Source: Flavobacteriia bacterium 40-80 (lineage in GTDB: Bacteria > Bacteroidota > Bacteroidia > Flavobacteriales_D > Crocinitomicaceae). Taken from it: DNA of 64,000 bases. Positions 1 through 64,000 of this stretch are shown one piece after another. The position numbers and the translations under genes are program-made. The notes under the pieces were generated by a model. It was not told where the DNA came from. It ran no database searches and saw only the letters and a program-made list of their open reading frames with translations. Location of the stretch: assembly GCA_001899145.1 (NCBI GenBank), contig MKVF01000018.1, forward strand, positions 124,001-188,000, in the 5' to 3' direction. Position 1 is the first letter of the stretch. Every line of letters begins with the position of its first letter.

Positions 1-1
1 C

Positions 2-250
2 TATGCACAGCTGAAAGCTATCAATCAGGTCATTCAGACAGAACACAACAATGTTCCGAACAAAGAGCTGAGTGATGCTAAAGCAGTGATCCGTAAGGAA
101 ATTGAAGCGTTTTCATCACAGCCAATTCACCGCTACATTGAAGTGTTCGAGGAGTTCATCGAATGGCTGTCAAAAAATGAGCCTGTACAGCTCAATACGT
201 TCGGAACGCTTTCTCAGCGATTCATACAGGAACTATCCAAACAGAAGTAG
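2..250 (+). CDS. C-terminal fragment of phage protein upstream of terminase
   Basis: An open frame enters from the left edge and stops at 248-250, five bases before the terminase start. The visible 82 residues are charged and probably helical, ending in QELSKQK. Directly upstream of a terminase large subunit in Mu-like phages one expects a small terminase or Gp27-like protein, so that is the best guess from position alone. The start lies outside the window and no diagnostic motif is visible. Confidence 0.6.
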   Translation, partial: YAQLKAINQVIQTEHNNVPNKELSDAKAVIRKEIEAFSSQPIHRYIEVFEEFIEWLSKNEPVQLNTFGTLSQRFIQELSKQK

Positions 251-255
251 AAGTA

Positions 256-1782
256 ATGGCTGGCGAAACACATAAGCTGAAGGACAAACAGGCAGTCAAG
301 CGCTACGATGAATTAATCCAGCGGATCACGGCTCACAGTCAGATCAATCCTTTTGAGACTGACAAGGAAAAGAATGTCCGAATCTCAAAAGCAAAAGCAG
401 ACTTCAAGTATTTCGTTGAAACCTACTTCAAACACTACGCAGAGAGCGAAACTCCTTTTTTTCACATCCGGATAGCAAGAAAAGTACGGCGGAACAAGAA
501 ATACAAAGGCTGGCTAAAGTGGGCGCGCGGACATGCTAAATCAGTAGTTGCTACTGTACTGCTTCCGTTATGGTTGTGGATCAATGATGACATTAAATAC
601 ATGGTCGTTGTTGGGCAGACGGAAGATAAAGCAAAAATTCTGCTTAGTGACATTCAGGCAGAGTTCGAATACAACCAACTACTGATTAACGATTTCGGTG
701 TTCAGAAAGGCACTAATAACAAATGGGAAGAAGGGTATTTCGTCACCAATTCCGGCTTCAAGGCAAAAGCGCTCGGAATGGGACAGGATCCGCGCGGATT
801 AAGAACAGTTGCTGATCGGCCGGACTATATCGTCGCGGATGACTGGGAAGGAAAAGATACAGCCAAAAATCCGAAACGCCAGGATGAATATGCCGAATGG
901 TTCCTGCGAGGAGTGATCCCGACAATGGATAACAAAAACAGGCGTGTCCTTATCGCGCAGAACCACTGGACGCCAAGAATGATCTTTTCCAAGATCGTGG
1001 AAGAAAATTCCGGCTGGGATATCGACAGGCTTGACGGTTATGATCCGGTAACTTATATGCCTACCTGGAAGGAGAAGTACGACCGATGGTTCTTTAAAGA
1101 GATCGAGCAGGAAATAGGTACGATCAGAGCGTTAGCAGAGTATAATAATACACCACATATCGAAGGTAAGCTATTCCTGGACGAATACATCCAATGGTGT
1201 AAGCTTCCGCAGTTACGATCAATGACAGCTATCATAGGCCGCTGGGACGTAGCGTTTGCCGGCACAAAGACTTCCGATTATAATGCCGTCCGGATTTGGG
1301 GCTTAAAGGATGGTAAAAAATACCTGATCGACTGTTTTGTCAAGCAATCCAAAGTAAAAGAGCCACTGAACTGGATCGCCGATTTTCAATCACGGCTTCC
1401 TGAAGGAATTAATGTGCAGATAGGTTTTGAAGCGCAGTTCTGGAACGAAGAGATCTACCGGAACATTAAAGAAGTTGAGGAAGCTAAGAAGATCAGCCTG
1501 AACCTGGTTAAGATCGACCGCAGGAAAGGTAATAAGTATGATGACATCATTAAGATGTTGCCACAGTACCAGAATAGCCGGATCTATTACAATCACCATC
1601 TCCGATCACACAATGATACACAAGTTGGACTGGCACAGCTGAAGGGAATCGAGCCCGGCTACAAAACAAAAGACGATGCACCGGATGCAGATACCTACTC
1701 TTTCGATTACCTGGATGCTTTCGAACGGCACGACAGGAATCCAAACAGAACAGGGGGAACAAGAACAAACCGAAAATTTTAG
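256..1782 (+). CDS. Phage terminase large subunit (Mu Gp28-like)
   Basis: This is the DNA-packaging motor that would cut phage DNA and pump it into the prohead. A Walker-A-like loop, ARGHAKSVV, sits at about residues 90-98. A Walker B strand, YIVADDWEG, is at about 191-199 (D195/D196). A C-terminal RNase-H-like nuclease is marked by GRWDVAFAG and the downstream TSDYNAV (D331, D341). The length of 508 aa is normal for the family. The start follows the preceding stop by 5 bp, and the next gene begins 5 bp after the stop, so it belongs to a plus-strand head operon with the Gp36-like and portal genes. Confidence 0.92.
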   Translation: MAGETHKLKDKQAVKRYDELIQRITAHSQINPFETDKEKNVRISKAKADFKYFVETYFKHYAESETPFFHIRIARKVRRNKKYKGWLKWARGHAKSVVATVLLPLWLWINDDIKYMVVVGQTEDKAKILLSDIQAEFEYNQLLINDFGVQKGTNNKWEEGYFVTNSGFKAKALGMGQDPRGLRTVADRPDYIVADDWEGKDTAKNPKRQDEYAEWFLRGVIPTMDNKNRRVLIAQNHWTPRMIFSKIVEENSGWDIDRLDGYDPVTYMPTWKEKYDRWFFKEIEQEIGTIRALAEYNNTPHIEGKLFLDEYIQWCKLPQLRSMTAIIGRWDVAFAGTKTSDYNAVRIWGLKDGKKYLIDCFVKQSKVKEPLNWIADFQSRLPEGINVQIGFEAQFWNEEIYRNIKEVEEAKKISLNLVKIDRRKGNKYDDIIKMLPQYQNSRIYYNHHLRSHNDTQVGLAQLKGIEPGYKTKDDAPDADTYSFDYLDAFERHDRNPNRTGGTRTNRKF

Positions 1783-1787
1783 ACGCA

Positions 1788-2219
1788 ATGGACTTTTTAA
1801 CGATAAACGACTTTTTCAAAGTCATTCAGCCGGAAGAGCTGATTGATGTAGTAGGTGAATATGAAGATCCGACGGATCAGGGAGCTGTCATATTAGATGC
1901 GCTGGAGCTGGATGCGATCGGAGAAATGACCGGTTATCTGTCTATCCGCTATGATGCGGCAAAATGCTTTGATAGCACCACGGACAGGATTCCGATCATT
2001 ATTCAAAAGTGTGTGGACATTGTGCTATACAATGCCTACAGTGCTGTTGCTCCGAACAATATTCCAAAGCTTCGGACAACACGCTACGAAAATGCGGTGA
2101 ACTGGCTGGAGAAAGTAGCGAGCGGTTTTATCGCTCCGGATCTTCCAGTGAAAGAGGATCAGCCCAAAACACCCCTCAGATATGGCAGCTCGCAAACTAA
2201 AACAGACAACTTCTTTTAA
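1788..2219 (+). CDS. Mu Gp36-like protein (DUF1320 family)
   Basis: A 143-aa protein whose length, acidic N-terminal half and central pattern (EMTGYLSIRYD, then a helix and a segment ending NWLEKVASG) resemble the Gp36/DUF1320 family of Mu-like phages. These are thought to act in head-tail joining. It lies 5 bp after terminase and 2 bp before the portal gene, in the same operon. Family-level function is not well established. Confidence 0.75.
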   Translation: MDFLTINDFFKVIQPEELIDVVGEYEDPTDQGAVILDALELDAIGEMTGYLSIRYDAAKCFDSTTDRIPIIIQKCVDIVLYNAYSAVAPNNIPKLRTTRYENAVNWLEKVASGFIAPDLPVKEDQPKTPLRYGSSQTKTDNFF

Positions 2220-2221
2220 TC

Positions 2222-3445
2222 ATGGCAAAGAAACAAGCAAAACAAGCACCGGAAACGGCACAGCCAAAGCAACGCCCGGACAGACTGGTAACACGTATTA
2301 TCCGCAGCACTAATGCGCGGTCTAAAAAAGATATTCAGCAATGGCGTGTCGCGCTGCAGCAAGCAGAGAATGCCGATAACCCAAAGCGGATACTTCTTTA
2401 TAACATCTATAATGAAATTCTTATTGACGCGCATTTGTCTGCAGAAATCGAACGGCGTTTAAATGCACTGCTCGGAAATAAGTACGAATTGTATGACGAA
2501 GACGGAACCGCACAACCTGAAGCTTCAGCAATGATCAGAAAAGAATGGTACAGACAGCTGCTGCGCTGGGCATGGGAAACGATCTTATGGGGCCATTCGC
2601 TGGTTGAAATCGAAGCACTCACTCAGGATGGTTTAATCGGAAGCGTGAGACTGGTGAACCGCTGGCACGTTTACCCGGAACGTGGGATTGTGGCAGTAAA
2701 ACAAGGCGACGAAAATGGGATTGACTACAGATTAGACAAGAAGTATTCGCCCTGGTTGTTCGAGATCGGTGATCCGTACGACTTAGGTTTGCTCAACAAA
2801 TGTGTTCCTCATGTGATCTTTAAACGTTTTGCACAAAGTGCCTATTCAGAGTACTGTGAAGTGTTGGGGATTCCGCCACGGGTGCTCAAAACTGATGCAC
2901 TGGATCCGGAACACCTGAACCGCTCCGAAGACATGATGGCAAATATGGGTACAAACTCTTATGCTGTCATCGGAAAAGATGAAGAGATTGTTTTTGTGAA
3001 CGCTCAGGGCGGAGATGGTGAGATCTTTACCAATCTGTTTAAAATATCTTCAAATGAGATTTCCAAATTAATAGGTGGAGCTGTAATCGGAGAAGACTCG
3101 CAACAAGGATCAAGAGCAAAAGAACAGGTAGCTTATGATTTAAGCAAGTCCATCCAGCAAGCGGACAAGACAATGATTGAAAGTGTGATTAACGAGCAGA
3201 TCATTCCACGTCTTGTTGAAATGGGTTATCCGTTCGCAGGGTTAACTTTTGAATTTATCCGTGAAAAGAACCTGACTGAAGAACTGGATATGGCTTTGAA
3301 AATAGCACAGCAGTTTGATATGGATAAGGAAGGCATAGATTATATGAATCAGACGTTCTCTGTACCTGTTGTGAAGCAGAAACAAAATTCCGGGTTCGAC
3401 GGAGCAGCTCCTGAAGCTAAAGGGAACAGCTCTTTTTTCGGCTAA
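2222..3445 (+). CDS. Phage portal protein (Mu Gp29-like, DUF935), zero-frame product
   Basis: The portal ring at the capsid vertex, through which DNA is packaged. The 407-aa sequence has the DUF935 layout: N-terminal region with DAHLSAEIERRLNALLG, central GHSLVEIE, RWHVYPE, and a C-terminal segment with IGEDSQQGSRA and a late helical region. The zero frame stops with TAA at 3443-3445, directly after a T6C slippery run and before a GC-rich hairpin. The next coding frame has no start codon for about 230 bases, so a fraction of ribosomes probably shift -1 at 3433-3439 to make a portal-MuF fusion of about 838 aa. Confidence 0.9.
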   Translation: MAKKQAKQAPETAQPKQRPDRLVTRIIRSTNARSKKDIQQWRVALQQAENADNPKRILLYNIYNEILIDAHLSAEIERRLNALLGNKYELYDEDGTAQPEASAMIRKEWYRQLLRWAWETILWGHSLVEIEALTQDGLIGSVRLVNRWHVYPERGIVAVKQGDENGIDYRLDKKYSPWLFEIGDPYDLGLLNKCVPHVIFKRFAQSAYSEYCEVLGIPPRVLKTDALDPEHLNRSEDMMANMGTNSYAVIGKDEEIVFVNAQGGDGEIFTNLFKISSNEISKLIGGAVIGEDSQQGSRAKEQVAYDLSKSIQQADKTMIESVINEQIIPRLVEMGYPFAGLTFEFIREKNLTEELDMALKIAQQFDMDKEGIDYMNQTFSVPVVKQKQNSGFDGAAPEAKGNSSFFG

Positions 3446-3464
3446 GCCCCGATGCACTCGGGGC
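3433..3464 (+). other. Candidate programmed -1 ribosomal frameshift signal
   Basis: The heptamer T TTT TTC (3433-3439) sits in the correct phase for the portal frame (codons TCT TTT TTC). Six bases later comes a perfect 7-bp stem, GCCCCGA (3446-3452) with TCGGGGC (3458-3464), closing a 5-nt loop. The portal stop codon lies in the spacer. A slip of -1 enters the MuF frame, which is open from 3421. An AAAGGGA run at 3419-3425 could act as an upstream stimulator as in dnaX, though Bacteroidota use Shine-Dalgarno pairing weakly. Confidence 0.72.
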
Positions 3465-4737
3465 ACAGCTCGCAAAAACGTATGATCTTACTGCCGTAAC
3501 TGCAGCAAGCAATATCTTCAGTGACGATGAGCTGGAACGAATTGCACGGAAGTTTTTCAATGATAAGGGCGAACCCGTCGATGATGAACTTTGGAAAAAG
3601 AATTATTCCGAATTATCTAAAGCGATCGGAAAGGGTTATACCGTTGTAACAGACGAGCAGGATGTCCGGATGAATTACGAGCTGAAAAATAACGTTGCCG
3701 TCTTCGCTGCTTTCAAAGCCTGGCGCATGGGTGGAGATGTAAGCAATCTGCTTGTGGATGAAAATGGTAATAAAAAACAATGGGGCGAATTCCTGAAGGA
3801 TTACAAAAAGATAAATGGTGATTATAATGTTCACTGGTTATCTGCAGAATACAATCTGGCACAACGCCAGGCAAGCGCTGCACGTCAATGGCAGGACTGG
3901 CAGCGGGATAAGCATGTTTATCCAAACCTGGAATATATGCCTTCCAAAAGTGCTAACCCAAGTGAGCAGCACAAGCTCTATTACGGCATTATAAAGCCGA
4001 TTGATGATCCGATCTGGAATTATATTCTGCCTCCGAGCAGGTGGAACTGTGATTGCTGGTTAAAACAAACAAGGGAAGATCCTACCGAACATGACGTGGA
4101 AGTTCCGACACCACCTGCAGGAATTGTTGGGAATCCCGGAAAGACAGGAATGATTTTTTCACCGGATCATCCATACATACCGAAAAGCAAGGCTGAAAAG
4201 CAGGAAGTGCGGGAATCTTTCAATCAATTGCGAAATGCTTTGAATGAAGAGTACATTGATTTCAAGGCGAAAAAAGGAAAGGTGCGGGTGAGCATGAACG
4301 CAGATCCGGATGATTACCTGGACAACTTCCGGTACGCAAAAAATGTCAGCGATCAACATCCTGGAGTGTTCAAAATTTTGGCGCATTCAAACAAACAAGG
4401 TGTTAAAAACCCGGAGTTCAACTATAAAGGGTTTGTCGGTGACAGAACCGCGGCAAAAACATCCTATCCGGAGAAGTACATCAACAATAGCTTTTCGGAT
4501 AAAATGGGTGTAAAAAAACAGCTCAGAAGCTTTGATAAAACATTCATTGCGCTGGACTTCGGTAATATTCTTAATGAAGACAACGTGCTTAGGGCTGCTC
4601 AACAATTGTATGGAAAGTTCAAACGTTATGAGACCGTTCATTTTGTAATCTGCAGGAAAGGTAACAAAACAGTTATACTATCTAATGGCAGCAGCATTAA
4701 GGATATGAGCGATAAAATCACAAAAGGACTGCTATAA
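3439..4737 (+). CDS. MuF-type minor head protein with C-terminal nuclease-toxin-like domain, probably made by -1 frameshift
   Basis: The frame is open from 3421 to 4737, but its first ATG is at 3670 and there is no in-frame ATG, GTG or TTG before it. The 3481-3670 part nevertheless reads as coding (AASNIFSDDELERIARKFF). The first half matches the Mu gpF/MuF minor head fold, including IWNYILPPSRWNCDCW. After a charged linker the last roughly 130 residues (from about DPDDYLDNF) look like a BECR/CdiA-CT-type nuclease: ILAHSN, then FVGDRTAAKTS, and a run of strand-helix units ending FVICRKGNKTVIL. Such MuF-toxin fusions are known in phages. The toxin assignment is inference from pattern only. Confidence 0.78.
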   Translation, partial: RLSPDALGAQLAKTYDLTAVTAASNIFSDDELERIARKFFNDKGEPVDDELWKKNYSELSKAIGKGYTVVTDEQDVRMNYELKNNVAVFAAFKAWRMGGDVSNLLVDENGNKKQWGEFLKDYKKINGDYNVHWLSAEYNLAQRQASAARQWQDWQRDKHVYPNLEYMPSKSANPSEQHKLYYGIIKPIDDPIWNYILPPSRWNCDCWLKQTREDPTEHDVEVPTPPAGIVGNPGKTGMIFSPDHPYIPKSKAEKQEVRESFNQLRNALNEEYIDFKAKKGKVRVSMNADPDDYLDNFRYAKNVSDQHPGVFKILAHSNKQGVKNPEFNYKGFVGDRTAAKTSYPEKYINNSFSDKMGVKKQLRSFDKTFIALDFGNILNEDNVLRAAQQLYGKFKRYETVHFVICRKGNKTVILSNGSSIKDMSDKITKGLL

Positions 4738-4752
4738 AATAACAGTCCTTTT
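4722..4752. terminator. Intrinsic terminator overlapping the MuF stop
   Basis: A perfect 10-bp inverted repeat, AAAAGGACTG (4722-4731) with CAGTCCTTTT (4743-4752), closes an 11-nt loop and overlaps the end of the MuF frame. A-tract and T-tract flanks make it plausible in both directions. It would separate the capsid-assembly genes from the following completion genes. Confidence 0.6.
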
Positions 4753-4801
4753 GGGGCGGGATTGGCAATGCCGCTCCCTATATTTACAAATATACAAACA
4801 A

Positions 4802-5284
4802 ATGGCTGATTTCAAAAACATTGATAAAAAAATAGCTAATCTGGAACGATACATCCGGACAGAGCTGCCTACCATTATAGGCGTGGAAGGAGTTAACCAT
4901 TTCAAAGAATCGTTCCAAAACGAAGGGTTCACCGATCGAAATCTACAAAAATGGCCTCAGGTAAAAAGAAGAACGGCGACATCACCCTGGTATGGGTTTA
5001 AATACGGTTCCAACAAAATATCTAACGCAGCCACCAGTAGAAAGATTCTTACGGGTGAATCAGGCGCACTGGCAGATTCCATACGATGGAAGCTATACGC
5101 AAATGGAATCCGATTTATTGCCGCCACTAAATACGCCAAGATTCAAAATGAAGGAGGTGAGGTGAAGGTATTCGGCCGGGCAACCAAAAGAATTCCGGCA
5201 AGGAAGTTTATGGGAGATTCTGAAAAGCTTAGAAAGCGGATTGTTGACATAGTAATTAAGGACTTTAAACGTATAATGAAATGA
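4802..5284 (+). CDS. Phage virion morphogenesis protein (Mu gpG-like)
   Basis: A 160-aa protein when started at the ATG at 4802; a TTG at 4751 would add 17 poor residues. The pattern HFKESFQNEGFTD..LQKWPQVKRRT, then ILTGESGALADSI and a late ATKYAKIQNEGGEV, is typical of the Mu gpG / tail-completion family. Its C-terminus carries RIPARKFMGDS, the 'P.R.F.G' signature of these proteins. Its last codons overlap the next start (ATGA at 5281-5284), which implies translational coupling. Confidence 0.85.
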   Translation: MADFKNIDKKIANLERYIRTELPTIIGVEGVNHFKESFQNEGFTDRNLQKWPQVKRRTATSPWYGFKYGSNKISNAATSRKILTGESGALADSIRWKLYANGIRFIAATKYAKIQNEGGEVKVFGRATKRIPARKFMGDSEKLRKRIVDIVIKDFKRIMK

Positions 5285-5766
5285 TTGTTTTAAATGAAAT
5301 TTACACGGTATTAAAATCCCGTTTAAAAGAGCTTCAGGAGATAAAAAAAATTGACTGGTACAATAATCAGTATAACAACACGGAAGAGGAGAAAGCAACT
5401 CGTTATCCTGTAGTATATGTTGAATTCATTGATCCTATTTCGTGGATCCAGAACGGTGATAAGTTTCAACATGGAACTGCAACCATCCGACTACACTGTG
5501 TAGTATATGATCTGCAGGACACGCCGGTGCGCTGCATGGAGTTTGTTCAGAAGATCTACGAGCACATTAACAGTAAGAGCTTGTATGATGCTACCGATTT
5601 TCAGCTAACTACAGAGCTGGTACGCCAGGCAACAACATTTCCAAAAAGGTATAATCAGCTAAAAGTGGTGATGATGGATTTTGTCTGCGAAATATTCGAC
5701 ATCAGCAATATGCCGGAAGGAATAGCCGTACAGCCGGTTGAATTTATTATCTCGACTTCCAGTTAA
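5281..5766 (+). CDS. Phage head-tail/tail-terminator-like protein
   Basis: A 161-aa alpha/beta protein coupled by a 4-bp overlap to the gpG-like gene. The order of a helix (NEIYTVLKSRLKEL), a short strand with YPVVYVEFIDPISW, then HGTATIRLHCVVYD and a final MDFVCEIFD resembles small tail-terminator or head-closure proteins. No catalytic motif is visible. It is the last gene of the plus-strand block in the window and meets the minus-strand block by a 20-bp tail-to-tail overlap. Confidence 0.6.
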   Translation: MIVLNEIYTVLKSRLKELQEIKKIDWYNNQYNNTEEEKATRYPVVYVEFIDPISWIQNGDKFQHGTATIRLHCVVYDLQDTPVRCMEFVQKIYEHINSKSLYDATDFQLTTELVRQATTFPKRYNQLKVVMMDFVCEIFDISNMPEGIAVQPVEFIISTSS

Positions 5767-6064
5767 AGTGTGGAAATTTCTTTGACAGTTCCGGAAGTGT
5801 CGGCTTCTCATTGACAATCTGTGACAACTGATCTACACTGGCCGATAACACTACTATAATACGAGGCGCTGTCAGATAGAATTCTTTTTCCAGATGTGCA
5901 ATACAGTCGTCATATCGGTAACGGTTAATTTCCGCATGAAAATAATAACGGTGTAACAGCGCTTCGTTGCGATCAGGTAGGAAATAATTGCGGGGCCGTT
6001 GCTTTCTTACAGCCGGCTGTTGTTCAGAGAATAAATCGGAAAATAGAGATTGTTGCCCACGCAT
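5747..6064 (-). CDS. Conserved phage-type hypothetical protein
   Basis: A 105-aa basic protein beginning MRGQQSLFSDLFSEQ. The central part (RNEALLHRYYFHAEINRYRYDDCIAHLEKEFYLTAPRI) looks like a helix-turn-helix of the kind found in small phage DNA-binding proteins. It overlaps the plus-strand gene end by 20 bp. Function unknown. Confidence 0.6.
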   Translation of the reverse strand: MRGQQSLFSDLFSEQQPAVRKQRPRNYFLPDRNEALLHRYYFHAEINRYRYDDCIAHLEKEFYLTAPRIIVVLSASVDQLSQIVNEKPTLPELSKKFPHFNWKSR

Positions 6065-6110
6065 ATTTCCAAATTTATGGGGTTAATTTGAATTTTGCAA
6101 ATGGGAATTA

Positions 6111-6137
6111 AAAAAACCGCCCAAACAGGCGGTTTTA
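6111..6137. terminator. Intrinsic terminator
   Basis: AAAACCGCC and GGCGGTTTT form a perfect 9-bp stem around a 6-nt loop, followed by T/A tracts on both sides. It lies just downstream of the minus-strand small membrane protein gene and can serve transcripts ending from the right. Confidence 0.75.
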
Positions 6138-6140
6138 ATG

Positions 6141-6353
6141 TTATTTTACGGTCTTTTCAACCTCTTCAGCAATTTTTGCAAGGTTGATTTCGATTCCCTT
6201 TTCTTTTGCTATCTGTTGTAAAACCTGCAACTGCATACTTTGCATTATTCGTAACCTCTTTGTATATTTAAGCATACTGTTCATCCACATGAACGCATAT
6301 ATCACTAAACAAAGAGAGATAATTAAAATTAGTATTCCTATATTCGATTCCAT
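6141..6353 (-). CDS. Small single-pass membrane protein
   Basis: The 70-aa protein starts at the ATG at 6353; an upstream GTG at 6374 is less likely. Residues about 4-24 form one clear membrane segment (IGILILIISLCLVIYAFMW). A basic, helical cytoplasmic tail follows, ending in EEVEKTVK. It resembles small phage holin or anchor proteins, but nothing specific identifies it. Confidence 0.6.
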   Translation of the reverse strand: MESNIGILILIISLCLVIYAFMWMNSMLKYTKRLRIMQSMQLQVLQQIAKEKGIEINLAKIAEEVEKTVK

Positions 6354-6391
6354 AGTTATATTTTTAGTTTTCACAAAACTAATAAAAAAAG

Positions 6392-6781
6392 TTACGAGAC
6401 AACCATCTCACAAGCTCTTTGATGCCCGATAACAGATTCATCCCATGTTGAGTACCTTTCCTGATAACCGGAATGTTCACCGCCAAAAATCATCGTTTCA
6501 AACAAAATCGGAGCTTCATCTTCTTTAAACGACAGAGAATGATCAATTCCCAAAAAAACAGTTGAAACCTCAACACCCTGAATCATTGTTTTTTTTACAA
6601 TCCGATTTTCTATTTTTGCATGCCATTGAGCCCATTCAATGCTATTTACTTTTTTAGGAACTTTATTTTCTAAAATGTAATATATATTCAAATCATCTAT
6701 ATAGTTCATCGGTCTTACATCTATCTCTTTCCCACCGAGCATAACCTTAATAGATGCCCAATTATATTTTTTATTTTGCAT
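6392..6781 (-). CDS. Conserved hypothetical protein (phage-associated type)
   Basis: A 129-aa protein ending with FETMIFGGEHSGYQERYSTWDESVIGHQRACEMV, a pattern I recognise from small uncharacterised proteins scattered in phages and genomic islands. Its start lies inside the 3' end of the upstream minus-strand gene (61-bp overlap). The local AT content is higher than in the phage head genes, which suggests a moron cassette. Confidence 0.6.
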   Translation of the reverse strand: MQNKKYNWASIKVMLGGKEIDVRPMNYIDDLNIYYILENKVPKKVNSIEWAQWHAKIENRIVKKTMIQGVEVSTVFLGIDHSLSFKEDEAPILFETMIFGGEHSGYQERYSTWDESVIGHQRACEMVVS

Positions 6782-7218
6782 AACCTGAGTTCTTTTACCA
6801 CGTTAATACTTTTTCTTCTACAAATTTGCAATTCCTCTTTATTCAAATAGTAAATTTTAGGCTCATTATCTTCTTCATACATGGTAATGGCATACATATC
6901 GTTATATCCACTCCCTGAATCTATCCATGGCTTTACCAGTTCCAGAAATTTCTCAATTTCATTTTCGTAATTTTTCAGATTTGATCGTGCAGATAAAATC
7001 CATTGGTCCGTAATTTCATCCTGCCACATCTTTATTACAGGATCACTTACAGCAAAATAATAACTGCCATTTACCAACACATTTCGATCTTCTTCCCAAA
7101 GATAACCTTCTGGCTCTTCTTCCAAATCGCCAGCTAAATATCTTATTGTGTCTATAACATTTTGAGGCGTATTCTTTTTAAAACTTGCGCCAAATATTAG
7201 TTCCGTGTACATTCCCAT
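6721..7218 (-). CDS. Conserved hypothetical protein, MGMYTEL family
   Basis: A 165-aa protein starting MGMYTELIFGASFKKNTP, with GSYYFAVSDP and LKNYENEIEKFLELVKPWID, a recognisable but uncharacterised family. The last roughly 20 residues read through the start of the next gene and are basic and unlike the rest. A small 3' frameshift or recent extension is therefore possible. No function assigned. Confidence 0.6.
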   Translation of the reverse strand: MGMYTELIFGASFKKNTPQNVIDTIRYLAGDLEEEPEGYLWEEDRNVLVNGSYYFAVSDPVIKMWQDEITDQWILSARSNLKNYENEIEKFLELVKPWIDSGSGYNDMYAITMYEEDNEPKIYYLNKEELQICRRKSINVVKELRLCKIKNIIGHLLRLCSVGKR

Positions 7219-7242
7219 TTCTTAATTTTTAATTGTTTCAAA

Positions 7243-7539
7243 TTATTGATTTATTGGTTTCCATTTACGTTTTTGTAAGCTAATACCGTACTGTTTTACG
7301 GTGTCTGTTAATATCGTAATTTCGCTTTTTTTACTTTTTTCAAACTCGTTAATTACTTCAGCAAGTTTGCTAAGTGAATCACAAGCAGTGTTACAAACGT
7401 GGTATATATTTTTTAGTGCTTCCGTCAATTCATCTACTGTAAATCTTGTCACGATTGAAAGATGTTCTAATTCTTTATTTATTCTATCCGAATCAAATTC
7501 TGAATATCCTAATAATGTCCAATCCATATCAATATTCAA
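7243..7539 (-). CDS. Hypothetical helical protein
   Basis: A 98-aa, largely helical protein (NKELEHLSIVTRFTVDELTEALKNIYHV..). Its start overlaps the stop of the upstream gene by 4 bp, so it is co-translated with the putative DGR accessory gene. It is not recognisably the usual DGR accessory protein Avd. Function unknown. Confidence 0.5.
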   Translation of the reverse strand: MNIDMDWTLLGYSEFDSDRINKELEHLSIVTRFTVDELTEALKNIYHVCNTACDSLSKLAEVINEFEKSKKSEITILTDTVKQYGISLQKRKWKPINQ

Positions 7540-7826
7540 CTAAATTCATAATACTTTCCAACCTGGACAATAGTCGTACTGAAAGGAAAGCTGTCTTTTG
7601 AAATCTGGTTCAGTGTGTTGATCAACACAGTAGATCCGGTAAACAATACATGCTTCATTTCATTAAACTCTATTTGAATCTGCGCATATTCTCCTTTGAT
7701 TTTAGATGGAGAAATAATGTAGGCATGAACAATTATTTCCTTGTTTAAAATCCAGTTTATCTGAACTTTGTTACCGATGAAATGATTAGTTTCATTTCTT
7801 ATTCCGAGATCACTGAACTTCTTCAT
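7536..7826 (-). CDS. Putative DGR-associated small beta-rich protein
   Basis: A 96-aa protein overlapping the 3' end of the reverse transcriptase gene by 17 bp. It has strands (VQINWILNKEIIVHAYIISPSKI, YAQIQIEF) followed by HVLFTGSTVLINTLNQI and a final TTIVQVGKYYEFS. I associate this type with DGR loci of Bacteroidota, where a small OB-like protein often sits beside the RT. This is recollection plus context and is not proven by a motif. Confidence 0.55.
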   Translation of the reverse strand: MKKFSDLGIRNETNHFIGNKVQINWILNKEIIVHAYIISPSKIKGEYAQIQIEFNEMKHVLFTGSTVLINTLNQISKDSFPFSTTIVQVGKYYEFS

Positions 7827-8775
7827 ATACCTTTAATTTTTTGATTAGATTTTTTGTGTCGGCATGCTTTGCCCAACCCATATACCCGGCAATAGATGCT
7901 TTGTTTTTTCGTTTCTTGAGCATCCGTGCAAAATTCTTTTTAATGCTCTTCCGGAGTAAGATGTGCGTGTGGTAGAATTTATAGCCTATAAAATCAATGC
8001 CGCGGGATGCAACGGGAAATACCTGGTAATTATCCTTTACCTGTAAGTTCAGCTCTTCGTTTAAATACCGTTTAATGGCTGCTAAAATACCGTGTAAAAA
8101 AGGTTTATTATCAGAGAGGATCACAATATCATCTGCATATCTGAAGTAGTATTTCACCTTCAGCTCTTCTTTGATCCAGTGATCAAAATAACACAGGTAG
8201 AAGTTTGCAAAATACTGACTAAGATAATTTCCAATAGGAATACCCGGTGCGCTGGCAATAATCTCATCCAACGACCATAACAGATCCTTGTCTTTTATTT
8301 TTCGACGAAGAAGCTCTTTTAAAATGTCATGATCCACGCTCGGATAAAACTTCTTAATATCCAGCTTCAGACAGTAACGTGTACCTTCTTTATCCTTCAG
8401 GGACTTTTTGAGCCTCCGGAAAGCTGCGCCTATTCCCATACCTTTAATACAGGAATACGTATCGCTTGTGAATGTGGAGACAAATAATGGTTCCAGGATA
8501 TTCATAATAGCGTGGTGGACGATGCGGTCAGGATAATAAGGAAGGCTATAAACAAGACGCTCTTTTGGTTCAAAAACTGAAAACGTTGAATAAGCGGATG
8601 TTTTATAGCCTTTTTCCTGCAGTAATTTATGCAACAGTAAAATGTTCTCCTCACGATGCAGATCATGGGCTTTTACACCGTATTGTTTTGACTTACCCTT
8701 TCTTGCTTTTTGATCTGCCAGGATAAGGTTTTCAATACTGATCACTTGTTGAAATAAATTACCTTTTCTTTTCAT
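7810..8775 (-). CDS. DGR-type reverse transcriptase
   Basis: A 321-aa compact reverse transcriptase with finger and palm motifs only. LKLDIKKFYPSVDHD carries the first catalytic Asp (about 139). GIPIGNYLSQYFAN (about 178-191) is the motif-4 variant typical of DGR enzymes, where group II introns have QG. FRYADDIVIL holds the catalytic YADD (213-216). There is no endonuclease or X/maturase domain. A template repeat lies 100-165 bp upstream, and two target genes with matching variable repeats precede it on the same strand. It would copy TR RNA into adenine-mutagenised cDNA that replaces the VRs. Confidence 0.95.
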   Translation of the reverse strand: MKRKGNLFQQVISIENLILADQKARKGKSKQYGVKAHDLHREENILLLHKLLQEKGYKTSAYSTFSVFEPKERLVYSLPYYPDRIVHHAIMNILEPLFVSTFTSDTYSCIKGMGIGAAFRRLKKSLKDKEGTRYCLKLDIKKFYPSVDHDILKELLRRKIKDKDLLWSLDEIIASAPGIPIGNYLSQYFANFYLCYFDHWIKEELKVKYYFRYADDIVILSDNKPFLHGILAAIKRYLNEELNLQVKDNYQVFPVASRGIDFIGYKFYHTHILLRKSIKKNFARMLKKRKNKASIAGYMGWAKHADTKNLIKKLKVYEEVQ

Positions 8776-8872
8776 CTCCTTTGTTTTTCGGTCATCTTCG
8801 GAAATCCTACCAATGCCCTTTTGTAAACTTTATCTTTTGCACTGTTGGCAAGGTCTATGATGCAATTTCAAA

Positions 8873-8940
8873 GTTGTGGGCTGAGAACCGAGTTCGTGTT
8901 CGTGTTCGTGTAATTCGAATCGTTGAACTGGAAACCTGAA
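8873..8940 (-). repeat. DGR template repeat (TR)
   Basis: A 68-bp stretch between the first target gene and the RT gene, matching both variable repeats. Read on the minus strand it would encode SGFQFNDSNYTNTNTNSVLS and is rich in AAC and ACG codons (21 adenines in 68 bases). By hand alignment all 11 differences to VR1 and all 14 to VR2 fall on template adenines, and none on C, G or T. Confidence 0.93.
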
Positions 8941-8983
8941 CAACGAACCACCGGCTACAGCTACATCATACAACCTGATTGTT

Positions 8984-9358
8984 TTATTTTTTCGGATTGT
9001 AAAGCTCCTTAAAGATCGGAGCTGTCAACTCCGCGAATTGTTTCGATTTCGCGGTTGTCTGTTGGGAATGGAGTGGGCCGAGAACCGAGCCCGTGTTCGT
9101 GTCCGCGTAATCCGAATCGTCGAACCGGAAACCCGAAGGATTATTAACCCAGAACCAGGACTCATATTTATCTTGTGATCGATCGTCATAATCAGGTTCC
9201 CAACCATCCCGAACAGCATCGCTGATCACTAACGATTCAAATACTTTCTCCAGGATTGGAACATACTGTTCCGGGATTCCCGTAATGACAGGTTTTGTGT
9301 TGGGAGCGATATTCATTTTCTCGAATGCCTGCTCTACCGTGTTAATCGTTTTTGACAT
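8984..9358 (-). CDS. DGR target protein 1
   Basis: A 124-aa protein with a helical N-terminal half (EQAFEKMNIAPNT, EQYVPILEKVFESL). The compact C-terminal half begins KYESWFWVNNPSGFRF. The variable repeat encodes residues about 75-96 (GFRFDDSDYADTNTGSVLG), giving 11 adenine-derived changes from the template. It is not a long tail fibre. The WF..SGF.F..SDY module resembles short DGR targets seen in Bacteroides-type elements. It follows target 2 after a single base, so the two are co-transcribed. Confidence 0.88.
   Translation of the reverse strand: MSKTINTVEQAFEKMNIAPNTKPVITGIPEQYVPILEKVFESLVISDAVRDGWEPDYDDRSQDKYESWFWVNNPSGFRFDDSDYADTNTGSVLGPLHSQQTTAKSKQFAELTAPIFKELYNPKK
9070..9137 (-). repeat. 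DGR variable repeat 1 (VR1)
   Basis: 68 bp matching the TR at 8873-8940, with 11 differences all at TR adenines: nine A to G, one A to T, one A to C. The invariant block CTCGGTTCTC near its 3' end on the coding strand, followed by G/A-GCCCAC, is the probable homing-initiation region. Confidence 0.92.
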
Positions 9359-9359
9359 A

Positions 9360-9842
9360 TTACTTCTTTTTTAGAATGATTACATTTTTAAATTCACCTT
9401 CAAAGGTTCTTCCTACATAGTCAGTCACTTCCTCTGATGGAAGCCAAAGGAGTGGGCCGAGAACCGAGCGCGTGTGCGCGTTCGAGTAATCCGAACCGAG
9501 GAACCGGAAACCCGAAGGATTAGCGGGTGAAATTTCTAAATCAAACCAAGGAAACCATTTGCGCTGATTAGTGTTATTAGGATCTAATTCCTCAGCTTCT
9601 TTTTGAAACAGCTCACAGATCAGCAATACTCTGTCAAGTGCCTGACGTGCTGCAATCCGTGGATTATCGCTGGTGATCTCATAGTCCTTTGGATCCTGCG
9701 ACATTTCCTTACATACTTCCTCAAAGGTTTTAATTCTACCTACTAAAGGCAGTGACTTTGGTTTGAACTTAATGACACCTGATTCAGTGTTAAAACTATC
9801 TACCTGAAAGCCTTCAGGGATTTGAATTTTTAATTGTTCCAT
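9360..9842 (-). CDS. DGR target protein 2
   Basis: A 160-aa paralogue of target 1 in its C-terminal half: NQRKWFPWFDLE...NPSGFRFLGSDYSNAHTRSVLGP, followed by LWLPSEEVTDYVGRTFEGEF. The C-terminal 'PSEE..YVG..F' is the usual ending of this small target family. The N-terminal half (EGFQVDSFNTESGVIKFKPK) is beta-rich and unrelated to target 1. VR2 codes for about residues 109-131. It lies 1 bp upstream of target 1 and just downstream of a small membrane protein gene. Confidence 0.88.
   Translation of the reverse strand: MEQLKIQIPEGFQVDSFNTESGVIKFKPKSLPLVGRIKTFEEVCKEMSQDPKDYEITSDNPRIAARQALDRVLLICELFQKEAEELDPNNTNQRKWFPWFDLEISPANPSGFRFLGSDYSNAHTRSVLGPLLWLPSEEVTDYVGRTFEGEFKNVIILKKK
9449..9516 (-). 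repeat. DGR variable repeat 2 (VR2)
   Basis: 68 bp aligned to the TR with 14 differences, all at template adenines, giving G, C and T. It is more diversified than VR1 and includes changes to C and T at AAC codons (for example AAC to CGC). Six positions are altered in both VRs. Confidence 0.92.
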
Positions 9843-9851
9843 ATTATTGAT

Positions 9852-10019
9852 TTATTGGTTACTATTATTTTCTTTCATTGCGATTACAAACAATGCGTAA
9901 ATCGCAAAATAGATCGTACCTGCTCCTAACTTCAGGTAGAGGTCAACCGGTGCAGCTCCGATGGCGAAAAAGGCCATAAAGAAAGCACCGGAGATAAAAA
10001 GATTAAAAAGGGTTTTCAT
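9852..10019 (-). CDS. Small membrane protein (55 aa)
   Basis: A short gene with ATG at 10019 and TAA at 9852. It encodes MKTLFNLFISGAFFMAFFAIG..., with two hydrophobic segments (about 3-20 and 32-48) joined by a short loop and a polar tail (MKENNSNQ). It fits tightly between the genes at 10021 and 9842 on the same strand. It may be a holin-like or accessory phage protein; no family recognised. Confidence 0.6.
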   Translation of the reverse strand: MKTLFNLFISGAFFMAFFAIGAAPVDLYLKLGAGTIYFAIYALFVIAMKENNSNQ

Positions 10020-10020
10020 A

Positions 10021-10440
10021 TCAATTATTCCAGATTTGTTGATTCAAATAAGTTTCTGCGTTTTTCTTCGCAAAACCTGTCTGTGCCAAATGCTGATTGT
10101 ACTTTGGTATAAAGGCGATTGCCTTTGCTTTCTCAATATCCGAAAGTGAATCCCAGATAGCTTTTGCCCGTTGCTTCTTCCCGAACTTCTGATCATATAG
10201 CTCGTAGAAGCGTTCGAAGCTCAAGTCTTCGGCAATCTGACGGATAATAACATTACGCATTTTGCTCTGCTGCCAGCTTTCAATATTCTTAGTATTGAAA
10301 GGAAATTTTGAAGCCAGAAAACAGTAATGTTCAGATTCAAATACTCCGGGAGTTAACTCGTACTTTATAAGTAATCCTTCGGAATTATATTCAAACAATG
10401 CACTGGCCTTTTGAGACGGGAAATCAATTAAGTATTTCAT
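10021..10440 (-). CDS. Phage early-region hypothetical protein
   Basis: A 139-aa protein. The N-terminal strands (MKYLIDFPSQKASALFEYNSEGLLIKYE) are followed by a helical, basic C-terminal half (RQIAEDLSFERFYELYDQKFGKK...). The layout resembles small DNA-binding phage proteins, but I recognise no motif. It lies 4 bp from the upstream gene's stop, in the early operon. Confidence 0.6.
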   Translation of the reverse strand: MKYLIDFPSQKASALFEYNSEGLLIKYELTPGVFESEHYCFLASKFPFNTKNIESWQQSKMRNVIIRQIAEDLSFERFYELYDQKFGKKQRAKAIWDSLSDIEKAKAIAFIPKYNQHLAQTGFAKKNAETYLNQQIWNN

Positions 10441-10444
10441 AATT

Positions 10445-10753
10445 TTAGATATAAGACAAACAAAACTTATCGATCTGCAAGTAGAGCTGTAGGATTACCG
10501 ATTTTGAATAGGTATCAGGAAGTTCTACCTGTGGAAGGATCACATTCAGCACTAACAGTTCCGGTATAGATAGCTTAATAGAGAATTTGTCCTGAAGGGA
10601 AAACTGCTTATTCATTAACCGTTTCACCAACTCCCTGATCACTGCTCCGGAAAGGCGGGATTCAAGCTTCGTGTTGAATCGAAAAGAACCTGCATGATCT
10701 ACAATGTAAGACTGTAGGACCATTAGTTCACTTTTATTGATTTTGATATTCAT
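10445..10753 (-). CDS. Phage early-region hypothetical protein
   Basis: A 102-aa helical protein (NKSELMVLQSYIVDHAG..., IPELLVLNVILPQVELPDTYSKS). Its start overlaps the stop of the upstream Gp16-like gene by 4 bp. Function unknown. Confidence 0.6.
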   Translation of the reverse strand: MNIKINKSELMVLQSYIVDHAGSFRFNTKLESRLSGAVIRELVKRLMNKQFSLQDKFSIKLSIPELLVLNVILPQVELPDTYSKSVILQLYLQIDKFCLSYI

Positions 10754-11175
10754 ATTCGGTCAATGTGGGATTTATAAAACTTCTCCGCCTGTGTTACAAG
10801 GCGTGGTATTTCGTTAAGAGAATACTGGTTAAATGGCTTATGCAGATAGCCGTGAGAAAGTACCCAGGAATAGATCCGTGGCATATCTGCTTTGTCATTC
10901 TTAACATAACCGATCTTACACAGCAGCGCTATGATCTTTCGGCGCTGTTTGGTCAGCTGATCAACTGCGTGTTGCTTTCCGGAGGCTCTTGCTCCGGCAG
11001 ATGTAAACGATTTGTTTAGCCAAATGATCAGCGCACTGTATTCTGCTGAGCTCAGTTCACGAAGGCCGCTTTTACGGCCATCAGTGAACTGCTGTATCAC
11101 TTCAGTGCGATCAACGTCATAACCTTGCGCCTGAAGCGTTTTTTCAATTGCGAAATAGGTAGAAAAGTCTGTCAT
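10750..11175 (-). CDS. Mu Gp16/GemA-like protein (DUF1018 type)
   Basis: A 141-aa protein with KQRRKIIALLCKIGYVKNDKADMPRIYSWVLSHGYLHKPFNQYSLNEIPRLVTQAEKFY. This follows the DUF1018/Gp16 layout: a basic 'R.KI..L...IGY' start, then 'YL.K....L...E...L'. In Mu-like phages this gene lies between the MuB and late-regulator regions, as here. It overlaps both neighbours by 4 bp. Confidence 0.65.
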   Translation of the reverse strand: MTDFSTYFAIEKTLQAQGYDVDRTEVIQQFTDGRKSGLRELSSAEYSALIIWLNKSFTSAGARASGKQHAVDQLTKQRRKIIALLCKIGYVKNDKADMPRIYSWVLSHGYLHKPFNQYSLNEIPRLVTQAEKFYKSHIDRI

Positions 11176-11417
11176 CCTAACAAGTTTTGATTGGTAACGC
11201 CTTTGAAAAGTTGTGAATCAGAACCAGTCGCGCCGACAGCTTCGAGGAATTCGATTTCAGCACGTGCGGTGTCCACAATCGCTGAACTTAGTTCTGAAAT
11301 TGCCTTAGCTTTCTTCAGCTCTTCCTGGAGCTTATCTCCTGAAATGTCTTCATCACTCAATCTTTCGATTGCTGCAAAAAGATGATCTCGGAGATCTTCT
11401 ATTTTATTTCTTGCCAT
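11172..11417 (-). CDS. Small phage coiled-coil protein
   Basis: An 81-aa helical protein, MARNKIEDLRDHLFAAIERLSDEDIS...ELKKAKAISELSSAIVDTARAEIEFL. It is a recurrent small protein of Mu-like phages with no assigned role. It overlaps the HNH gene (14 bp) and the Gp16-like gene (4 bp). Confidence 0.65.
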   Translation of the reverse strand: MARNKIEDLRDHLFAAIERLSDEDISGDKLQEELKKAKAISELSSAIVDTARAEIEFLEAVGATGSDSQLFKGVTNQNLLG

Positions 11418-12033
11418 TTTCTTTGATTTTTTTGTTTAACTTATTTTTCAGCTTAATTACCTGTTGAAGCTCCGGAGGAAGATCTGTAATCCTGTTTCTG
11501 TCCATTGCTTCCTTATCAGTGATTAATTCAAGATTTGACAGATCACAATTTGTAGTGTCCTTATCCTTAAACCAGATTCGATAACCTTCAGGGATTAATC
11601 CATTTTTTTGCTGCCAAACGTGACGGTGTAATAACTGCCATTGATTAGGTTCTGCTATTTTAATTTTCAGATAACCACCTTTTATTGAAACTATATCCCC
11701 AACATTAGCGGAATTATGCGGTATATTTCCTTTGGGAAAATATGTGTGGCGACATTTGTCTTTTATTTCAGGCGGAATTTTTCGACCTTTATAATATGGA
11801 GGATCGCCCTTCTTAAATCGTGTTTTTATACCAGATTTTGGCAAATGAGCTGATGTCTCCTTCAGCATTCTTTCTATGAATTCAGGCGTTTTTTTTAACC
11901 CCAACTTATGAGCCTGCTTTACAACCGACGAATAAGATCTTGCCAGTTTTTCACCAACGGTTCTGGTATAGCTGTTTGGAAATAGATCTATCAAAACAAG
12001 GTTATCCTCTTGGGTCCACAATCTTCTGCTCAT
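11404..12033 (-). CDS. HNH homing-type endonuclease
   Basis: Start taken at ATG 12033 (MSRRLWTQED). An N-terminal Myb/SANT-like helical region (SRRLWTQEDNLVLIDLFP...SYSSVVKQAHKLGLKK) is followed by a linker. A C-terminal HNH module follows: QLLHRHVWQQKNGLIPEGYRIWFKDKDTTNCDLSNLELIT. The H-R-x-V-W, central D and N-x-x-NLELIT pattern is the HNH_3 family of phage free-standing nucleases. It probably nicks DNA for its own mobility or aids phage DNA processing. Length 209 aa. Confidence 0.85.
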   Translation of the reverse strand: MSRRLWTQEDNLVLIDLFPNSYTRTVGEKLARSYSSVVKQAHKLGLKKTPEFIERMLKETSAHLPKSGIKTRFKKGDPPYYKGRKIPPEIKDKCRHTYFPKGNIPHNSANVGDIVSIKGGYLKIKIAEPNQWQLLHRHVWQQKNGLIPEGYRIWFKDKDTTNCDLSNLELITDKEAMDRNRITDLPPELQQVIKLKNKLNKKIKENGKK

Positions 12034-12105
12034 AATCAAGAATTTTTGATTTCACATATTCGGAGATAGAGGGCAACATTAAAGTGCCCTCTACGTCTCC
12101 ACCAG

Positions 12106-12396
12106 TTAATTTGTGTGGTTATTGTTGGGAACATTTCTTTGAGATTTATCCTTAACAACAGACACCAGCTTCAGCTTCAGATCCTGATTGATTTTATGAG
12201 CCGCATTATCGCGACTGTAGGCCATAACAGTGGTTGTAAACTGACGAATCGGTTTGCCTTCATACGTCAGAGCAACAGTGCCTTTGTACTGTTTTTTTCC
12301 AGATTGTTTAACCCTTTCGGATATTGGAGCTTTAGCGGTGCGTAACGGCTTCAGTTTTGGCTCTTTTTTATTTTTGAAAAAATCGAATAGTCCCAT
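12106..12396 (-). CDS. Phage early-region hypothetical protein
   Basis: The start at ATG 12396 (MGLFDFFKNKKEP) gives 96 aa; the frame remains open further upstream inside the DUF3164-type gene, but that part is a shadow. The basic N-terminus is followed by KGTVALTYEGKPIRQFTTTVMAYSRDNAAHKINQDL, a strand-rich module. Unknown role. Confidence 0.6.
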   Translation of the reverse strand: MGLFDFFKNKKEPKLKPLRTAKAPISERVKQSGKKQYKGTVALTYEGKPIRQFTTTVMAYSRDNAAHKINQDLKLKLVSVVKDKSQRNVPNNNHTN

Positions 12397-12400
12397 TTTA

Positions 12401-13087
12401 TTATTGATTATTTGGTTTGAAAAAATCGAATTTGAAGTCCGCTGGAAAAGGAACTGTAGAAAGTGCCAGCGGGATTGTTTTCTTAATGCCGTTATCGTTG
12501 TAATAAGCTTCGATAAACCAACTTGATTGTTGCGGCTTATAAGCATCAAGAATGATTCTTACACCGTCGATGAATTCTTCATTACCTGATTCATTTGCCA
12601 TTTCCTGTAACTCAATAATTCGCGACTGTTTTAAATTCCCTTTATCATCCTTCTTTAGCAGCTTAAAGATTCCATTTACCAGGTAACGACTGTCATCATC
12701 TTTAGCTAAAGACTCCAAATAAGTGTTTACTTTAGTGATTCCTGCCGTATAGCTGTCATCCCAACCATCAACGATTCTAAAGCCAATTTGAATAGATTTA
12801 CCATCAGTAGAAGTGAAGGTGTGCGATTGCTGTTCCTCTACTACTCCGTATGCCTCCGCTTTCATTTTAATGATATCCCGGAACGAGTTAAATATATTTG
12901 CTTTAGCTTCGGACAAGCCTTTAGAAATAGCAAGTAACTCGTCCACCATGCCAGGAACAAGATCATTCACTAATCCTTTGTATGTACTCCGCAAGCCTTT
13001 TTGAGCGGATTCACGACGCTCTAATTCTTTACGCAATTCTGAGGCGCTTAATGTTGATAAATCAACTTGTTTTGTCTGTTTTTCCAT
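12401..13087 (-). CDS. DUF3164-family phage protein
   Basis: A 228-aa protein with a coiled-coil N-terminus (LSASELRKELERRESAQ). The conserved DUF3164 centre reads AEAYGVVEEQQSHTFTSTDGKSIQIGFRIVDGWDDSYTAGI. This family is characteristic of the early region of Mu-like phages; its biochemical role is unknown. It ends 4 bp upstream of the next start and begins just after the small gene at 13088. Confidence 0.8.
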   Translation of the reverse strand: MEKQTKQVDLSTLSASELRKELERRESAQKGLRSTYKGLVNDLVPGMVDELLAISKGLSEAKANIFNSFRDIIKMKAEAYGVVEEQQSHTFTSTDGKSIQIGFRIVDGWDDSYTAGITKVNTYLESLAKDDDSRYLVNGIFKLLKKDDKGNLKQSRIIELQEMANESGNEEFIDGVRIILDAYKPQQSSWFIEAYYNDNGIKKTIPLALSTVPFPADFKFDFFKPNNQ

Positions 13088-13306
13088 CTATCTATTATTT
13101 AAGAGATTATTAATACTTACTGTTTCCATCACCGCGCGATTCTTTCCGTAATTATCGCGTCTTGATTTGGCGATCATTACATCTGTGGCGAGGCTGTTTC
13201 TTTTTTGAATATTATCGAACGTCGGATTATCCAAACATTCTTTGTATGCCTCATCGTAGGCTTCCTGTAGTTTTTCAACTCGCTTTCTTAAGTCGTCTGT
13301 GTACAT
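13088..13306 (-). CDS. Small helical phage protein
   Basis: A 72-aa protein, MYTDDLRKRVEKLQEAYDEAYKE..., predicted helical and charged. It overlaps the upstream gene by 19 bp and abuts the DUF3164-type gene. No family recognised. Confidence 0.55.
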   Translation of the reverse strand: MYTDDLRKRVEKLQEAYDEAYKECLDNPTFDNIQKRNSLATDVMIAKSRRDNYGKNRAVMETVSINNLLNNR

Positions 13307-13695
13307 ATAGTTTCTTTTTTTAGGGTTTCGATTTGAAGTTTTAACCAGGTGTCGAATGAATCATACATTGACCTGGACATTACACACTTGTAATGGATAT
13401 GCTGTATATACAGCTCACGCGCTGCAGTGATCGGACAGCTGATAAATGTCCGGGCTTTATCCAGCCAGTTCTTTTGGGCAAAGTGCCACTCGCTCCGGTA
13501 CCAGTTCCAGAAGCGCCGGTCATACGCCAGTAGTCGGAAGTCTTCATTTTCGGATCCGAAAACTTTCTGAAGAAATGAGATACCTGATTCGAACAGGTGG
13601 TTATTATGTTCCTGGTCACTCATTCGAAGTGATCGCATGATCTCAGCTCCTGTCTGAGCATGCTGTTCTTTTGCTGTTTGGACAAATGTTTTCAT
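13288..13695 (-). CDS. Phage early-region hypothetical protein
   Basis: The start chosen is ATG 13695 (MKTFVQTAKEQHAQ), because it overlaps the upstream stop in an ATGA arrangement; the frame's upstream extension is basic nonsense in shadow of the gene at 13692. The 135-aa product has FRLLAYDRRFWNWYRSEWHFAQKNW and CPITAARELYIQHIHYKCVMSRSMYDSFDTWLK. It looks like a compact helical protein of unknown role. Confidence 0.6.
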   Translation of the reverse strand: MKTFVQTAKEQHAQTGAEIMRSLRMSDQEHNNHLFESGISFLQKVFGSENEDFRLLAYDRRFWNWYRSEWHFAQKNWLDKARTFISCPITAARELYIQHIHYKCVMSRSMYDSFDTWLKLQIETLKKETICTQTT

Positions 13696-13886
13696 TCTAT
13701 TTCTGTTTGCAGGCTGTAGCCGAGCTGCAGCAGTTGTTTTACATATTTGTTCTCCTGGGCGTGTTCCTGAAGCGATACTCCTACGAACAGCGTTCGTTCT
13801 CTCGTTTTTAATCTTACTTCCGGGATGCTTTTTCTTAACCGGTGGTGCAGATAGTATCTGCGTGCGTTTTTTTTTTTTGTTTTCAT
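13692..13886 (-). CDS. Small basic phage protein (64 aa)
   Basis: MKTKKKNARRYYLHHRLRKS..., then TRERTLFVGVSLQEHAQENKYVKQLLQLGYSLQTEIE. The basic N-terminus suggests nucleic-acid binding. It is coupled to the next gene by a 4-bp ATGA overlap, which supports both starts. Confidence 0.55.
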   Translation of the reverse strand: MKTKKKNARRYYLHHRLRKSIPEVRLKTRERTLFVGVSLQEHAQENKYVKQLLQLGYSLQTEIE

Positions 13887-13900
13887 GGTTCATAGCATTA

Positions 13901-14509
13901 TTATATTATTCCGTATAGATCAGCCTTCTCATCGTGTATTATCATAGTTCCGCCGGGACAACGTCCGCCGATAAATACCTGAAGACCCTCTATTCGCATG
14001 ATTATTTTCGCTAATTTTTTAACTAGCCTGCCAGCTGCTGTTGCAGGTTCTTTTCGGTCTTCGTGAGATATGAATATGATTAGGATGTTTTCGTGTTTAC
14101 GCATGAAATCAACGATTCCATTTCTCTTGAATTCATCCATATACACTGTCATATTATCTATCACAACTATTCTTGCCGCATTACGCTGTTTCAGCTTTTC
14201 GGTCAATTTTTCGATTGTGATGTATGGTAAAAAACCGATCTTGTTGGTAGCAGGTATTTCCGCTCTCTTACATGCCTCGACAAAGAGCGCATCAGTTCCT
14301 TCCTCTGCGGACACATACAACACTTTTTCAAAGTTGCTCAGATACTTCACCAACGATAATGTAAATGCAGTTTTACCATGTTTTTCCTTACCTTGTATTG
14401 ACCAAACACCGTTCTTTGGGGCATTGCCAAAAATTTCCAACCATTTTCCGTCGAAATCAAAACAAGAATGTTTCATGTCATACAAGTTTCTGGCTGATAA
14501 AATTTTCAT
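13901..14509 (-). CDS. RecA/RadA-like P-loop ATPase of the phage early region
   Basis: A 202-aa ATPase: WSIQGKEKHGKTAFTLSL is a Walker A loop of the DnaB/RecA kind (about 37-48), VLYVSAEEG gives the glutamate-bearing strand, and RIVVIDNMT is Walker B. FISHEDRKEPATAAGRLV resembles the sensor segment of RadA-like proteins. It overlaps the MuB-like stop by one base. In Bacteroidota Mu-like phages such a protein commonly follows MuB and may aid replicative transposition. That last point is inference. Confidence 0.7.
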   Translation of the reverse strand: MKILSARNLYDMKHSCFDFDGKWLEIFGNAPKNGVWSIQGKEKHGKTAFTLSLVKYLSNFEKVLYVSAEEGTDALFVEACKRAEIPATNKIGFLPYITIEKLTEKLKQRNAARIVVIDNMTVYMDEFKRNGIVDFMRKHENILIIFISHEDRKEPATAAGRLVKKLAKIIMRIEGLQVFIGGRCPGGTMIIHDEKADLYGII

Positions 14510-15381
14510 TAGTTCATTTTGATTAAGGTTTCCAAATAGCGAAGTGTACCTTCTTTCTTCATTGCCTTGGTTACGAATTGGCGAACCGCTGTTTTATCAG
14601 AAACATTAACACCTGCTACATCTTCAAGCAGCTGCATATAGAATTGATCACGCTCATGTTTTCCTGTCGGAGTAACAGAGATGAACTCATCAGAGAACCG
14701 GGAAAATATTTCACGATATCCAACCTTTTCATTTTGAATTCCGCGTCTGATTTTAGCACGCAATCCATCCGCACCGATCATATACCAGGCACAAGAGCCG
14801 GAAGTAGCATTCCAAAGCTCTTTTAATTCTAAAAATGCGTTATAATCCAAATCACCTGCCTCATCCAATGCGATGATTGGCATTTCAATGAGGTTTAAAA
14901 AGTATTTCAAGTTGCTTTTAACATCAATGTATTTGCCTGTTGATTCAACGCCTACCGTTTTAGCAAGTGTTCGGATAAATTGCTGCTTTGTTTTTGCCTG
15001 AGAACAGTCTAAGTAAAAAGCATTTTTCATTGTACGGATAACATGCTTTACGCAAAATGTTTTGCCGATACCACAATCATCCACCAGTATCATTGAGGTA
15101 TTATTCTGCTGGCAGAATTTCAATGAATCTTCTATCTGCTCATATACAACTGTTCGGGCAACCTTCCATTTGCTTTCCTTCAGTTGTACGTCCATCATTC
15201 GACCAATGGTTAACCACTGAGTATCTGAAAGGATTCGTTCTAATTCTCCTTTTTTCAGTCTTGAATAAATGGGGGCAGAAGTACCTATTGATTTCGCAAA
15301 ATCAGAGTCTGAACCTCCGTAGTTCTCACGTGCTGACAAAACAGCATCTCTTACCTTTTCTTTAAATAAAGTTGTTACCAT
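14509..15381 (-). CDS. MuB-like transposition ATPase
   Basis: A 290-aa AAA+ protein with an N-terminal helix-turn-helix (GGSDSDFAKSIGTSAPIYSRLKKGE) as in MuB. Walker A is DDCGIGKTFC (about 101-110) and Walker B is IIALDEAGDLDY (D173, E174). MuB-type proteins bind target DNA and deliver it to the MuA transpososome while giving target immunity. It lies 2 bp downstream of the transposase gene, the canonical A-B order. Confidence 0.9.
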   Translation of the reverse strand: MVTTLFKEKVRDAVLSARENYGGSDSDFAKSIGTSAPIYSRLKKGELERILSDTQWLTIGRMMDVQLKESKWKVARTVVYEQIEDSLKFCQQNNTSMILVDDCGIGKTFCVKHVIRTMKNAFYLDCSQAKTKQQFIRTLAKTVGVESTGKYIDVKSNLKYFLNLIEMPIIALDEAGDLDYNAFLELKELWNATSGSCAWYMIGADGLRAKIRRGIQNEKVGYREIFSRFSDEFISVTPTGKHERDQFYMQLLEDVAGVNVSDKTAVRQFVTKAMKKEGTLRYLETLIKMN

Positions 15382-15383
15382 AG

Positions 15384-17483
15384 TTAGAAATTATTTCGCC
15401 ATCCATTTGATGCAGGACGGTCCTGATTGATTATTACAAATTCATCCTCATGCTCCGGTAGTTGCTCAACTTCCGTTTCTCTTGGTTGGAATCTATTTAA
15501 GCCCGGTATTTGAAACCGTACTTTAGGTTCTGGCTGTTGTTCTTTACCAATAACCAATACCTTGTCGATTGTTTTCTTTTGAAGCTTTGCAAACGCTTCT
15601 ACAGATGCCACATATTTTGATTGTATCTCACGAGCTGCACGATCTGCATCTGTCTGCTCAGCCTGAGCACGATTGTAGCGTGGTATAGGTAGCAGTTCAC
15701 AAACATATTCTCCGTCTAAGAATGCAATCGCTTTAAGAACGGATCCATCGTTAGCATCCAGCCAATATACCTGAAGGGGCTGACCTTCAATTTTCTTCAT
15801 TTTGGCAATCAGAGATTCACCTGTCAGAATCTGACCATCATCTCCAATCATTCGTTTTCGGCCTTGTAATATGATATAGCCTACATTGCAGGAAGTTTTT
15901 TGTTCATAACCGATATAAGGAAGTATGGCACGCCAGTTTGTTTCAGGTACATCCGGGTTTTGCATCTCAAGGAAATACTCAAACCTTGATAACTCTGCAT
16001 TTTGGGCAGACGGCATATTATTCCAGTCTTCAATATTTTTTAAACGTGCATCAATCAACTGTTCCAGAGGAAGAACAGGAACATGATGATTCCCTTCCTG
16101 GTTTGATTCTGATTTTGCAAATGGTCTGGCTAACCAGCCTAATTCTTTTTTCTCAACCTCGTAACGCAGTTTTCCAAATTCCCTTTCAATATACTTTCCA
16201 CGAGCATTATTAGCTTCAATTCTAACTTTTTGAAACATTGCACCTTCGCGAAGGAACGTTCCTTTGAAAGATGAGTTCAAAGAACTTTCACACTCTAATT
16301 CATAAGGAATAGGCAAATTCCAATCGGTATAATTCCTCACCAATTGGCGGTAAAAATCCAGTATAATACCATCTTTTGTTGCTCCGTAAACAAACGCTGT
16401 AAAACATCCGGAAGCAACGTCACAACCGATATAAAACCAAATTCGTTTTTTAATGGTTTTCGCTTTTCCATTGACAGTGACCTTTTCCTCATATTCAAAT
16501 GGTGGCTGCCGGTCGTCGATGGAAAGTAAGGATCCTGAAAATATTGGCAGATCCATTTCGTGATGAGGTTTGAATAACTGCATATTTCGCTGGCGGTCAC
16601 CGCCACGAATCTGATGTGTGGCAATAGTATTCTCCCAATCTGACAAGTAGGACATAATAGTGGATCGGCTGATTTTCTTGAAATCTTTCGGATTGTACAT
16701 TTCTCCGGTAGATGTGTTAATTACTTCTAAATAGCCGGATAAGAAGCTATCATATTGCCGGGAAACCTCTGTCATTGTCGGTTTGTAGTCTTGTCCGGCG
16801 AACAGGTCATTGAAAAATTTAATAAAAACGGAATCTACCTTGCGGGCATTATCGTTGTTTCTTCTGCCATCAATGAGCGATGTATAACCGTCTTTATCAT
16901 ACTTTGAAAACTTCTTTCGAAGACCGTCTGGAGAGATAGGCAGTGAGTGAGGAACCTCTGTGAAATTGTTGACTTCTGTTGACAGGATAATCCAAATATC
17001 CGAACAGGAAGAATTCATGAATTTCCTAAAAGCCTTTCTGTTTATATATACTTTTTTTACCGTATTCAAAACAGATGCGTTATAGGTGTATTCTTCAATT
17101 TTGGGAAGATCCAATCGCCGGCGATCTTTTCCTTCTGTGTATTCCTGGGAAAAAAATCTGTAAGCTTTCTCATCCCATTCATATTGCTTTGAGAAATAGC
17201 TTTGTCGAACATTTTCCGGAGCATTACCAAATCTATGGACAAGTTGCTGCTGCCATTCACGGCACAACGAGTTAAATTCGACCAAGGACGGGTTTTTTGC
17301 AAATGGTTTTCTAAGTTGTTTTTCACAGCAAGTAATAGAATCCATTCGTTTTTTGAAAGCTCTATAAGAGATCAAACGAAGGCTATCTGGGTGACATGAC
17401 TTATTTTTATCTTCTACAATAATATAAGCCACTTTCACACCCAGTTTACCTTCGTAATATTCGTATGGACTTTCTTTTTGCAT
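15384..17483 (-). CDS. MuA-like phage transposase
   Basis: A 699-aa transposase with N-terminal DNA-binding region, a central DDE-type integrase core and a C-terminal beta-barrel with a proline-rich tail. The first catalytic Asp is in LLSIDDRQPPF (about 323). The strand FYIGCDVASGCFTAFVYG follows. The second acidic position falls in YELECESSLNSSF, where an E seems to replace the usual D. The third is in ARGKYIEREFG (about 433). It carries out strand transfer for lysogenic integration and replicative transposition. It sits behind a small HTH gene under the early promoter. Confidence 0.92.
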   Translation of the reverse strand: MQKESPYEYYEGKLGVKVAYIIVEDKNKSCHPDSLRLISYRAFKKRMDSITCCEKQLRKPFAKNPSLVEFNSLCREWQQQLVHRFGNAPENVRQSYFSKQYEWDEKAYRFFSQEYTEGKDRRRLDLPKIEEYTYNASVLNTVKKVYINRKAFRKFMNSSCSDIWIILSTEVNNFTEVPHSLPISPDGLRKKFSKYDKDGYTSLIDGRRNNDNARKVDSVFIKFFNDLFAGQDYKPTMTEVSRQYDSFLSGYLEVINTSTGEMYNPKDFKKISRSTIMSYLSDWENTIATHQIRGGDRQRNMQLFKPHHEMDLPIFSGSLLSIDDRQPPFEYEEKVTVNGKAKTIKKRIWFYIGCDVASGCFTAFVYGATKDGIILDFYRQLVRNYTDWNLPIPYELECESSLNSSFKGTFLREGAMFQKVRIEANNARGKYIEREFGKLRYEVEKKELGWLARPFAKSESNQEGNHHVPVLPLEQLIDARLKNIEDWNNMPSAQNAELSRFEYFLEMQNPDVPETNWRAILPYIGYEQKTSCNVGYIILQGRKRMIGDDGQILTGESLIAKMKKIEGQPLQVYWLDANDGSVLKAIAFLDGEYVCELLPIPRYNRAQAEQTDADRAAREIQSKYVASVEAFAKLQKKTIDKVLVIGKEQQPEPKVRFQIPGLNRFQPRETEVEQLPEHEDEFVIINQDRPASNGWRNNF

Positions 17484-17663
17484 TTATTCTTCTATTATTG
17501 CTGCAACTTCTTTCTGAAGTAGCTCCTTAGCTCTTTTTCGAATTTCCTTTGATTTATCAGAGTTAAATACATAGTAAAGGCTCATTCTGACTGTTTGAAT
17601 ACTACAATCAAATTCTTTAGCCATTTGCTGCATATAATCGCCGTGAATTCTTATTTTTTTCAT
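17484..17663 (-). CDS. Small HTH protein, first gene of the transposition operon
   Basis: The ATG at 17663 gives a 59-aa protein with a helix-turn-helix (YMQQMAKEFDCSIQTVRMSLYYVFNSD) and a basic C-terminal helix. Position and size match Ner-like early regulators of Mu phages. Its promoter (17690-17722) faces the repressor gene, so it may antagonise the repressor. Confidence 0.65.
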   Translation of the reverse strand: MKKIRIHGDYMQQMAKEFDCSIQTVRMSLYYVFNSDKSKEIRKRAKELLQKEVAAIIEE

Positions 17664-17689
17664 TACTTTGTTTTTGTTAAGTATTTTAG

Positions 17690-17722
17690 CAAATATATAC
17701 AAGTTATCTCGTTTAATGCAAA
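17690..17722 (-). promoter_or_regulatory. Early promoter of the transposition operon
   Basis: Read on the minus strand, TTTG (17722-17719) is followed 21 nt later by TATATTTG (17697-17690), an exact match to the Bacteroidota -33/-7 pair TTTG / TAnnTTTG. Transcription would start near 17683, about 20 nt before the first minus-strand gene. The -33 element overlaps the repressor gene's first codons, suggesting direct competition. Confidence 0.6.
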
Positions 17723-18405
17723 TTTATATGCAAGAAAAATCGCTTATTAAGCAAAATATTTTACAATACATTGATTTTAAAGGTATTTCTAAATATAAAT
17801 TTTACCAAGACAGTGGTATCACAAGAGGAATATTAGATCAAAACAATGGAATGTCTGAAGAAAACACAACGAAATTTCTCGCTTGTTTTCCAGAAGTTAA
17901 TCCTGCATGGCTACTTACCGGAAAAGGGCCGATGTTGTTAAAAAGTTACTCATCATTAGAGAATGAAAATGATATAAGCACAGTAAATGAACCGGTTGCT
18001 TTCTCTGGTAAAAAGAGAGGTATTCCTCTATTACCTATCGAAGCAATGGCAGGAGTGTTTAAAGGGGATATTCAGGTAATGGAATATGAATGTGAGTACA
18101 TCTATATCCCAATGTTTAAAGATGCTCATTTTTTCATGCCGGTATTGGGTGATAGTATGTACCCAACTTATAATAATGGAGATATTGTTGCATGTAAAAA
18201 ATTGGAGTCCTGGTCTTTTTTTCAAATAGGAAGAGTATATGTGATATACACATCTCAAGGAGCAATTATCAAGCGGGTCATGAAAGGAAGCTCAGAAGAC
18301 TATCTATTGATAGTAAGCGACAATGAAGATTACCCGCCATTTGAACTGCCTAAAAATGAAATATTGGGTGTTGCGTTGGTTATTGGCGGGGTTTGGGTGG
18401 AGTAA
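17716..18405 (+). CDS. LexA/S24-type phage repressor
   Basis: A 229-aa repressor from the ATG at 17716; 17728 is an equally good start. The N-terminal helix-turn-helix reads GISKYKFYQDSGITRGIL. The C-terminal S24 peptidase fold has MPVLGDSMYPTYNNGD with the nucleophilic Ser and AIIKRVMKG with the general-base Lys. It would hold the prophage silent and could be lost by RecA-stimulated self-cleavage after DNA damage. It is divergent from the transposition operon across a roughly 50-bp control region. Confidence 0.88.
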   Translation: MQIYMQEKSLIKQNILQYIDFKGISKYKFYQDSGITRGILDQNNGMSEENTTKFLACFPEVNPAWLLTGKGPMLLKSYSSLENENDISTVNEPVAFSGKKRGIPLLPIEAMAGVFKGDIQVMEYECEYIYIPMFKDAHFFMPVLGDSMYPTYNNGDIVACKKLESWSFFQIGRVYVIYTSQGAIIKRVMKGSSEDYLLIVSDNEDYPPFELPKNEILGVALVIGGVWVE

Positions 18406-18479
18406 ATTCTTGTCTTGTTTTTAATAATGTAAATTTACTTAAAAATTACAATACCTGTAGTATCCGCTATTTTTGAGAG

Positions 18480-18668
18480 TTACTGGCAAGCTTTGTTATT
18501 TCGCTTCTCCCAAATCACGTTTGCCGTTGCAATTATCGAGTAGCCATCAGTAGAAAAACCAGACGTGCTGACCCGTTCCCATTCACCTATTTCTTTAAGC
18601 CATTCCACTGCATCAGAATAACCTTTTAAATCGTAGGCAAAACGGGGTCTAACATTGGTTTTTGTCAT
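18480..18668 (-). CDS. Small hypothetical protein
   Basis: A 62-aa protein (MTKTNVRPRFAYDLKGYSDAVEWLKEIGEW...). Its start overlaps the stop of the spanin-like gene by 4 bp, so it is likely real. It converges on the repressor gene. No family recognised. Confidence 0.5.
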   Translation of the reverse strand: MTKTNVRPRFAYDLKGYSDAVEWLKEIGEWERVSTSGFSTDGYSIIATANVIWEKRNNKACQ

Positions 18669-19159
18669 TTTAAAATCAAAGCACCCAATAACACCCCATT
18701 TGTTACCAACGACCAGTTGCGTTGATTCTTAACCTTTTTCAACTTATGTTCACCGATGGCGATAATCGTGTCTTTACTGTTAATGATGTATCGTTGAGCA
18801 GTGATAACACTGTCCTGGACATTAATGATTGTTCGAAGGCTCTTGTTTTCAGCGGTCAGAGTATTGATGAGTGTATCTTGGATCTGCACTATTTGAAGCG
18901 TATCTCTTTTTGCCTTGTATGTTTCCAGCTCTTTCCGAAGATCCGCTATTTCACCATGTATGGCGGCAACGATCTTTTTCTCGTTATTAATTGTGGTGTA
19001 GAAGTTATTAATATCAGCTTCTTTACCTTCAATCCGCTTTTCAATCGCCTTTTCAGACGGAACAGGATAGACTGGAGCAACTCCTTGTTTAAACACCAAG
19101 ATTAGTATCAGTACTGCGATGCCGATAAATGTAAGAATTGGTAAAATGTGCTTTTTCAT
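18665..19159 (-). CDS. Membrane-anchored coiled-coil protein (spanin/Rz-like)
   Basis: A 164-aa protein with an N-terminal membrane anchor (residues about 5-24, ILPILTFIGIAVLILILVF). A long coiled coil (INNEKKIVAAIHGEIADLRKELETYKAKRD, then TAENKSLRTIINVQDSVITAQ) and a final short hydrophobic segment (NGVLLGALIL) follow. The layout fits phage i-spanins or other envelope-spanning accessory proteins. It is the outermost phage gene before the repeat-rich end. Confidence 0.6.
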   Translation of the reverse strand: MKKHILPILTFIGIAVLILILVFKQGVAPVYPVPSEKAIEKRIEGKEADINNFYTTINNEKKIVAAIHGEIADLRKELETYKAKRDTLQIVQIQDTLINTLTAENKSLRTIINVQDSVITAQRYIINSKDTIIAIGEHKLKKVKNQRNWSLVTNGVLLGALILK

Positions 19160-19347
19160 TGTATTGTTGTTGTGTACAAAGATAAGGTTTTAAATATATC
19201 AAACAATATTTAAGTTATTGATTATAAAATAATTAGTTTGTAAAAATACAATGCAAAAAGGGGGTTGTTTCACGGTGTAAATATGTAAATTCAGCGGTTT
19301 TTTTATCTATATGTGGTATGTTTCACGGGTTTTAAAAACATTAAAAA

Positions 19348-19380
19348 GTTCACCCGTGAGTTCACCCGTGAGTTCACCCG
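19348..19380. repeat. Tandem 12-bp repeat GTTCACCCGTGA
   Basis: Two complete copies and a partial third run head to tail (19348-19359, 19360-19371, 19372-19380). Each contains a near-palindrome TCACCCGTGA. Related TTTCACGG sequences occur at about 19268 and 19321 in the opposite sense, so the cluster looks like a multi-site protein-binding array. Confidence 0.75.
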
Positions 19381-19522
19381 AAGCAAAAAAGAGGGTAAAA
19401 ACAGATAAAAGCTGCTGTGTACATACAGGAGGTTTAATGTGCTTTAATTGGCATTAAAAAAGGAGTTAAAAAGGCTTTAAATTACCACTGTTTAAGCCGT
19501 TTTAAGGGCATTCTGAACGTTT

Positions 19523-19595
19523 AATGGTAGTATGTATCACTTTATCTGGTCAGAGTGATAATAGAATGGTAGTAAAATGGTAGTAAATGGTAGTA
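19523..19595. repeat. AATGGTAGTA repeats with helical-turn spacing
   Basis: Four identical 10-mers start at 19523, 19565, 19576 and 19586. The last three are spaced 10-11 bp apart, one DNA turn, which places the sites on one face of the helix. A role as transposase or IHF-assisted assembly sites is inferred. Confidence 0.75.
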
Positions 19596-19620
19596 TCCGG
19601 TTTAGTTGTTTTGGTATTAC

Positions 19621-19689
19621 TTTCAGGCTTTTTTATCGCTAAACCGTTGATTTTTCAGGCTTTTCAGGCTTTTTTTCGGGCTTTTTTTA
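19621..19689. repeat. TTTCAGGCTTTT repeats at the phage/host junction
   Basis: TTTCAGGCTTTTTT at 19621, TTTTCAGGCTTTTCAGGCTTTTTTT at about 19652-19677, and a variant TCGGGCTTTTTTT ending at 19688 form a pyrimidine-rich array. The reading frame of the HNH gene opens directly after it without an ATG. Confidence 0.65.
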
Positions 19690-19690
19690 T

Positions 19691-20680
19691 TTGGTTGTTT
19701 TGTTTTGTAGGGGTTATGAGCTAATTAATAAAGTTGATTCTCTCTACAAAAATCAGTTTGATAAACAAAAGATTATAAATCAACTTAGAGATCTTTCCTC
19801 TAAGAGAGGATATAAATGCGGAAAACAAAATAAATATTTATTAATGATAATTAATAAATATGATATAATTCAACGTTTAAAGCCCTCTGAATTTGATATA
19901 TGGAAAGATAAATTTGACTCAATTATCCCATCTTCTAAAATAACGACAAAATTCTACAATACAATTGTAGATAAAATGGGATATAGTGGATTTCGACAAG
20001 GAGAATATTTGCGTTTTGCTCAAGAATTACAAATAAAATCATGTGCCTACTGTAACGCTCAATTAACTACTATTGCGGATGTTGAATTTTACAAAAGAAG
20101 TAATAAAAAGAAAGGACAACTTAAAGGGGATGTGAGAACACGATATGCAACCTTAGAGTTGGATCATTTTATTGCAAAATCAGAATATCCCTTTTTGGCA
20201 ACTTCCTTTTTTAATCTTATTCCCTCATGTGCATATTGTAATAAATCTAAATCAGCAAATTCTGTTGGTTTTCACTTGTATTCAGAAGATGAAAATCTGG
20301 ATTTCTTTGAGTTTTTTTTAAAACCAGAATCCATCCAGAAATATTGGTCCTCGAAGAAAAATTCTGATCTTGAAGTAGAATTAAAATCTGGGAAAAATGG
20401 AAATGATCTTTTAACACAAGATTTGGTTAAAAGATTTCATATTAACGGGATTTATAATACCCAAAAAGATATAATTGAAGATTTGTTACATAAAAGAGAA
20501 GCCTACAGAAATGCTTATAAAAAGGGATTAACAACACTTGCAAATCGATCAATTTTTCCAGATGAAGCAATGATTGATCGCTTGTTAATTGGTACATATA
20601 CTAAAAAAGAAGAAATTCACAAACGTCCTCTAACTAAATTTACCCAAGATATCGCCCGTCAATTGAAATTAATACCTTAA
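19691..20680 (+). CDS. HNH endonuclease-like protein, first gene of a putative defence operon (N-terminus possibly truncated)
   Basis: The frame begins with TTG at 19691 right beside the phage-end repeats, and no in-frame ATG occurs for about 50 codons. The native start may therefore have been cut off by phage insertion. The core is an HNH/zinc-ribbon fold: SCAYCNAQL, then TLELDHFIAKSEYPFLATSFFNLIPSCAYCNKSKSAN, with two CxxC pairs and the catalytic LDHF(I)..N. This is the pattern of TIGR02646-like and Septu PtuB-like HNH proteins. The helical C-terminal third is unassigned. The stop is 14 bp before the helicase gene. Confidence 0.75.
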   Translation: MVVLFCRGYELINKVDSLYKNQFDKQKIINQLRDLSSKRGYKCGKQNKYLLMIINKYDIIQRLKPSEFDIWKDKFDSIIPSSKITTKFYNTIVDKMGYSGFRQGEYLRFAQELQIKSCAYCNAQLTTIADVEFYKRSNKKKGQLKGDVRTRYATLELDHFIAKSEYPFLATSFFNLIPSCAYCNKSKSANSVGFHLYSEDENLDFFEFFLKPESIQKYWSSKKNSDLEVELKSGKNGNDLLTQDLVKRFHINGIYNTQKDIIEDLLHKREAYRNAYKKGLTTLANRSIFPDEAMIDRLLIGTYTKKEEIHKRPLTKFTQDIARQLKLIP

Positions 20681-20694
20681 AAAACCACATTCCC

Positions 20695-23600
20695 ATGACC
20701 ACTATTGCTTTCCTTGATACAGAAGTAACTTCTCAGCACCACATCGTTGATTTGGGATGCATTCTATCCGATGGACGTAAATACCATGGGAAATCAGTAA
20801 TTGAATGTCTGAATCTGATAGAAGGAACTGATTTCCTGTGCGGTCACAATATCATTCACCATGATATAAAATACCTGAAACTTGCCTTACCTAAATTTGG
20901 GATTGAATCAGAGCATGTCATTGATACCTTGTATTTATCACCGCTATTGTTTCCCAATTACCCTTCACATAAATTATTGAAAGACGATAAGCTATCAGAA
21001 GAAGACTTGAACAATCCCTTGAATGATGCAATAAAAACACAGGAACTGTTCATAAAGGAGTTGGCTGAATTTAGGAAATTACCTGATCCTATAAAACACA
21101 TCTATTTTCAATTACTCTCAAAACAACTGGAGTTTCAGGGTTTTTTCAAATACATGCGAATAAATTACCCTGTCATTCCTTTAGAAACATTGATTCGGGA
21201 AACATTCGGTGAACAAATATGCAGTCATGCACCATTACAAGAATTTATTGATAGAACTCCGGTTGAATTAGCATACAGTTTAGCATTATCAAGAACGACA
21301 GACCGTTGGTCAATTACACCTCCATGGGTATTGAAGCAATTTCAGAAAGTAGAACGAATCGTTCATTTGCTGAGAAATAAGCCCTGTTTAGAAGGATGTA
21401 TCTATTGCAACCAACAGTTGGATGTTCACCGTGGACTGAAAGAATTTTTTGGATTTGATGAATACCGCACATACAATGGAGAAAACCTGCAGGAACAAGC
21501 TGTAAAAGCAGCAGTATCTAACCGTTCCCTGCTAGCAGTTTTTCCAACAGGAGGAGGAAAATCCATTACATTTCAGGTTCCTGCATTTATGAGTGGAAGA
21601 AATGAAAAAGGACTCACGGTAGTTATTTCTCCCTTGCAGTCACTCATGAAAGATCAGGTTGACAACCTGGAAAAAAACGGAAAAGAATGGGCAGTTACAC
21701 TAAATGGCTTACAAGATCCAGTTGAACGTTCAAATGCGTTTGAGCGAGTTGAAAATGGTTCAGCTGCCTTGCTGTATATTGCACCGGAATCCCTTCGATC
21801 CAAAACCCTTTTCAATTTATTGAGAAGCAGACGTATTTCTCGTTTTGTCATTGACGAAGCGCATTGTTTTTCTTCCTGGGGACAGGATTTTCGCGTGGAT
21901 TATTTATACATCGCCGACTTTATTAAGCTATTACAGGATGAAAAGAAACTTAGTGAACCAATCCCTGTTTCCTGTTTTACAGCAACAGCAAAACTGAAAG
22001 TAATTGAAGATATTCAACGGTATTTCAGTGAAAAGTTAGGTTTGAAACTTGATTTGTTTGTTGCCCCAGTAAAACGTGAAAACCTGAGCTATCACGTTTT
22101 TGAACGAAACAGCGAAGAAGAAAAGTACATGGCGTTACGTGATTTACTCGAATCAAAAGAGTGTCCGACAATTGTCTATGTTTCCAGAACCAAGAAAGCT
22201 GTTAAGTTGGCAGAACAGCTTGTGAAAATCGGATTCAATGCCCGAGCTTTTCATGGAAAAATGGAAGCAGCTGAAAAGACAGCCAACCAAAATGCCTTTA
22301 TAAACGATGAGGTGCAGATTATGATTGCTACCTCTGCATTCGGTATGGGAGTTGATAAAAGCAATGTAGGTTTGGTAATCCACTATGATATTTCCGACTC
22401 ATTAGAAAACTATATTCAGGAAGCAGGACGCGCAGGCCGAGACCAATCTATGTTGGCGGATTGCCATATCTTGTTTAATGAAGAAGACCTTGCCAAGCAT
22501 TTTTTATTACTGAATCAGACAAAACTTCACTTAAAAGAAATACAACAGGTTTGGAAAGCAGTAAAACAATTAACAGGAAATCGAGAACAGATTACTTACT
22601 CAGCTCTTGAAATTGCACGAAAATCCGGTTGGGATGAAGACAGTGGAGAATTAGAAACTCAGGTAATAAAAGCGATTGCAGCATTGGAAGATTCCGGTTA
22701 CCTGAAACGCGGACAAAACGTACCGAAAGTATATGCAAACAGCATTTTAAGTAAAAACATTGAAGAAGCCAGAAATACATTGAATGAAGCCGGTCGTTAT
22801 AACCAAAAGGAAATTGATAAGGCTATCCGAATTCTCAGAAGTCTTTTTTCTGCACGAAGTAGAAAGAGAAATGCAGGAGATGAGGCAGAAACACGAATAG
22901 ATTACCTTTCTGATCGACTGGAAATATCGAAAGAACAAGTAATAGCGTCCATCACAATCCTTCGAAATGAGAAAATACTGGATAACGCACTTGACCTGAC
23001 TGCATTTATCAAGCGAGGGGAAAATAAAAACAAATCATTGACAATCTTCCACAAATATGCGAAGGTGGAAAAATTTCTATCCGAAAAACTAACGGAATCG
23101 GAACAAGTATTTCATCTGAAAAACTGGAACGAAGAACTGGAATCCAACGGGATTACAGATGTAGGAGTTAATCATATCAAGACGATCCTATATTTTTGGA
23201 GTATAAAAAACTGGGTCCGAAAAAAACAGTCCTATAACTCTGTGCATCATTTTTCTATTCAACTATTACAACCTGAAGAAACGTTCGTATCCCTGATTCA
23301 GAACAGACATGAACTGGCACAGTTTATCGTAGAATACTTATATGAAAAAAGTCTCTCCGATCATTCAGGAAAGGAAGAATTACTCATGGAGTTTTCTGTT
23401 TTGGAACTGAAAGATGCGTATGAAAGCAGTTCCGATTTATTTAAAATAGCAGTTACCCCCAAAGACATAGAAGATGCCTTGTTGTTTCTTTCAAAAATTG
23501 AAGCCATTAAAATTGAAGGAGGATTTTTGGTCGTTTACAATCGGTTGACCATTGAGCGAATTGAAAAAGGAAATGTACAATATAAGACCGGGGATTATAA

Positions 23601-25506
23601 AAAACTACACCAATTCTACGAAAATAAAACAGAGCAAATTCACATAGTTGGTGAGTATGCCTCAAAAATGACTCGGGATAACGAAAGTGCTGTTCGTTTT
23701 GTGAGTGACTATTTTGAAATGAACTACGGTAGTTTTGTCAACAGGCATTTCCCCGGAAACAGAAAGGACGAAATTAAACTGAACATTACACCTGCAAAGT
23801 ACCGAAAGCTCGTAGGAGAACTATCAGTTGCACAACGACAAATTCTGGATGATAAAGAATCACAATATATTTCTGTAATTGCCGGTCCGGGAAGTGGAAA
23901 AACAAAACTATTAGTACATAAACTGGCATCATTACTATTATTGGAAGATGTGAAACATGAACAGTTGTTGATGCTGACCTTTTCCCGTGCAGCTGTAACC
24001 GAATTCAAACACCGTTTATCAGAACTGATTGGAGGAGCAACACGTTACATTGACATCAAAACCTTTCATTCCTATTGTTTCGATTTGCTTGGAAAAGTAG
24101 GAACATTGTCAAAATCAGATGATATTTTGAAAACCACCGTCGAGAAAATCAGGAATGAGGAAATTGAAAGCAACCTGTTAACTAAAACAGTACTGGTCAT
24201 CGACGAAGCACAGGATATGAGCAAACATGAATATGAACTCGTTCAGAACCTGATGGAACGAAATGAAGGAATGCGGGTAATCATGGTCGGTGATGACGAT
24301 CAGGCAATTTATGATTTTCGTAATTCCAGTTCAAAATACCTGAAAGAATTCTCAGAAAGTGACACTACAGTCAAATACGAACTATTGACCAACTATCGGA
24401 GCAAACAAAATCTAATTGATTTCTCCAACCAATTTGCATCAAAGTTGAACGGCCGTTTAAAATCCGGTATCATTCTTTCGAATAAAACAGACAATGGAAA
24501 AATAAGAATTACGAAATACACCAGTAATCATCTGATTGAACCATTTATTCAGGAATTGAAACAAACAGATAGAATTGGTTCTGCAGCTGTTTTGACACAC
24601 ACAAATGATGAGGCATTCGAGGTATATTCAGCCTTGCAGAAAAATGGAATACCAGTGAGATTAATTCAGGGAAATGATAGTTTTCGTCTCTCCGAAATGG
24701 AAGAAGTCCGTTTCTTTTTACAATTGCTTGAACTGGAGAATGAAACTGTTATCATCGAAAATGAACACTGGACAGATGCAAAGCGTCAGTTGAAGTATGG
24801 ATTTGAGCAAAGTAGCAAATTCGACCTGGTAACGGAAATGATACGTGTATTTGAAGAAATGTATCCCAAAACGAAATATAAAGCTGATTTAACAACTTTC
24901 ATAAACGATTCTGTTTTGGAAAATTTTTACAGAACAGAACAGGATATTATTACCGTTTCTACTATGCACAAAGTGAAAGGAAGGGAATTTGATCAGGTAT
25001 TTCTACTGTTACAGACTGGTTTTCAGCAGCATTTTGAAAAAGAAGAAAATAAACGCTTACTATATGTGGCATTGACACGAGCAAGAAACAGTCTATACAT
25101 CTATGTGAATGGAACTTATTTTGATGGAATTCAGACCGAAGAAATGGAAGTTGTAGAAGACAATCAATTGTACAAAACTTCGGATGAGCGGTTTTTAGCA
25201 TTGTTTCACAAAGATTTATGGCTCGACAGATTTCTGGATAAAGAAACTGTTATGAAACAATACAAAAGTGGAGATTCAATAACTGTAAAAAACCAACAAT
25301 TACTGGATCAATCGGGACAGCCGTTACTGTATTTTTCTCAAAAAATGACAGATCATATTGCGGCATTAAACCAAAAAGGTTATTTCCTGACTTCTGCTAA
25401 AGTAAACTTCAAAGTACATTGGCGCAAGAAAGATACAAATCGGGAAACTCTGATTATTCTGCCGGAGTTAAGTTTTCGGCTGATGAATAGTTCACCCCAA
25501 TACTAA
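20695..25506 (+). CDS. DEDD exonuclease - RecQ helicase - UvrD helicase fusion
   Basis: A 1603-aa fusion. (1) Residues about 1-130: DnaQ-like 3'-5' exonuclease with FLDTEV (Exo I), CGHNIIHHDIKYL (Exo II) and a later AIKTQELF. (2) About 250-700: RecQ-type SF2 helicase with FPTGGGKS (about 282), VIDEAHCFSSWG (about 386), FTATA and YIQEAGRAGRDQ. (3) About 1050-1500: UvrD/PcrA-type SF1 helicase with AGPGSGKTK (about 1063), VIDEAQDMS, GDDDQAIYDFR, LLTNYRS, VSTMHKVKGREFDQ and YVALTRAR. All catalytic motifs look intact. Two helicases of the same polarity joined to an exonuclease imply DNA-end processing or degradation. It sits between two nuclease genes. Confidence 0.9.
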   Translation: MTTIAFLDTEVTSQHHIVDLGCILSDGRKYHGKSVIECLNLIEGTDFLCGHNIIHHDIKYLKLALPKFGIESEHVIDTLYLSPLLFPNYPSHKLLKDDKLSEEDLNNPLNDAIKTQELFIKELAEFRKLPDPIKHIYFQLLSKQLEFQGFFKYMRINYPVIPLETLIRETFGEQICSHAPLQEFIDRTPVELAYSLALSRTTDRWSITPPWVLKQFQKVERIVHLLRNKPCLEGCIYCNQQLDVHRGLKEFFGFDEYRTYNGENLQEQAVKAAVSNRSLLAVFPTGGGKSITFQVPAFMSGRNEKGLTVVISPLQSLMKDQVDNLEKNGKEWAVTLNGLQDPVERSNAFERVENGSAALLYIAPESLRSKTLFNLLRSRRISRFVIDEAHCFSSWGQDFRVDYLYIADFIKLLQDEKKLSEPIPVSCFTATAKLKVIEDIQRYFSEKLGLKLDLFVAPVKRENLSYHVFERNSEEEKYMALRDLLESKECPTIVYVSRTKKAVKLAEQLVKIGFNARAFHGKMEAAEKTANQNAFINDEVQIMIATSAFGMGVDKSNVGLVIHYDISDSLENYIQEAGRAGRDQSMLADCHILFNEEDLAKHFLLLNQTKLHLKEIQQVWKAVKQLTGNREQITYSALEIARKSGWDEDSGELETQVIKAIAALEDSGYLKRGQNVPKVYANSILSKNIEEARNTLNEAGRYNQKEIDKAIRILRSLFSARSRKRNAGDEAETRIDYLSDRLEISKEQVIASITILRNEKILDNALDLTAFIKRGENKNKSLTIFHKYAKVEKFLSEKLTESEQVFHLKNWNEELESNGITDVGVNHIKTILYFWSIKNWVRKKQSYNSVHHFSIQLLQPEETFVSLIQNRHELAQFIVEYLYEKSLSDHSGKEELLMEFSVLELKDAYESSSDLFKIAVTPKDIEDALLFLSKIEAIKIEGGFLVVYNRLTIERIEKGNVQYKTGDYKKLHQFYENKTEQIHIVGEYASKMTRDNESAVRFVSDYFEMNYGSFVNRHFPGNRKDEIKLNITPAKYRKLVGELSVAQRQILDDKESQYISVIAGPGSGKTKLLVHKLASLLLLEDVKHEQLLMLTFSRAAVTEFKHRLSELIGGATRYIDIKTFHSYCFDLLGKVGTLSKSDDILKTTVEKIRNEEIESNLLTKTVLVIDEAQDMSKHEYELVQNLMERNEGMRVIMVGDDDQAIYDFRNSSSKYLKEFSESDTTVKYELLTNYRSKQNLIDFSNQFASKLNGRLKSGIILSNKTDNGKIRITKYTSNHLIEPFIQELKQTDRIGSAAVLTHTNDEAFEVYSALQKNGIPVRLIQGNDSFRLSEMEEVRFFLQLLELENETVIIENEHWTDAKRQLKYGFEQSSKFDLVTEMIRVFEEMYPKTKYKADLTTFINDSVLENFYRTEQDIITVSTMHKVKGREFDQVFLLLQTGFQQHFEKEENKRLLYVALTRARNSLYIYVNGTYFDGIQTEEMEVVEDNQLYKTSDERFLALFHKDLWLDRFLDKETVMKQYKSGDSITVKNQQLLDQSGQPLLYFSQKMTDHIAALNQKGYFLTSAKVNFKVHWRKKDTNRETLIILPELSFRLMNSSPQY

Positions 25507-25510
25507 CACA

Positions 25511-28500
25511 ATGAAAATAGGAAGAAATGAACCATGCAGCTGTGGATCAGGTAAAAAATATAAAAAATGCTGTCTGAATAAAGAAGCTACAGAGTCACAA
25601 ATTGATTCTATTGATAACTACAATCCTATTGAATTGATAAAAGTTCTGGGACTATTACAATTAGTTCCTGAAAACTTCGGTAAAGATTTGAGAATAGAAG
25701 TTGCTCTGGGGCATTTAATAGCAGTTCTGAAAAAATCAACTTTAGATACTGATTATGGGGAATTTAATCCGGAAGAAGCATTAAAAATGCTGAATGCCAA
25801 ATTTCCAAAAGATTATCGTGAAGATCCCCCTGAAAATTCATTTACGGACAACATTTTATTTAACGGTCAAAATAATACTGTTTTCGCTGGAATTACAGAA
25901 GAAAGTGTTCTAGTGGTTCAATCATTGTTAGATACTATCTTCCGATTTAAAAATCAATTACCGGAAGGTTTTAAAGAAGCAGTATTTTTTGGAGTAACAT
26001 TTATTTTTGATATACACCAAATAATTTGTGACAAACTGGGATATGAAAGGCATGAATTTCGTGATCAGGTCAGAGATGAATTACATGTCAATGCAAATTT
26101 AGGTTTTGAACATACCGATTTGCTGGAATTTACAAAAAAAGAACTTCTTGAGATATGTGAAAAGGAGGAAATCATTCAGGAATTCACACTTGATGTAAAA
26201 CAATATAAATTTAATAAGCAAAATATAAATTCTAATCAACTTTTATTTAAACCATTCGTATTTATCGAATCAGATCAAAAATATATTCTTGCATTACCTT
26301 CCTCTGAATTAACTGCTGTGAATGAATATATCCTAAGAAAAGCTTATCAATATAATTGCTTAAAGGAGTTGGTAGATATATATAAACGAACTGTATATTC
26401 TAATTGTTTAAGAATCTTTAATGAACAACTGAATTATGAACTGACTGACATTGGGTTGAAAGAACGAGATGTTTTTTCAACCCCATACATATCTGTTCTT
26501 TCTTTTGATCGTGACAAGTTCGCTATTGTAGCTCTTGTTGATAATATGGGAGATGGTAAACCTGAAAATTTAGGACGCATAAACTTCCCAAAATCAGAGA
26601 TAAGTAAAGTAGTCAAACAGATTAAATCAATTGATTCAAATCATAAAATTCATTTAATTGGTCTTTCCTGTAAGATTGACTCTATACTTGGATCGGTTTT
26701 AAGTGTCCCGGAATTACCAAACATAAATCATATTACAATACTAACTCCACTAGATTTGAATGTAATACTTACATTGTGGAAGTGCGACCATTTGACTTTA
26801 TGGCAGTATCAAAAAGCAAAAGATAGAGCCGAAGAACAGATTTTTATTACTCCAAATTTCAAAAACCTAACATATTTTAATTGGTACTATCGTAATTTCG
26901 AATCATTTTTTCACAGTGACGAAAACTATGATGCGATTTCATTTAGTTTTTATGACCAGGCTACATTAATTAGGCTAGCCAATATCAAATCTGATACCTC
27001 TCTCGCTTATATGTATATTGATAATGAACTTAAAGGAGTTAAGGTAAAACGAAATGACAATGTTATCCCTTCATATGTACTGGTAAATAATCCTTTTCCT
27101 GAAAAGCAAATTATATTACTTGATACCTACAATGTACCGATATGGATAGCTTATTCAATCGATTATTATCCACTTGGAGAGGGTATAAGTGTTGCTCTAG
27201 CATTGGGAATAACAGAACTATATTCTTTTATCAGTGAGAAACTAAACATACTAGCTCCATATCCACTATCAATAGAATTGGAATTTGATCCTAAATTTTT
27301 AACCAATGAAGATCCATCTCTTCAAGAAGACAAGGAGTTGTATTATACGCTAAATCTATCAACAAAAAGTGTGACGATATTTATACCACTTTCCTACGGA
27401 AATGTGATAATCAATAGTGAAAATAATATTGCCGATAAACTTTTAATGGAATGTATACTACAAGGAATGTTTGATTTGATAGATAATCTGACAGGCAACA
27501 GATTTTATGATAAAATGAAATTAAGATTTCTGATAGATTCTGCTTTTTCAGACACTGACCAACGGATGATTATTCCGTTTAAAAATGCAGTACCAATTCA
27601 GATGAATCCGACTCATATTACTCGTCATAGACATATTCAAGAATCTGATATTTCGTTTATTCGAGAAAACATTTTGTCTTGGGCGAAAATAGAAGATCTA
27701 AACCATATCAAAACGAAGAAAGATAAAACGAATTTGTGTAATCAAATAGTAACAGTATTGATAGATAAATTTAGAGAAACCGCTAAGGATTTCGATTTCT
27801 TATCTATTTTAAGAGCTACAATGATTAGTCACGAATCGTTGATCTACTACAAAGAATATCATGAAGAATCTTTAACCCCTAAAGTAAGGACTATGGGTAA
27901 ATATACCGATGTAGTTAATGATTTTAGAAAGGAAAACAGTAAAAATGTCAATGGTATGATTTCATACAGATGTATGATAGAGTTATTAATGGCAGAACCA
28001 CCTAAAGGAAAGAATAAAATAAGTACTGAAGATATAGATTTCTTACACGCTCTTACAGAACAAATCATCAACTTTGGGAATTTGAGTGATGTTATTAAAG
28101 AAGAGTTTTCCGATACAAAAATTGAAAAATTACCTTCTGGAAGAATAGGTATTGACCATAGTTTTTTTAACAATGAACTAAGACAGTTTGCTACTTCATA
28201 TCTTGATAATGAAATAGCTGATAAACTACATAAGGGTACATCCGTATATGACATTGATGAAGATGCTATTGATAAAGTATTTAAGAAGGAGTGGGGAATC
28301 GGATTATTTGAAATAGCTGAAATAGCATATTTTCTTTCTTCTTATTCTTTATATAAAGAAGAATCTTCTTTTGTAATGTTCACAGAAGAAAAGTTCATCA
28401 ACTTGTTCGAAACCTCTCCATTTTCAAAAGATGAAATATTTTCTTTTTGTGAGCATATGTCATTAGAATCAAGAGGGAATATTAATCAACTCCCAAAAGA

Positions 28501-29191
28501 TTCAAAATACAGGCAAGAAGAGATATATCTTTGGAGATACAACAGGCAATTATCATACATCCGAAGACCTTTACTTAAAATAATAAATAAGGAAGGCGTT
28601 ACATCGTATGCTTGGAGTCCTCGTCATTTAGATATGGCATCTGAGAATTTGAGAGCAATATTTTATCATGGCACTTTAAAAGTGGATAAAGAACATAAAG
28701 GAATTCAATCGTTACTTGCTGCTCAAAATCATAAAAATGGAAAAAAATTTAGAAGAACAGTCTATGAATGGCTGATACAAAACACATCGTTACATATTGT
28801 TCCCCATGAAGTCCCCATTTCTCCTAAAGACGCATTAAAAGCAGAAACAAATATGGGAGATATTGATATTCTGGCAGTAGATTTTGATAAGAGGGCTGTG
28901 TTCTTATTAGAATTAAAAAATACGAAACAAGCTAAAAATACATACGATTTTAAAAGAGATATTGAGGTTTACTTAAGTAAATTAATTCCCAAACATATTC
29001 AACGTTCAAATTGGATTTCAGAACATAAAGATTTATTAAGTAAGCTACTCGAAAAAGACGTTAGTGATTTTAAAATCATTTCCAATATAATTTCATCAGC
29101 AACCCTTCCTCTGAAGTACATGGACAATTCACCCATCCCAATTTATGCTTTTAGTGAAATAAAATCAAAGGGTGTAGAGATTTTATTTTAA
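25511..29191 (+). CDS. SEC-C motif protein with C-terminal PD-(D/E)XK-like nuclease
   Basis: A 1226-aa protein 4 bp downstream of the helicase fusion. The N-terminus is a SEC-C zinc module (GRNEPCSCGSGKKYKKCC, residues 4-21). The next roughly 1000 residues match nothing I recognise. Near the C-terminus, MGDIDILAVDFDKRAVFLLELKNTK (about 1115-1139) has the D...ELK arrangement of PD-(D/E)XK nucleases, followed by YDFKRDIEVYLSKLIPKHI. The protein may be the effector nuclease or DNA-recognition subunit of the operon. Codon use is AT-rich like the helicase gene. Confidence 0.72.
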   Translation: MKIGRNEPCSCGSGKKYKKCCLNKEATESQIDSIDNYNPIELIKVLGLLQLVPENFGKDLRIEVALGHLIAVLKKSTLDTDYGEFNPEEALKMLNAKFPKDYREDPPENSFTDNILFNGQNNTVFAGITEESVLVVQSLLDTIFRFKNQLPEGFKEAVFFGVTFIFDIHQIICDKLGYERHEFRDQVRDELHVNANLGFEHTDLLEFTKKELLEICEKEEIIQEFTLDVKQYKFNKQNINSNQLLFKPFVFIESDQKYILALPSSELTAVNEYILRKAYQYNCLKELVDIYKRTVYSNCLRIFNEQLNYELTDIGLKERDVFSTPYISVLSFDRDKFAIVALVDNMGDGKPENLGRINFPKSEISKVVKQIKSIDSNHKIHLIGLSCKIDSILGSVLSVPELPNINHITILTPLDLNVILTLWKCDHLTLWQYQKAKDRAEEQIFITPNFKNLTYFNWYYRNFESFFHSDENYDAISFSFYDQATLIRLANIKSDTSLAYMYIDNELKGVKVKRNDNVIPSYVLVNNPFPEKQIILLDTYNVPIWIAYSIDYYPLGEGISVALALGITELYSFISEKLNILAPYPLSIELEFDPKFLTNEDPSLQEDKELYYTLNLSTKSVTIFIPLSYGNVIINSENNIADKLLMECILQGMFDLIDNLTGNRFYDKMKLRFLIDSAFSDTDQRMIIPFKNAVPIQMNPTHITRHRHIQESDISFIRENILSWAKIEDLNHIKTKKDKTNLCNQIVTVLIDKFRETAKDFDFLSILRATMISHESLIYYKEYHEESLTPKVRTMGKYTDVVNDFRKENSKNVNGMISYRCMIELLMAEPPKGKNKISTEDIDFLHALTEQIINFGNLSDVIKEEFSDTKIEKLPSGRIGIDHSFFNNELRQFATSYLDNEIADKLHKGTSVYDIDEDAIDKVFKKEWGIGLFEIAEIAYFLSSYSLYKEESSFVMFTEEKFINLFETSPFSKDEIFSFCEHMSLESRGNINQLPKDSKYRQEEIYLWRYNRQLSYIRRPLLKIINKEGVTSYAWSPRHLDMASENLRAIFYHGTLKVDKEHKGIQSLLAAQNHKNGKKFRRTVYEWLIQNTSLHIVPHEVPISPKDALKAETNMGDIDILAVDFDKRAVFLLELKNTKQAKNTYDFKRDIEVYLSKLIPKHIQRSNWISEHKDLLSKLLEKDVSDFKIISNIISSATLPLKYMDNSPIPIYAFSEIKSKGVEILF

Positions 29192-29307
29192 TTTAGAGTT
29201 GATATATCCAGCAATACCTAATGGATAGAAAATATAAAAGTATTTTGTAATTACGTTTCTTAAGAAGGTAAATCGGTCTTCCTCCTTGCCCTCACAGCTT
29301 CAAAACA

Positions 29308-29359
29308 TAAAAACAAGGGTAATACAAGCTACGTCCTAACGTCCTTGCCCTTGTTTTTA
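29308..29359. other. 12-bp stem-loop
   Basis: TAAAAACAAGGG (29308-29319) pairs perfectly with CCCTTGTTTTTA (29348-29359) around a 28-nt loop that itself repeats ACGTCCT. A-rich and T-rich outer bases could make a terminator, but the loop is long for that. It marks the left border of the GC-rich element. Confidence 0.65.
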
Positions 29360-30325
29360 CCGTTCCTTAGCCGTTGTCTCAGAATTCGTCAAAGCGGCTG
29401 TTCACTTGTTTTTCTTACCTGTTCATTCTGCGTCGTCAGTCACGGCTACTCTGCCACCCCAAACCCCGAATAAGGTTATTTTCGCTAGCTCGTTCCTCAT
29501 GGCTCAAATGATGTGTAAAATGGGGTGTCACCGCCGCTTGTGTTATGCTCGCCTGCTAAATCGCTCGGGCTTCGGGTTTGTCACAGTTTTTGTGCCTACG
29601 TACGTCAGCCGCTTTCCTCATTACAGCGCCCGGAGCCTGAAAAAAGGCTTTTCCGTCTGCTTCCATTCAGTTCAGCCACTTCCGAACTCCCACAACAAGA
29701 GCTCCTTTGTCACACAAATCCATCAAGGAGCACTTGTTTTCCCATTTGCTTCACGCCGTCTCAGTGAGCTAGAAATCTTTGTAAAAAGATTATGTAAGCG
29801 AACTAGTCCCGATTGTAATGAAATGGAATATCGGGATTCATCATTTCGCTCACTTCAACCGCATCAGCACCTACACTTGCCGTTGGTATCACTCCACACA
29901 ATCCCTTTCACAAGCACCGTTCAACCAACCGCAAGTTTTTCCTACCCAATCCAACGCCAACAAAAACATGTGCCAAACCCTTGTGCATACTGCAGAGGTC
30001 GCAGGTTGTCCAGTCCCTGTCCATTTCCTGCTTTCCCCCTCACTCAAACTCGCAGTCGGCTCGCAACGTTCCAGTCGTTCCTCCTTTCACTTGCTTCACA
30101 GCTTCCGGAAACCTACAGCTGTTCACCATGCTGCCTTGCTCCACGCGGCAGCGCTCAAGGCTGTTTTTACCTTTTTTAATAAACTTCAAGTTAAACTCGA
30201 TGATTATGCTAGAATTCCTTTATTACTATTCACAGCATAAAAATGATAACTTTTTACAGTGTACAAAATTCTTTTTGCCTGTTATACAAAAGGTTACCAG
30301 TAATTTTATTATGTTTACATGTTTA

Positions 30326-30345
30326 TTTAGGTCAATATACCTAAA
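30326..30345. promoter_or_regulatory. Candidate operator, TTTAGGT-N6-ACCTAAA
   Basis: A perfect 7-bp inverted repeat with a 6-nt spacer lies 46 bp upstream of the gene at 30392. Size and symmetry suit a dimeric regulator. No cognate regulator is identifiable. Confidence 0.35.
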
Positions 30346-30391
30346 ATGGAATGATTGGTCTGATAAATAATTAGAAATAAAACAACACAAA

Positions 30392-31228
30392 ATGAATCAT
30401 TTGGATCTTTCTCTGCTAAAATCAGTATTTGATGAGTTTATAGGTGAACTTAGCTTTAATATTAAAACAGACGACTGGCTTTTTAAACTGCGGGAAGATT
30501 TTAATACGCATTTTGTTACTGCTAATTCTGTGTCAGATAATGTTATTGCAGTTATTCTAGAAAGTCCACACATCCACGAATTTGAAAATGTTTCTCTTAC
30601 TTCTAATGACGGTCAAAATATAAAATCTAGACCTCTAAACAATATAAAATCTAGAGATTCATTAATTTATATACTTGAAAATGTCATGACTCCATTTTAT
30701 GATAAAAACAAAGTTTATAAAGTTGTCTTAATAAATGCAGTACAATTCCAAACATCATTAGGTGGCATTGACAAAGATATTCGAAATGAAAACTGGCTTA
30801 AAATTTGGATAAATAAAAAAGGTGATTTTTTAAGGCGCATTAATGAAGTCAATCCTACTTTAATCTTTAACCTTTGTACACAAGGATCTTATAAAAAAGA
30901 AGATGAAAGTTTTCAAGAAATTAATGACCAATATTTGAAATCATTTGGATTAAAATTCGCAACTGTTAATGAAGAACAGGTGCTTTTCGAAGTCAGAAAA
31001 TTGTATGACAAAGAAAAATTCACATTGCAAGATGCGGTTGAATATGTTTTAGAAAATGAAAAATTAATTTCAAACATTAACTACAGTAAGTATTATCATC
31101 CATCAAAATTTACCTTTGGAAAATCCCCCTGCTTCCCTGTGCTTGATAAAAAGAATAAGATTAATTTCTGTAAATCGACACTAAAAATATGCCTAACTGA
31201 CGAAGCTCATCATCATGAAAAACATTAA
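30392..31228 (+). CDS. Uracil-DNA-glycosylase-fold-like hypothetical protein
   Basis: A 278-aa protein with VIAVILESPHIHEFE near residue 49. KVVLINAVQFQTSLGGIDKDIRNENWLKIW and then PTLIFNLCTQGSY follow. I associate the 'ILESPH..EF / NA.Q.Q.SLG..RD / IN.CT.G' set with an uncharacterised family whose core resembles the uracil-DNA-glycosylase fold. It stands alone with its own upstream inverted repeat, downstream of the putative defence operon. Function is unproven. Confidence 0.5.
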   Translation: MNHLDLSLLKSVFDEFIGELSFNIKTDDWLFKLREDFNTHFVTANSVSDNVIAVILESPHIHEFENVSLTSNDGQNIKSRPLNNIKSRDSLIYILENVMTPFYDKNKVYKVVLINAVQFQTSLGGIDKDIRNENWLKIWINKKGDFLRRINEVNPTLIFNLCTQGSYKKEDESFQEINDQYLKSFGLKFATVNEEQVLFEVRKLYDKEKFTLQDAVEYVLENEKLISNINYSKYYHPSKFTFGKSPCFPVLDKKNKINFCKSTLKICLTDEAHHHEKH

Positions 31229-31377
31229 ACTGCGAAATTGGAATTCATCGTCCGAAAAAAATCACGATAAAACCCATCTCCAAGTGTGAAAGTTAAATTA
31301 CCACTGACACTAATAATAAACAAAAAAACACAGCAAATATAGGTCTTGTCTTTCCTTTCTTCAAGGTCAAGCCCTAC

Positions 31378-31504
31378 GGGTTTTGCTAAAAAAATCTCCA
31401 CCTCATTTTTTCTGTTTCATTATCAATCTTCTTCATCATCTATTTTGTATTCATCATTCAAAATTCAGTATTTAGATGAGGTAGTATTTTTTATAGCAAA
31501 AACC
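31378..31504. repeat. Imperfect 29-bp inverted repeat
   Basis: GGGTTTTGCTAAAAAAATCTCCACCTCAT (31378-31406, written here as two parts: GGGTTTTGCTAAAAAAAT then CTCCACCTCAT) is mirrored by ATGAGGTAG...AGCAAAAACC at 31476-31504 with a few mismatches and a 69-nt spacer. It could be a folded recombination site, a small non-autonomous element or a hairpin in a transcript. The remaining bases of 31229-31667 show no gene. Confidence 0.5.
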
Positions 31505-31624
31505 TTGCATCCAGTTCATCCAAGCCCTGAAAAATGGGCTTTCTTTTTTCTTTTTTTTCGGCTTTTCAGTCGTTTTTTTTCTCTCTTTCTTTTGGGTTAA
31601 TGTTGCGGAAAAGGAGAAACAGAA

Positions 31625-31648
31625 AAGCCGTCCGGATTCGGACGGCTT
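31625..31648. terminator. Intrinsic terminator
   Basis: AAGCCGTCCG (31625-31634) and CGGACGGCTT (31639-31648) form a perfect 10-bp stem with a GATT loop. It lies 20 bp beyond the last gene of the minus-strand cluster and would end that transcript. Confidence 0.8.
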
Positions 31649-31667
31649 AACCTTTTGATTTTTGAAC

Positions 31668-31874
31668 CTACTTACGTTTCAATTTATCCCAACACCATTT
31701 CAAGAACTTCGATACAACAAAACTCACAATCGCACCTACAGAAGCCAGAATAATAGTTTTCACATAATCCTGAACATCTATTGTGGCAAACAACGTTAAC
31801 AATGTTCCACCGATTGTTCCCTTAACGGTTGTGTGATCTGTCTGCACGTTAGGGATTACAGCTTTCCACCGCAC
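31668..31874 (-). CDS. Small membrane protein of the 31.7-33.2 kb cluster
   Basis: A 68-aa protein: a polar N-terminus (VQTDHTTVKG), a hydrophobic stretch (about 22-55, GGTLLTLFATIDVQ then IILASVGAIVSFVVSKFL) and a strongly basic end (KWCWDKLKRK). It overlaps the 3' end of the upstream gene by 26 bp, so it may start a little downstream of 31874. It is holin- or anchor-like; not identified. Confidence 0.55.
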   Translation of the reverse strand: MRWKAVIPNVQTDHTTVKGTIGGTLLTLFATIDVQDYVKTIILASVGAIVSFVVSKFLKWCWDKLKRK

Positions 31875-32058
31875 AACTTTTTAAATGCAGTGTGATGTCA
31901 AATGCTTCTGTATCTTCCGTAGATACGTCATTCACTTCAACATCCATTCGTTTCACGTTCACAGCTCCTGTCAATTCGGCACCTGCCTTAAAACGTGGTT
32001 TGCGTTTGATAGAAGCTTTCACAATCAAATCACTGCATTGGCTTTTTTCCTTTTCCAT
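31849..32058 (-). CDS. Small hypothetical protein of the cluster
   Basis: Start taken at ATG 32058 (MEKEKSQCSDLIVKASIKRK), giving 69 aa; the frame's upstream part lies in a region without a good start. It is predicted beta-rich (KRMDVEVNDVSTEDTEAFDITLHLKSC). The next gene starts within its last codons. Unknown. Confidence 0.5.
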   Translation of the reverse strand: MEKEKSQCSDLIVKASIKRKPRFKAGAELTGAVNVKRMDVEVNDVSTEDTEAFDITLHLKSCAVESCNP

Positions 32059-32119
32059 TTTTTTGTGTGTTATGCCGGAGTGCTTTCTGTTTGTCACACC
32101 CGACTGATTAAACAATAAT

Positions 32120-32413
32120 TTACTTTTCTTCCTCCTCACAGTCTGAACCATCACTGATGGCCGCCTGACTGACTGCCGTTGCAACAGCTCCAGCAGTAGC
32201 TAAGTAACTTGCGATTGTTACCGCAACCGCAGGTAAGGCAATCGGAGCAGCAAGAACCGTTGTTCCCACTGCTGCAATGATTAGCCCTGCCAAACGCAGT
32301 TTTTTGAAGAAGGGCGGAGTTTCTTTTCCGCATCGCTTGAAGTAAGACTTCAATTTGTCCTGTTTACGCTCCTTACTGTTGTTCTTGAGCTTGTCGAAAG
32401 ATTCCTTTTCCAT
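32120..32413 (-). CDS. Small protein with hydrophobic hairpin
   Basis: A 97-aa protein. The basic N-terminal third (KERKQDKLKSYFKRC) is followed by two hydrophobic helices (LRLAGLIIAAVGTTVLAAPIAL, VTIASYLATAGAVATAVSQ) and an acidic tail (DCEEEEK). I recall similar proteins next to MARQKG-type genes in many Bacteroidota, always uncharacterised. It starts 10 bp after the upstream stop. Confidence 0.6.
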   Translation of the reverse strand: MEKESFDKLKNNSKERKQDKLKSYFKRCGKETPPFFKKLRLAGLIIAAVGTTVLAAPIALPAVAVTIASYLATAGAVATAVSQAAISDGSDCEEEEK

Positions 32414-32423
32414 TGCTTTAGAA

Positions 32424-33173
32424 TTACTGGATTTCTACAATACTGAGCACGTTAAATGCTCCGTTTTTCAGCGTGTACTGAACTCCGTTGACCTCCTGAA
32501 AGAATTCCAACATCAGCAGATACAAATCTGTTCCTGCTCCAGCCGGTACAGCTGTAGGTGTAAGCGTAACAGTCGTTGCCGTTCCGTCAATCGGAAGATT
32601 CTGACTGTTCGTTTCCTCTACGGAAGACACAGCCCCCGAAAAATCAACCTTTGCCCAGGCACCTCTCAATGTTACGTGAGTTGCTCCTGATGGAACATTC
32701 AAATCATTGATTGGAACAAACCCTGTCAGGTCAATTACTCCCGTACCTGTATTCACAGAATAACTTTTGAAAAGCACAGAACCCAAAACAGCACGATTAT
32801 TAAAATTGAACCCTTTCAGCAATGCTTTTGCAGGAGGAGTAGCAATTCCAACCCCAACAGTACGTTCACCCCTTGCACTTGTCGGATCCATGTTCTTAAT
32901 CTGCGTCATTACTTTGGTCAATCGTGCCGTAACACGACCATCCGAAGCATTCTGCATCATCGTACGAACAGAATCACGGAGCAATTTCCCCGAACTGGCT
33001 GAAGAACCGAATTCAACACCATTTTCACGAGTCCTTACAAACGCAGGATCATTTTTGATACGTTCACCCTCAACACCGCCTTTCTCACGAGCTAAGAAAC
33101 CATCTTTGGACTTGTAGAATGATAAATCACCGACCTTTCCGGTTAGTTTGATTATCCCTTTTTGTCTTGCCAT
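32424..33173 (-). CDS. MARQKG-type protein, possible structural protein
   Basis: A 249-aa protein beginning MARQKGIIKLTGKVGDLSFYKSKDG. A helical, Arg-rich segment (RTRENGVEFGSSASSGKLLRDSVRTMMQNASDGR) and then a beta-rich C-terminal half (LTGFVPINDLNVPSGATHVTL..., TDLYLLMLEFFQEVNG) follow. The basic helical arm plus a beta-sandwich would suit a capsid-like or surface-assembly protein. I know the family as widespread but unassigned in Bacteroidota. It is the first gene of the minus-strand cluster, with a candidate promoter at 33264-33295. Confidence 0.6.
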   Translation of the reverse strand: MARQKGIIKLTGKVGDLSFYKSKDGFLAREKGGVEGERIKNDPAFVRTRENGVEFGSSASSGKLLRDSVRTMMQNASDGRVTARLTKVMTQIKNMDPTSARGERTVGVGIATPPAKALLKGFNFNNRAVLGSVLFKSYSVNTGTGVIDLTGFVPINDLNVPSGATHVTLRGAWAKVDFSGAVSSVEETNSQNLPIDGTATTVTLTPTAVPAGAGTDLYLLMLEFFQEVNGVQYTLKNGAFNVLSIVEIQ

Positions 33174-33263
33174 GTTTCAAGATTTATTGATTACTAAGCG
33201 AGTTACCAGGTCCGCTATTTTACCTGTCATGTGCACATTGACACAGCAAACATCAGATAAAAC

Positions 33264-33295
33264 CAAATATGCTCAAAGCCAGTGCTTCCGAGCAA
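33264..33295 (-). promoter_or_regulatory. Candidate promoter of the 33.2-31.7 kb cluster
   Basis: On the minus strand TTG (33295-33293) is followed after 21 nt by CATATTTG (33271-33264), one mismatch from TAnnTTTG. The predicted start, near 33257, leaves about 85 nt of leader before the gene at 33173. Confidence 0.4.
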
Positions 33296-33434
33296 TAAAC
33301 TTTGTGCTGTTTTAGAGTGTTTTTGCAGGAAAAACAAGCCTGTAAAGCACGTAATTTTGTAAAAGTGAAAAGTATGCCACGACCATAGAAGAAGTACAGA
33401 TAAAGCATACATACAGTATGAAACCGACTAAAAA

Positions 33435-33623
33435 ATGAAACGCCTTGTCATCCATACAAAAGATGTAATGATCGTTACCGGAAAAAGTGAACGTTATTCA
33501 CGTTACCTCATCAAGAAAATAAAGGAAGAAATCGGGAAACAAGAATACCAGTATTTGACCATACGTGAGTTTTCTGAATACTTAGGACTGAATCCCGATG
33601 AGGTGGAGGAAATTTTGTTTTGA
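33435..33623 (+). CDS. Small HTH/excisionase-like protein
   Basis: A 62-aa basic protein (MKRLVIHTKDVMIVTGKSERYSRYLIKKIKEEIGKQEYQYLTIREFSEYLGL...). The first part reads as a MerR/excisionase-type winged helix, 'D(V)M..TG.S.R....L...K'. TAATTTTG at 33352-33359 could be its -7 element. It is divergent from the small-gene cluster, the place where a regulator or excisionase would sit. Confidence 0.65.
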   Translation: MKRLVIHTKDVMIVTGKSERYSRYLIKKIKEEIGKQEYQYLTIREFSEYLGLNPDEVEEILF

Positions 33624-33681
33624 ATTGCTTAAAACTGCTTATTTCTCAACACATAAAAACCATAAAATTTACAGCTTTTTA

Positions 33682-33713
33682 TTTGTGTTTATCAGTGGTT
33701 TAGACTATATTTG
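33682..33713 (+). promoter_or_regulatory. Bacteroidota-type promoter of a small RNA
   Basis: TTTG (33682-33685), a 20-nt spacer and TATATTTG (33706-33713) match the -33/-7 consensus exactly. No ORF follows; the next signal is a terminator about 150 nt downstream. Confidence 0.7.
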
Positions 33714-33719
33714 TAGTAT

Positions 33720-33888
33720 AGAACGGTCTTTCAAATAGAAGCAATTTAATTCAAAAAAACAGCTAGCATATCAGCCAGCAAGAATTTGAAAATGTCTAAA
33801 AGCCTGTATTATCAGGTGGTTTTAAAATATTAGTCAATCCCAGCGGCCCACAAAGAAAAATTAAAGCGCATTTTAAATGCGCTTTTTT
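33720..33888 (+). ncRNA. Predicted independent small RNA (about 165-170 nt)
   Basis: The stretch starts about 7 nt after a perfect promoter and ends in a strong intrinsic terminator. It contains no ORF longer than 13 codons. An internal hairpin is centred on CCTG-TATTAT-CAGG (33803-33816), flanked by AAAA/TTTT. Length and genomic autonomy would fit a 6S-like RNA or another trans-acting RNA of Bacteroidota, but I cannot match it to a named family by eye. Confidence 0.6.
33863..33888 (+). terminator. Intrinsic terminator of the small RNA
   Basis: AAAGCGCATTT and AAATGCGCTTT form a nearly loop-less 10-11-bp palindrome followed by a T6 tract, a strong Rho-independent terminator. Confidence 0.85.
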
Positions 33889-34110
33889 GTTTATAATCAA
33901 TTCTTTAATAAAATTTCAGATTTAAGATAGGCCACGAATTTATCAGAGTTTATAAGTATATAGGAAATCGATGGATATTCCGGATCCAATTACGTTTAAA
34001 TATTCTTGATAGAATTCTGCTATAAACTCAAAATGCTGACTGCATCAATAAGTGGGCAGTCAGCATTTTTTAGGAATAAAGTGTAGATTTTTTCCTTTTG
34101 GTCTACGTTT

Positions 34111-35475
34111 CTATTTTGGATTATTTTTTACTTTCCGGTAATCTTCAAATAGTTGGTAGTTATCTTTTTGGTCGGTTATGTTATAACTCGGTTTCTTTTG
34201 AAGAGTATTCAAGTAGTTTAAATATGCAGACATAGACTTGAAAGCAATTGCCATATCGTAGTCAAATGAATATTCGCCCTCATCAAAGCTTTCTGTTCCT
34301 TTTAAGTTTCTGAAATATCTTTTCCAGTTGAGATCATTATTAGAGTAAAAAATGTTTTTAGAAATATCTTTCGCTGGTAATAAAAACGATTTAAACTTTT
34401 GCTGCGCTGGTAAATGACAACTCATACAGGATGTCATTTGAAGTCTTTCGTATTTTTTTCCGTCAACGATCCCATCTAAGGCGATGGCACCATCATTCGG
34501 TCCGCTTAATCTACCTCCCCAACCTAATGTTTCTCTGCTATAGTAAGGAGCTGAATTGTTAATCCATGTTTCTTTTAATAACGGGTTTTGCTCATAATAT
34601 ACCTGGCTGATATCGGTATTCACTTCAGGATCATTCCCCCACATTCCTCCTAGTGGAATGAATTTGTCCAGTATATTTTTTGATTTGATGGATTTATCAT
34701 ATACCAATGTGGAGAACATCCAACCGGTAGCTGGTGCATTTTTAGAATCTTTGACAATTAAGTCTATTTGAAATAAGCTGACAGTATGATACTTGTATGT
34801 CTTATCGAAAGTATTGTTATTATATATCTGAAATTCAGGAGCTCCTTCCATATCACTCCACTTATCACTATTCAGGCTTGAAAAAGCCAACTTCAGAATT
34901 ACAGAACCTTCTCTGAACTGTCCTTTTTCTTTTTCCAGATCAATTTTCCCGCTTTTGGTTAACGGAACCATACCATCCGTTCCGAATATTTCTCCTAATG
35001 TAAGTGCAGCTAGTGAATCATATAAAACGAGGACATAACCTAACTGGTCTTCATTTACATTGCTGAATGTTCCTTTTTTATTATCATTACCACTGTAACA
35101 TCCCAAGATTGGCTCGCGGGTATTTCCAATCCAGGGTTCGTGAAACCATCCTTCTCTTTTTGCATTCCAGCTTTTATTGTCAAGTATGAATTTTTCGAGA
35201 GCAGGTGTTACGTGATATTTTAATTTTTCGATGTAAGATTCCGCGTTATGAATAGTTAAAAGTTCGGAATCTGGCTTATAAATTGTGTGGGGAAGTTTCT
35301 GTGGGTATTCACAGTTGATTTCAAACAATTTTCCGTGATTTTTAGGAATCGAATCACTATGACTCTTAAATGCTATTTTTTCAGCAGGAATAATGGATCT
35401 TTCTTCTGATGTTGAACAGGAATACAGCCCGGATAGAAGAATAAAAGCAAGCAATGATTTGAAATTTATTTTCAT
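34111..35475 (-). CDS. Lipoprotein with a single c-type heme motif
   Basis: Start at ATG 35475 (MKINFKSLLAFILLSGLYSCS) gives a lipoprotein signal peptide with the lipobox Cys at residue 20 (454 aa). One CxxCH (TSCMSCHLPAQQ) lies near residue 340. The rest (WNAKREGWFHEPWIGNTREPILGCY, FTDTDGMVPL-like stretch) resembles large periplasmic cytochrome-like proteins of Bacteroidota. It would be anchored in the outer or inner membrane and bind one covalent heme. It appears monocistronic. Confidence 0.7.
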   Translation of the reverse strand: MKINFKSLLAFILLSGLYSCSTSEERSIIPAEKIAFKSHSDSIPKNHGKLFEINCEYPQKLPHTIYKPDSELLTIHNAESYIEKLKYHVTPALEKFILDNKSWNAKREGWFHEPWIGNTREPILGCYSGNDNKKGTFSNVNEDQLGYVLVLYDSLAALTLGEIFGTDGMVPLTKSGKIDLEKEKGQFREGSVILKLAFSSLNSDKWSDMEGAPEFQIYNNNTFDKTYKYHTVSLFQIDLIVKDSKNAPATGWMFSTLVYDKSIKSKNILDKFIPLGGMWGNDPEVNTDISQVYYEQNPLLKETWINNSAPYYSRETLGWGGRLSGPNDGAIALDGIVDGKKYERLQMTSCMSCHLPAQQKFKSFLLPAKDISKNIFYSNNDLNWKRYFRNLKGTESFDEGEYSFDYDMAIAFKSMSAYLNYLNTLQKKPSYNITDQKDNYQLFEDYRKVKNNPK

Positions 35476-35556
35476 AACAGTAGTTTTTGGTATGTTTAAT
35501 ATCTTTGATAATATCAAATAATTATCCGGAGATGAACTCAGAAATCTTTTGAATTA

Positions 35557-35620
35557 AACAAACGTAAACCATTTTATCTGCTTCTGAAAGAGGGATTTTA
35601 CTGAATTTTTATGGGAAAAA
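35557..35620 (+). repeat. Shared upstream motif, copy A
   Basis: This stretch and 37731-37794 agree at most positions over about 64 nt, with an identical 17-mer core GAAAGAGGGATTTTACT (35586-35602). Copy A lies 82 bp outside the start of the heme lipoprotein gene. An AGGG...CCCT symmetry in and after the core suggests a response-regulator operator. Confidence 0.5.
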
Positions 35621-35768
35621 CCCTGAATTTTCAAAGGTGGGTGAGTGAAATAAAATTTTGATTGTCATCTTATTTGTTATGTTGTTGAAAGAAATTTCCA
35701 GCAAGTGAAAATAAGAACACTGAACAGTATACTTGATATTTTTTTATCTTAAAAGAATGAATGGGATC

Positions 35769-36200
35769 CTATTTTTTCTTTAAGATCAATGTTTCGGTAT
35801 CACCTCCTGCAAAACCTCCAGTAGCTCTAATATCCAGATTGTTTTTTTTCCATTCCATAGAATAAAAAATAGATGGATATTCAATTTCTCCTGCTTCCGA
35901 ATCTATTACATCTATCAACTTTAACTGACTTTCGGTATTATAGTATTTCATTTTATAGGTGTAAGTATCTCCTGATCCACCATTGATGACAACTGTTGCC
36001 TCGTTGTCTTTGTTAAAAGAGAATGAAGCTGATTGTACATCTGCTCCGATATGTTCGGTTTTAGTTCCGTCACTCCAGCTTGTCCATGAACTAACACCCC
36101 ATTCACCGCCTTTTTTCCACAGATTTTTTTCAATTTTCTCTTCTTTACTACAGCCAGCAAATACTATTACTGCCACTACTATAAATAGGATTTTTTTCAT
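35769..36200 (-). CDS. Small lipoprotein
   Basis: A 143-aa protein with a lipoprotein signal (MKKILFIVVAVIVFAGCSKEE, Cys 17). The predicted beta-barrel-like mature part (VQSASFSFNKDNEATVVINGG, YTYKMKYYN, SMEWKKNNLDIRA, ETLILKKK) is of the lipocalin-like kind common in Bacteroidota. Function unknown. Confidence 0.7.
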   Translation of the reverse strand: MKKILFIVVAVIVFAGCSKEEKIEKNLWKKGGEWGVSSWTSWSDGTKTEHIGADVQSASFSFNKDNEATVVINGGSGDTYTYKMKYYNTESQLKLIDVIDSEAGEIEYPSIFYSMEWKKNNLDIRATGGFAGGDTETLILKKK

Positions 36201-36236
36201 AATTACATGTTTTTTTGACTGCCAATATGCAGATAA

Positions 36237-36707
36237 TCAATGATTAATAATAATAGTTGTTCCTGAATTTTTTCGTTCTTCCGAAAACTTCATGCCGTTG
36301 ATGCGACAGAATTGCTTAACGGCAGTTTCATTCAATTTCCCGTCTTTAACAAGTTCTTCCGAAATAATAAGCTGGGCCAGCTGTTTTTTTGCCCCCACAA
36401 TTCGGATTTCGCATTTGTCCATATCCTCATTTAAAAAAGTAATGTCAAAATAGCCGATTCTGCCTTGTGGGTTACCCGGTGTAATTTGTTTGGAATCCGA
36501 ATAAAACTGTGCGTTAAAGACCGCTAATTTTTCATTATTCAGATTGTACAATGTGTAGGCATCGGGATAATTGGTTGAAACCAATGTAAATACAGGTGTA
36601 TCATTGACACTAACCAAATCTTTTTTTATGGTAACCTTCTGTTCCTGAGAAAAACTGTTAAACGTAAAGAAGCATAATAAGATGGTTGTTGTCAGTATTG
36701 TTTTCAT
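36237..36707 (-). CDS. Exported hypothetical protein
   Basis: Starts at ATG 36707 or 36719. It has a signal peptide (MKTILTTTILLCFFTFNSFSQEQ, cleavage after FSQ or before) and about 135 mature residues with VSTNYPDAYTLYNLNNEKLAVFNAQFY and a C-terminal helix. No family recognised. Confidence 0.65.
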   Translation of the reverse strand: MKTILTTTILLCFFTFNSFSQEQKVTIKKDLVSVNDTPVFTLVSTNYPDAYTLYNLNNEKLAVFNAQFYSDSKQITPGNPQGRIGYFDITFLNEDMDKCEIRIVGAKKQLAQLIISEELVKDGKLNETAVKQFCRINGMKFSEERKNSGTTIIINH

Positions 36708-36777
36708 TTTGATTTTCATACTTACAAAGGTAATAAGGTTTCTTCAATTTCGCTGCGCTGATTTTTTAATTACATTA

Positions 36778-37137
36778 TTAAGGAAATCCTCCATCAGAAA
36801 CACCAACAACTTTCCCTGTTTTGCTATTGTAGTATATGCGAGGATAATGACTCATAGGGTCTTCATCTTTATAAGGAAATATGATTACATGATCGCCGCC
36901 GTCATCACCTCTGTCCCGGTAATCTATTTCTTGTGTTTCTTTCAGAAAAATAAGGTAAAAACCTCCTTTTCTCATCGTTCTTATGGCTTTATCTATATAG
37001 TCACCTATATGAACTTCTCTTATGTTTTCGTAGCATCGTCTGGTTTTATAATGATACGTTAAAACAAACTCATAAAACAACCATATTAAAATGATTAATA
37101 TTCCTTTTATGATTCGTTTAAGTATTTTTTTTCGCAT
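36778..37137 (-). CDS. Membrane-anchored hypothetical protein
   Basis: A 119-aa protein with an N-terminal membrane segment (LKRIIKGILIILIWLFYEFVLTY) and an extracytoplasmic domain with IRTMRKGGFYLIFLKETQEIDYRDRGDDGGD and IYYNSKTGKVVGVSDGGF. Unknown family. Confidence 0.6.
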   Translation of the reverse strand: MRKKILKRIIKGILIILIWLFYEFVLTYHYKTRRCYENIREVHIGDYIDKAIRTMRKGGFYLIFLKETQEIDYRDRGDDGGDHVIIFPYKDEDPMSHYPRIYYNSKTGKVVGVSDGGFP

Positions 37138-37915
37138 CCTGTTAAATTATTAATATGTCTTTTGGATAATAAGGTATTTACCCCTAAAATAACCGGTTTC
37201 TCCATACAATTTCAGTTATGTGTATCCTTTTAGATTTATCTAATAATCTCGTTTTTATAAATAACAGGAGTTTCTATTTTTTTACCACTTTGTCCTTCAA
37301 CCAACCTTTGATATAAGCTCTTTCTTGTATTCCATAATATCATCCTGCCTGTAAACTTCAAAGTACCCAATAGACATAAGCTGCACCATTTAAATCGCTC
37401 TTCTGAATATTTTCAATAAACACTAAGTAAAAAATGTATCTTATCATTCTCTTTTTTAGTGCTTATGACCTTCTCTACATAAAAAATTATTACTTCCACC
37501 ATAAGATTTGATATAAACGTACCCTGTACTGTTACGACAACATAAAACCAACTCTTTCGTATTGATTAAATCAAGGGAATCAGGCAGTAAAGTTTTTATT
37601 TTGAGTTGTGTTGCAGATATGATACCCAAGAAAATCTCCTCCTTTTTAAAATTCAATCTCCCTAGATTTTTTTCTCAAACTGTGCGAAGGAAATGTAGTG
37701 AGTTACGATCAACAATAAAAAAATAACGTCAACAAACCTAAATCATTTTATTAGCCTCCGAAAGAGGGATTTTACTATTTGTCCATAGGGAAATTACTTA
37801 TTTTTTCATGGAAAATTACTGTAAAATGAGCCCAATTAGAGTTATTAGTGACATTTTATGTCTATTTGCGGTAAATTTTATAACTTTATTTACACCATCT
37901 AATGTAACCACAATT
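37138..37915. pseudogene. Decayed region with minus-strand coding remnants
   Basis: No intact gene. On the minus strand, broken frames at about 37240-37400 give protein-like pieces (NGAAYVYWVL, EVYRQDDIMEYKKELI, ERAYIKGWLKDKV) in different frames. A 66-aa frame at 37456-37656 is also open. The pieces look like frameshifted remains of small genes like the one at 36778. The right part holds copy B of the shared upstream motif. Confidence 0.35.
37731..37794 (+). repeat. Shared upstream motif, copy B
   Basis: Second copy of the about 64-nt motif, with the 17-mer core at 37760-37776. It lies about 120 bp upstream of the probable start of the gene at 37916 and so is well placed for transcriptional control. 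Confidence 0.5.
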
Positions 37916-38584
37916 ATGGAAGACTTTAAAGCTATCTCTGAAGGGATTAAAAGCTGGAATAAAATTGCTCGTTCTCTTAAATTAGCAAACAGAATCCTTC
38001 AGACTTCTGTTGAATTTTTAATAAGTGAAGAATTACCGCTGGACAGCTCTCTGACAGGTGTAAACGTGTATTTCGGTTATCGGGATAATGCTTTGTTTGC
38101 GGTATTGATTCAGGCGAGTAAGGATCTTTCTGAAAGATACAGGAATGACCTTGAGGGAGTTATGAAGGATATGGTCGTGATCGATGCAACGGGGCGTTTA
38201 CTGACCGCTACTACAGAAATAGAGGCAATCTCTGCTGGTTCAGGTACTCAGATTGAAACTGTAAGAGCCTTAAAGCGTATTGCCCGTTGGGAGGATGAAC
38301 GGCTTCGAATGAAAGTAATGAAATCCGTGAGTACTGCACCGTTGATTTTTGAAGTGCCAAAGGAAAACTTTAAAGTGCAGGGTCAGAAGAGATTGCTGTT
38401 CGGTTTAAGAATCGCAAAAAAATGCTGTTGCTTTAAAAAGTTAGAATACGATTTATTGCTTAAAGCAGAAACCGATTCCAATTTAAGGATAGGCCAGGCA
38501 TTTTATGATGTGGCCCTTGCTATACCTCCACATAGACCTTCTTTTTCGAAAGGACTCTACAACTATCTGGAACTATCAGTATAA
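37916..38584 (+). CDS. Hypothetical cytoplasmic protein
   Basis: Start at ATG 37916 (MEDFKAISEGIKSWNKIARSLK), 222 aa; an ATG at 37808 would add a hydrophobic extension that reads as spurious. A helical N-terminus is followed by VNVYFGYRDNALFAVLIQASKDLSERYRNDLEGV and AKKCCCFKKLEYDLLLKAETD. No family recognised. It precedes the sensor gene by 9 bp and so may be part of the signalling operon. Confidence 0.6.
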   Translation: MEDFKAISEGIKSWNKIARSLKLANRILQTSVEFLISEELPLDSSLTGVNVYFGYRDNALFAVLIQASKDLSERYRNDLEGVMKDMVVIDATGRLLTATTEIEAISAGSGTQIETVRALKRIARWEDERLRMKVMKSVSTAPLIFEVPKENFKVQGQKRLLFGLRIAKKCCCFKKLEYDLLLKAETDSNLRIGQAFYDVALAIPPHRPSFSKGLYNYLELSV

Positions 38585-38593
38585 GAACAATCA

Positions 38594-39244
38594 GTGGATT
38601 TACACAATATTTCATATATAGCTGCGCAGAGTATAACTTTCAACCTGATGCTGATGACACTTCTCAGTCTTGTCTTTACTCTTGGTTCTGCCAGGAAATC
38701 ATATCTAATTTCGGGTTATTTAATGCTTGCATTGCTGTTTGCTGTTAGTGGTTTGATAATCGGTAAGTTGTACGGGTATAATTTGTTTATGATCCCGTTG
38801 TTCGGTCTGGCCGATTATTTCTTTTGGTCCCGCTTTTTTACTCTGAAAAAATCCAAGTGGCGAAAACAGCTGGTCTGGATGGATACTTTATTGGTAGTGT
38901 ATGTGTTTTTTGAGGTATATCAGTTGTCAGCAGGAAAAGATTTTTTGGTGATTCCGGGAGCTTCATTAGCTAATTTATTTATAGTTATAGTAATGATATA
39001 CAGTTATCTGAAAGTATTCAGAATAGAATCTGCGATCAGCTGGGGCATTTATTCGCTTGTATTTGTATATGCATTGTTCAATTGCTTTTTCTATCTTTTT
39101 CTGGATTTCTCCATCTATTGGGAAGATGAGTATAAATTTTTTGTCTGGTTATTCCGATCTTTTCTACTACATATGTTTTATCTCTTTTTACCTTATTATC
39201 AATGGAAAATTGGAAAGAATCCCCAACACTTTTCGTTTGGATAA
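38594..39244 (+). CDS. Multi-pass membrane protein, probable sensor partner of the kinase
   Basis: GTG start at 38594, 216 aa, with about six or seven hydrophobic helices (TFNLMLMTLLSLVFTL, YLMLALLFAVSGLIIG, YNLFMIPLFGLADYFF, ...LIVIVMIYSYLKVF, ...). It overlaps the kinase gene by 43 bp. The layout suggests a 7TM-type input module encoded separately from the histidine kinase. Confidence 0.7.
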   Translation: MDLHNISYIAAQSITFNLMLMTLLSLVFTLGSARKSYLISGYLMLALLFAVSGLIIGKLYGYNLFMIPLFGLADYFFWSRFFTLKKSKWRKQLVWMDTLLVVYVFFEVYQLSAGKDFLVIPGASLANLFIVIVMIYSYLKVFRIESAISWGIYSLVFVYALFNCFFYLFLDFSIYWEDEYKFFVWLFRSFLLHMFYLFLPYYQWKIGKNPQHFSFG

Positions 39245-39954
39245 TCTACACCTTGTTTGCAGTCATCTTGGTAGGTTTCTTTGTAATTCACCTGATCCGC
39301 AGAAATCTCACACAGGAAAACAAACGGAAACAGGAGTTATCCCTGCTGGAAGAAAAACACTTGAAGGATTTATTGAATAAACATGTTCGGACACAGGAGC
39401 ACGAACGGGAAAGAATAGGAAGTGATTTACACGATGCTATTTCCAACAGGCTGAACATGATTTTGCTGAAACTTCGGGTAAGCAATAATAAAAACGACAT
39501 TGAAGAAGACATTAATGAAACCATCAATGCCGTACGGAGAATAGCGCATGATCTGAATCCGCCGATGATTGATAAAATCCCCATAGATGTCTTGGTGATG
39601 GCGCAATTTGATCGGTTATTGCCGAAATATGAAGTCAGGAAATGGAGCAAAAGCCTGAGCAAGACAATATGGAGCCCTGACCTTAAAATACAAGTTATCC
39701 GGATTATACAGGAGCTGGTAAATAATATTGTAAAGCATTCACAGGCAACCCTGATCACTGTAAAGCTCCGGGAGAGAAACAGGCAACTATTCATTGTTGT
39801 GGAAGACAATGGAATCGGATTCTCATCTGACGATAAGGGAATGGGGTTAAAAAACATTGAAAACCGCTTATTCATTATTGAAGGATCATTCAAGATCAAA
39901 TCCGAAAATAATAAAGGAACGAAAGTAATAATAGCACTATATAATGGAATATAA
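39202..39954 (+). CDS. Histidine kinase, NarX/DesK type (HisKA_3)
   Basis: A 250-aa kinase: one membrane segment (residues about 11-33), then a dimerisation helix with RERIGSDLHDAISNRL carrying the phospho-acceptor His at about 75. The HATPase domain has ELVNNIVKHSQA (N box), VEDNGIGF (G1) and KGMGLKNIENR (G2). It overlaps the response regulator by 11 bp and the sensor-like gene by 43 bp, so the three are co-translated. It would phosphorylate the NarL-type regulator next door. Confidence 0.9.
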   Translation: MENWKESPTLFVWIIYTLFAVILVGFFVIHLIRRNLTQENKRKQELSLLEEKHLKDLLNKHVRTQEHERERIGSDLHDAISNRLNMILLKLRVSNNKNDIEEDINETINAVRRIAHDLNPPMIDKIPIDVLVMAQFDRLLPKYEVRKWSKSLSKTIWSPDLKIQVIRIIQELVNNIVKHSQATLITVKLRERNRQLFIVVEDNGIGFSSDDKGMGLKNIENRLFIIEGSFKIKSENNKGTKVIIALYNGI

Positions 39955-40621
39955 TATTGCAATAGTAGAGGATGATAAATTAATTCTGGAGTTGGTAACC
40001 GGCTTTTTAAAATCTTCCGGGAAGTTTGATAAAATATATAATTACACTGATGGAATCGTTTTTCTTAATGCAATAAAGGAAACACAACAGGGATTGGGTG
40101 TAATTATTTTGGACTTTAAGCTGGGAGATATAAATGCGGAAATGATCCTGAAAGAGTTGTATGAGGAGGCCGTTACGGTTCCGGTAATAATACTGACATC
40201 ACATTATAATCAGTACCTTATGGGTTACATGATAAGGGCCGGAGCAGCAGCATATCTTCCGAAGAATATTAAACCGGACGAACTGATTACTGTTATCGAA
40301 CAAGTGATACAAAAAGGACATTATATCAGCCCTGAACAGTTCCCTTATCTTAAAATAGCATTTTCTGAAGACACTCCGAATTTCTCCAAACAAGTATTGG
40401 ATATTAGTGAGAAGGATATCGAAGTTATTTACTTATTGGCGAACCAGCTGACCGCAAAAGAAATTGCTGATAAACTCAATGTTTCTCCCAAGACAATAGA
40501 AGGATATAAAAATGCGCTTTTTTCCAAAACAAGCACTAAAAGTGTTGTCGGATTAGTCTTGTTTGCTATCCAAAATGGTCTTATCAATGCCGAGGCAGTT
40601 GATTTGGGGAAAGTGGATTAG
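39944..40621 (+). CDS. NarL/LuxR-type response regulator
   Basis: A 225-aa regulator with a receiver domain (acidic pair VEDD at residues 8-11, phospho-acceptor Asp in IILDFKLGD at about 57, T/K switch TSHYN and LPKNIK). The C-terminal LuxR helix-turn-helix reads VIYLLANQLTAKEIADKLNVSPKTIEGYKNALFSK. The biosynthetic cluster lies 0.9 kb downstream with an inverted repeat in its leader, so this is its likeliest local regulator. Confidence 0.9.
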   Translation: MEYNIAIVEDDKLILELVTGFLKSSGKFDKIYNYTDGIVFLNAIKETQQGLGVIILDFKLGDINAEMILKELYEEAVTVPVIILTSHYNQYLMGYMIRAGAAAYLPKNIKPDELITVIEQVIQKGHYISPEQFPYLKIAFSEDTPNFSKQVLDISEKDIEVIYLLANQLTAKEIADKLNVSPKTIEGYKNALFSKTSTKSVVGLVLFAIQNGLINAEAVDLGKVD

Positions 40622-40677
40622 GAAGAAATATAAAATCAGTAAAAATTAGGTTTGTTTTTTTAATACAAATAGGAATT

Positions 40678-40770
40678 ATGAAACGACTACTAATCAACTC
40701 TCAGCACCTAAACACCATCATAAACAGGAGTGCTCTTAAATCACAAAATCACAAAGTTGATTTACAATAA
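40678..40770 (+). pseudogene. N-terminal remnant of a ferritin-like (VioB-type) gene
   Basis: A 30-codon frame, MKRLLINSQHLNTIINRSALKSQNHKV..., aligns with the first residues of the intact gene at 41555 (MIKINSQHLNSIINGNAFKSQN). It stops at TAA 40768-40770. It shows both a past duplication and the true start of the intact gene. Confidence 0.75.
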
Positions 40771-40781
40771 TTCATGAGCTA

Positions 40782-41400
40782 TTCAACATATCATAACATA
40801 GCCTATAAGTATCAGCCAAGAGACTATAAAAGTTGAATCTGTTGCTGAGCTTGAAAAACTTATAAAAAGCTTTAAGACAGTTGGCAGGGAATTCAGGATT
40901 ATGTCCGGAGGGCATCATCATGAAGCGATGTGCAGCGGAAAATGACGTAGTGGTAATAAATGTATCACAATAGAAAAGTCATAGCGCATTCCTGTCCAAA
41001 TCAGAAATTGAGGAATTCATAGATTGTAAAACATCTGATTTTTCTGAAACTGACAGTGCGATCTGGCTTTGGAACAGGATTAACGAACTCCGAAATTTTT
41101 CCTGTCTTTAATGGTACCAACAAACTTATACCGGTAGAATCATGTGCAGAAGTAGGTGTCAGTGGATTAGCCTTGGGTGGTGGCTGGAACCTGATGGCAA
41201 GAAAATATGGTTTGACATGTGATGCTTTATTAGCTGCTAAAATAATTTTAAATGATCGAGTTGAAAGAGTTGTTTCAGCTAATCATTTCCCGGATTTATT
41301 TAAAGTGATAAAAGGAAGTGGTGGGGGAATTTTGGTATTACTACAGAATTGCTTTTTAAAGTTATAGATGCAACAGATCTATGGTAGTTTGGAGGAATCA
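40782..41400 (+). pseudogene. Degenerate FAD-linked oxidase (BBE-like) gene
   Basis: Several frames give fragments of one flavoprotein: ESVAELEKLIKSFKTVGREFRIMSGGHHHEAM, then RSGFGTGL, ESCAEVGVSGLALGGGWNLMARKYGLTCDALLAAKIILND, then VIKGSGGG. The order matches the intact oxidase at 48991 (RSGGHNHEG, FAQGGGWGPYSR, IRGGGGGNFG). Frameshifts and stops break it. The best continuous piece is 41056-41367. Confidence 0.75.
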
Positions 41401-41456
41401 TAAAATTTGAAAATGAAATCCGGATCAGGAAATTCTAATTTGATTTCTTTGAAAAC

Positions 41457-41492
41457 AGGTATAAATATGTGTAAAAACAGGTATTTATACCT
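41457..41492. promoter_or_regulatory. 11-bp inverted repeat upstream of the biosynthetic cluster
   Basis: AGGTATAAATA (41457-41467) and TATTTATACCT (41482-41492) are perfect mirror halves separated by 14 nt. They lie 63 bp upstream of the first gene. TATTTTG around 41516-41523 could be the -7 box, which would put the repeat at an activator position. NarL-type regulators bind such dyads. The link to the adjacent regulator is inference. Confidence 0.5.
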
Positions 41493-41554
41493 ATCCGAAT
41501 TAAAAAGCAGTTATGTTATTTTGTGACATATTAACTACTAGTATGATAACTACT

Positions 41555-42835
41555 ATGATTAAAATTAATTCTCAGCACTTAAACTCCATTATAAATGGAA
41601 ATGCTTTTAAATCACAAAATACGGAGTCTGATCTGACAACCATTCATCAACTACTTAATTGTGCCATTCAAATCGAACACTTCACAATTCCCTTGTATCT
41701 GATAGCCTATTATTCAATTCCTGAAGAAAAGAAAAGTGAAAAAAATGAAGGTTTAGGGTTACTGTCCCAAAGTTTAAGGGAGATTTATATGGATGAAATG
41801 CATCATATGAAATGGGCATGCAATCTTTTAACCGCTTACAATGGTACGCCACAAGTCCACTGCAAAGAAAATATGCCTGATTATCCCAATGGCCCTTCCA
41901 TTCTGCATATTGAAAATGAGTTTCCATTATCAAAGGCAAGCCTTCAGCAAATTAAAAAATTTGTAGAAATCGAAAAACCGGATTTTGACCCACTGGAAGT
42001 CAATGAAAAATTGAAAGGTACAGAGCTGTCGTCGGAGAAGCTAATTCACAAACTTAATAATGTAGGTAGTTCTCCAAAAGATATTCAGCAGGTATTTAAA
42101 AATGTAGAGAATACGTTAACAGGAAAGCTCGGAGGGAATGCTGAAACTAAAATAATCACTTACCTTATTCATGTTGCAACAGAATTGATTGAACATAATC
42201 CTGCTATAGCTGAATTATTAATTAAAAAGATTATCAGTTCTAACAGCACCTTTACAATTGGCCAGTTTTACCACATTGTCAAATTCTACATATTACTCCA
42301 CAAAAAGAAAAATCCTGATTTTGAATTCAACACCAAAAAACAAATTGTCAAAAAAGGTGTTGAGATTTTAGTAAAAACTGCAGCAGATGCAGTTAAAGTA
42401 ATTGATGAAATCGTTGAACAAGGAGAGGGAACATCAACTTCCCCTGTTACAGGAAAAGACTTGGCACACTATTATAAATTCAACGAAATAGTGCATCAAA
42501 GAAAAGCAGTTGTCAAAGACGGTAAAGTGAGCTATGAAGGTGAGCCCATCAAGTATGATGAAAATGAGTTATATCCTTTTTCAGAAAATCTTAAACTTTC
42601 TGATTTGTTGGAAGACTCTGCGGAATATAAAATACTGCAAAATTTTAATAATCATTATAATGAAATGCTTCAAAAAATTGAAAATGCATATACAACTGGT
42701 GATTCTTCACTTATAGACCAATCTATTCAAATAATGCGATGTCTTAGTTCTATGTCAAAGGGAATAGTAACGATGTCAAATCCCAATAATAAAAAAGAAA
42801 ATCTAAGACCTGTTTTTGAATATTCAACTCTTTAA
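41555..42835 (+). CDS. Ferritin-like protein of the VioB/RebD C-terminal type
   Basis: Start at ATG 41555, supported by the duplicate remnant; 426 aa. TIHQLLNCAIQIEHFTIPLYLIAYYS carries the first di-iron Glu/His pair, and REIYMDEMHHMKWACNLLTAYNGTPQ carries the second. This matches the ferritin-like family (PF12902) that also forms part of VioB and RebD, enzymes that couple two indole-3-pyruvate-imine units. The C-terminal half is helical and unassigned. It is the first gene of a five-gene cluster; the next starts 22 bp downstream. Confidence 0.75.
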   Translation: MIKINSQHLNSIINGNAFKSQNTESDLTTIHQLLNCAIQIEHFTIPLYLIAYYSIPEEKKSEKNEGLGLLSQSLREIYMDEMHHMKWACNLLTAYNGTPQVHCKENMPDYPNGPSILHIENEFPLSKASLQQIKKFVEIEKPDFDPLEVNEKLKGTELSSEKLIHKLNNVGSSPKDIQQVFKNVENTLTGKLGGNAETKIITYLIHVATELIEHNPAIAELLIKKIISSNSTFTIGQFYHIVKFYILLHKKKNPDFEFNTKKQIVKKGVEILVKTAADAVKVIDEIVEQGEGTSTSPVTGKDLAHYYKFNEIVHQRKAVVKDGKVSYEGEPIKYDENELYPFSENLKLSDLLEDSAEYKILQNFNNHYNEMLQKIENAYTTGDSSLIDQSIQIMRCLSSMSKGIVTMSNPNNKKENLRPVFEYSTL

Positions 42836-42857
42836 TAAATACTAAAAAAATAAAATT

Positions 42858-44627
42858 ATGTTAAAATCAAATTTAGATTCTAGTCATAGGCTAAAATCAG
42901 TATTGAATGATAAGGATAGCATTCACGAAAAAGGTTATAGCTTGGAGAATACTTCTAATTTAAAAGATATATCAGGAGATGATAAAAAAGATGTTCTTGA
43001 AAAATTCATGAAAGGCTTTGAGAAAGTTACAATTGATCAACCTTTTCAAATTTTTACCGAGAAAATTCTAAAAGATAAAGAAACAAGTGTTGAATATGGG
43101 ATTTTAGAATTATTACAGGGTGACTGGTATAGTTATATTGAAGATAACTCCGAACGCATTAGCAATATTGAACATAATAAATACAAGGATAATATTGGTT
43201 CTGGAATTCATACAACCATAATGCCTTCTCCGGGCACAACGCAAAATAACATTCCAGGGAAATTTTCTTTTGAATGTGATGAATATGTTGAAAAACTGTC
43301 TTTTGATTTAGTACCTGGAGGCATTCGAAATAGAGGCGGTGCAAACGAACAGTTTTGTGGTGCGGTTAAGTATGAACAATCAATCAAAAGTATAAATACA
43401 ATAGAAGGTGAAAAAAAATTCATCGGAATTCATGAAGAAAATGGAATGTATTTATGGTTGGCAGATTTATACAAACATCCGGCCACGCAAGACTCCATTA
43501 AAAAAGATAGAGGTGTTCACAATTGGAATAACGAAGAAGGAATAAAAGAGTTGATAGAAAGATTATATCCTTCAGAACCTGGTGATGAAGAATTAAATAA
43601 TTTTAAATCAATTGTAAAGAATCATCCGTTTTTAGATGTTACTCTTTATAATATTAACACATTAGAAAAGCCTCAATATGTAACTGAATTACCTGATAAT
43701 CAAAGTGTAATTGTGAGTGTTGTTCCCGCAAAAGAATTACAAGTGGGTGAAGGCATGGATCGCCCAACCTTTGTTCCAGATTATTCTATTTCGCGTAGCG
43801 GTGTTGTCCCTCATGGAAGTACCATTACCTTGTTAGGAGATCTAAAACGTGAAAGCGGTAGCTTTCTAATCAATGGTGAACCCATGTTTGTAAATCCTGC
43901 AAAAGGAACGTGGGATTATGATCATCTCGCAGTTTCGCCAACAATGGGTGGAGCTACAAGTCCGAGTGATAAATCAAGACCTTTCGATTTATACAATCCG
44001 CCAATTTTACCCTTTACGCCTGTCGAAGATTTAAATATTGAAAATGACAACGGCGAAAACCTTGTGTATTCACAAACCATGTTTCTACATAATTTATATC
44101 CCTACTCAGTGAGGCCTGATTTAAGATTACGTGATGCCCTAAAAAACCAAGTCATAAAAAATCATATCAAAGTTGAAATGTTTTCTCAAAAGGAAGAAGG
44201 TGCACAAGGTGGAATTGTCAACATTCCATTTGTAAATCGATTTGTTCCAACAGTAAATATGAAAATGAATATGTGGTTGGAAACAGTAATTGAAGAAGAT
44301 AAGGAAATTTTACAGCTACAATACGAGCAAATTATTTTCTTCGAATTTGGTTTTGGAGACGGAGGAGGAACTACCAATTGGCCGCATATACAGGTAAATA
44401 CTTTGAGGCAATACAAGGATTTAAATGACTATTCCAGAAAATTAGTAGATTCTCAATTTATATGTCCTCAAAGGAATGCGTTTTTTGAGAAAATCATTTC
44501 TAATCCTGAAATAGTAAGCGCTAAATGTCCTGTTTCCACTTCAAAGGAAAGCGATTTCATAGAACAAATATCTATAGTCAAAGAGGAGTTAATTTCTAAA
44601 TGTCCATTTCATAACTCTAAAAAATAA
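42858..44627 (+). CDS. Uncharacterised heme-binding-barrel-like protein (GIHxExG/IPHG family)
   Basis: A 589-aa protein. After a helical leader, ILELLQGDWYSYI starts a beta-barrel-like domain with IHTTIMPSPGT, YVEKLSFDLVPGGIRNRGG and QFCGAVKYEQSI. GIHEENGMYLWLADLY and SGVVPHGSTITLLGD complete a set I know from an uncharacterised family likened to heme-binding nitrobindin/lipocalin folds. The C-terminal part (NIPFVNRFVPTVNMKMNMWLETV, FEFGFGDGGGTTNWPH) is also beta-rich. It ends in two Cys-Pro motifs (KCPVST, KCPFHN). Tight spacing to both neighbours implies a role in the pathway. Confidence 0.55.
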   Translation: MLKSNLDSSHRLKSVLNDKDSIHEKGYSLENTSNLKDISGDDKKDVLEKFMKGFEKVTIDQPFQIFTEKILKDKETSVEYGILELLQGDWYSYIEDNSERISNIEHNKYKDNIGSGIHTTIMPSPGTTQNNIPGKFSFECDEYVEKLSFDLVPGGIRNRGGANEQFCGAVKYEQSIKSINTIEGEKKFIGIHEENGMYLWLADLYKHPATQDSIKKDRGVHNWNNEEGIKELIERLYPSEPGDEELNNFKSIVKNHPFLDVTLYNINTLEKPQYVTELPDNQSVIVSVVPAKELQVGEGMDRPTFVPDYSISRSGVVPHGSTITLLGDLKRESGSFLINGEPMFVNPAKGTWDYDHLAVSPTMGGATSPSDKSRPFDLYNPPILPFTPVEDLNIENDNGENLVYSQTMFLHNLYPYSVRPDLRLRDALKNQVIKNHIKVEMFSQKEEGAQGGIVNIPFVNRFVPTVNMKMNMWLETVIEEDKEILQLQYEQIIFFEFGFGDGGGTTNWPHIQVNTLRQYKDLNDYSRKLVDSQFICPQRNAFFEKIISNPEIVSAKCPVSTSKESDFIEQISIVKEELISKCPFHNSKK

Positions 44628-44632
44628 TAGTC

Positions 44633-46996
44633 ATGCCACATTATAATATAAACGATATATATAGCCAATTAAATGTCAACGCAAAATCTTCATTAAAATC
44701 TACACCAGAGAGAGATTTGCCTATTTTCATCAATAAAACGGATATCAAAGATGCGTATGATCAAATCATTGTGGGTGGAGGAATATCCGGATTGTATGCT
44801 GCATACAAAATATTGAAAGAGAAAAAAAGTAAAAATGAAAGGTGTAGCATACTGATTATTGAACAATCTAAGAGAACAGGAGGAAGATTAGATACGGACC
44901 TGTTTTTGATTGATAAAAACCTACTAAAAGAAGAAGAAGGCGGTATGCGTTTTACCTTTGAAGATATGCCTCAATTGATGAATTTATTTGTTGAGTTAGG
45001 TTTAGATAAAGATATTGTTCCTTTTCCAATGCATTTAGACGACAATAATCGCATGTTGTATAGAGGAAGAACGTTCAGCCGTAGAGAAAGCAAACGTAAT
45101 AATTATAAAGTTTGGAGCGATTTATATGGTTTAAAAAACAATGAAAAAGGTATTAATCCATCTGATATTATACCTCAGCAAGTTTATGCGTCAATCATTG
45201 AAGCTGACGAAAATAAAGAAGCAAAAAATATTTTAGATGAATTAAATAAAGCACATAAAAGTAATCTTACCAATAATCAAGCACCTTTTATTCCAAGTTA
45301 TGAAGGTATTGAAATTTCAGCACCAGGCATTTGGCAGTTTTTCCGTCTGACTTTTAAATGGAAAGGAATCGAATTGTACAAATGGACTTTATGGTCTTTA
45401 TTAGCAGATATGGGCTACTCCAATGAGTGCATTCAGATGATGGCTCGTGTTTCAGGATTTAATGGAACCTATTTTTCTATGATGAATGCTGGAGAAGCCT
45501 TCCAATTATTGATGGAGTTCCCTGCAGAACCAGATTTCAAGTCTTTACGTTATGGTTTTAGTCAGCTTACCAATGCATTAGTTGATAAACTATCTGAATT
45601 TAACAAAGAGCAACATAGAGTAGTTGATATTGTTTTACAAACTAAAGTCATTAGAATTGAGGGAAATAGTGTTGTTATAAACACTCCGAATGTTTATGAT
45701 TTCTTCGATGATATTAATCCAATCTTACAGTCAATTGTTGATGAAAGGAATGCAGAAACTATTAAAGAAATACACAGGGAAATAATAGAATTTATAAATG
45801 CAAAAGAATTTGATTCGGAATCAGTAATAAGTTCTTTAGATCATATTTTACAATGTATTAATGAGGCGGCTTGTAATAGTCTATTAGATATTCCATCCTT
45901 AATTGAAAAATATAAAAAAATTCTAGCGTACAGCGATTCAGAACAAACAATCCATTTTACCACTTCTATTTTAGCTTTACCAAGAGTAGCTATTGAAAAA
46001 TTGGTTAACGCGTCTCCTTCAATAGTTACTAAAGAGCAAGCACTGTGGAAAACGCTGGAGTCAACCTCAAATCAGCCTTTGGCTAAAATTAATTTGTATT
46101 ATGATAAGGCATGGTGGAACAGTGGGAATACGCCTAACGCAAGCGTTACTTTTGGTCCTAGCTTTACAGATATACCATTAGGAAGTGTCTATCCTTTTTA
46201 TTCGGATGACAAAATACTAAGTAAAATTTCTGGTCAGCTTCAACTATTACGTGTTAAAATAAGTAGAGATGACTATCAGGAAATGACAAGTGATACTGAG
46301 AAAAATGACGATAAGCAAGAGTTACATAGATTAGAAGAGGAGCTCATAAAGAAAATGAGCGAAGTATATTCAAAGCCAGCCGCACTTACGATCTATTGTG
46401 ATTATCAAAACATTAATTTCTGGCAAGGATTTGCTAAAACATTGACAAAAAATAATGCTTACCCTCAATCTGATCGTGTGATGCAAATTACGGATCTTAA
46501 TAAAAACGAACCTTTAGAAAGCAAAACAACGTCAATTAAACCTCAATATATCACTCCTGCTTCAGAATACATGGTTACTGCGATTACGGATTATTTTCAA
46601 CAATTATTTCAGACGAATAATGTTCCAAAACCAATTGCTACAAGTGTGCGTATTTGGGAAGGTTCTCAATCATTAAAAACAGATGCTTACGGAAACTTTG
46701 GTTACGGTGTTCACCAATGGGGCGTAGGTGCAAAAGATGATGAAGTAATAAATACAATGATTAGACCCTTTGGTAATTTACCAATTTATACTTGTGGCGA
46801 AGCCTATTCTGATTTCCAGGGTTGGGTTGAGGGAGCGTTGAGATCTGCAAATTTGATGTTAAAAAAGTTAGATGAAAAAATAGATACGGGTATTCATGGA
46901 ATTATAGAAATAAATGGTAAAGAAGAAAAGTATGATAATGAAAAATCTTTACTTGACTTATTGAGAAGAAAGTATGATGGTATGTTACATTCTTAA
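44633..46996 (+). CDS. Flavin-dependent amine/amino-acid oxidase-like enzyme (VioA/RebO-like)
   Basis: A 787-aa flavoprotein: the Rossmann FAD motif IIVGGGISGLYAAYKIL (about 46-62) is followed by IIEQSKRTGGRLDTD. Near the C-terminus is the second FAD contact IYTCGEAYSDFQGWVEGALRSA, typical of monoamine/L-amino-acid oxidases. With a VioB-type neighbour, L-tryptophan (or another aromatic amino acid) is the likely substrate. It is longer than VioA/RebO because of a central insertion (about 360-450, FFDDINPIL... to DIPSLIEKY). Confidence 0.75.
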   Translation: MPHYNINDIYSQLNVNAKSSLKSTPERDLPIFINKTDIKDAYDQIIVGGGISGLYAAYKILKEKKSKNERCSILIIEQSKRTGGRLDTDLFLIDKNLLKEEEGGMRFTFEDMPQLMNLFVELGLDKDIVPFPMHLDDNNRMLYRGRTFSRRESKRNNYKVWSDLYGLKNNEKGINPSDIIPQQVYASIIEADENKEAKNILDELNKAHKSNLTNNQAPFIPSYEGIEISAPGIWQFFRLTFKWKGIELYKWTLWSLLADMGYSNECIQMMARVSGFNGTYFSMMNAGEAFQLLMEFPAEPDFKSLRYGFSQLTNALVDKLSEFNKEQHRVVDIVLQTKVIRIEGNSVVINTPNVYDFFDDINPILQSIVDERNAETIKEIHREIIEFINAKEFDSESVISSLDHILQCINEAACNSLLDIPSLIEKYKKILAYSDSEQTIHFTTSILALPRVAIEKLVNASPSIVTKEQALWKTLESTSNQPLAKINLYYDKAWWNSGNTPNASVTFGPSFTDIPLGSVYPFYSDDKILSKISGQLQLLRVKISRDDYQEMTSDTEKNDDKQELHRLEEELIKKMSEVYSKPAALTIYCDYQNINFWQGFAKTLTKNNAYPQSDRVMQITDLNKNEPLESKTTSIKPQYITPASEYMVTAITDYFQQLFQTNNVPKPIATSVRIWEGSQSLKTDAYGNFGYGVHQWGVGAKDDEVINTMIRPFGNLPIYTCGEAYSDFQGWVEGALRSANLMLKKLDEKIDTGIHGIIEINGKEEKYDNEKSLLDLLRRKYDGMLHS

Positions 46997-47014
46997 AACA
47001 AATTCTCCAGAAAA

Positions 47015-48931
47015 ATGAAAAAAATAACTGTAGCAGAATACCTAATTGTTCGTATGGAGCAATTAGGTATTCAACAAATGTTTGGAGTAGCAGGGAATTA
47101 TACTGCTCCATTGCTCAATACCATTGGTGAAATTGACAGTAAGATTAAGGTAATTAGAAATGCAAATGAACAAGTAGCTGGATTTGCGGCAGATGGTTAT
47201 GCAAGATTAAAAGGACCTTCCGCGGTGTATGTTACTTACAGCGTTGGAGCTTTCAGTGCGATTAATGCAATTGCCGGATCATATACAGAAAAGGTCCCCG
47301 TGTTGTTAATTAATGGAGCACCAACCAATAAGGAATACAGTATTGAAAGAAATGCGGGACTTACTTATGCGCATACCACCGGTGATATGGTTCCAGATAT
47401 TGAAATGTATCGAAATATTACAGTTGCTGCCGAACGCATTATCAATGCTAAGCAAGCGCCTTTTCAAATCGATTCAGCGTTGACTGCCATGATTACCTAC
47501 AACCGTCCGGTTTACTTGGAGATAACGGAGGATGTTTGGCGAAAAGAGATTGAAGTAGATTTCCAAAAATTACCCAAGCTCAAATCTGGCAAAGGAGATT
47601 ATATTACCAAAAGTAATATGGATGAAGCGATTGAAGCGATCTTCAAGAACCTTAATCTTCACAAAAAAATAATATTCTGGGCAGGAATAGAATTACAACG
47701 TTACAATTTGACGAATGAATTTGAGTTGATGTTGGAAGTGATCAATCGGGTAAGAGCATTTAAGCAGCAAAAACCCATCAAATTTATTACGACTCCTTTG
47801 GGCAAGTCTGTTTTGAGTGAGGATAATCCTTTTTTTGAAGAAAATGGATGTGTTACTTTAAATAAATCTAAAGTAGAACATTTTCTTGGAGAAGATGGGT
47901 GTCTTGTAGGATTTGGAGCTTGGACAATTGGTAAAGATAATGGCAATCAGAATATCAGAAGTAATCAAACGATACTAGCTTCTCATGGTGGACTTTGGGT
48001 AGGGGCAAAGTTTTTTCCACTAATAGATTTACGTGAGTTGATTGGTCAGTTTACAATAGCATTCATAAAAATCTCTTGTTCTGATGAAATTAAGGTTTTT
48101 AAGGCCGTTATTTCTTTCTTTAGAGATCCATTCAAAAAGATATTCGGTATTGATCTCTCGTTATTGGAGTCTGAAGACCTCCAAATTAAGAGAAACGCGA
48201 ATATAAATGGAATAAATCCGCTTCTAAAACTAGAACCCCTTCAATTAGAGCTGTCAAATCTTCTTACATTAAGTAGTAGTGTAGGATTGAGCTATGATTC
48301 CTTCTTTGAAACAGTTCAACAGTTTATGATTGACAAACCCGTAGTTGTTGATGCAGGTTTTCCACTTATCGGAGCTCAATCCTTAAAGATAATTCATGCT
48401 TCTCACTTTATTGCACAGGCATCCTGGTTATCAATAGGTTATTCTTTAGGTGCTTTAACAGGTGTTTCTATGGCTTATCCAAAGAAACGTAGTGTATGTA
48501 TTGTTGGTGACGGAGCATTTCAAGAGACCTGCCAAGCGATATCAGATCAAATTGCATTGAAACAAAATAATGTGATTTTTGTACTTGTAAATGGTATTTA
48601 TGGTATAGAACAAGAGATTGTGGACCCTTTGCCTTTTATAAGTCCAAAAGATAAATGTCATGAGTATAATATTCTCCCAAAGTGGAATTATGCTCAATTT
48701 AATGAGTCATTAGGAGGTAAGGGTATTCGTGTTGATACAATTGAAGAACTAAAAACAGCACTTCAGATGATTGAACAAAATCCAAACAATCACTATTTAG
48801 TTGAGGTGCAAATTCCTAGCTCAGATGTACCAAGTGCAACCAGAATAAAATTGGAGAATCGTGATAAAAATAAGCTGGCTGGTGAAGATGAAACTACAAA
48901 TGAGAACTGGCCTCCGATAGGAGTTTATTAG
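47015..48931 (+). CDS. ThDP-dependent 2-oxo acid decarboxylase-like enzyme
   Basis: A 638-aa enzyme of the pyruvate/indolepyruvate decarboxylase family. The N-terminal Pyr domain has MFGVAGNYTAPLLN and NANEQVAGFAADGYAR with the cofactor-activating Glu. The C-terminal ThDP/Mg motif is GDGAFQETCQAISDQI...FVLVNGIYGIEQ (GDG...N). The middle domain is enlarged (about 345-415). In this context it would decarboxylate an aromatic 2-oxo acid made by the oxidase, or make a C-C bond by carboligation. The actual substrate is unknown. Confidence 0.85.
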   Translation: MKKITVAEYLIVRMEQLGIQQMFGVAGNYTAPLLNTIGEIDSKIKVIRNANEQVAGFAADGYARLKGPSAVYVTYSVGAFSAINAIAGSYTEKVPVLLINGAPTNKEYSIERNAGLTYAHTTGDMVPDIEMYRNITVAAERIINAKQAPFQIDSALTAMITYNRPVYLEITEDVWRKEIEVDFQKLPKLKSGKGDYITKSNMDEAIEAIFKNLNLHKKIIFWAGIELQRYNLTNEFELMLEVINRVRAFKQQKPIKFITTPLGKSVLSEDNPFFEENGCVTLNKSKVEHFLGEDGCLVGFGAWTIGKDNGNQNIRSNQTILASHGGLWVGAKFFPLIDLRELIGQFTIAFIKISCSDEIKVFKAVISFFRDPFKKIFGIDLSLLESEDLQIKRNANINGINPLLKLEPLQLELSNLLTLSSSVGLSYDSFFETVQQFMIDKPVVVDAGFPLIGAQSLKIIHASHFIAQASWLSIGYSLGALTGVSMAYPKKRSVCIVGDGAFQETCQAISDQIALKQNNVIFVLVNGIYGIEQEIVDPLPFISPKDKCHEYNILPKWNYAQFNESLGGKGIRVDTIEELKTALQMIEQNPNNHYLVEVQIPSSDVPSATRIKLENRDKNKLAGEDETTNENWPPIGVY

Positions 48932-48990
48932 CCCCAAAAGAAAAGAACACAAACAAATGCCTGAATATTTTCAGGTTGAGATAATATGAG

Positions 48991-50730
48991 ATGTATATGA
49001 AAGCAAATGGATTAATAGCAGATTTACTAAACTACTTTAATGGTGGTAATGTTGAGATTACATTTCCGGAATTAGCTGATTACAATTTAAAAATTCAAGT
49101 ATCAAATACATTAAAAAAAAGCTATCCTTTAGCAATTGTATATTGCGAAAATGCGGAACATATCAAGCGTTGCCTGTCGTTTTCAAAACTGTATAAGCTA
49201 GCATTCAGAATACGTTCCGGTGGCCACAATCATGAAGGATACTGCAGTGCGAATAATACATTAGTCATTGATATCTCAAAGATAAATGAAGTGAAGATTT
49301 TTAATGACAAAGACTTTCGTTTTGAAAAGCAACAAGATAAATGGCCGGGAATTAACGGATTAGGCGTCATTGGGGCCGGATCAAAATTTGGTGCCTTATA
49401 TAATCAACTAATTAAAGAAGGATATATCATTGCCGGAGGCGGCTGTGAATCGGTGAGTATCGGAGGTTTTGCCCAAGGTGGCGGCTGGGGACCGTATTCA
49501 CGTTTTCTCGGAATGGGTTGTGATAATATTTTGGGCGTACAAATTGTTTTGCCTGACGGCGAAGAAAAAATATATTTTGATCAGGCATTTGAAAATTTAA
49601 ATGCGCAGTTAATCCAAAAATTAAAATTGGGTGAAAATGCAAAGATAGATTATTGTAAAGGAAAGGATAATATACTGTACGCCATCAGAGGTGGCGGTGG
49701 TGGAAACTTTGGTGTAATCGTAAATTTCTTCTACCGCATACATCAGGTACACGATAAAATTACAGAGTTTTCGTTAAGCTACCATGCCAATCGGGCTGAA
49801 GAAGTGACCCGAAAATGGCTGGCAATGATAACCTATCCTGATGCGAGGCAAACTTCTGCCTGTAGGATCGCTGTTTCTGATAAAGCAGATACTGATTCTG
49901 CCGGAATTATAATTGTAGGTAAATATTTGGGAAATAATCAAGAGCTAATAGTTTTTTTAAATCGTTTTGGATTACTGGAAAAGGGATGCAGATATAAATA
50001 TGTTGAAACAACTCCTCTTCCATTAGAAAAAACTGATCAGGGTGTGTTAAAAAGAAAATCCGTTCTATCTGACCAATATGAAGGAGAGAATTTTTTAATT
50101 CCTGATCAATTACAGTTGTTGGATACTCACATTTATTCTGCTGTAAATAAAGAAAGTATTCATGCCAAAAGCAGTAAAAAGGTTGAAAATAATTTCATGC
50201 TGCCAATACCTAATTATCCGAATGCTCCCGGCTCTACCTGTGACAGGCCGCATCCACATAAAGTAACTTCCTTTTATCCTAAAAAGGATCAGAGCACAGG
50301 TTTAATCCATCGTATCATTGAAATTGTTCAGAAAGAAAAATACGATAATAGAATTAATAAATATGTCAGCCTTCATGGGATGGGAGGAAACATTGGTAAA
50401 TTGAAGATAGACTCTGCTATGCCTTATAAAGACAAAGACTTTATCGTTCAATTGCAAGCCTGGTGGGATTTTGATTTTGATAATCAGTTTAATACTGAAA
50501 GTGTTAACTGGGTACATGAAACCAGAAATAAATTAAAAGATATAATTGAAGGAGCATTTATCAATTTTATTGATAAAGATATTATTGCTGATTATAACGC
50601 CTCTGAAGAAAAAAGAAAAGAATTATTGAATATTTATTATGGTAATAACCTGGATGAGTTGATTAAGCTCAAAAAAATAGTTGATGTAAATAATAGATTC
50701 AATTTTGAAATGAGTGTTCCTGTTAAATGA
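48991..50730 (+). CDS. FAD-linked oxidase, berberine-bridge-enzyme-like
   Basis: A 579-aa flavoprotein of the FAD_binding_4 + BBE family. RIRSGGHNHEGYC contains the His that usually carries the 8-alpha-linked flavin; GVIGAGSKFGALY and CESVSIGGFAQGGGWGPYSR follow. AIRGGGGGNFGVI is the conserved substrate-side loop. The C-terminal BBE element reads YYGNNLDELIKLKKIVDVNNRF. Such enzymes catalyse oxidative cyclisation or aromatisation, fitting a late tailoring step. A degenerate homologue lies 8 kb upstream. Confidence 0.85.
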   Translation: MYMKANGLIADLLNYFNGGNVEITFPELADYNLKIQVSNTLKKSYPLAIVYCENAEHIKRCLSFSKLYKLAFRIRSGGHNHEGYCSANNTLVIDISKINEVKIFNDKDFRFEKQQDKWPGINGLGVIGAGSKFGALYNQLIKEGYIIAGGGCESVSIGGFAQGGGWGPYSRFLGMGCDNILGVQIVLPDGEEKIYFDQAFENLNAQLIQKLKLGENAKIDYCKGKDNILYAIRGGGGGNFGVIVNFFYRIHQVHDKITEFSLSYHANRAEEVTRKWLAMITYPDARQTSACRIAVSDKADTDSAGIIIVGKYLGNNQELIVFLNRFGLLEKGCRYKYVETTPLPLEKTDQGVLKRKSVLSDQYEGENFLIPDQLQLLDTHIYSAVNKESIHAKSSKKVENNFMLPIPNYPNAPGSTCDRPHPHKVTSFYPKKDQSTGLIHRIIEIVQKEKYDNRINKYVSLHGMGGNIGKLKIDSAMPYKDKDFIVQLQAWWDFDFDNQFNTESVNWVHETRNKLKDIIEGAFINFIDKDIIADYNASEEKRKELLNIYYGNNLDELIKLKKIVDVNNRFNFEMSVPVK

Positions 50731-51216
50731 ATGACCTCCTCAATAAGCCGGACAATTTGAAAATGGATTTTAGGTACTAAATTTATAAAAAGTTTAAATT
50801 GATATCGTGAAAAGTCAAAATTTAAAGAACCCGGATGGTTTTATAATTAAGCAATCAGAAAAACATGCACATACGTGGATGAGGCTTGTTGTTAACCGGG
50901 CATTTCTCAGGCTGAATTGTGCAGTTGGAAAAAGAAATGTTCCGGTTTAGAAGTTTCATAATATTGTAAACTTAGGCTTTGTCATCTGTGAATAAAAGCA
51001 GAAGTTTTAAATCAGGAAGTATGTGAAAAGAGGAGATTCCAAGGGTTACAAATAGCCCTGATTTTATCTGATCAAGAAAAGGCTAAAATAGCCTTTTTGC
51101 TTCCCTAAAAGATAAAAAGTAAGAAAGGAAGCTCTTATGTGTTCGCATTGTTTTTTACCAAGTCATTTTTCCCTTCTCCTTTCTTTTTTCTATCTTAGCC
51201 GATTCAAAGTTTATAT
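50731..51216. other. Gap between biosynthetic cluster and gldA
   Basis: The only protein-like piece is a 47-aa GTG frame at 50807-50950 (VKSQNLKNPDGFIIKQSEKHAHTW...), probably a remnant. A terminator sits at 51077-51098. I see no good promoter of the TTTG/TAnnTTTG type before gldA; TATCTTAG near 51190 is a weak match. Confidence 0.35.
51077..51098. terminator. Intrinsic terminator
   Basis: AAAAGGCT (51077-51084) pairs with AGCCTTTT (51090-51097) around AAAAT, followed by a T. It probably ends transcription from the biosynthetic side before gldA. Confidence 0.7.
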
Positions 51217-52119
51217 ATGTCAATAGCATTAAAGAATGTGACAAAATTTTACGGAGAGCAAGCTGCCGTAAACGACATCAGCTTCACGATTAATAAAGGT
51301 GAGGTTGTTGGATTTTTAGGGCCGAATGGTGCCGGTAAATCCACTACGATGAAGATGATTACCGGTTTTATTCCCGCATCTTCCGGGGAGATTAAAGTGT
51401 GTGATTTAACGGTGGATATCGATTCGCTGGATACGAGGAGAAAGATCGGTTACCTGCCGGAGCATAATCCGCTGTATCTGGATATGTATGTTCGTGAATA
51501 CCTGGAATTCGTGGGAAATATCTATCACGTTCCCAATATCAAAAAACGGGTAGATGAGATGATCGGAACCGTAGGATTACAAATTGAGCAAAACAAGAAA
51601 ATCGGGATGCTTTCCAAAGGCTACCGCCAGCGTGTGGGATTGGCGCAGGCGATTATCCATGATCCCGAAGTTCTGATTTTGGACGAGCCGACTTCCGGTC
51701 TGGATCCGAACCAGCTGGTTGAGATCCGTGAGCTGATTAAAAATATCGGGAAATCCAAAACGGTAATGCTGTCCACACATATTATGCAGGAAGTGGAAGC
51801 GATCTGTGACCGTGTTATCATTATCAAAAGAGGTGCGATTGTGGCCGACGACAAAGCAGAAAACCTGCAGTACGACGACCAGCATCAGGTGGTATATGTT
51901 GAATTTGACCAGAATGTATCCCGCTCCCAACTAAGCAAGATCCCGACGGTTTCCAACGTGCAGCATGTCGGAGGAAATTCCTGGCTGATCGAAACGAATA
52001 CGGCAACCGACCTGCGAAAAGCCATTGCGCAATTTGCGCAACAAAATAACCTGCTGGTATTGACGATGCGTCAGGAAGAAAGAAGTTTAGAAGAAGTATT
52101 TAAAGCATTAACAAAATAA
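51217..52119 (+). CDS. gldA: ABC transporter ATPase, gliding-motility GldA type
   Basis: A 300-aa ABC ATPase: Walker [13 protein letters not shown]-loop region [14 protein letters not shown], signature [14 protein letters not shown], Walker [13 protein letters not shown], and the H-loop STHIM. The 'YLPE.NPLY..M.V' segment and C-terminal [14 protein letters not shown] are characteristic of GldA. It works with GldF and GldG, which are not in this window, in an ABC transporter needed for gliding in flavobacteria. tyrS begins one base after its stop. Confidence 0.85.
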
Positions 52120-52120
52120 A

Positions 52121-53419
52121 ATGTCTGATAACATTGTTGAAGAATTGAGATGGAGAGGCATGGTTCAGGATATCATGCCGGGAACAGAAGAACAATTGAC
52201 AAAAGAATCGACAGCTGCCTATATCGGCTTTGATCCGACAGCGGATTCTTTACATATAGGAAGCCTGGTTCCGATTATTTTACTGGTCCACTTGAAAAAA
52301 TACGGACACAAGCCGTATGCCTTGGTAGGTGGTGCAACGGGTATGATCGGAGATCCTTCCGGAAAATCGGAAGACAGAAACTTGCTGGATGAAGCAGCGC
52401 TGGAAAAAAATGTAGCGGGAATCAAACGTGTCTTGTCCCGTTTTCTGGATTTTAATTCAACAGCATCAACTGCTCCGGTGCTTGTAAACAATTACGATTG
52501 GATGAAAGATTTTTCGTTCATCGCGTTTGCCCGTGATATCGGGAAAAGGATCACCGTTAATTATATGATGGCGAAAGATTCAGTGAAAAAACGGTTTTCA
52601 GGTGAAGGTGAAGGAATGTCTTTTACGGAATTTACTTACCAGCTTATTCAGGGCTACGACTTCTACTATTTGTGGAAAAATAATAATGTGCTCCTTCAGA
52701 TGGGAGGTTCTGACCAGTGGGGAAATATCACCACCGGAACGGAATTAATCCGGAGAATGGGCGGAGAAAGCGCCAAAGCGTTTGCAATGACCTGTCCGTT
52801 AATTACAAAAGCTGACGGATCGAAATTCGGAAAATCAGAAGGCGGAAATATCTGGCTGGACGCAGATAAAACTTCTCCCTATAAATTCTACCAGTTCTGG
52901 TTGAATACAGCAGACGCGGATGCTGAGCGTTATATCAAGATCTTTACGTTTCTCGGAAAAGATGAAATCGACAAAATCATTGCTGAGCATAACGAGGCAC
53001 CGCATTTAAGAGTTCTGCAGCGCAGACTGGCAGAAGAAGTAACGACATTTGTACACTCGAAAGAAGATCTGGAAAATGCAATCGCTGCTTCTGATATTTT
53101 ATTTGGAAAATCAACTTCTGAAGATTTGAAAAAGCTGAGCAATGAACAGTTCCTTGAAATTTTTGAAGGTGTTCCACAAGCGACGGTCAGTAAAGCCGAC
53201 GTAGCAGGCGGTCTGAGTATGATCGACGCTTTATCTGGAAAAACAGGATTTTTGGCTTCCAATGGAGAAGCGAGAAGAGAGCTGAAAGCAAACGCGGTTT
53301 CTGTCAATAAAGATAAAGTTCAGGAAGAATATAAAATCACCGAAGCTGATCTGATCAATGGTAAATTTGTCCTGATCGGAAAAGGCAAGAAAAATAATTA
53401 TATACTTATCGCTGAGTAA
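52121..53419 (+). CDS. tyrS: Tyrosyl-tRNA synthetase
   Basis: A 432-aa class I synthetase that charges tRNA-Tyr. The HIGH-type motif is in [14 protein letters not shown] and the KMSKS-type loop is [31 protein letters not shown] gives the tyrosine/ATP pocket. The C-terminal S4-like RNA-binding domain contains [18 protein letters not shown]. Normal length. It ends before a strong terminator. Confidence 0.97.
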
Positions 53420-53436
53420 AAAGCTCGGAAATAAAA

Positions 53437-53464
53437 AAAACAGGTCAGTCCGACCTGTTTTTTT
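53437..53464. terminator. Bidirectional intrinsic terminator after tyrS
   Basis: AAACAGGTC and GACCTGTTT form a perfect 9-bp stem around AGTCC, with A and T tracts on both sides. It separates tyrS from the converging polysaccharide operon. Confidence 0.85.
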
Positions 53465-53478
53465 GTTTTTGTCTATAA

Positions 53479-54048
53479 CTATAGTTTTGTAACAGTTCCT
53501 TCTTTCAGCTGGTACTTTTCACCATTTCCGGGACAAACAGCAATACCTTCTGCGTCGAATTCCAGGCGATGTCCCTGCTCACTCATCCAGCCCATCTGGC
53601 GTGCAGGATTTCCTACAACCAGCGCATAGGCAGGAACGTGTTTTGTGACAACTGCTCCGGCCCCTACAAAAGCATATTCACCAATGTCATGCCCGCAGAC
53701 AATCGTTGCATTTGCGCCAATAGATGCCCCTTTTTTAACGACTGTTTTTGCATATTCACTCTTCCGGTTGACAGCGCTCCTCGGGTTAATAACGTTGGTG
53801 AATACCATGGAAGGTCCTAAAAACACATCGTCCTCACAGATAACACCGGTATAAATGGAAACGTTGTTCTGAATTTTTACATTGTTTCCGAGAATAACTT
53901 CCGGAGATACAACAACATTCTGCCCGATATTACAGTTTTCACCTATAACACAATTCGGCATTACATGGGAAAAATGCCAGATTTTTGTCCCGTTTCCTAT
54001 TTTACAGCCTTCATCAATAATAGCTGTTGCGTGTGCGAAATATTCCAT
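53479..54048 (-). CDS. Left-handed beta-helix acetyltransferase (WbpD/WlbB-like)
   Basis: A 189-aa hexapeptide-repeat transferase beginning [30 protein letters not shown]. Repeated [IV]G-type hexads follow ([32 protein letters not shown]). [16 protein letters not shown] and [24 protein letters not shown] are typical of the WbpD/WlbB N-acetyltransferases. These acetylate a UDP-3-amino sugar made by a WbpE-like aminotransferase, a good partner of which lies at 56478 in the same cluster. It is the last gene of the cluster, with a 109-bp gap to the epimerase. Confidence 0.8.
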
Positions 54049-54157
54049 TTTTCAATGATTGAAAAGGGAAGAGGGAAAAAGGAAGATTTATTATTACTTC
54101 ACTTAATCTTACTTTCCTTTTGTGTCTTCTTTTATTTTCCTTTTTGACAATCTTCCT

Positions 54158-55150
54158 TTAATGAATATACTTATCAAAATTATAATGATCGACTTCGTTC
54201 AGCTCCTCAGGAGAGAGTTGCTTAAAATATTCGTAAGTAAGTTTCAAACCTTCACTTCGGGAAACTTTTGGTTCCCATCCTAAAAGCGATTTTGCTTTTG
54301 TGATATCCGGCTGACGTTGTTTTGGATCATCTTTCGGAAGATCCTTATAAATCACTTTCTGAGTAGTTCCTGTCAGCCTAATAATTTCTTCAGCAAAGTC
54401 ACAGATAGTGATTTCATCCGGATTTCCGATATTCACCGGATAAGCATAATCCGAATGCAGCAGGCGGTAAATCCCTTCGATCAGATCATCCACATAACAG
54501 AAAGAACGCGTCTGAGAACCGTCTCCGAATACCGTTAAATCTTCTCCTCTCAGTGCCTGACCGATAAATGCAGGCAATACGCGTCCGTCATTCAGGCGCA
54601 TTTTCGGTCCGTACGTATTGAAAATACGCACAATCCGGGTTTCCACTCCGTGAAATGTATGATAAGCCATCGTCATTGCTTCCTGAAAACGTTTTGCTTC
54701 ATCATAAACACCTCGCGGACCTACAGGATTCACATTTCCCCAGTATTCTTCCGGCTGCGGATGCACTGTAGGATCGCCGTAAACCTCCGAAGTCGAAGCG
54801 ATCAGCACTCTTGCTTTTTTTACTCTTGCTAATCCCAGGCAATTGTGGATGCCCAACGAACCTACTTTCAGCGTCTGGATCGGAATTTTCAGATAATCAA
54901 TCGGGCTTGCGGGAGAGGCAAAGTGTAAAATATAGTCTAATTTACCCGGAACATGAATGAATTTTGAAACATCATGATTGTAAAATTCAAAATTTTCCAG
55001 ATGAAATAAATGTTCGATGTTTTTTAGACGGCCGGTGATCAGGTTATCCATGGCGATTACATGATAATCTTCCTTTATGAACCTGTCACAAAGATGTGAT
55101 CCTAAGAAGCCGGCTGCGCCAGTGATCAATATACGTTTTCTGTTACTCAT
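54158..55150 (-). CDS. UDP-glucuronate decarboxylase-like SDR (UXS)
   Basis: A 330-aa extended SDR: NAD-binding [16 protein letters not shown], catalytic STSEVYGDP and YDEAK (YxxxK), and the decarboxylase-type [14 protein letters not shown] with [14 protein letters not shown]. These mark the UXS/ArnA-like group, which oxidises and decarboxylates UDP-glucuronate to UDP-xylose or the 4-keto intermediate. Its start overlaps the stop of the Ugd-like gene by 4 bp, which provides its substrate. Confidence 0.88.
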
Positions 55151-56463
55151 TTTTCTACCGTTTTACGTCCGATGGACTCATAATAGAATCCTTTTTGATT
55201 CATTTGATCCACTTCGAACAGGTTTCTTCCGTCAAAAATGACTCTGTCTTTCAAAGCGCTTCCGATTTTCTCAAAATCCGGATTTCTGAAAATGCTCCAT
55301 TCTGTACAGATAATCAAGGCATCTGCATTCTGAGCCGCTTCATACTCACTTTTTACAAAGCTGATTTTGTCACCATATAATGCCTGTACATTTTCCATGG
55401 CTTCCGGATCGTAGGCGGTTACTGTCGCACCTTCCGCCAGAAGCGCGTCGATCATGTACAATGCAGGTGCTTCACGGATATCATCCGTGTCCGGTTTAAA
55501 TGCCAGTCCCCAGATTGCGAAATGCTTTTCTTTTAAATCTCCACGGAAGAAGTTTCTGATTTTTGGCATCAGTACCGTTTTCTGCTCTTCGTTTATTTTC
55601 ATTACCGCTTTCAGAATCTGGAAATCAAAACCAACTTCAGTCCCGCTTTTTACCAGCGCCTGTACGTCTTTCGGGAAACAAGAGCCACCATAGCCGATTC
55701 CCGGGAACAGGAAACGTTTTCCGATCCGCTCGTCTGTTCCGATTCCGATGCGAACCTTGTCCACATCCGCGCCGACTTTTTCACAGAAATTAGCAACTTC
55801 ATTCATGAACGTAATTTTTGTCGCGAGAAAAGAATTGGCAGCATATTTTGTCAGCTCTGCGGATTTTTCATCCATAAAAATAATAGAGTTCCCGGAACGT
55901 ACGAAGGGTTTGTACAGCTGTTCCATTACCTTCATTGCCCGTTCAGAGGAAGAACCGATTACCACACGATCCGGTTTTAAGAAGTCATCTACAGCAAAGC
56001 CTTCCCGTAAAAACTCCGGATTAGAAACCACATCAAACGCTACCTTTGCGTTTTTAGCGACCGCTTCCGTCACTTTTTCTGCTGTACCAACAGGAACCGT
56101 ACTCTTATCAACGATAACTTTATAATCTTTCATGATTTTTCCCAGGTGGTCTGCCACTCCAAGAATGTAGGACAGATCAGCTGAGCCGTCTTCTCCCGGA
56201 GGAGTTGGCAGCGCAAGGAAGATAATCTCTGCATCTTCTATCCCTTCTTCCAGAGAAGTAGTGAAGCTTAGTCTTCCTGCTTTAATATTTCGTTCGAAAA
56301 GCAGATCCAGATGTGGTTCGTAAATCGGCACGACACCGTTTTTCATCTTTTCTACTTTCTTTGCGTCAATGTCCACACAAATTACCTGATTTCCGGTTTC
56401 AGCGAAACAAGTTCCTGTTACCAAACCGACATAACCTGTGCCTACGACTGCTATTTTCTTCAT
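55147..56463 (-). CDS. ugd: UDP-glucose 6-dehydrogenase
   Basis: A 438-aa dehydrogenase: Rossmann motif [17 protein letters not shown], active-site [14 protein letters not shown] with the nucleophilic Cys, [14 protein letters not shown], and a C-terminal domain with [17 protein letters not shown]. It converts UDP-glucose to UDP-glucuronate with two NAD+. The downstream UXS gene overlaps by 4 bp, so flux probably goes to UDP-xylose-like sugars. A related UDP-GlcNAc dehydrogenase role cannot be excluded. Confidence 0.92.
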
Positions 56464-56477
56464 AGTAAGTAAGTTGA

Positions 56478-57608
56478 TTATTTGTTGACGAATTCCTTTA
56501 CGGATTCGCAGATATAATTTAATTGCTCTTCTTCTAATTCGGTGTGCATTGGCAGAGAAATAACACGTTCTGTCAGCCAGTCTGTTACAGGTAAAACCAT
56601 GTTTTCCACGCCGAATGAAGCAAACATTTTTTGTTTATGTGCAGGCACCGGATAATAAATCATCGCCGGAATACCTTTGGACTCCAGATGATCTTTTAAT
56701 TCATCTCTGTCGATTCCTTCAAGAATCAGTGTATATTGATGGAACACATGTTTATTGTTATCCGCCCTGAACGGTGTGGTAATACCATCAATGGAACGGA
56801 AGAAATTATCGTAGTGATCTGCCGCTTTTCTTCTTGCATCACAATAGCTGTCCAGGCGTGGAAGCTTGATCCTCAATACTGCTGCCTGAATGGAATCCAG
56901 GCGGGAATTACAGCCTACTACATCATGATAGTACCTTTTGGATTGACCGTGATTGGCGATCATCCTGATTTTTTCAGCTAACTCATCACTGTTTGTACAA
57001 AGTGCTCCGCCATCTCCGTAACATCCCAGGTTTTTTGACGGAAAGAAAGAAGTGCAGCCGATGTCACCCATTGTTCCTGTTTTGGAGATCGTGCCGTCTT
57101 TATGAGTGTAAACACAACCTATCGCCTGCGCATTGTCTTCAACGACATACAGATTATGTTTTTTGGCAACCGCCAGAATTTCATCCATATCTGCTGCCTG
57201 TCCGTAAAGATGAACAGGAACGATCAGCTTCGTTTTAGGCGTGATTTTCTCTTCGATCAGTGACGGGTTGATACAGAATGTTTTCGGATCGACATCAACA
57301 AAGACAGGAGTGAGGCCTAACAATGCCATTACTTCTGTGGTCGCGATATACGTATAGGAAGGAGTAATCACTTCATCTCCGGGCTTTAATCCCAGTGCCA
57401 TCATAGCGATCTGTAAAGCGTCTGTACCGTTTGCACAAGGAATGACGTGCTTTATATCAAGGTAATTTTCTAATTCTGACTGGAAAGAGCTGACCTCAGG
57501 GCCATTGATAAAAGCGGTGTTTTCAATTACGTTTAAAATCGCTTTATTTACATCCTCTCTGATGTGCTCATACTGCGTTTTTAAATCCACCATCTGAATT
57601 TTTTTCAT
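56478..57608 (-). CDS. DegT/DnrJ/EryC1/StrS sugar aminotransferase
   Basis: ATG at 57608 (MKKIQMVDLKTQYEH) gives 376 aa; the longer frame adds an unlikely leader. PLP enzyme with GTDALQIAMMAL, VDVDPKTF, VVEDNAQAIGC and the Schiff-base Lys in FFPSKNLGCYGDGG. It resembles WbpE/WlbC-type transaminases, which aminate a 3-keto UDP-sugar. With the acetyltransferase at 53479 it suggests a diacetamido sugar branch. Only 14 bp upstream of the ugd gene. Confidence 0.9.
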   Translation of the reverse strand: MKKIQMVDLKTQYEHIREDVNKAILNVIENTAFINGPEVSSFQSELENYLDIKHVIPCANGTDALQIAMMALGLKPGDEVITPSYTYIATTEVMALLGLTPVFVDVDPKTFCINPSLIEEKITPKTKLIVPVHLYGQAADMDEILAVAKKHNLYVVEDNAQAIGCVYTHKDGTISKTGTMGDIGCTSFFPSKNLGCYGDGGALCTNSDELAEKIRMIANHGQSKRYYHDVVGCNSRLDSIQAAVLRIKLPRLDSYCDARRKAADHYDNFFRSIDGITTPFRADNNKHVFHQYTLILEGIDRDELKDHLESKGIPAMIYYPVPAHKQKMFASFGVENMVLPVTDWLTERVISLPMHTELEEEQLNYICESVKEFVNK

Positions 57609-57709
57609 CACTATCGATTTATGTTGGATATTCTGTTTCACTAAGACCTGCAAAAATAAAAAAAGGATTTGGATTCAGGTTTGATTTTTACAGACTTATT
57701 ACTGCTTTT

Positions 57710-59527
57710 TCAGCTTTCTCCCCTGAGCTTCCGGATTCGCTGGCGAACTTCAGCAGTGTAGAGCGAAGACGGGTGTTCAAACAGGATCTTTTTGTAATAT
57801 TCCATTGCTTTTTCAGGATCATTTTTTTGCTCTTCATAGATCTTTCCCAGGTAAAAAAGCGCATCGTCGATCAGGATGTCTTCCGAATGGTATTTGATGA
57901 TTTCCTGTAAATAAGAAACGGCATTGTCCCATTTTCCCTGATCCATCATCGCGGTCGCTTTTCGCAGTGCGACTTCATCCGCCAGGCCATGATAGGGATA
58001 GAGCTTAATAATAGAATCATATAATGAAAATGCTTTGTCGTATAAATGTTGCTCCAGTAAAAGATCTGCATGCGCAAACAGTGACATCGCGTGATAATTG
58101 CTGTCGAGCCCGAAGTTATCGGTTATCAGAATGGAGAGTTTCATTGCGTCATTTGCGATGAGCTTCGTAGTTGATTGCTTTAAAACATCCAGTTGGCTCT
58201 GAGCGAATTTAAAATCTCCCGTGTAATAAAAAATACGCGCGTTTTTGTATTTTGCTTCAAAGCCGATCGGTTCGTATTTGAATTCACTGTCCACCTGCAT
58301 ATAAAGCAGGGAAGCTTCCCAGATCTCATTCGTTAATACGTAAATATCCGCCAGAAGAACCTTTGCTTCAGCAATCTGCATTGCTGTCAGTCCTGTCGTC
58401 TTGATGAGGTCAGTAAGAATGGTGATGGATTTTTGGGGATTCCCGGCGTAATAAGCCTGAATAGTCGCTAATTCAGTTAAAAGCTGATAGTTGGTACGGT
58501 TATTACCTCCGGACCTGATCGCTGTTTCATACTCCTGAACCACTTCCTGGATTGTACCGGAATCAAACTCCTTATTTTCCGTGATTTCTAAAAAACGTAC
58601 TTTCAGCAGAGCACGTTCCGCATCTTTCAGAAGGTAGGAATCGCTCAGTCCGGTAACATATTTAAATGCTTTGGAAGCAATGCGGTAATCTTTATTCTGC
58701 AAACAGATCATCCCCAGCTCATAAACACGTTTTCCCTGTCCGTTTTCTCTTTTGTCCAGTGCCTGAACCTGTGTAAGTGCCACGTTGAACTGTTTCCGCT
58801 GTGCAAAATACCAGATAAGAAATTCCGAATACAGATAATCGTTGTTGTTTTTCTGGGTTTTTTCCAGCAATTTATTTTTTACGGCATCCTGAAAGGTCGT
58901 GTTATCATCATTCTGTTCGATCAGATCGGATAGGATCTGCTGAATATCGCTCAACCTGTTGGGGAAAATATCGATATAGCTGATGTATTCTTCCATCATC
59001 TTATTGTAGTTTCCTTCCAGGTAATATAATTCGGCATATTCCGTGTTTAAAGGAAAACTGGTCCCGAACACTTTTCTTCCGGCGTCCAGCGTCTGCTTTG
59101 CATAGCTCAGCTTGTTCAGGTCTTTGAATGAATTATATAAGTCTTTTACAGTCAGGGTGTTCGCTGCTTTTTTATTGATTAGATCCTGGTAGATCTTAGT
59201 GGCTTCTTTTGACCGGTCGTTTTTTTCAAGGAAATCGGCATACCGGAACGCATAATCGACATTGTTGGGATTTTTATCGATCTGCTTTTTGATCAGCTTT
59301 TCCGCTTCTTTCGTGTTGTTTGTCTGAATCAGGCATTCGTAATAACGGATAAAATTCGCATGACTCGGATCTTTCTGAAAAATCTTTTCGTAATATACCA
59401 CTGCTTTCTCAAAATCTCCCTGAATGTAGTATTGCTGGGCTAACTGGAGGTCTCTGTCCTGTGCGGAAACAGAAATGCCGGAGCAAAGAAATAAAAGGAA
59501 AAAAAGATAATTCAAAATTTTGTTCAT
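57710..59527 (-). CDS. Periplasmic TPR-repeat protein
   Basis: A 605-aa protein with a signal peptide (MNKILNYLFFLLFLCSGISVSAQD, cleavage after SVSA) and many tetratricopeptide repeats (AQQYYIQGDFEKAVVYYEKIFQKDPSHANF; YDKAFSLYDSIIKLYPYHGLA; DPEKAMEYYKKILFEHPSS). TPRs act as interaction scaffolds, often in outer-membrane assembly. It is coupled to the lipoprotein gene by a 4-bp overlap, so the two probably act together in the envelope. Confidence 0.85.
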   Translation of the reverse strand: MNKILNYLFFLLFLCSGISVSAQDRDLQLAQQYYIQGDFEKAVVYYEKIFQKDPSHANFIRYYECLIQTNNTKEAEKLIKKQIDKNPNNVDYAFRYADFLEKNDRSKEATKIYQDLINKKAANTLTVKDLYNSFKDLNKLSYAKQTLDAGRKVFGTSFPLNTEYAELYYLEGNYNKMMEEYISYIDIFPNRLSDIQQILSDLIEQNDDNTTFQDAVKNKLLEKTQKNNNDYLYSEFLIWYFAQRKQFNVALTQVQALDKRENGQGKRVYELGMICLQNKDYRIASKAFKYVTGLSDSYLLKDAERALLKVRFLEITENKEFDSGTIQEVVQEYETAIRSGGNNRTNYQLLTELATIQAYYAGNPQKSITILTDLIKTTGLTAMQIAEAKVLLADIYVLTNEIWEASLLYMQVDSEFKYEPIGFEAKYKNARIFYYTGDFKFAQSQLDVLKQSTTKLIANDAMKLSILITDNFGLDSNYHAMSLFAHADLLLEQHLYDKAFSLYDSIIKLYPYHGLADEVALRKATAMMDQGKWDNAVSYLQEIIKYHSEDILIDDALFYLGKIYEEQKNDPEKAMEYYKKILFEHPSSLYTAEVRQRIRKLRGES

Positions 59528-60048
59528 GGTGACAAAAGTTCGTTTAGATAACGTTCTGATGTTTCGAAGTTACGAATTCCGTCGGCATAGTTTTGTGCCA
59601 GCCGGCTGAAATTTGTTTTTAAATTGCTAACACTTCGGATTTCTTCCTTAACCAGCTCCTGATACAAAGACCTGTCTCCGTTCCCTTCATGGATCATTTT
59701 CAGTAACGATTTGAGTTCCCGCTGTTTTTTCAGGGTGGTTTCAAGTGTCTTTTTATTTTGATTGAATTGCCGGAGGTTGGAGCAGGAAAATTTGATGTTT
59801 TCGATGTGCTGTGCAGTTTCAACAGAAATGGTGTCCGGCTGAATTCCTGATTTGTAAGCATCCAGCAAACTACAGCGGATTTGCGAGAGAGAATCGACTG
59901 CTTTAACGTCTATTTTTTTGGAGATGAGCACCATCGAATCGACATCCAGGAGCAATTGCTCCAGCTGATTTACATATTCCTTCTTTTTAACCTCTAAACA
60001 GGAAGTCAGGACTATGGAAAGCAAATATAAACAGATCAGATGTTTCAT
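59524..60048 (-). CDS. Coiled-coil lipoprotein
   Basis: A 174-aa protein with a lipoprotein signal (MKHLICLYLLSIVLTSCLEVKKKE, Cys 17). The rest is helical coiled coil (YVNQLEQLLLDVDSMVLISKKID..., LKKQRELKSLLKMIHEGNGDRSLYQELVKEEIRSV). Its last codons overlap the TPR protein's start (ATGA), so the two are co-translated. No family recognised. Confidence 0.75.
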   Translation of the reverse strand: MKHLICLYLLSIVLTSCLEVKKKEYVNQLEQLLLDVDSMVLISKKIDVKAVDSLSQIRCSLLDAYKSGIQPDTISVETAQHIENIKFSCSNLRQFNQNKKTLETTLKKQRELKSLLKMIHEGNGDRSLYQELVKEEIRSVSNLKTNFSRLAQNYADGIRNFETSERYLNELLSP

Positions 60049-60060
60049 AATAATGCAAAA

Positions 60061-60090
60061 AAGAAGCTACGTTTATCGTAGCTTCTTCTT
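60061..60090. terminator. Intrinsic terminator
   Basis: AAGAAGCTACG (60061-60071) and CGTAGCTTCTT (60077-60087) form a perfect 11-bp stem with a TTTAT loop. It lies 20 bp downstream of the acyl-CoA dehydrogenase stop and would end that transcript. Confidence 0.85.
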
Positions 60091-60108
60091 AACAAATATA
60101 ATTAAAGA

Positions 60109-61887
60109 TTATAAATTGTACTGACCTGCTTCAATTAATGCCTGCGCGATCAATTGACGGTAAGCTTTAGGATTGATATCTGCTGTTTTGGTAAAACGCT
60201 TGATTCCCATATTCATCATTTTCGCCTCATCACCTTCCGCGAATGAGTTAATGGCATCTTTTGCCGCTTTAGCGATCTTATCTGCCGCGTCGTACACATA
60301 CGTTTTCGCGATAGCGATCTGAAGCTCAGCTGCCGCTTCTCCTTTCGTGTTGATGATTTTCTGAACGCGCAATAATAATGATTCAGAAAGATAGGTATAA
60401 AGAGCGATATCTGCGATGTTCATGATGATTTCCTGTTCTTTTCCTAAAGTCTGCATCAATTTTTGAACAGCAGAACCGGCAACCATCAGAATGGTTTTCT
60501 TGAAATTTTCAACAGCGATGAATTCCTGGGAAAGAGGTCCTTCCGGAACTTCCGGAGTTTCAGGGATAGACATCAGCTCGTTAGCAACTTTCATGGCAGG
60601 TCCCATCAGATCCAGCTCACCTTTTAATGCGCGCTTAAGGATCATATCGACAGTTAACATACGGTTGATCTCGTTTGTTCCCTCGAAAATACGGTTGATA
60701 CGGGCATCACGATACGCTTTTTCTACTATTGATTCGGCAGAATAACCCATACCTCCATAGATCTGAACAGCTTCATCTACTACATAATCCAATGTTTCGG
60801 AACCGGCAACTTTTAATAACGCGCATTCAGCGGCAAACTGCTCGATTCCTTTCAATGTCGCTTGGCCTTTCGGTAATCCTGATTCAATCAAAGCTGCAAC
60901 TGCATCGTCAATATTCTGGGAGGCTCTGTAAGTAGCTGTCTCCAGTGCATATGCACGAATTACCTGCTCTGCCAGCTTATAGCGGATAGCTCCGTATTTT
61001 GAGATCGGGCGGCCGAATTGTTCCCGTTCTTCCGCATATTTTACAGAAGCTGTAATAGCCGCTTTCGCTCCTCCTAAAACACCTGCAGCCAGTTTGATTC
61101 GGCCAATGTTTAAGATGTTGATAGCAATTTTAAATCCGTTCTCTCTTTCAGATAACAGGTTTTCTACCGGAACTTTTACATTATTGAAGAAAATCTGTCT
61201 TGTAGATGATCCTTTGATCCCCATTTTTTTCTCTTCCGGATTCAGGGAAATTCCTTCGGAATCTGCTTCCACTAAAAACGCAGATAAATTCTTGTCATCA
61301 TCAATTTTAGCGAAAACAGTGAATAAATTAGCGAATCCGCCATTCGTGATCCACATTTTCTGTCCGTTGATAATGTAATGTTTTCCGTCTTCAGAAAGAA
61401 CGGCTTTTGTTTTTCCTGAATTTGCATCTGATCCTGCAGAAGGCTCTGTCAGGCAGTATGCTGCTTTCCATTCTCCGGAAGCCAGCTTCGGAGAGTATTT
61501 TGCTTTTTGCTCTTCATTACCGTAATATAAAAGCGGCAAAGAACCAATTCCTGTATGCGCTCCGTATGCTACTGAAAAAGAATGTCCTGCACCCAAGCGC
61601 TCTGTTGCCAGCATGGAAGTTTTGAAATCAACACCCATTCCTCCCAGGTCTTCCGGAACAGATAATCCCAATAATCCCAGTTCACCGGCTTTGTCTAACA
61701 GGGCAGGCATCAGACCTTCTTCCATTTTGTCAATACGCTCTAAATTAGGCGTAATCTCCTGTGCGATAAAATCGTCACACATCTGAGCAATCATTCGTTG
61801 CTCCTCTGTCCATTCTTCCGGTGTGAAAATTTCTTCCGGAGTTGTTCTTTTGATGATGAATTCACCACCTTTAATTGCTTTTGACAT
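60109..61887 (-). CDS. Acyl-CoA dehydrogenase (long form)
   Basis: A 592-aa flavoprotein for the first step of fatty-acid beta-oxidation. The core has AYCLTEPSAGSDA and ITNGGFANLFTVFAKI (FAD/substrate contacts), EREQFGRPISKYGAIRYKLA, and QIYGGMGYSAESIVEKAYRDARINRIFEGTNEI (FAD-binding end with the catalytic-Glu region). A roughly 180-aa helical C-terminal extension follows, as in VLCAD/ACAD9-like enzymes and many Bacteroidota homologues. Monocistronic. Confidence 0.95.
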   Translation of the reverse strand: MSKAIKGGEFIIKRTTPEEIFTPEEWTEEQRMIAQMCDDFIAQEITPNLERIDKMEEGLMPALLDKAGELGLLGLSVPEDLGGMGVDFKTSMLATERLGAGHSFSVAYGAHTGIGSLPLLYYGNEEQKAKYSPKLASGEWKAAYCLTEPSAGSDANSGKTKAVLSEDGKHYIINGQKMWITNGGFANLFTVFAKIDDDKNLSAFLVEADSEGISLNPEEKKMGIKGSSTRQIFFNNVKVPVENLLSERENGFKIAINILNIGRIKLAAGVLGGAKAAITASVKYAEEREQFGRPISKYGAIRYKLAEQVIRAYALETATYRASQNIDDAVAALIESGLPKGQATLKGIEQFAAECALLKVAGSETLDYVVDEAVQIYGGMGYSAESIVEKAYRDARINRIFEGTNEINRMLTVDMILKRALKGELDLMGPAMKVANELMSIPETPEVPEGPLSQEFIAVENFKKTILMVAGSAVQKLMQTLGKEQEIIMNIADIALYTYLSESLLLRVQKIINTKGEAAAELQIAIAKTYVYDAADKIAKAAKDAINSFAEGDEAKMMNMGIKRFTKTADINPKAYRQLIAQALIEAGQYNL

Positions 61888-62153
61888 ACTATTTATTAAT
61901 TAATATAAAAACCGACCTTTCATTTTAGAAGCCTAATGTATAAAACATAAATTTATTATGCAAGCATATAATAGAAAATATTAGTTAATGTAATTGATGA
62001 TCGTGAGATATTCTACATTTAAATGGTATATCTCAAATCAGAAGATTGTGAAAATTGATCACAAATTCGTAATTGTATTAGCTGACACCATTCAAAATTC
62101 ATATTCAAAATTTAAATTGCGTCTTAACATCCTAATGTCTTAAAGTCCTAATA

Positions 62154-64000
62154 TCATCTCAGAACACTGACATGTCCTTTTATGGTTTTTTCTGCCTGAA
62201 TTTCCTCGCAGGAAACGTAATCTAAAATATAAGTGTAAGTGTCTATCGGAACCGGCAATCCTTTATAAGTCCCGTCCCATATTTCTTCTGGTTCAGATGA
62301 TTCGAAAATAAGCTCTCCCCATTTGTTGAAGATTTTGAAATTCCAGGATTCGACAGGAAGTGTCGGCAGAGCTTTGAATACTTCATTTAATTCGCTGCCG
62401 TCCGGAGTAAAAGCATTCGGGATAAATACAGTGAACGGCTCCACATACAACATTTGTCTAGCTGTGTCCGCACATCCGTAAATATTCTTTACAATCTGAT
62501 AAGGATATTTCACGCCGTCCGAGCGATAAGAATAAACAGGTGAAGGGTCAAAGCTTCTGAAAACGCTGTCATCGAAAAAGTAAATATAACTAGCTGCATC
62601 AACGGACTGGTCAATAAACCGTACTTCTGACTGGCAGATGGTTACAGAATCACTTGATAAGGAAAAACCTGCTGTAGGCGAGGGGAAGACCCGGAACAGG
62701 CTGTCTTTGGTAAGCGTTAATGTATCAATGCACCCGATGGAAGAAATAACAGTCAGTGTAACGCTGTAGATCCCCGGAACGGGGTAAACACCGGTAGCAT
62801 TCTGTTGCGTGGAAGTTTGCCCGTTTCCTAGATCCCAGTGATAAATCAGCGGTGTCTGTGACTGGCTTTGGTTGATAAAATCCACGACCGCCGGAACACA
62901 ATATAACCGGTCTGAAAAAGTGAAGCCGATCGTCGGAGCTTTGAATATGGTAATGGAAGAAGTTTCCGTAACGGAACAGGTGTTCAGCTTTACTGTTAGA
63001 GATACCGGGAAAATGCCTGCCTGATTATATGTTACATCCACATCTTCCTGAGCGGAATTGGAAGGAGTGGCCATATTTCCGAAATTCCAGTCAATGATAT
63101 AGCTGGAAGGCCCGCTGATGGTTCCGTCAAAATGTGCAAGAGGACTGGAGATGCAAAGTGAGTCATTGTGTGTGAAGCTGACTTCCAAGGTTTCGTTGAC
63201 AATAATTTGTGTGGAAGTGGAATCAAAGCACGTTGTCCCGTTGCTTGCGGTCAGTGAAACGGTGTAAGTTCCGGGCGTTGTATAAATATAAGTAGGGCTG
63301 GTTTGTGTGCTTGTTCCCGTTGTTCCGGAAACTCCGAAATTCCAGAAGTACGTATTCGCGTTCGTGGAAGTATTCGTGAAATTCTGAGTAAGTCCGGCGC
63401 ATTCGCTGTTTGACATGATTTCAAATGAAGCCTGGGGCTGGGGAATAACGTAAACGGTTTTTGTTTTTGATTTGGTACAGGTCTGATAAGTTGCCGTAAA
63501 TGTCACATTTTGATTGCCGGGTGCGTTAAAGTGAATGTTATTTGCGGTCAGCTGATCGGATTGGTTAGTTGAATTTATACCAAAATCCCAGGAATAGGAA
63601 GGATTGGCAGGGCCGGAATAAGTGGCCGAAAAATCGTAGGAATTATTATTGAGACAAAGCGAATCCGTATGGCTGAAATCAACATTCAGCGCTTCGTAAA
63701 CTCTGAAGATCTGCACGGAAGTATCACTGCAAGGCATTCCTTCGTTGACTATTAATGTTACGGTATATTCACCCGGTGCAGGAAAAGTATAGGAAGGAGA
63801 GAAAGTATTGCTTACATCTGTTGTAATTCCCGGAACTCCGAAGTCCCAGCTATAGGTAGTGCCTCCGTAGCTGTTATTTTTAAACTGTACACTTGTTCCC
63901 TGGCAGAAATCTATAAATCCCGGAAGCTGGTTCTGAGGAACGATGATTGCTTCAAGAGATACATTACAGTTGATCACCTGGAATATAAAGTCGCGGATAA
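62154..64000 (-). CDS. PKD-repeat surface protein with gliding-associated C-terminal region (5' end outside window)
   Basis: The frame stays open to the right edge (IRDFIFQVINCNVSLEAI), so the start is missing; at least 615 residues are visible. About six PKD-like beta-sandwich repeats recur with Y.WDFG and PG.Y.V.LTV signatures (GGTTYSWDFGVPG..., NTYFWNFGVSGTTG..., LIYHWDLGNGQTS...). The end (VFIPNAFTPDGSELNEVFKALP...WNFKIFNKWGELIFES...WDGTYKG...YVLDYVSC-like) is the 'gliding motility-associated C-terminal' region. This serves as a type IX secretion sorting signal. It is exported to the cell surface, probably an adhesin. Confidence 0.9.
   Translation of the reverse strand, partial: IRDFIFQVINCNVSLEAIIVPQNQLPGFIDFCQGTSVQFKNNSYGGTTYSWDFGVPGITTDVSNTFSPSYTFPAPGEYTVTLIVNEGMPCSDTSVQIFRVYEALNVDFSHTDSLCLNNNSYDFSATYSGPANPSYSWDFGINSTNQSDQLTANNIHFNAPGNQNVTFTATYQTCTKSKTKTVYVIPQPQASFEIMSNSECAGLTQNFTNTSTNANTYFWNFGVSGTTGTSTQTSPTYIYTTPGTYTVSLTASNGTTCFDSTSTQIIVNETLEVSFTHNDSLCISSPLAHFDGTISGPSSYIIDWNFGNMATPSNSAQEDVDVTYNQAGIFPVSLTVKLNTCSVTETSSITIFKAPTIGFTFSDRLYCVPAVVDFINQSQSQTPLIYHWDLGNGQTSTQQNATGVYPVPGIYSVTLTVISSIGCIDTLTLTKDSLFRVFPSPTAGFSLSSDSVTICQSEVRFIDQSVDAASYIYFFDDSVFRSFDPSPVYSYRSDGVKYPYQIVKNIYGCADTARQMLYVEPFTVFIPNAFTPDGSELNEVFKALPTLPVESWNFKIFNKWGELIFESSEPEEIWDGTYKGLPVPIDTYTYILDYVSCEEIQAEKTIKGHVSVLR

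Follow-up and report, generated by a model that had tools for sequence, protein, structure and literature searches.

A diversity-generating retroelement in a Mu-like prophage of the Bacteroidota appears to diversify two small early proteins rather than the phage tail

Diversity-generating retroelements (DGRs) of phages are usually explained by receptor switching. The prophage analysed here, which lies in a stretch of 64,000 nucleotides from Flavobacteriia bacterium 40-80 (hereafter the window), raises the question of which of its own genes a phage diversifies, and for what purpose. The window contains an intact DGR consisting of a reverse transcriptase (RT), a template repeat (TR) and two variable repeats (VRs). 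Unlike most known DGRs, it appears to diversify two small early proteins and not the tail by which the phage holds on to its host; many related viruses have the same arrangement. We give a probability of roughly 0.5 to the reading in which this Mu-like phage diversifies two small and probably non-structural proteins that are encoded in its early block and act as intracellular binders. The DGR comprises the following features:

7810-8775, minus strand: DGR reverse transcriptase, 321 aa, open frame (RVT_1, PF00078, E 7e-20; PHROG reverse transcriptase, E 1e-118)
8873-8940, minus strand: TR, template repeat, 68 nt with 21 A
8984-9358, minus strand: target gene T2, 124 aa, containing VR1 (phrog_11581, E 4e-5)
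9070-9137, minus strand: VR1, variable repeat within T2, 11 differences to TR, 11/11 at template A
9360-9842, minus strand: target gene T1, 160 aa, a paralogue of T2, containing VR2 (phrog_11581, E 5e-8)
9449-9516, minus strand: VR2, variable repeat within T1, 14 differences to TR, 14/14 at template A

The coordinates that a preliminary description had given for TR and both VRs were all reproduced on recomputation. Its observation that each of the 25 TR/VR differences falls on a template A also stands, but the differences are not independent: at seven changed positions VR1 and VR2 carry the same base, so that the 25 differences represent fewer independent events, and some of these common changes may be fixed differences between TR and VR. 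If differences were placed at random, the chance of all of them falling on A would be 2e-7 for VR1 and 9e-10 for VR2, values that use the repeat boundaries chosen in the preliminary description. A stricter comparison of VR1 with VR2 found 8 differences, each of them at a template A (P 3e-5). Once TR, VR1 and VR2 had been masked, the site in the window that came closest to the template still mismatched it at 20 positions other than A. A degenerate TR pattern (65/68 positions, A as N) gave exactly three matches in the whole 3.52-Mb genome, namely TR, VR1 and VR2, and thus no fourth copy; the reversed pattern, used as a control, gave none. Chance repeats are ruled out by the adenine-only differences, the VR1/VR2 test, the genome pattern count and the pairs of relatives considered below.

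The repeats are also composed in a way that tolerates mutation. Both VRs sit inside open target genes, where adenine changes make no stops. The TR core (8892-8924) holds 15 A in 11 codons, and changes at A cannot produce a stop in any of them; its 10 variable codons allow about 1e9 DNA variants and about 8e8 protein variants. Over 93 TRs, none of the 912 A-bearing core codons carries a stop risk in the target frame, against 4/1069 and 79/918 codons in the other two frames. Short inverted repeats, placed as in BPP-1, follow the VRs on the 3' side in the window (7 bp after VR1, 5 bp after VR2); over 190 VRs such repeats show only a weak excess, with P 0.07 against an upstream control and 0.003 against shuffles. 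The preliminary description had named a disrupted RT as evidence against its reading; the 321-aa frame proved intact. The best phage matches of this RT are RTs of crAss-like phages, 50-58% identical, one of which (LMMB) has been published as a DGR (PMC7290462), and it falls in one tree with the RTs of classic TR/VR cassettes.

The template is embedded in a structured RNA with strong covariation, whose elements lie between T2 and the RT:

8963-8975, minus strand: P1 stem, 5' arm, 8 nt after the T2 stop codon
8852-8863, minus strand: P1 stem, 3' arm, closing over TR
8838-8850, minus strand: P2 hairpin, 3/4 pairs kept in the window
8790-8818, minus strand: P3 hairpin, 14 nt before the RT start codon

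All four show covariation in 45 relatives. The architecture, in which a P1 stem of 12 pairs encloses TR and two hairpins separate the stem from the RT start, was found in 45 TR regions, a chosen subset of 94 distinct ones. There, 96.9% of cells are paired compared with 33-45% in slid controls, and double-sided changes occur in 18 of 23 pairs and 211 cells compared with 12 and 61 in shuffles; neither value (18 pairs, 211 cells) was attained in 500 shuffles. Testing the structure on the alignment that had yielded it favours it; the margin is large nonetheless. The window keeps 22/23 pairs. Rfam family RT-17 (RF03020) matches at 8772-8855 on the minus strand with 28 bits, under its gathering score of 40.4, and exceeds that score in 3/8 small-target loci and 4/7 other loci searched. 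Its model (95 positions) covers the 3' half of the template RNA, that is, P2, P3 and the sequence up to the RT start, and stops short of the P1 stem around TR. No literature linking RT-17 to DGRs was found. The covarying RNA around TR ties RT-17 to DGR templates and offers a test bed for template choice.

Part of the prophage lies in the window. As first described, it is Mu-like and its DGR has a single template for two target genes, a reading supported by PHROG matches, which include a MuA/MuB pair together with head genes:

15384-17483, minus strand: MuA-type transposase (phrog_310, E 9e-31); the RT follows 6.6 kb downstream on this strand
14509-15381, minus strand: MuB-type DNA transposition protein (phrog_296, E 2e-32)
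17668-18405, plus strand: phage repressor, divergent from the early block (phrog_4, E 2e-23)
256-5284, plus strand: head and connector genes (TerL, portal, minor head protein, neck; PHROG matches), convergent with the DGR block

T1, T2, TR, the RT and a gene of 96 aa all belong to a minus-strand block that runs from the transposase to about 6141. Among 42 longer virus records, a transposase was found in 14, in every case upstream on the RT strand at 4.4-7.6 kb; a tape-measure gene was matched in 13 (10 over the curated cut-off), in all 13 at 5.7-31.2 kb from the cassette. The remaining records may be fragments or other kinds of phage. Baseplate_J, tried as a tail marker, matched none of the 42 and is uninformative. 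Left of the window (L089, C18:104001-124000) lie further minus-strand genes that we take, from reading, to be head and tail genes. The tail genes so read stand on the DGR strand, behind head genes of the opposite strand, which counts against regarding T1 and T2 as early proteins. A virus record identical to the window where they overlap (L005) has a tape-measure match, and the corresponding frame in L089 was located by arithmetic.

The target proteins themselves are small, probably non-structural, and do not look like tail proteins. Typical small targets have 115-200 aa, with the VR about 27-30 residues before the C-terminal end. Their family matches phrog_11581, which has no assigned function (52/54 T2-type proteins); it has no match in a plasmid collection, and the window's genome holds no further member (best E 0.3 beyond T1, T2 and TR; the profile finds T1 and T2 only). 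T1 matched nothing in Pfam at E 0.1, and single matches among 53 T1-type proteins to ZapA (E 0.004) and 2CompART (E 0.009) were taken as chance. A sequence search of the PDB with the targets gave no match under E 0.02. The structure model of T1 has a mean pLDDT of 83, with residues 111-130 at about 50, and the VR part is near 50 in the models of both proteins. With that part of low confidence, Foldseek found no solved fold with E under 0.001 for T1, and T2 reached no Z of 5 or more among the 23 chains compared. Two matches of T1 in BFVD with E under 0.001 are both unnamed viral proteins. When the possibility of a C-type lectin target was examined by profile comparison with classic tail targets (20 C-termini), only the VR module aligned, over 27 and 30 columns (E 3e-7 and 1e-7); the VR module of these tail targets in turn matches Mtd of phage BPP-1 (Mtd 336-372, E 0.0013). 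Because the homology is confined to the VR module, the hypervariable loop is common to both kinds of target, and the scaffold is not recognisably so.

Our preferred reading can be stated as a sequence of steps. TR would be transcribed within an RNA that is closed by P1, a long-range stem, and has two hairpins downstream. The RT would copy TR with errors at adenines, and the cDNA would replace the VR core of T1 and T2. Both proteins would, judging from gene order, be expressed early, and their variable surface may be reselected against varying factors of the host or of rival phages, most likely defence proteins. The mechanism is well supported. The architecture, the adenine-only changes, the footprint in close relatives, the RNA covariation and the early-block position can be read from the sequence; early expression and the purpose of the diversification are what we infer.

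T1 and T2 may instead be small virion parts, such as tail-tip adhesins, decoration proteins or injected proteins, which are encoded apart from the tail genes and serve classic host-range switching. The survey by Roux et al. names mostly tail proteins among the viral targets of three DGR clades (PMC8144416), the tail targets that match Mtd have a homologous VR module, and a virion protein needs no signal peptide. The tape-measure gene, however, is at least 5.7 kb away in the 13/13 records with a match, and the position of the cassette in other types of phage, by reading, is linked to repressor or replication genes: in L108, L098 and L091, carriers that do not look Mu-like as far as their gene content suggests, it is surrounded by what we take to be repressor, recombinase, primase or helicase genes. 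In LoVEphage, moreover, one TR serves a tail protein and also, separately, a target-family member encoded on the opposite strand. We therefore consider a virion role unlikely, while still giving it appreciable weight; tail-fibre targets in particular are unsupported by position, given the distances to transposase and tape measure.

It is rather improbable that T1 and T2 act in the lysogen, as exclusion factors against superinfecting or rival phages that are diversified against competitors. The prophage setting and the two or three tandem target copies would suit such a role, as would genome G602 (L178), where a lone family member sits one gene after a divergent repressor. The cassette, however, lies downstream of the transposition genes, whose expression a lysogen should repress, as in Mu.

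A scan of IMG/VR with the RT, in which the best 80 of 373 relatives were analysed, found a TR/VR pair in 72/80. Seven of the eight loci without a pair begin within 310 bases of the RT start; in the eighth (L080, the same element as L103) the template has itself lost adenines. Two VR-bearing frames were present in 55 of 71 loci, three in 10 and one in 6, a few of these 146 frames being spurious, and none is longer than 292 aa. A second scan of named genomes, with 80 of 100 relatives kept, yielded 37 with small targets, 28 of the classic form and 15 in which no pair was found. The repeats of the classic form are 55-139 nt long and lie mostly at the end of a long protein; one of the 28, L135, is a frame of 201 aa. 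TR length is 59-96 nt in 93/94 TRs, the single value of 219 nt being an artefact. The carriers in this second scan include the cultured hosts Pedobacter, Niastella, Flavobacterium, Chryseobacterium and Sphingobacterium, which allow a search for the partner of the variable loop; Pedobacter arcticus (L095) and Niastella caeni (L091) are two with this type of DGR.

Fifteen of the 37 small-target genomes were searched whole and contain 36 family copies. Of these, 35 lie upstream of the RT at a distance of no more than about 1.6 kb, and the remaining one is some 11 kb from it. Within the window's own order, the family was found in 2/299 genomes drawn, one of them the window's, and the same two carry the RT; a draw across the phylum gave 3/395, all with an RT. 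In G602 the RT is 10.6 kb away from one of the three copies; in G647 it is 38 kb away from the sole copy, which is flanked by genes that, from reading, are presumably recombination-related. In a tree of 142 RTs made by a quick method, a clade of 103 rows (SH-aLRT 99) comprises 99 small-target RTs, 4 unlabelled and no classic ones, the labels resting on stretches of at most 6-10 kb either side of the RT. The small-target RTs L131 and L140 fall outside this main clade, and L171 bears its small-target label by an N-terminal match only. A widespread DGR lineage has apparently been retargeted from tails to small early-block proteins, to judge by these sequences. L137 and LoVEphage, in each of which one TR serves a tail-type target and a remote family member, are possible intermediates. 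Tentatively, and at somewhat short of even odds, we propose that this lineage has switched to the cell interior: its RTs would serve only one family of small early proteins, which display the variable loop on a new, non-lectin scaffold. Each target would provide a repertoire of about 1e9 binders acting in the cell, and the phage would have an analogue of antibody diversification, directed against rival phages or host defence. That an RT clade is devoted to small early-block proteins suggests that targeted hypermutation pays inside the infected cell too.

Whether such elements are active was judged from pairs of closely related loci. The scanner that finds TR/VR pairs takes only runs without non-A mismatches, so its count of 0/10,090 non-A changes across loci is true by construction and was not used as evidence; the pair comparisons use its VR spans and count every mismatch. 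A metagenomic locus (L042) and one from a Chitinophagaceae MAG (L096) differ at 21 positions in 12,942 bp, and all 21 lie in the two VRs at template A; both targets have been rewritten and the rest is identical. The same holds for 13/13 differences between L056 and L057 and for 12/13 between L057 and L063. Eleven differences between L071 and L072 lie in one VR, all at A, and 14 more are clustered at 1827-2030, far from the DGR. Other pairs are less uniform: L055 and L057 differ at 12 positions, 11 of them within one VR (2 where the template base is not A) and the twelfth immediately beside it; between L055 and L063, 23 of the 25 differences are in VRs and 21 at A; and L050/L055 has 15, of which 9 are in a VR, all at A, and 6 outside, three at a contig edge. 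One change in L056/L063 that was scored at a template T goes back to a spurious pairing of repeats; in L057/L063 this VR has 12/12 at A. Five pairs with 1-4 differences have none in a VR (L050/L056, L050/L057, L014/L015, L019/L020 and L146/L164, the last with no VR spans marked). Where the pairs differ at A, the changed sites are 14-53 nt away from the 3' end of the repeat. At sites changed in both VRs, the same base occurs in 157/170 cases in the last 10 nt and 85/87 beyond 60 nt, compared with 60/147 at 21-30 nt, and same-base sites near the repeat ends were taken for fixed flanking differences and not for mutagenesis.

The preliminary description had stated that the prophage can rewrite two of its own genes. 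The footprint in close relatives supports this, but the window copy is invariant among three assemblies: two metagenome copies, L005 and L006, match the window without a difference over 12,963 and 11,103 bp, both VRs included, so that no recent activity is seen for the window element itself. This identity would fit a fossil, in which the repeats persist and diversification has ended. We regard a fossil as very improbable, as the RT and target frames are open, 22/23 RNA pairs are retained, the relatives bear the footprint of activity, and the three assemblies may represent one strain or site; by its sequence, the DGR is most likely functional. That the repeats are ordinary gene duplicates with an adenine bias arising by chance has a negligible probability: T1 and T2 are indeed paralogues, but TR lies outside both genes, all differences are at A, and the 21/21 pattern in L042/L096 already refutes it.

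Several known systems resemble parts of this one. In the Quimbyviridae, according to Benler et al. (2021), a second DGR target is non-structural and lies among defence genes, the phage targets known earlier being structural (PMC8008677). A non-structural target has therefore been published once already; here, apparently, a lineage has its targets in the early block. LoVEphage and the Quimbyviridae are the same kind of prophage, both aligning with CP011531 (PMC8008677, PMC8525569). LoVEphage carries a member of the same target family (MW660583, 33613-34197), found with a relative's T1 as the query, the window's T1 itself giving no match. Its 113-nt VR (34004-34116) differs from the TR (49389-49500) at 19 positions, all at A, and its setting of methyltransferases and a tRNA ligase is non-structural; from this gene neighbourhood we infer that it corresponds to ORF 80/84 of the Quimbyviridae. 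In LoVEphage, however, this TR has a tail collar protein as a further target, and the RT is part of the tail module, whereas in the window lineage no tail target was found, the cassette is in the early block, and two or three tandem family members are targeted.

The Hankyphage (PMC6199706) likewise carries a DGR in a Mu-like, transposable Bacteroides phage of the Bacteroidota; its repeats, by contrast, measure 117 bp, and the VR is found in a large protein that has a C-type lectin domain, at residues 2188-2225. The DGR of BPP-1 (Mtd, Avd, bRT) shares adenine mutagenesis and a structured spacer after TR (PMC12875486). It differs in that its targets are tail fibres, which those of the window are not by position, in that the VR of the window lineage ends about 27 residues before the C-terminus, and in its Avd, to which no match was found among the window proteins scanned. 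Roux et al. (2021) distinguished 24 clusters of DGR targets, some of the viral ones having no known class (PMC8144416), and Yan et al. (2019) found that cassettes with several VRs cluster on the RT tree and lean to Proteobacteria (PMC6642488). Two DGR targets, larger ones, are described in Faecalibacterium phages (PMC11792537) and gut phages (PMC10743442). A search that mostly covered papers outside subscription found none that describes a lineage of DGRs specialised on early proteins of phages.

A further conserved gene of the cassette is a candidate accessory protein:

7536-7826, minus strand: conserved 96-aa gene, overlapping the RT end (phrog_19665)

No convincing match of the protein was found in Pfam, PDB (none under E 0.6) or NCBIfam, and Avd (PF05635) matched none of the 10 window proteins scanned, this one included; the small ORF near the Hankyphage RT has been likened to Avd (PMC6199706). 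DUF3780 in NCBIfam was matched by only 3/37 members of the 96-aa family (best E 0.004), and 12 further NCBIfam models by 1-2 members of the 37 each; all were taken as chance. A homologue is nevertheless present on the RT strand in 128/164 RT loci, and in two loci (L149 and L168) it lies upstream of the RT instead of downstream.

The templates of two related elements, L036 and L080, appear to have been mutagenised themselves. At the core of the TR of L036 (L036:2734-2813), eight sites differ from the TR of its relative L130, and all eight are adenines in L130; likewise, the eight core differences between the TR of L080 (L080:5751-5810; L103 is the same element) and that of its relative L115 all fall at adenines of L115. 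These comparisons of sequence suggest that a TR may now and then be overwritten by its own DGR. Such self-overwriting, if it occurs, would be a dead end for the element.

Two further features adjoin the RT in the window:

8772-8855, minus strand, match to Rfam RT-17 (RF03020) from the Rfam search (28 bits, under the gathering score of 40.4)
7536-7826, 3' of the RT, 96-aa gene with homologues at other RTs

RT-17 matches the template RNA of the DGR over its 3' half, here and at seven other RT loci (L064, L051, L060, L150, L117, L141 and L121). Homologues of the 96-aa gene also follow the RTs of classic DGRs with tail-type targets (L117, L121, L141 and L142), and its product is a candidate accessory factor.

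VR and target layouts vary among the relatives. In Dyadobacter sp. CY261 (L116), one TR serves four VR-bearing places, two of them about 5 kb upstream and about 7 kb downstream of the RT. In a Bacteroidetes MAG (L120), the RT lies 8.2-8.6 kb downstream of both VRs found. Sequence matches and open frames gave three further loci:

L082:4918-5796, fused target, two domains in a single open frame
L124:8928-9788, fused target, two domains in a single open frame
L171:8001-8312, in Bacteroides phage BT-TP2, match to the target family in its N-terminal module

The match in L171 does not include the VR part; it adjoins a regulator close to the record end. Past the tail end of the window prophage, L089:702-4590 (C18:104702-108590) carries genes that we take, from reading them, to be a putative AbiE-type pair and an ATPase.
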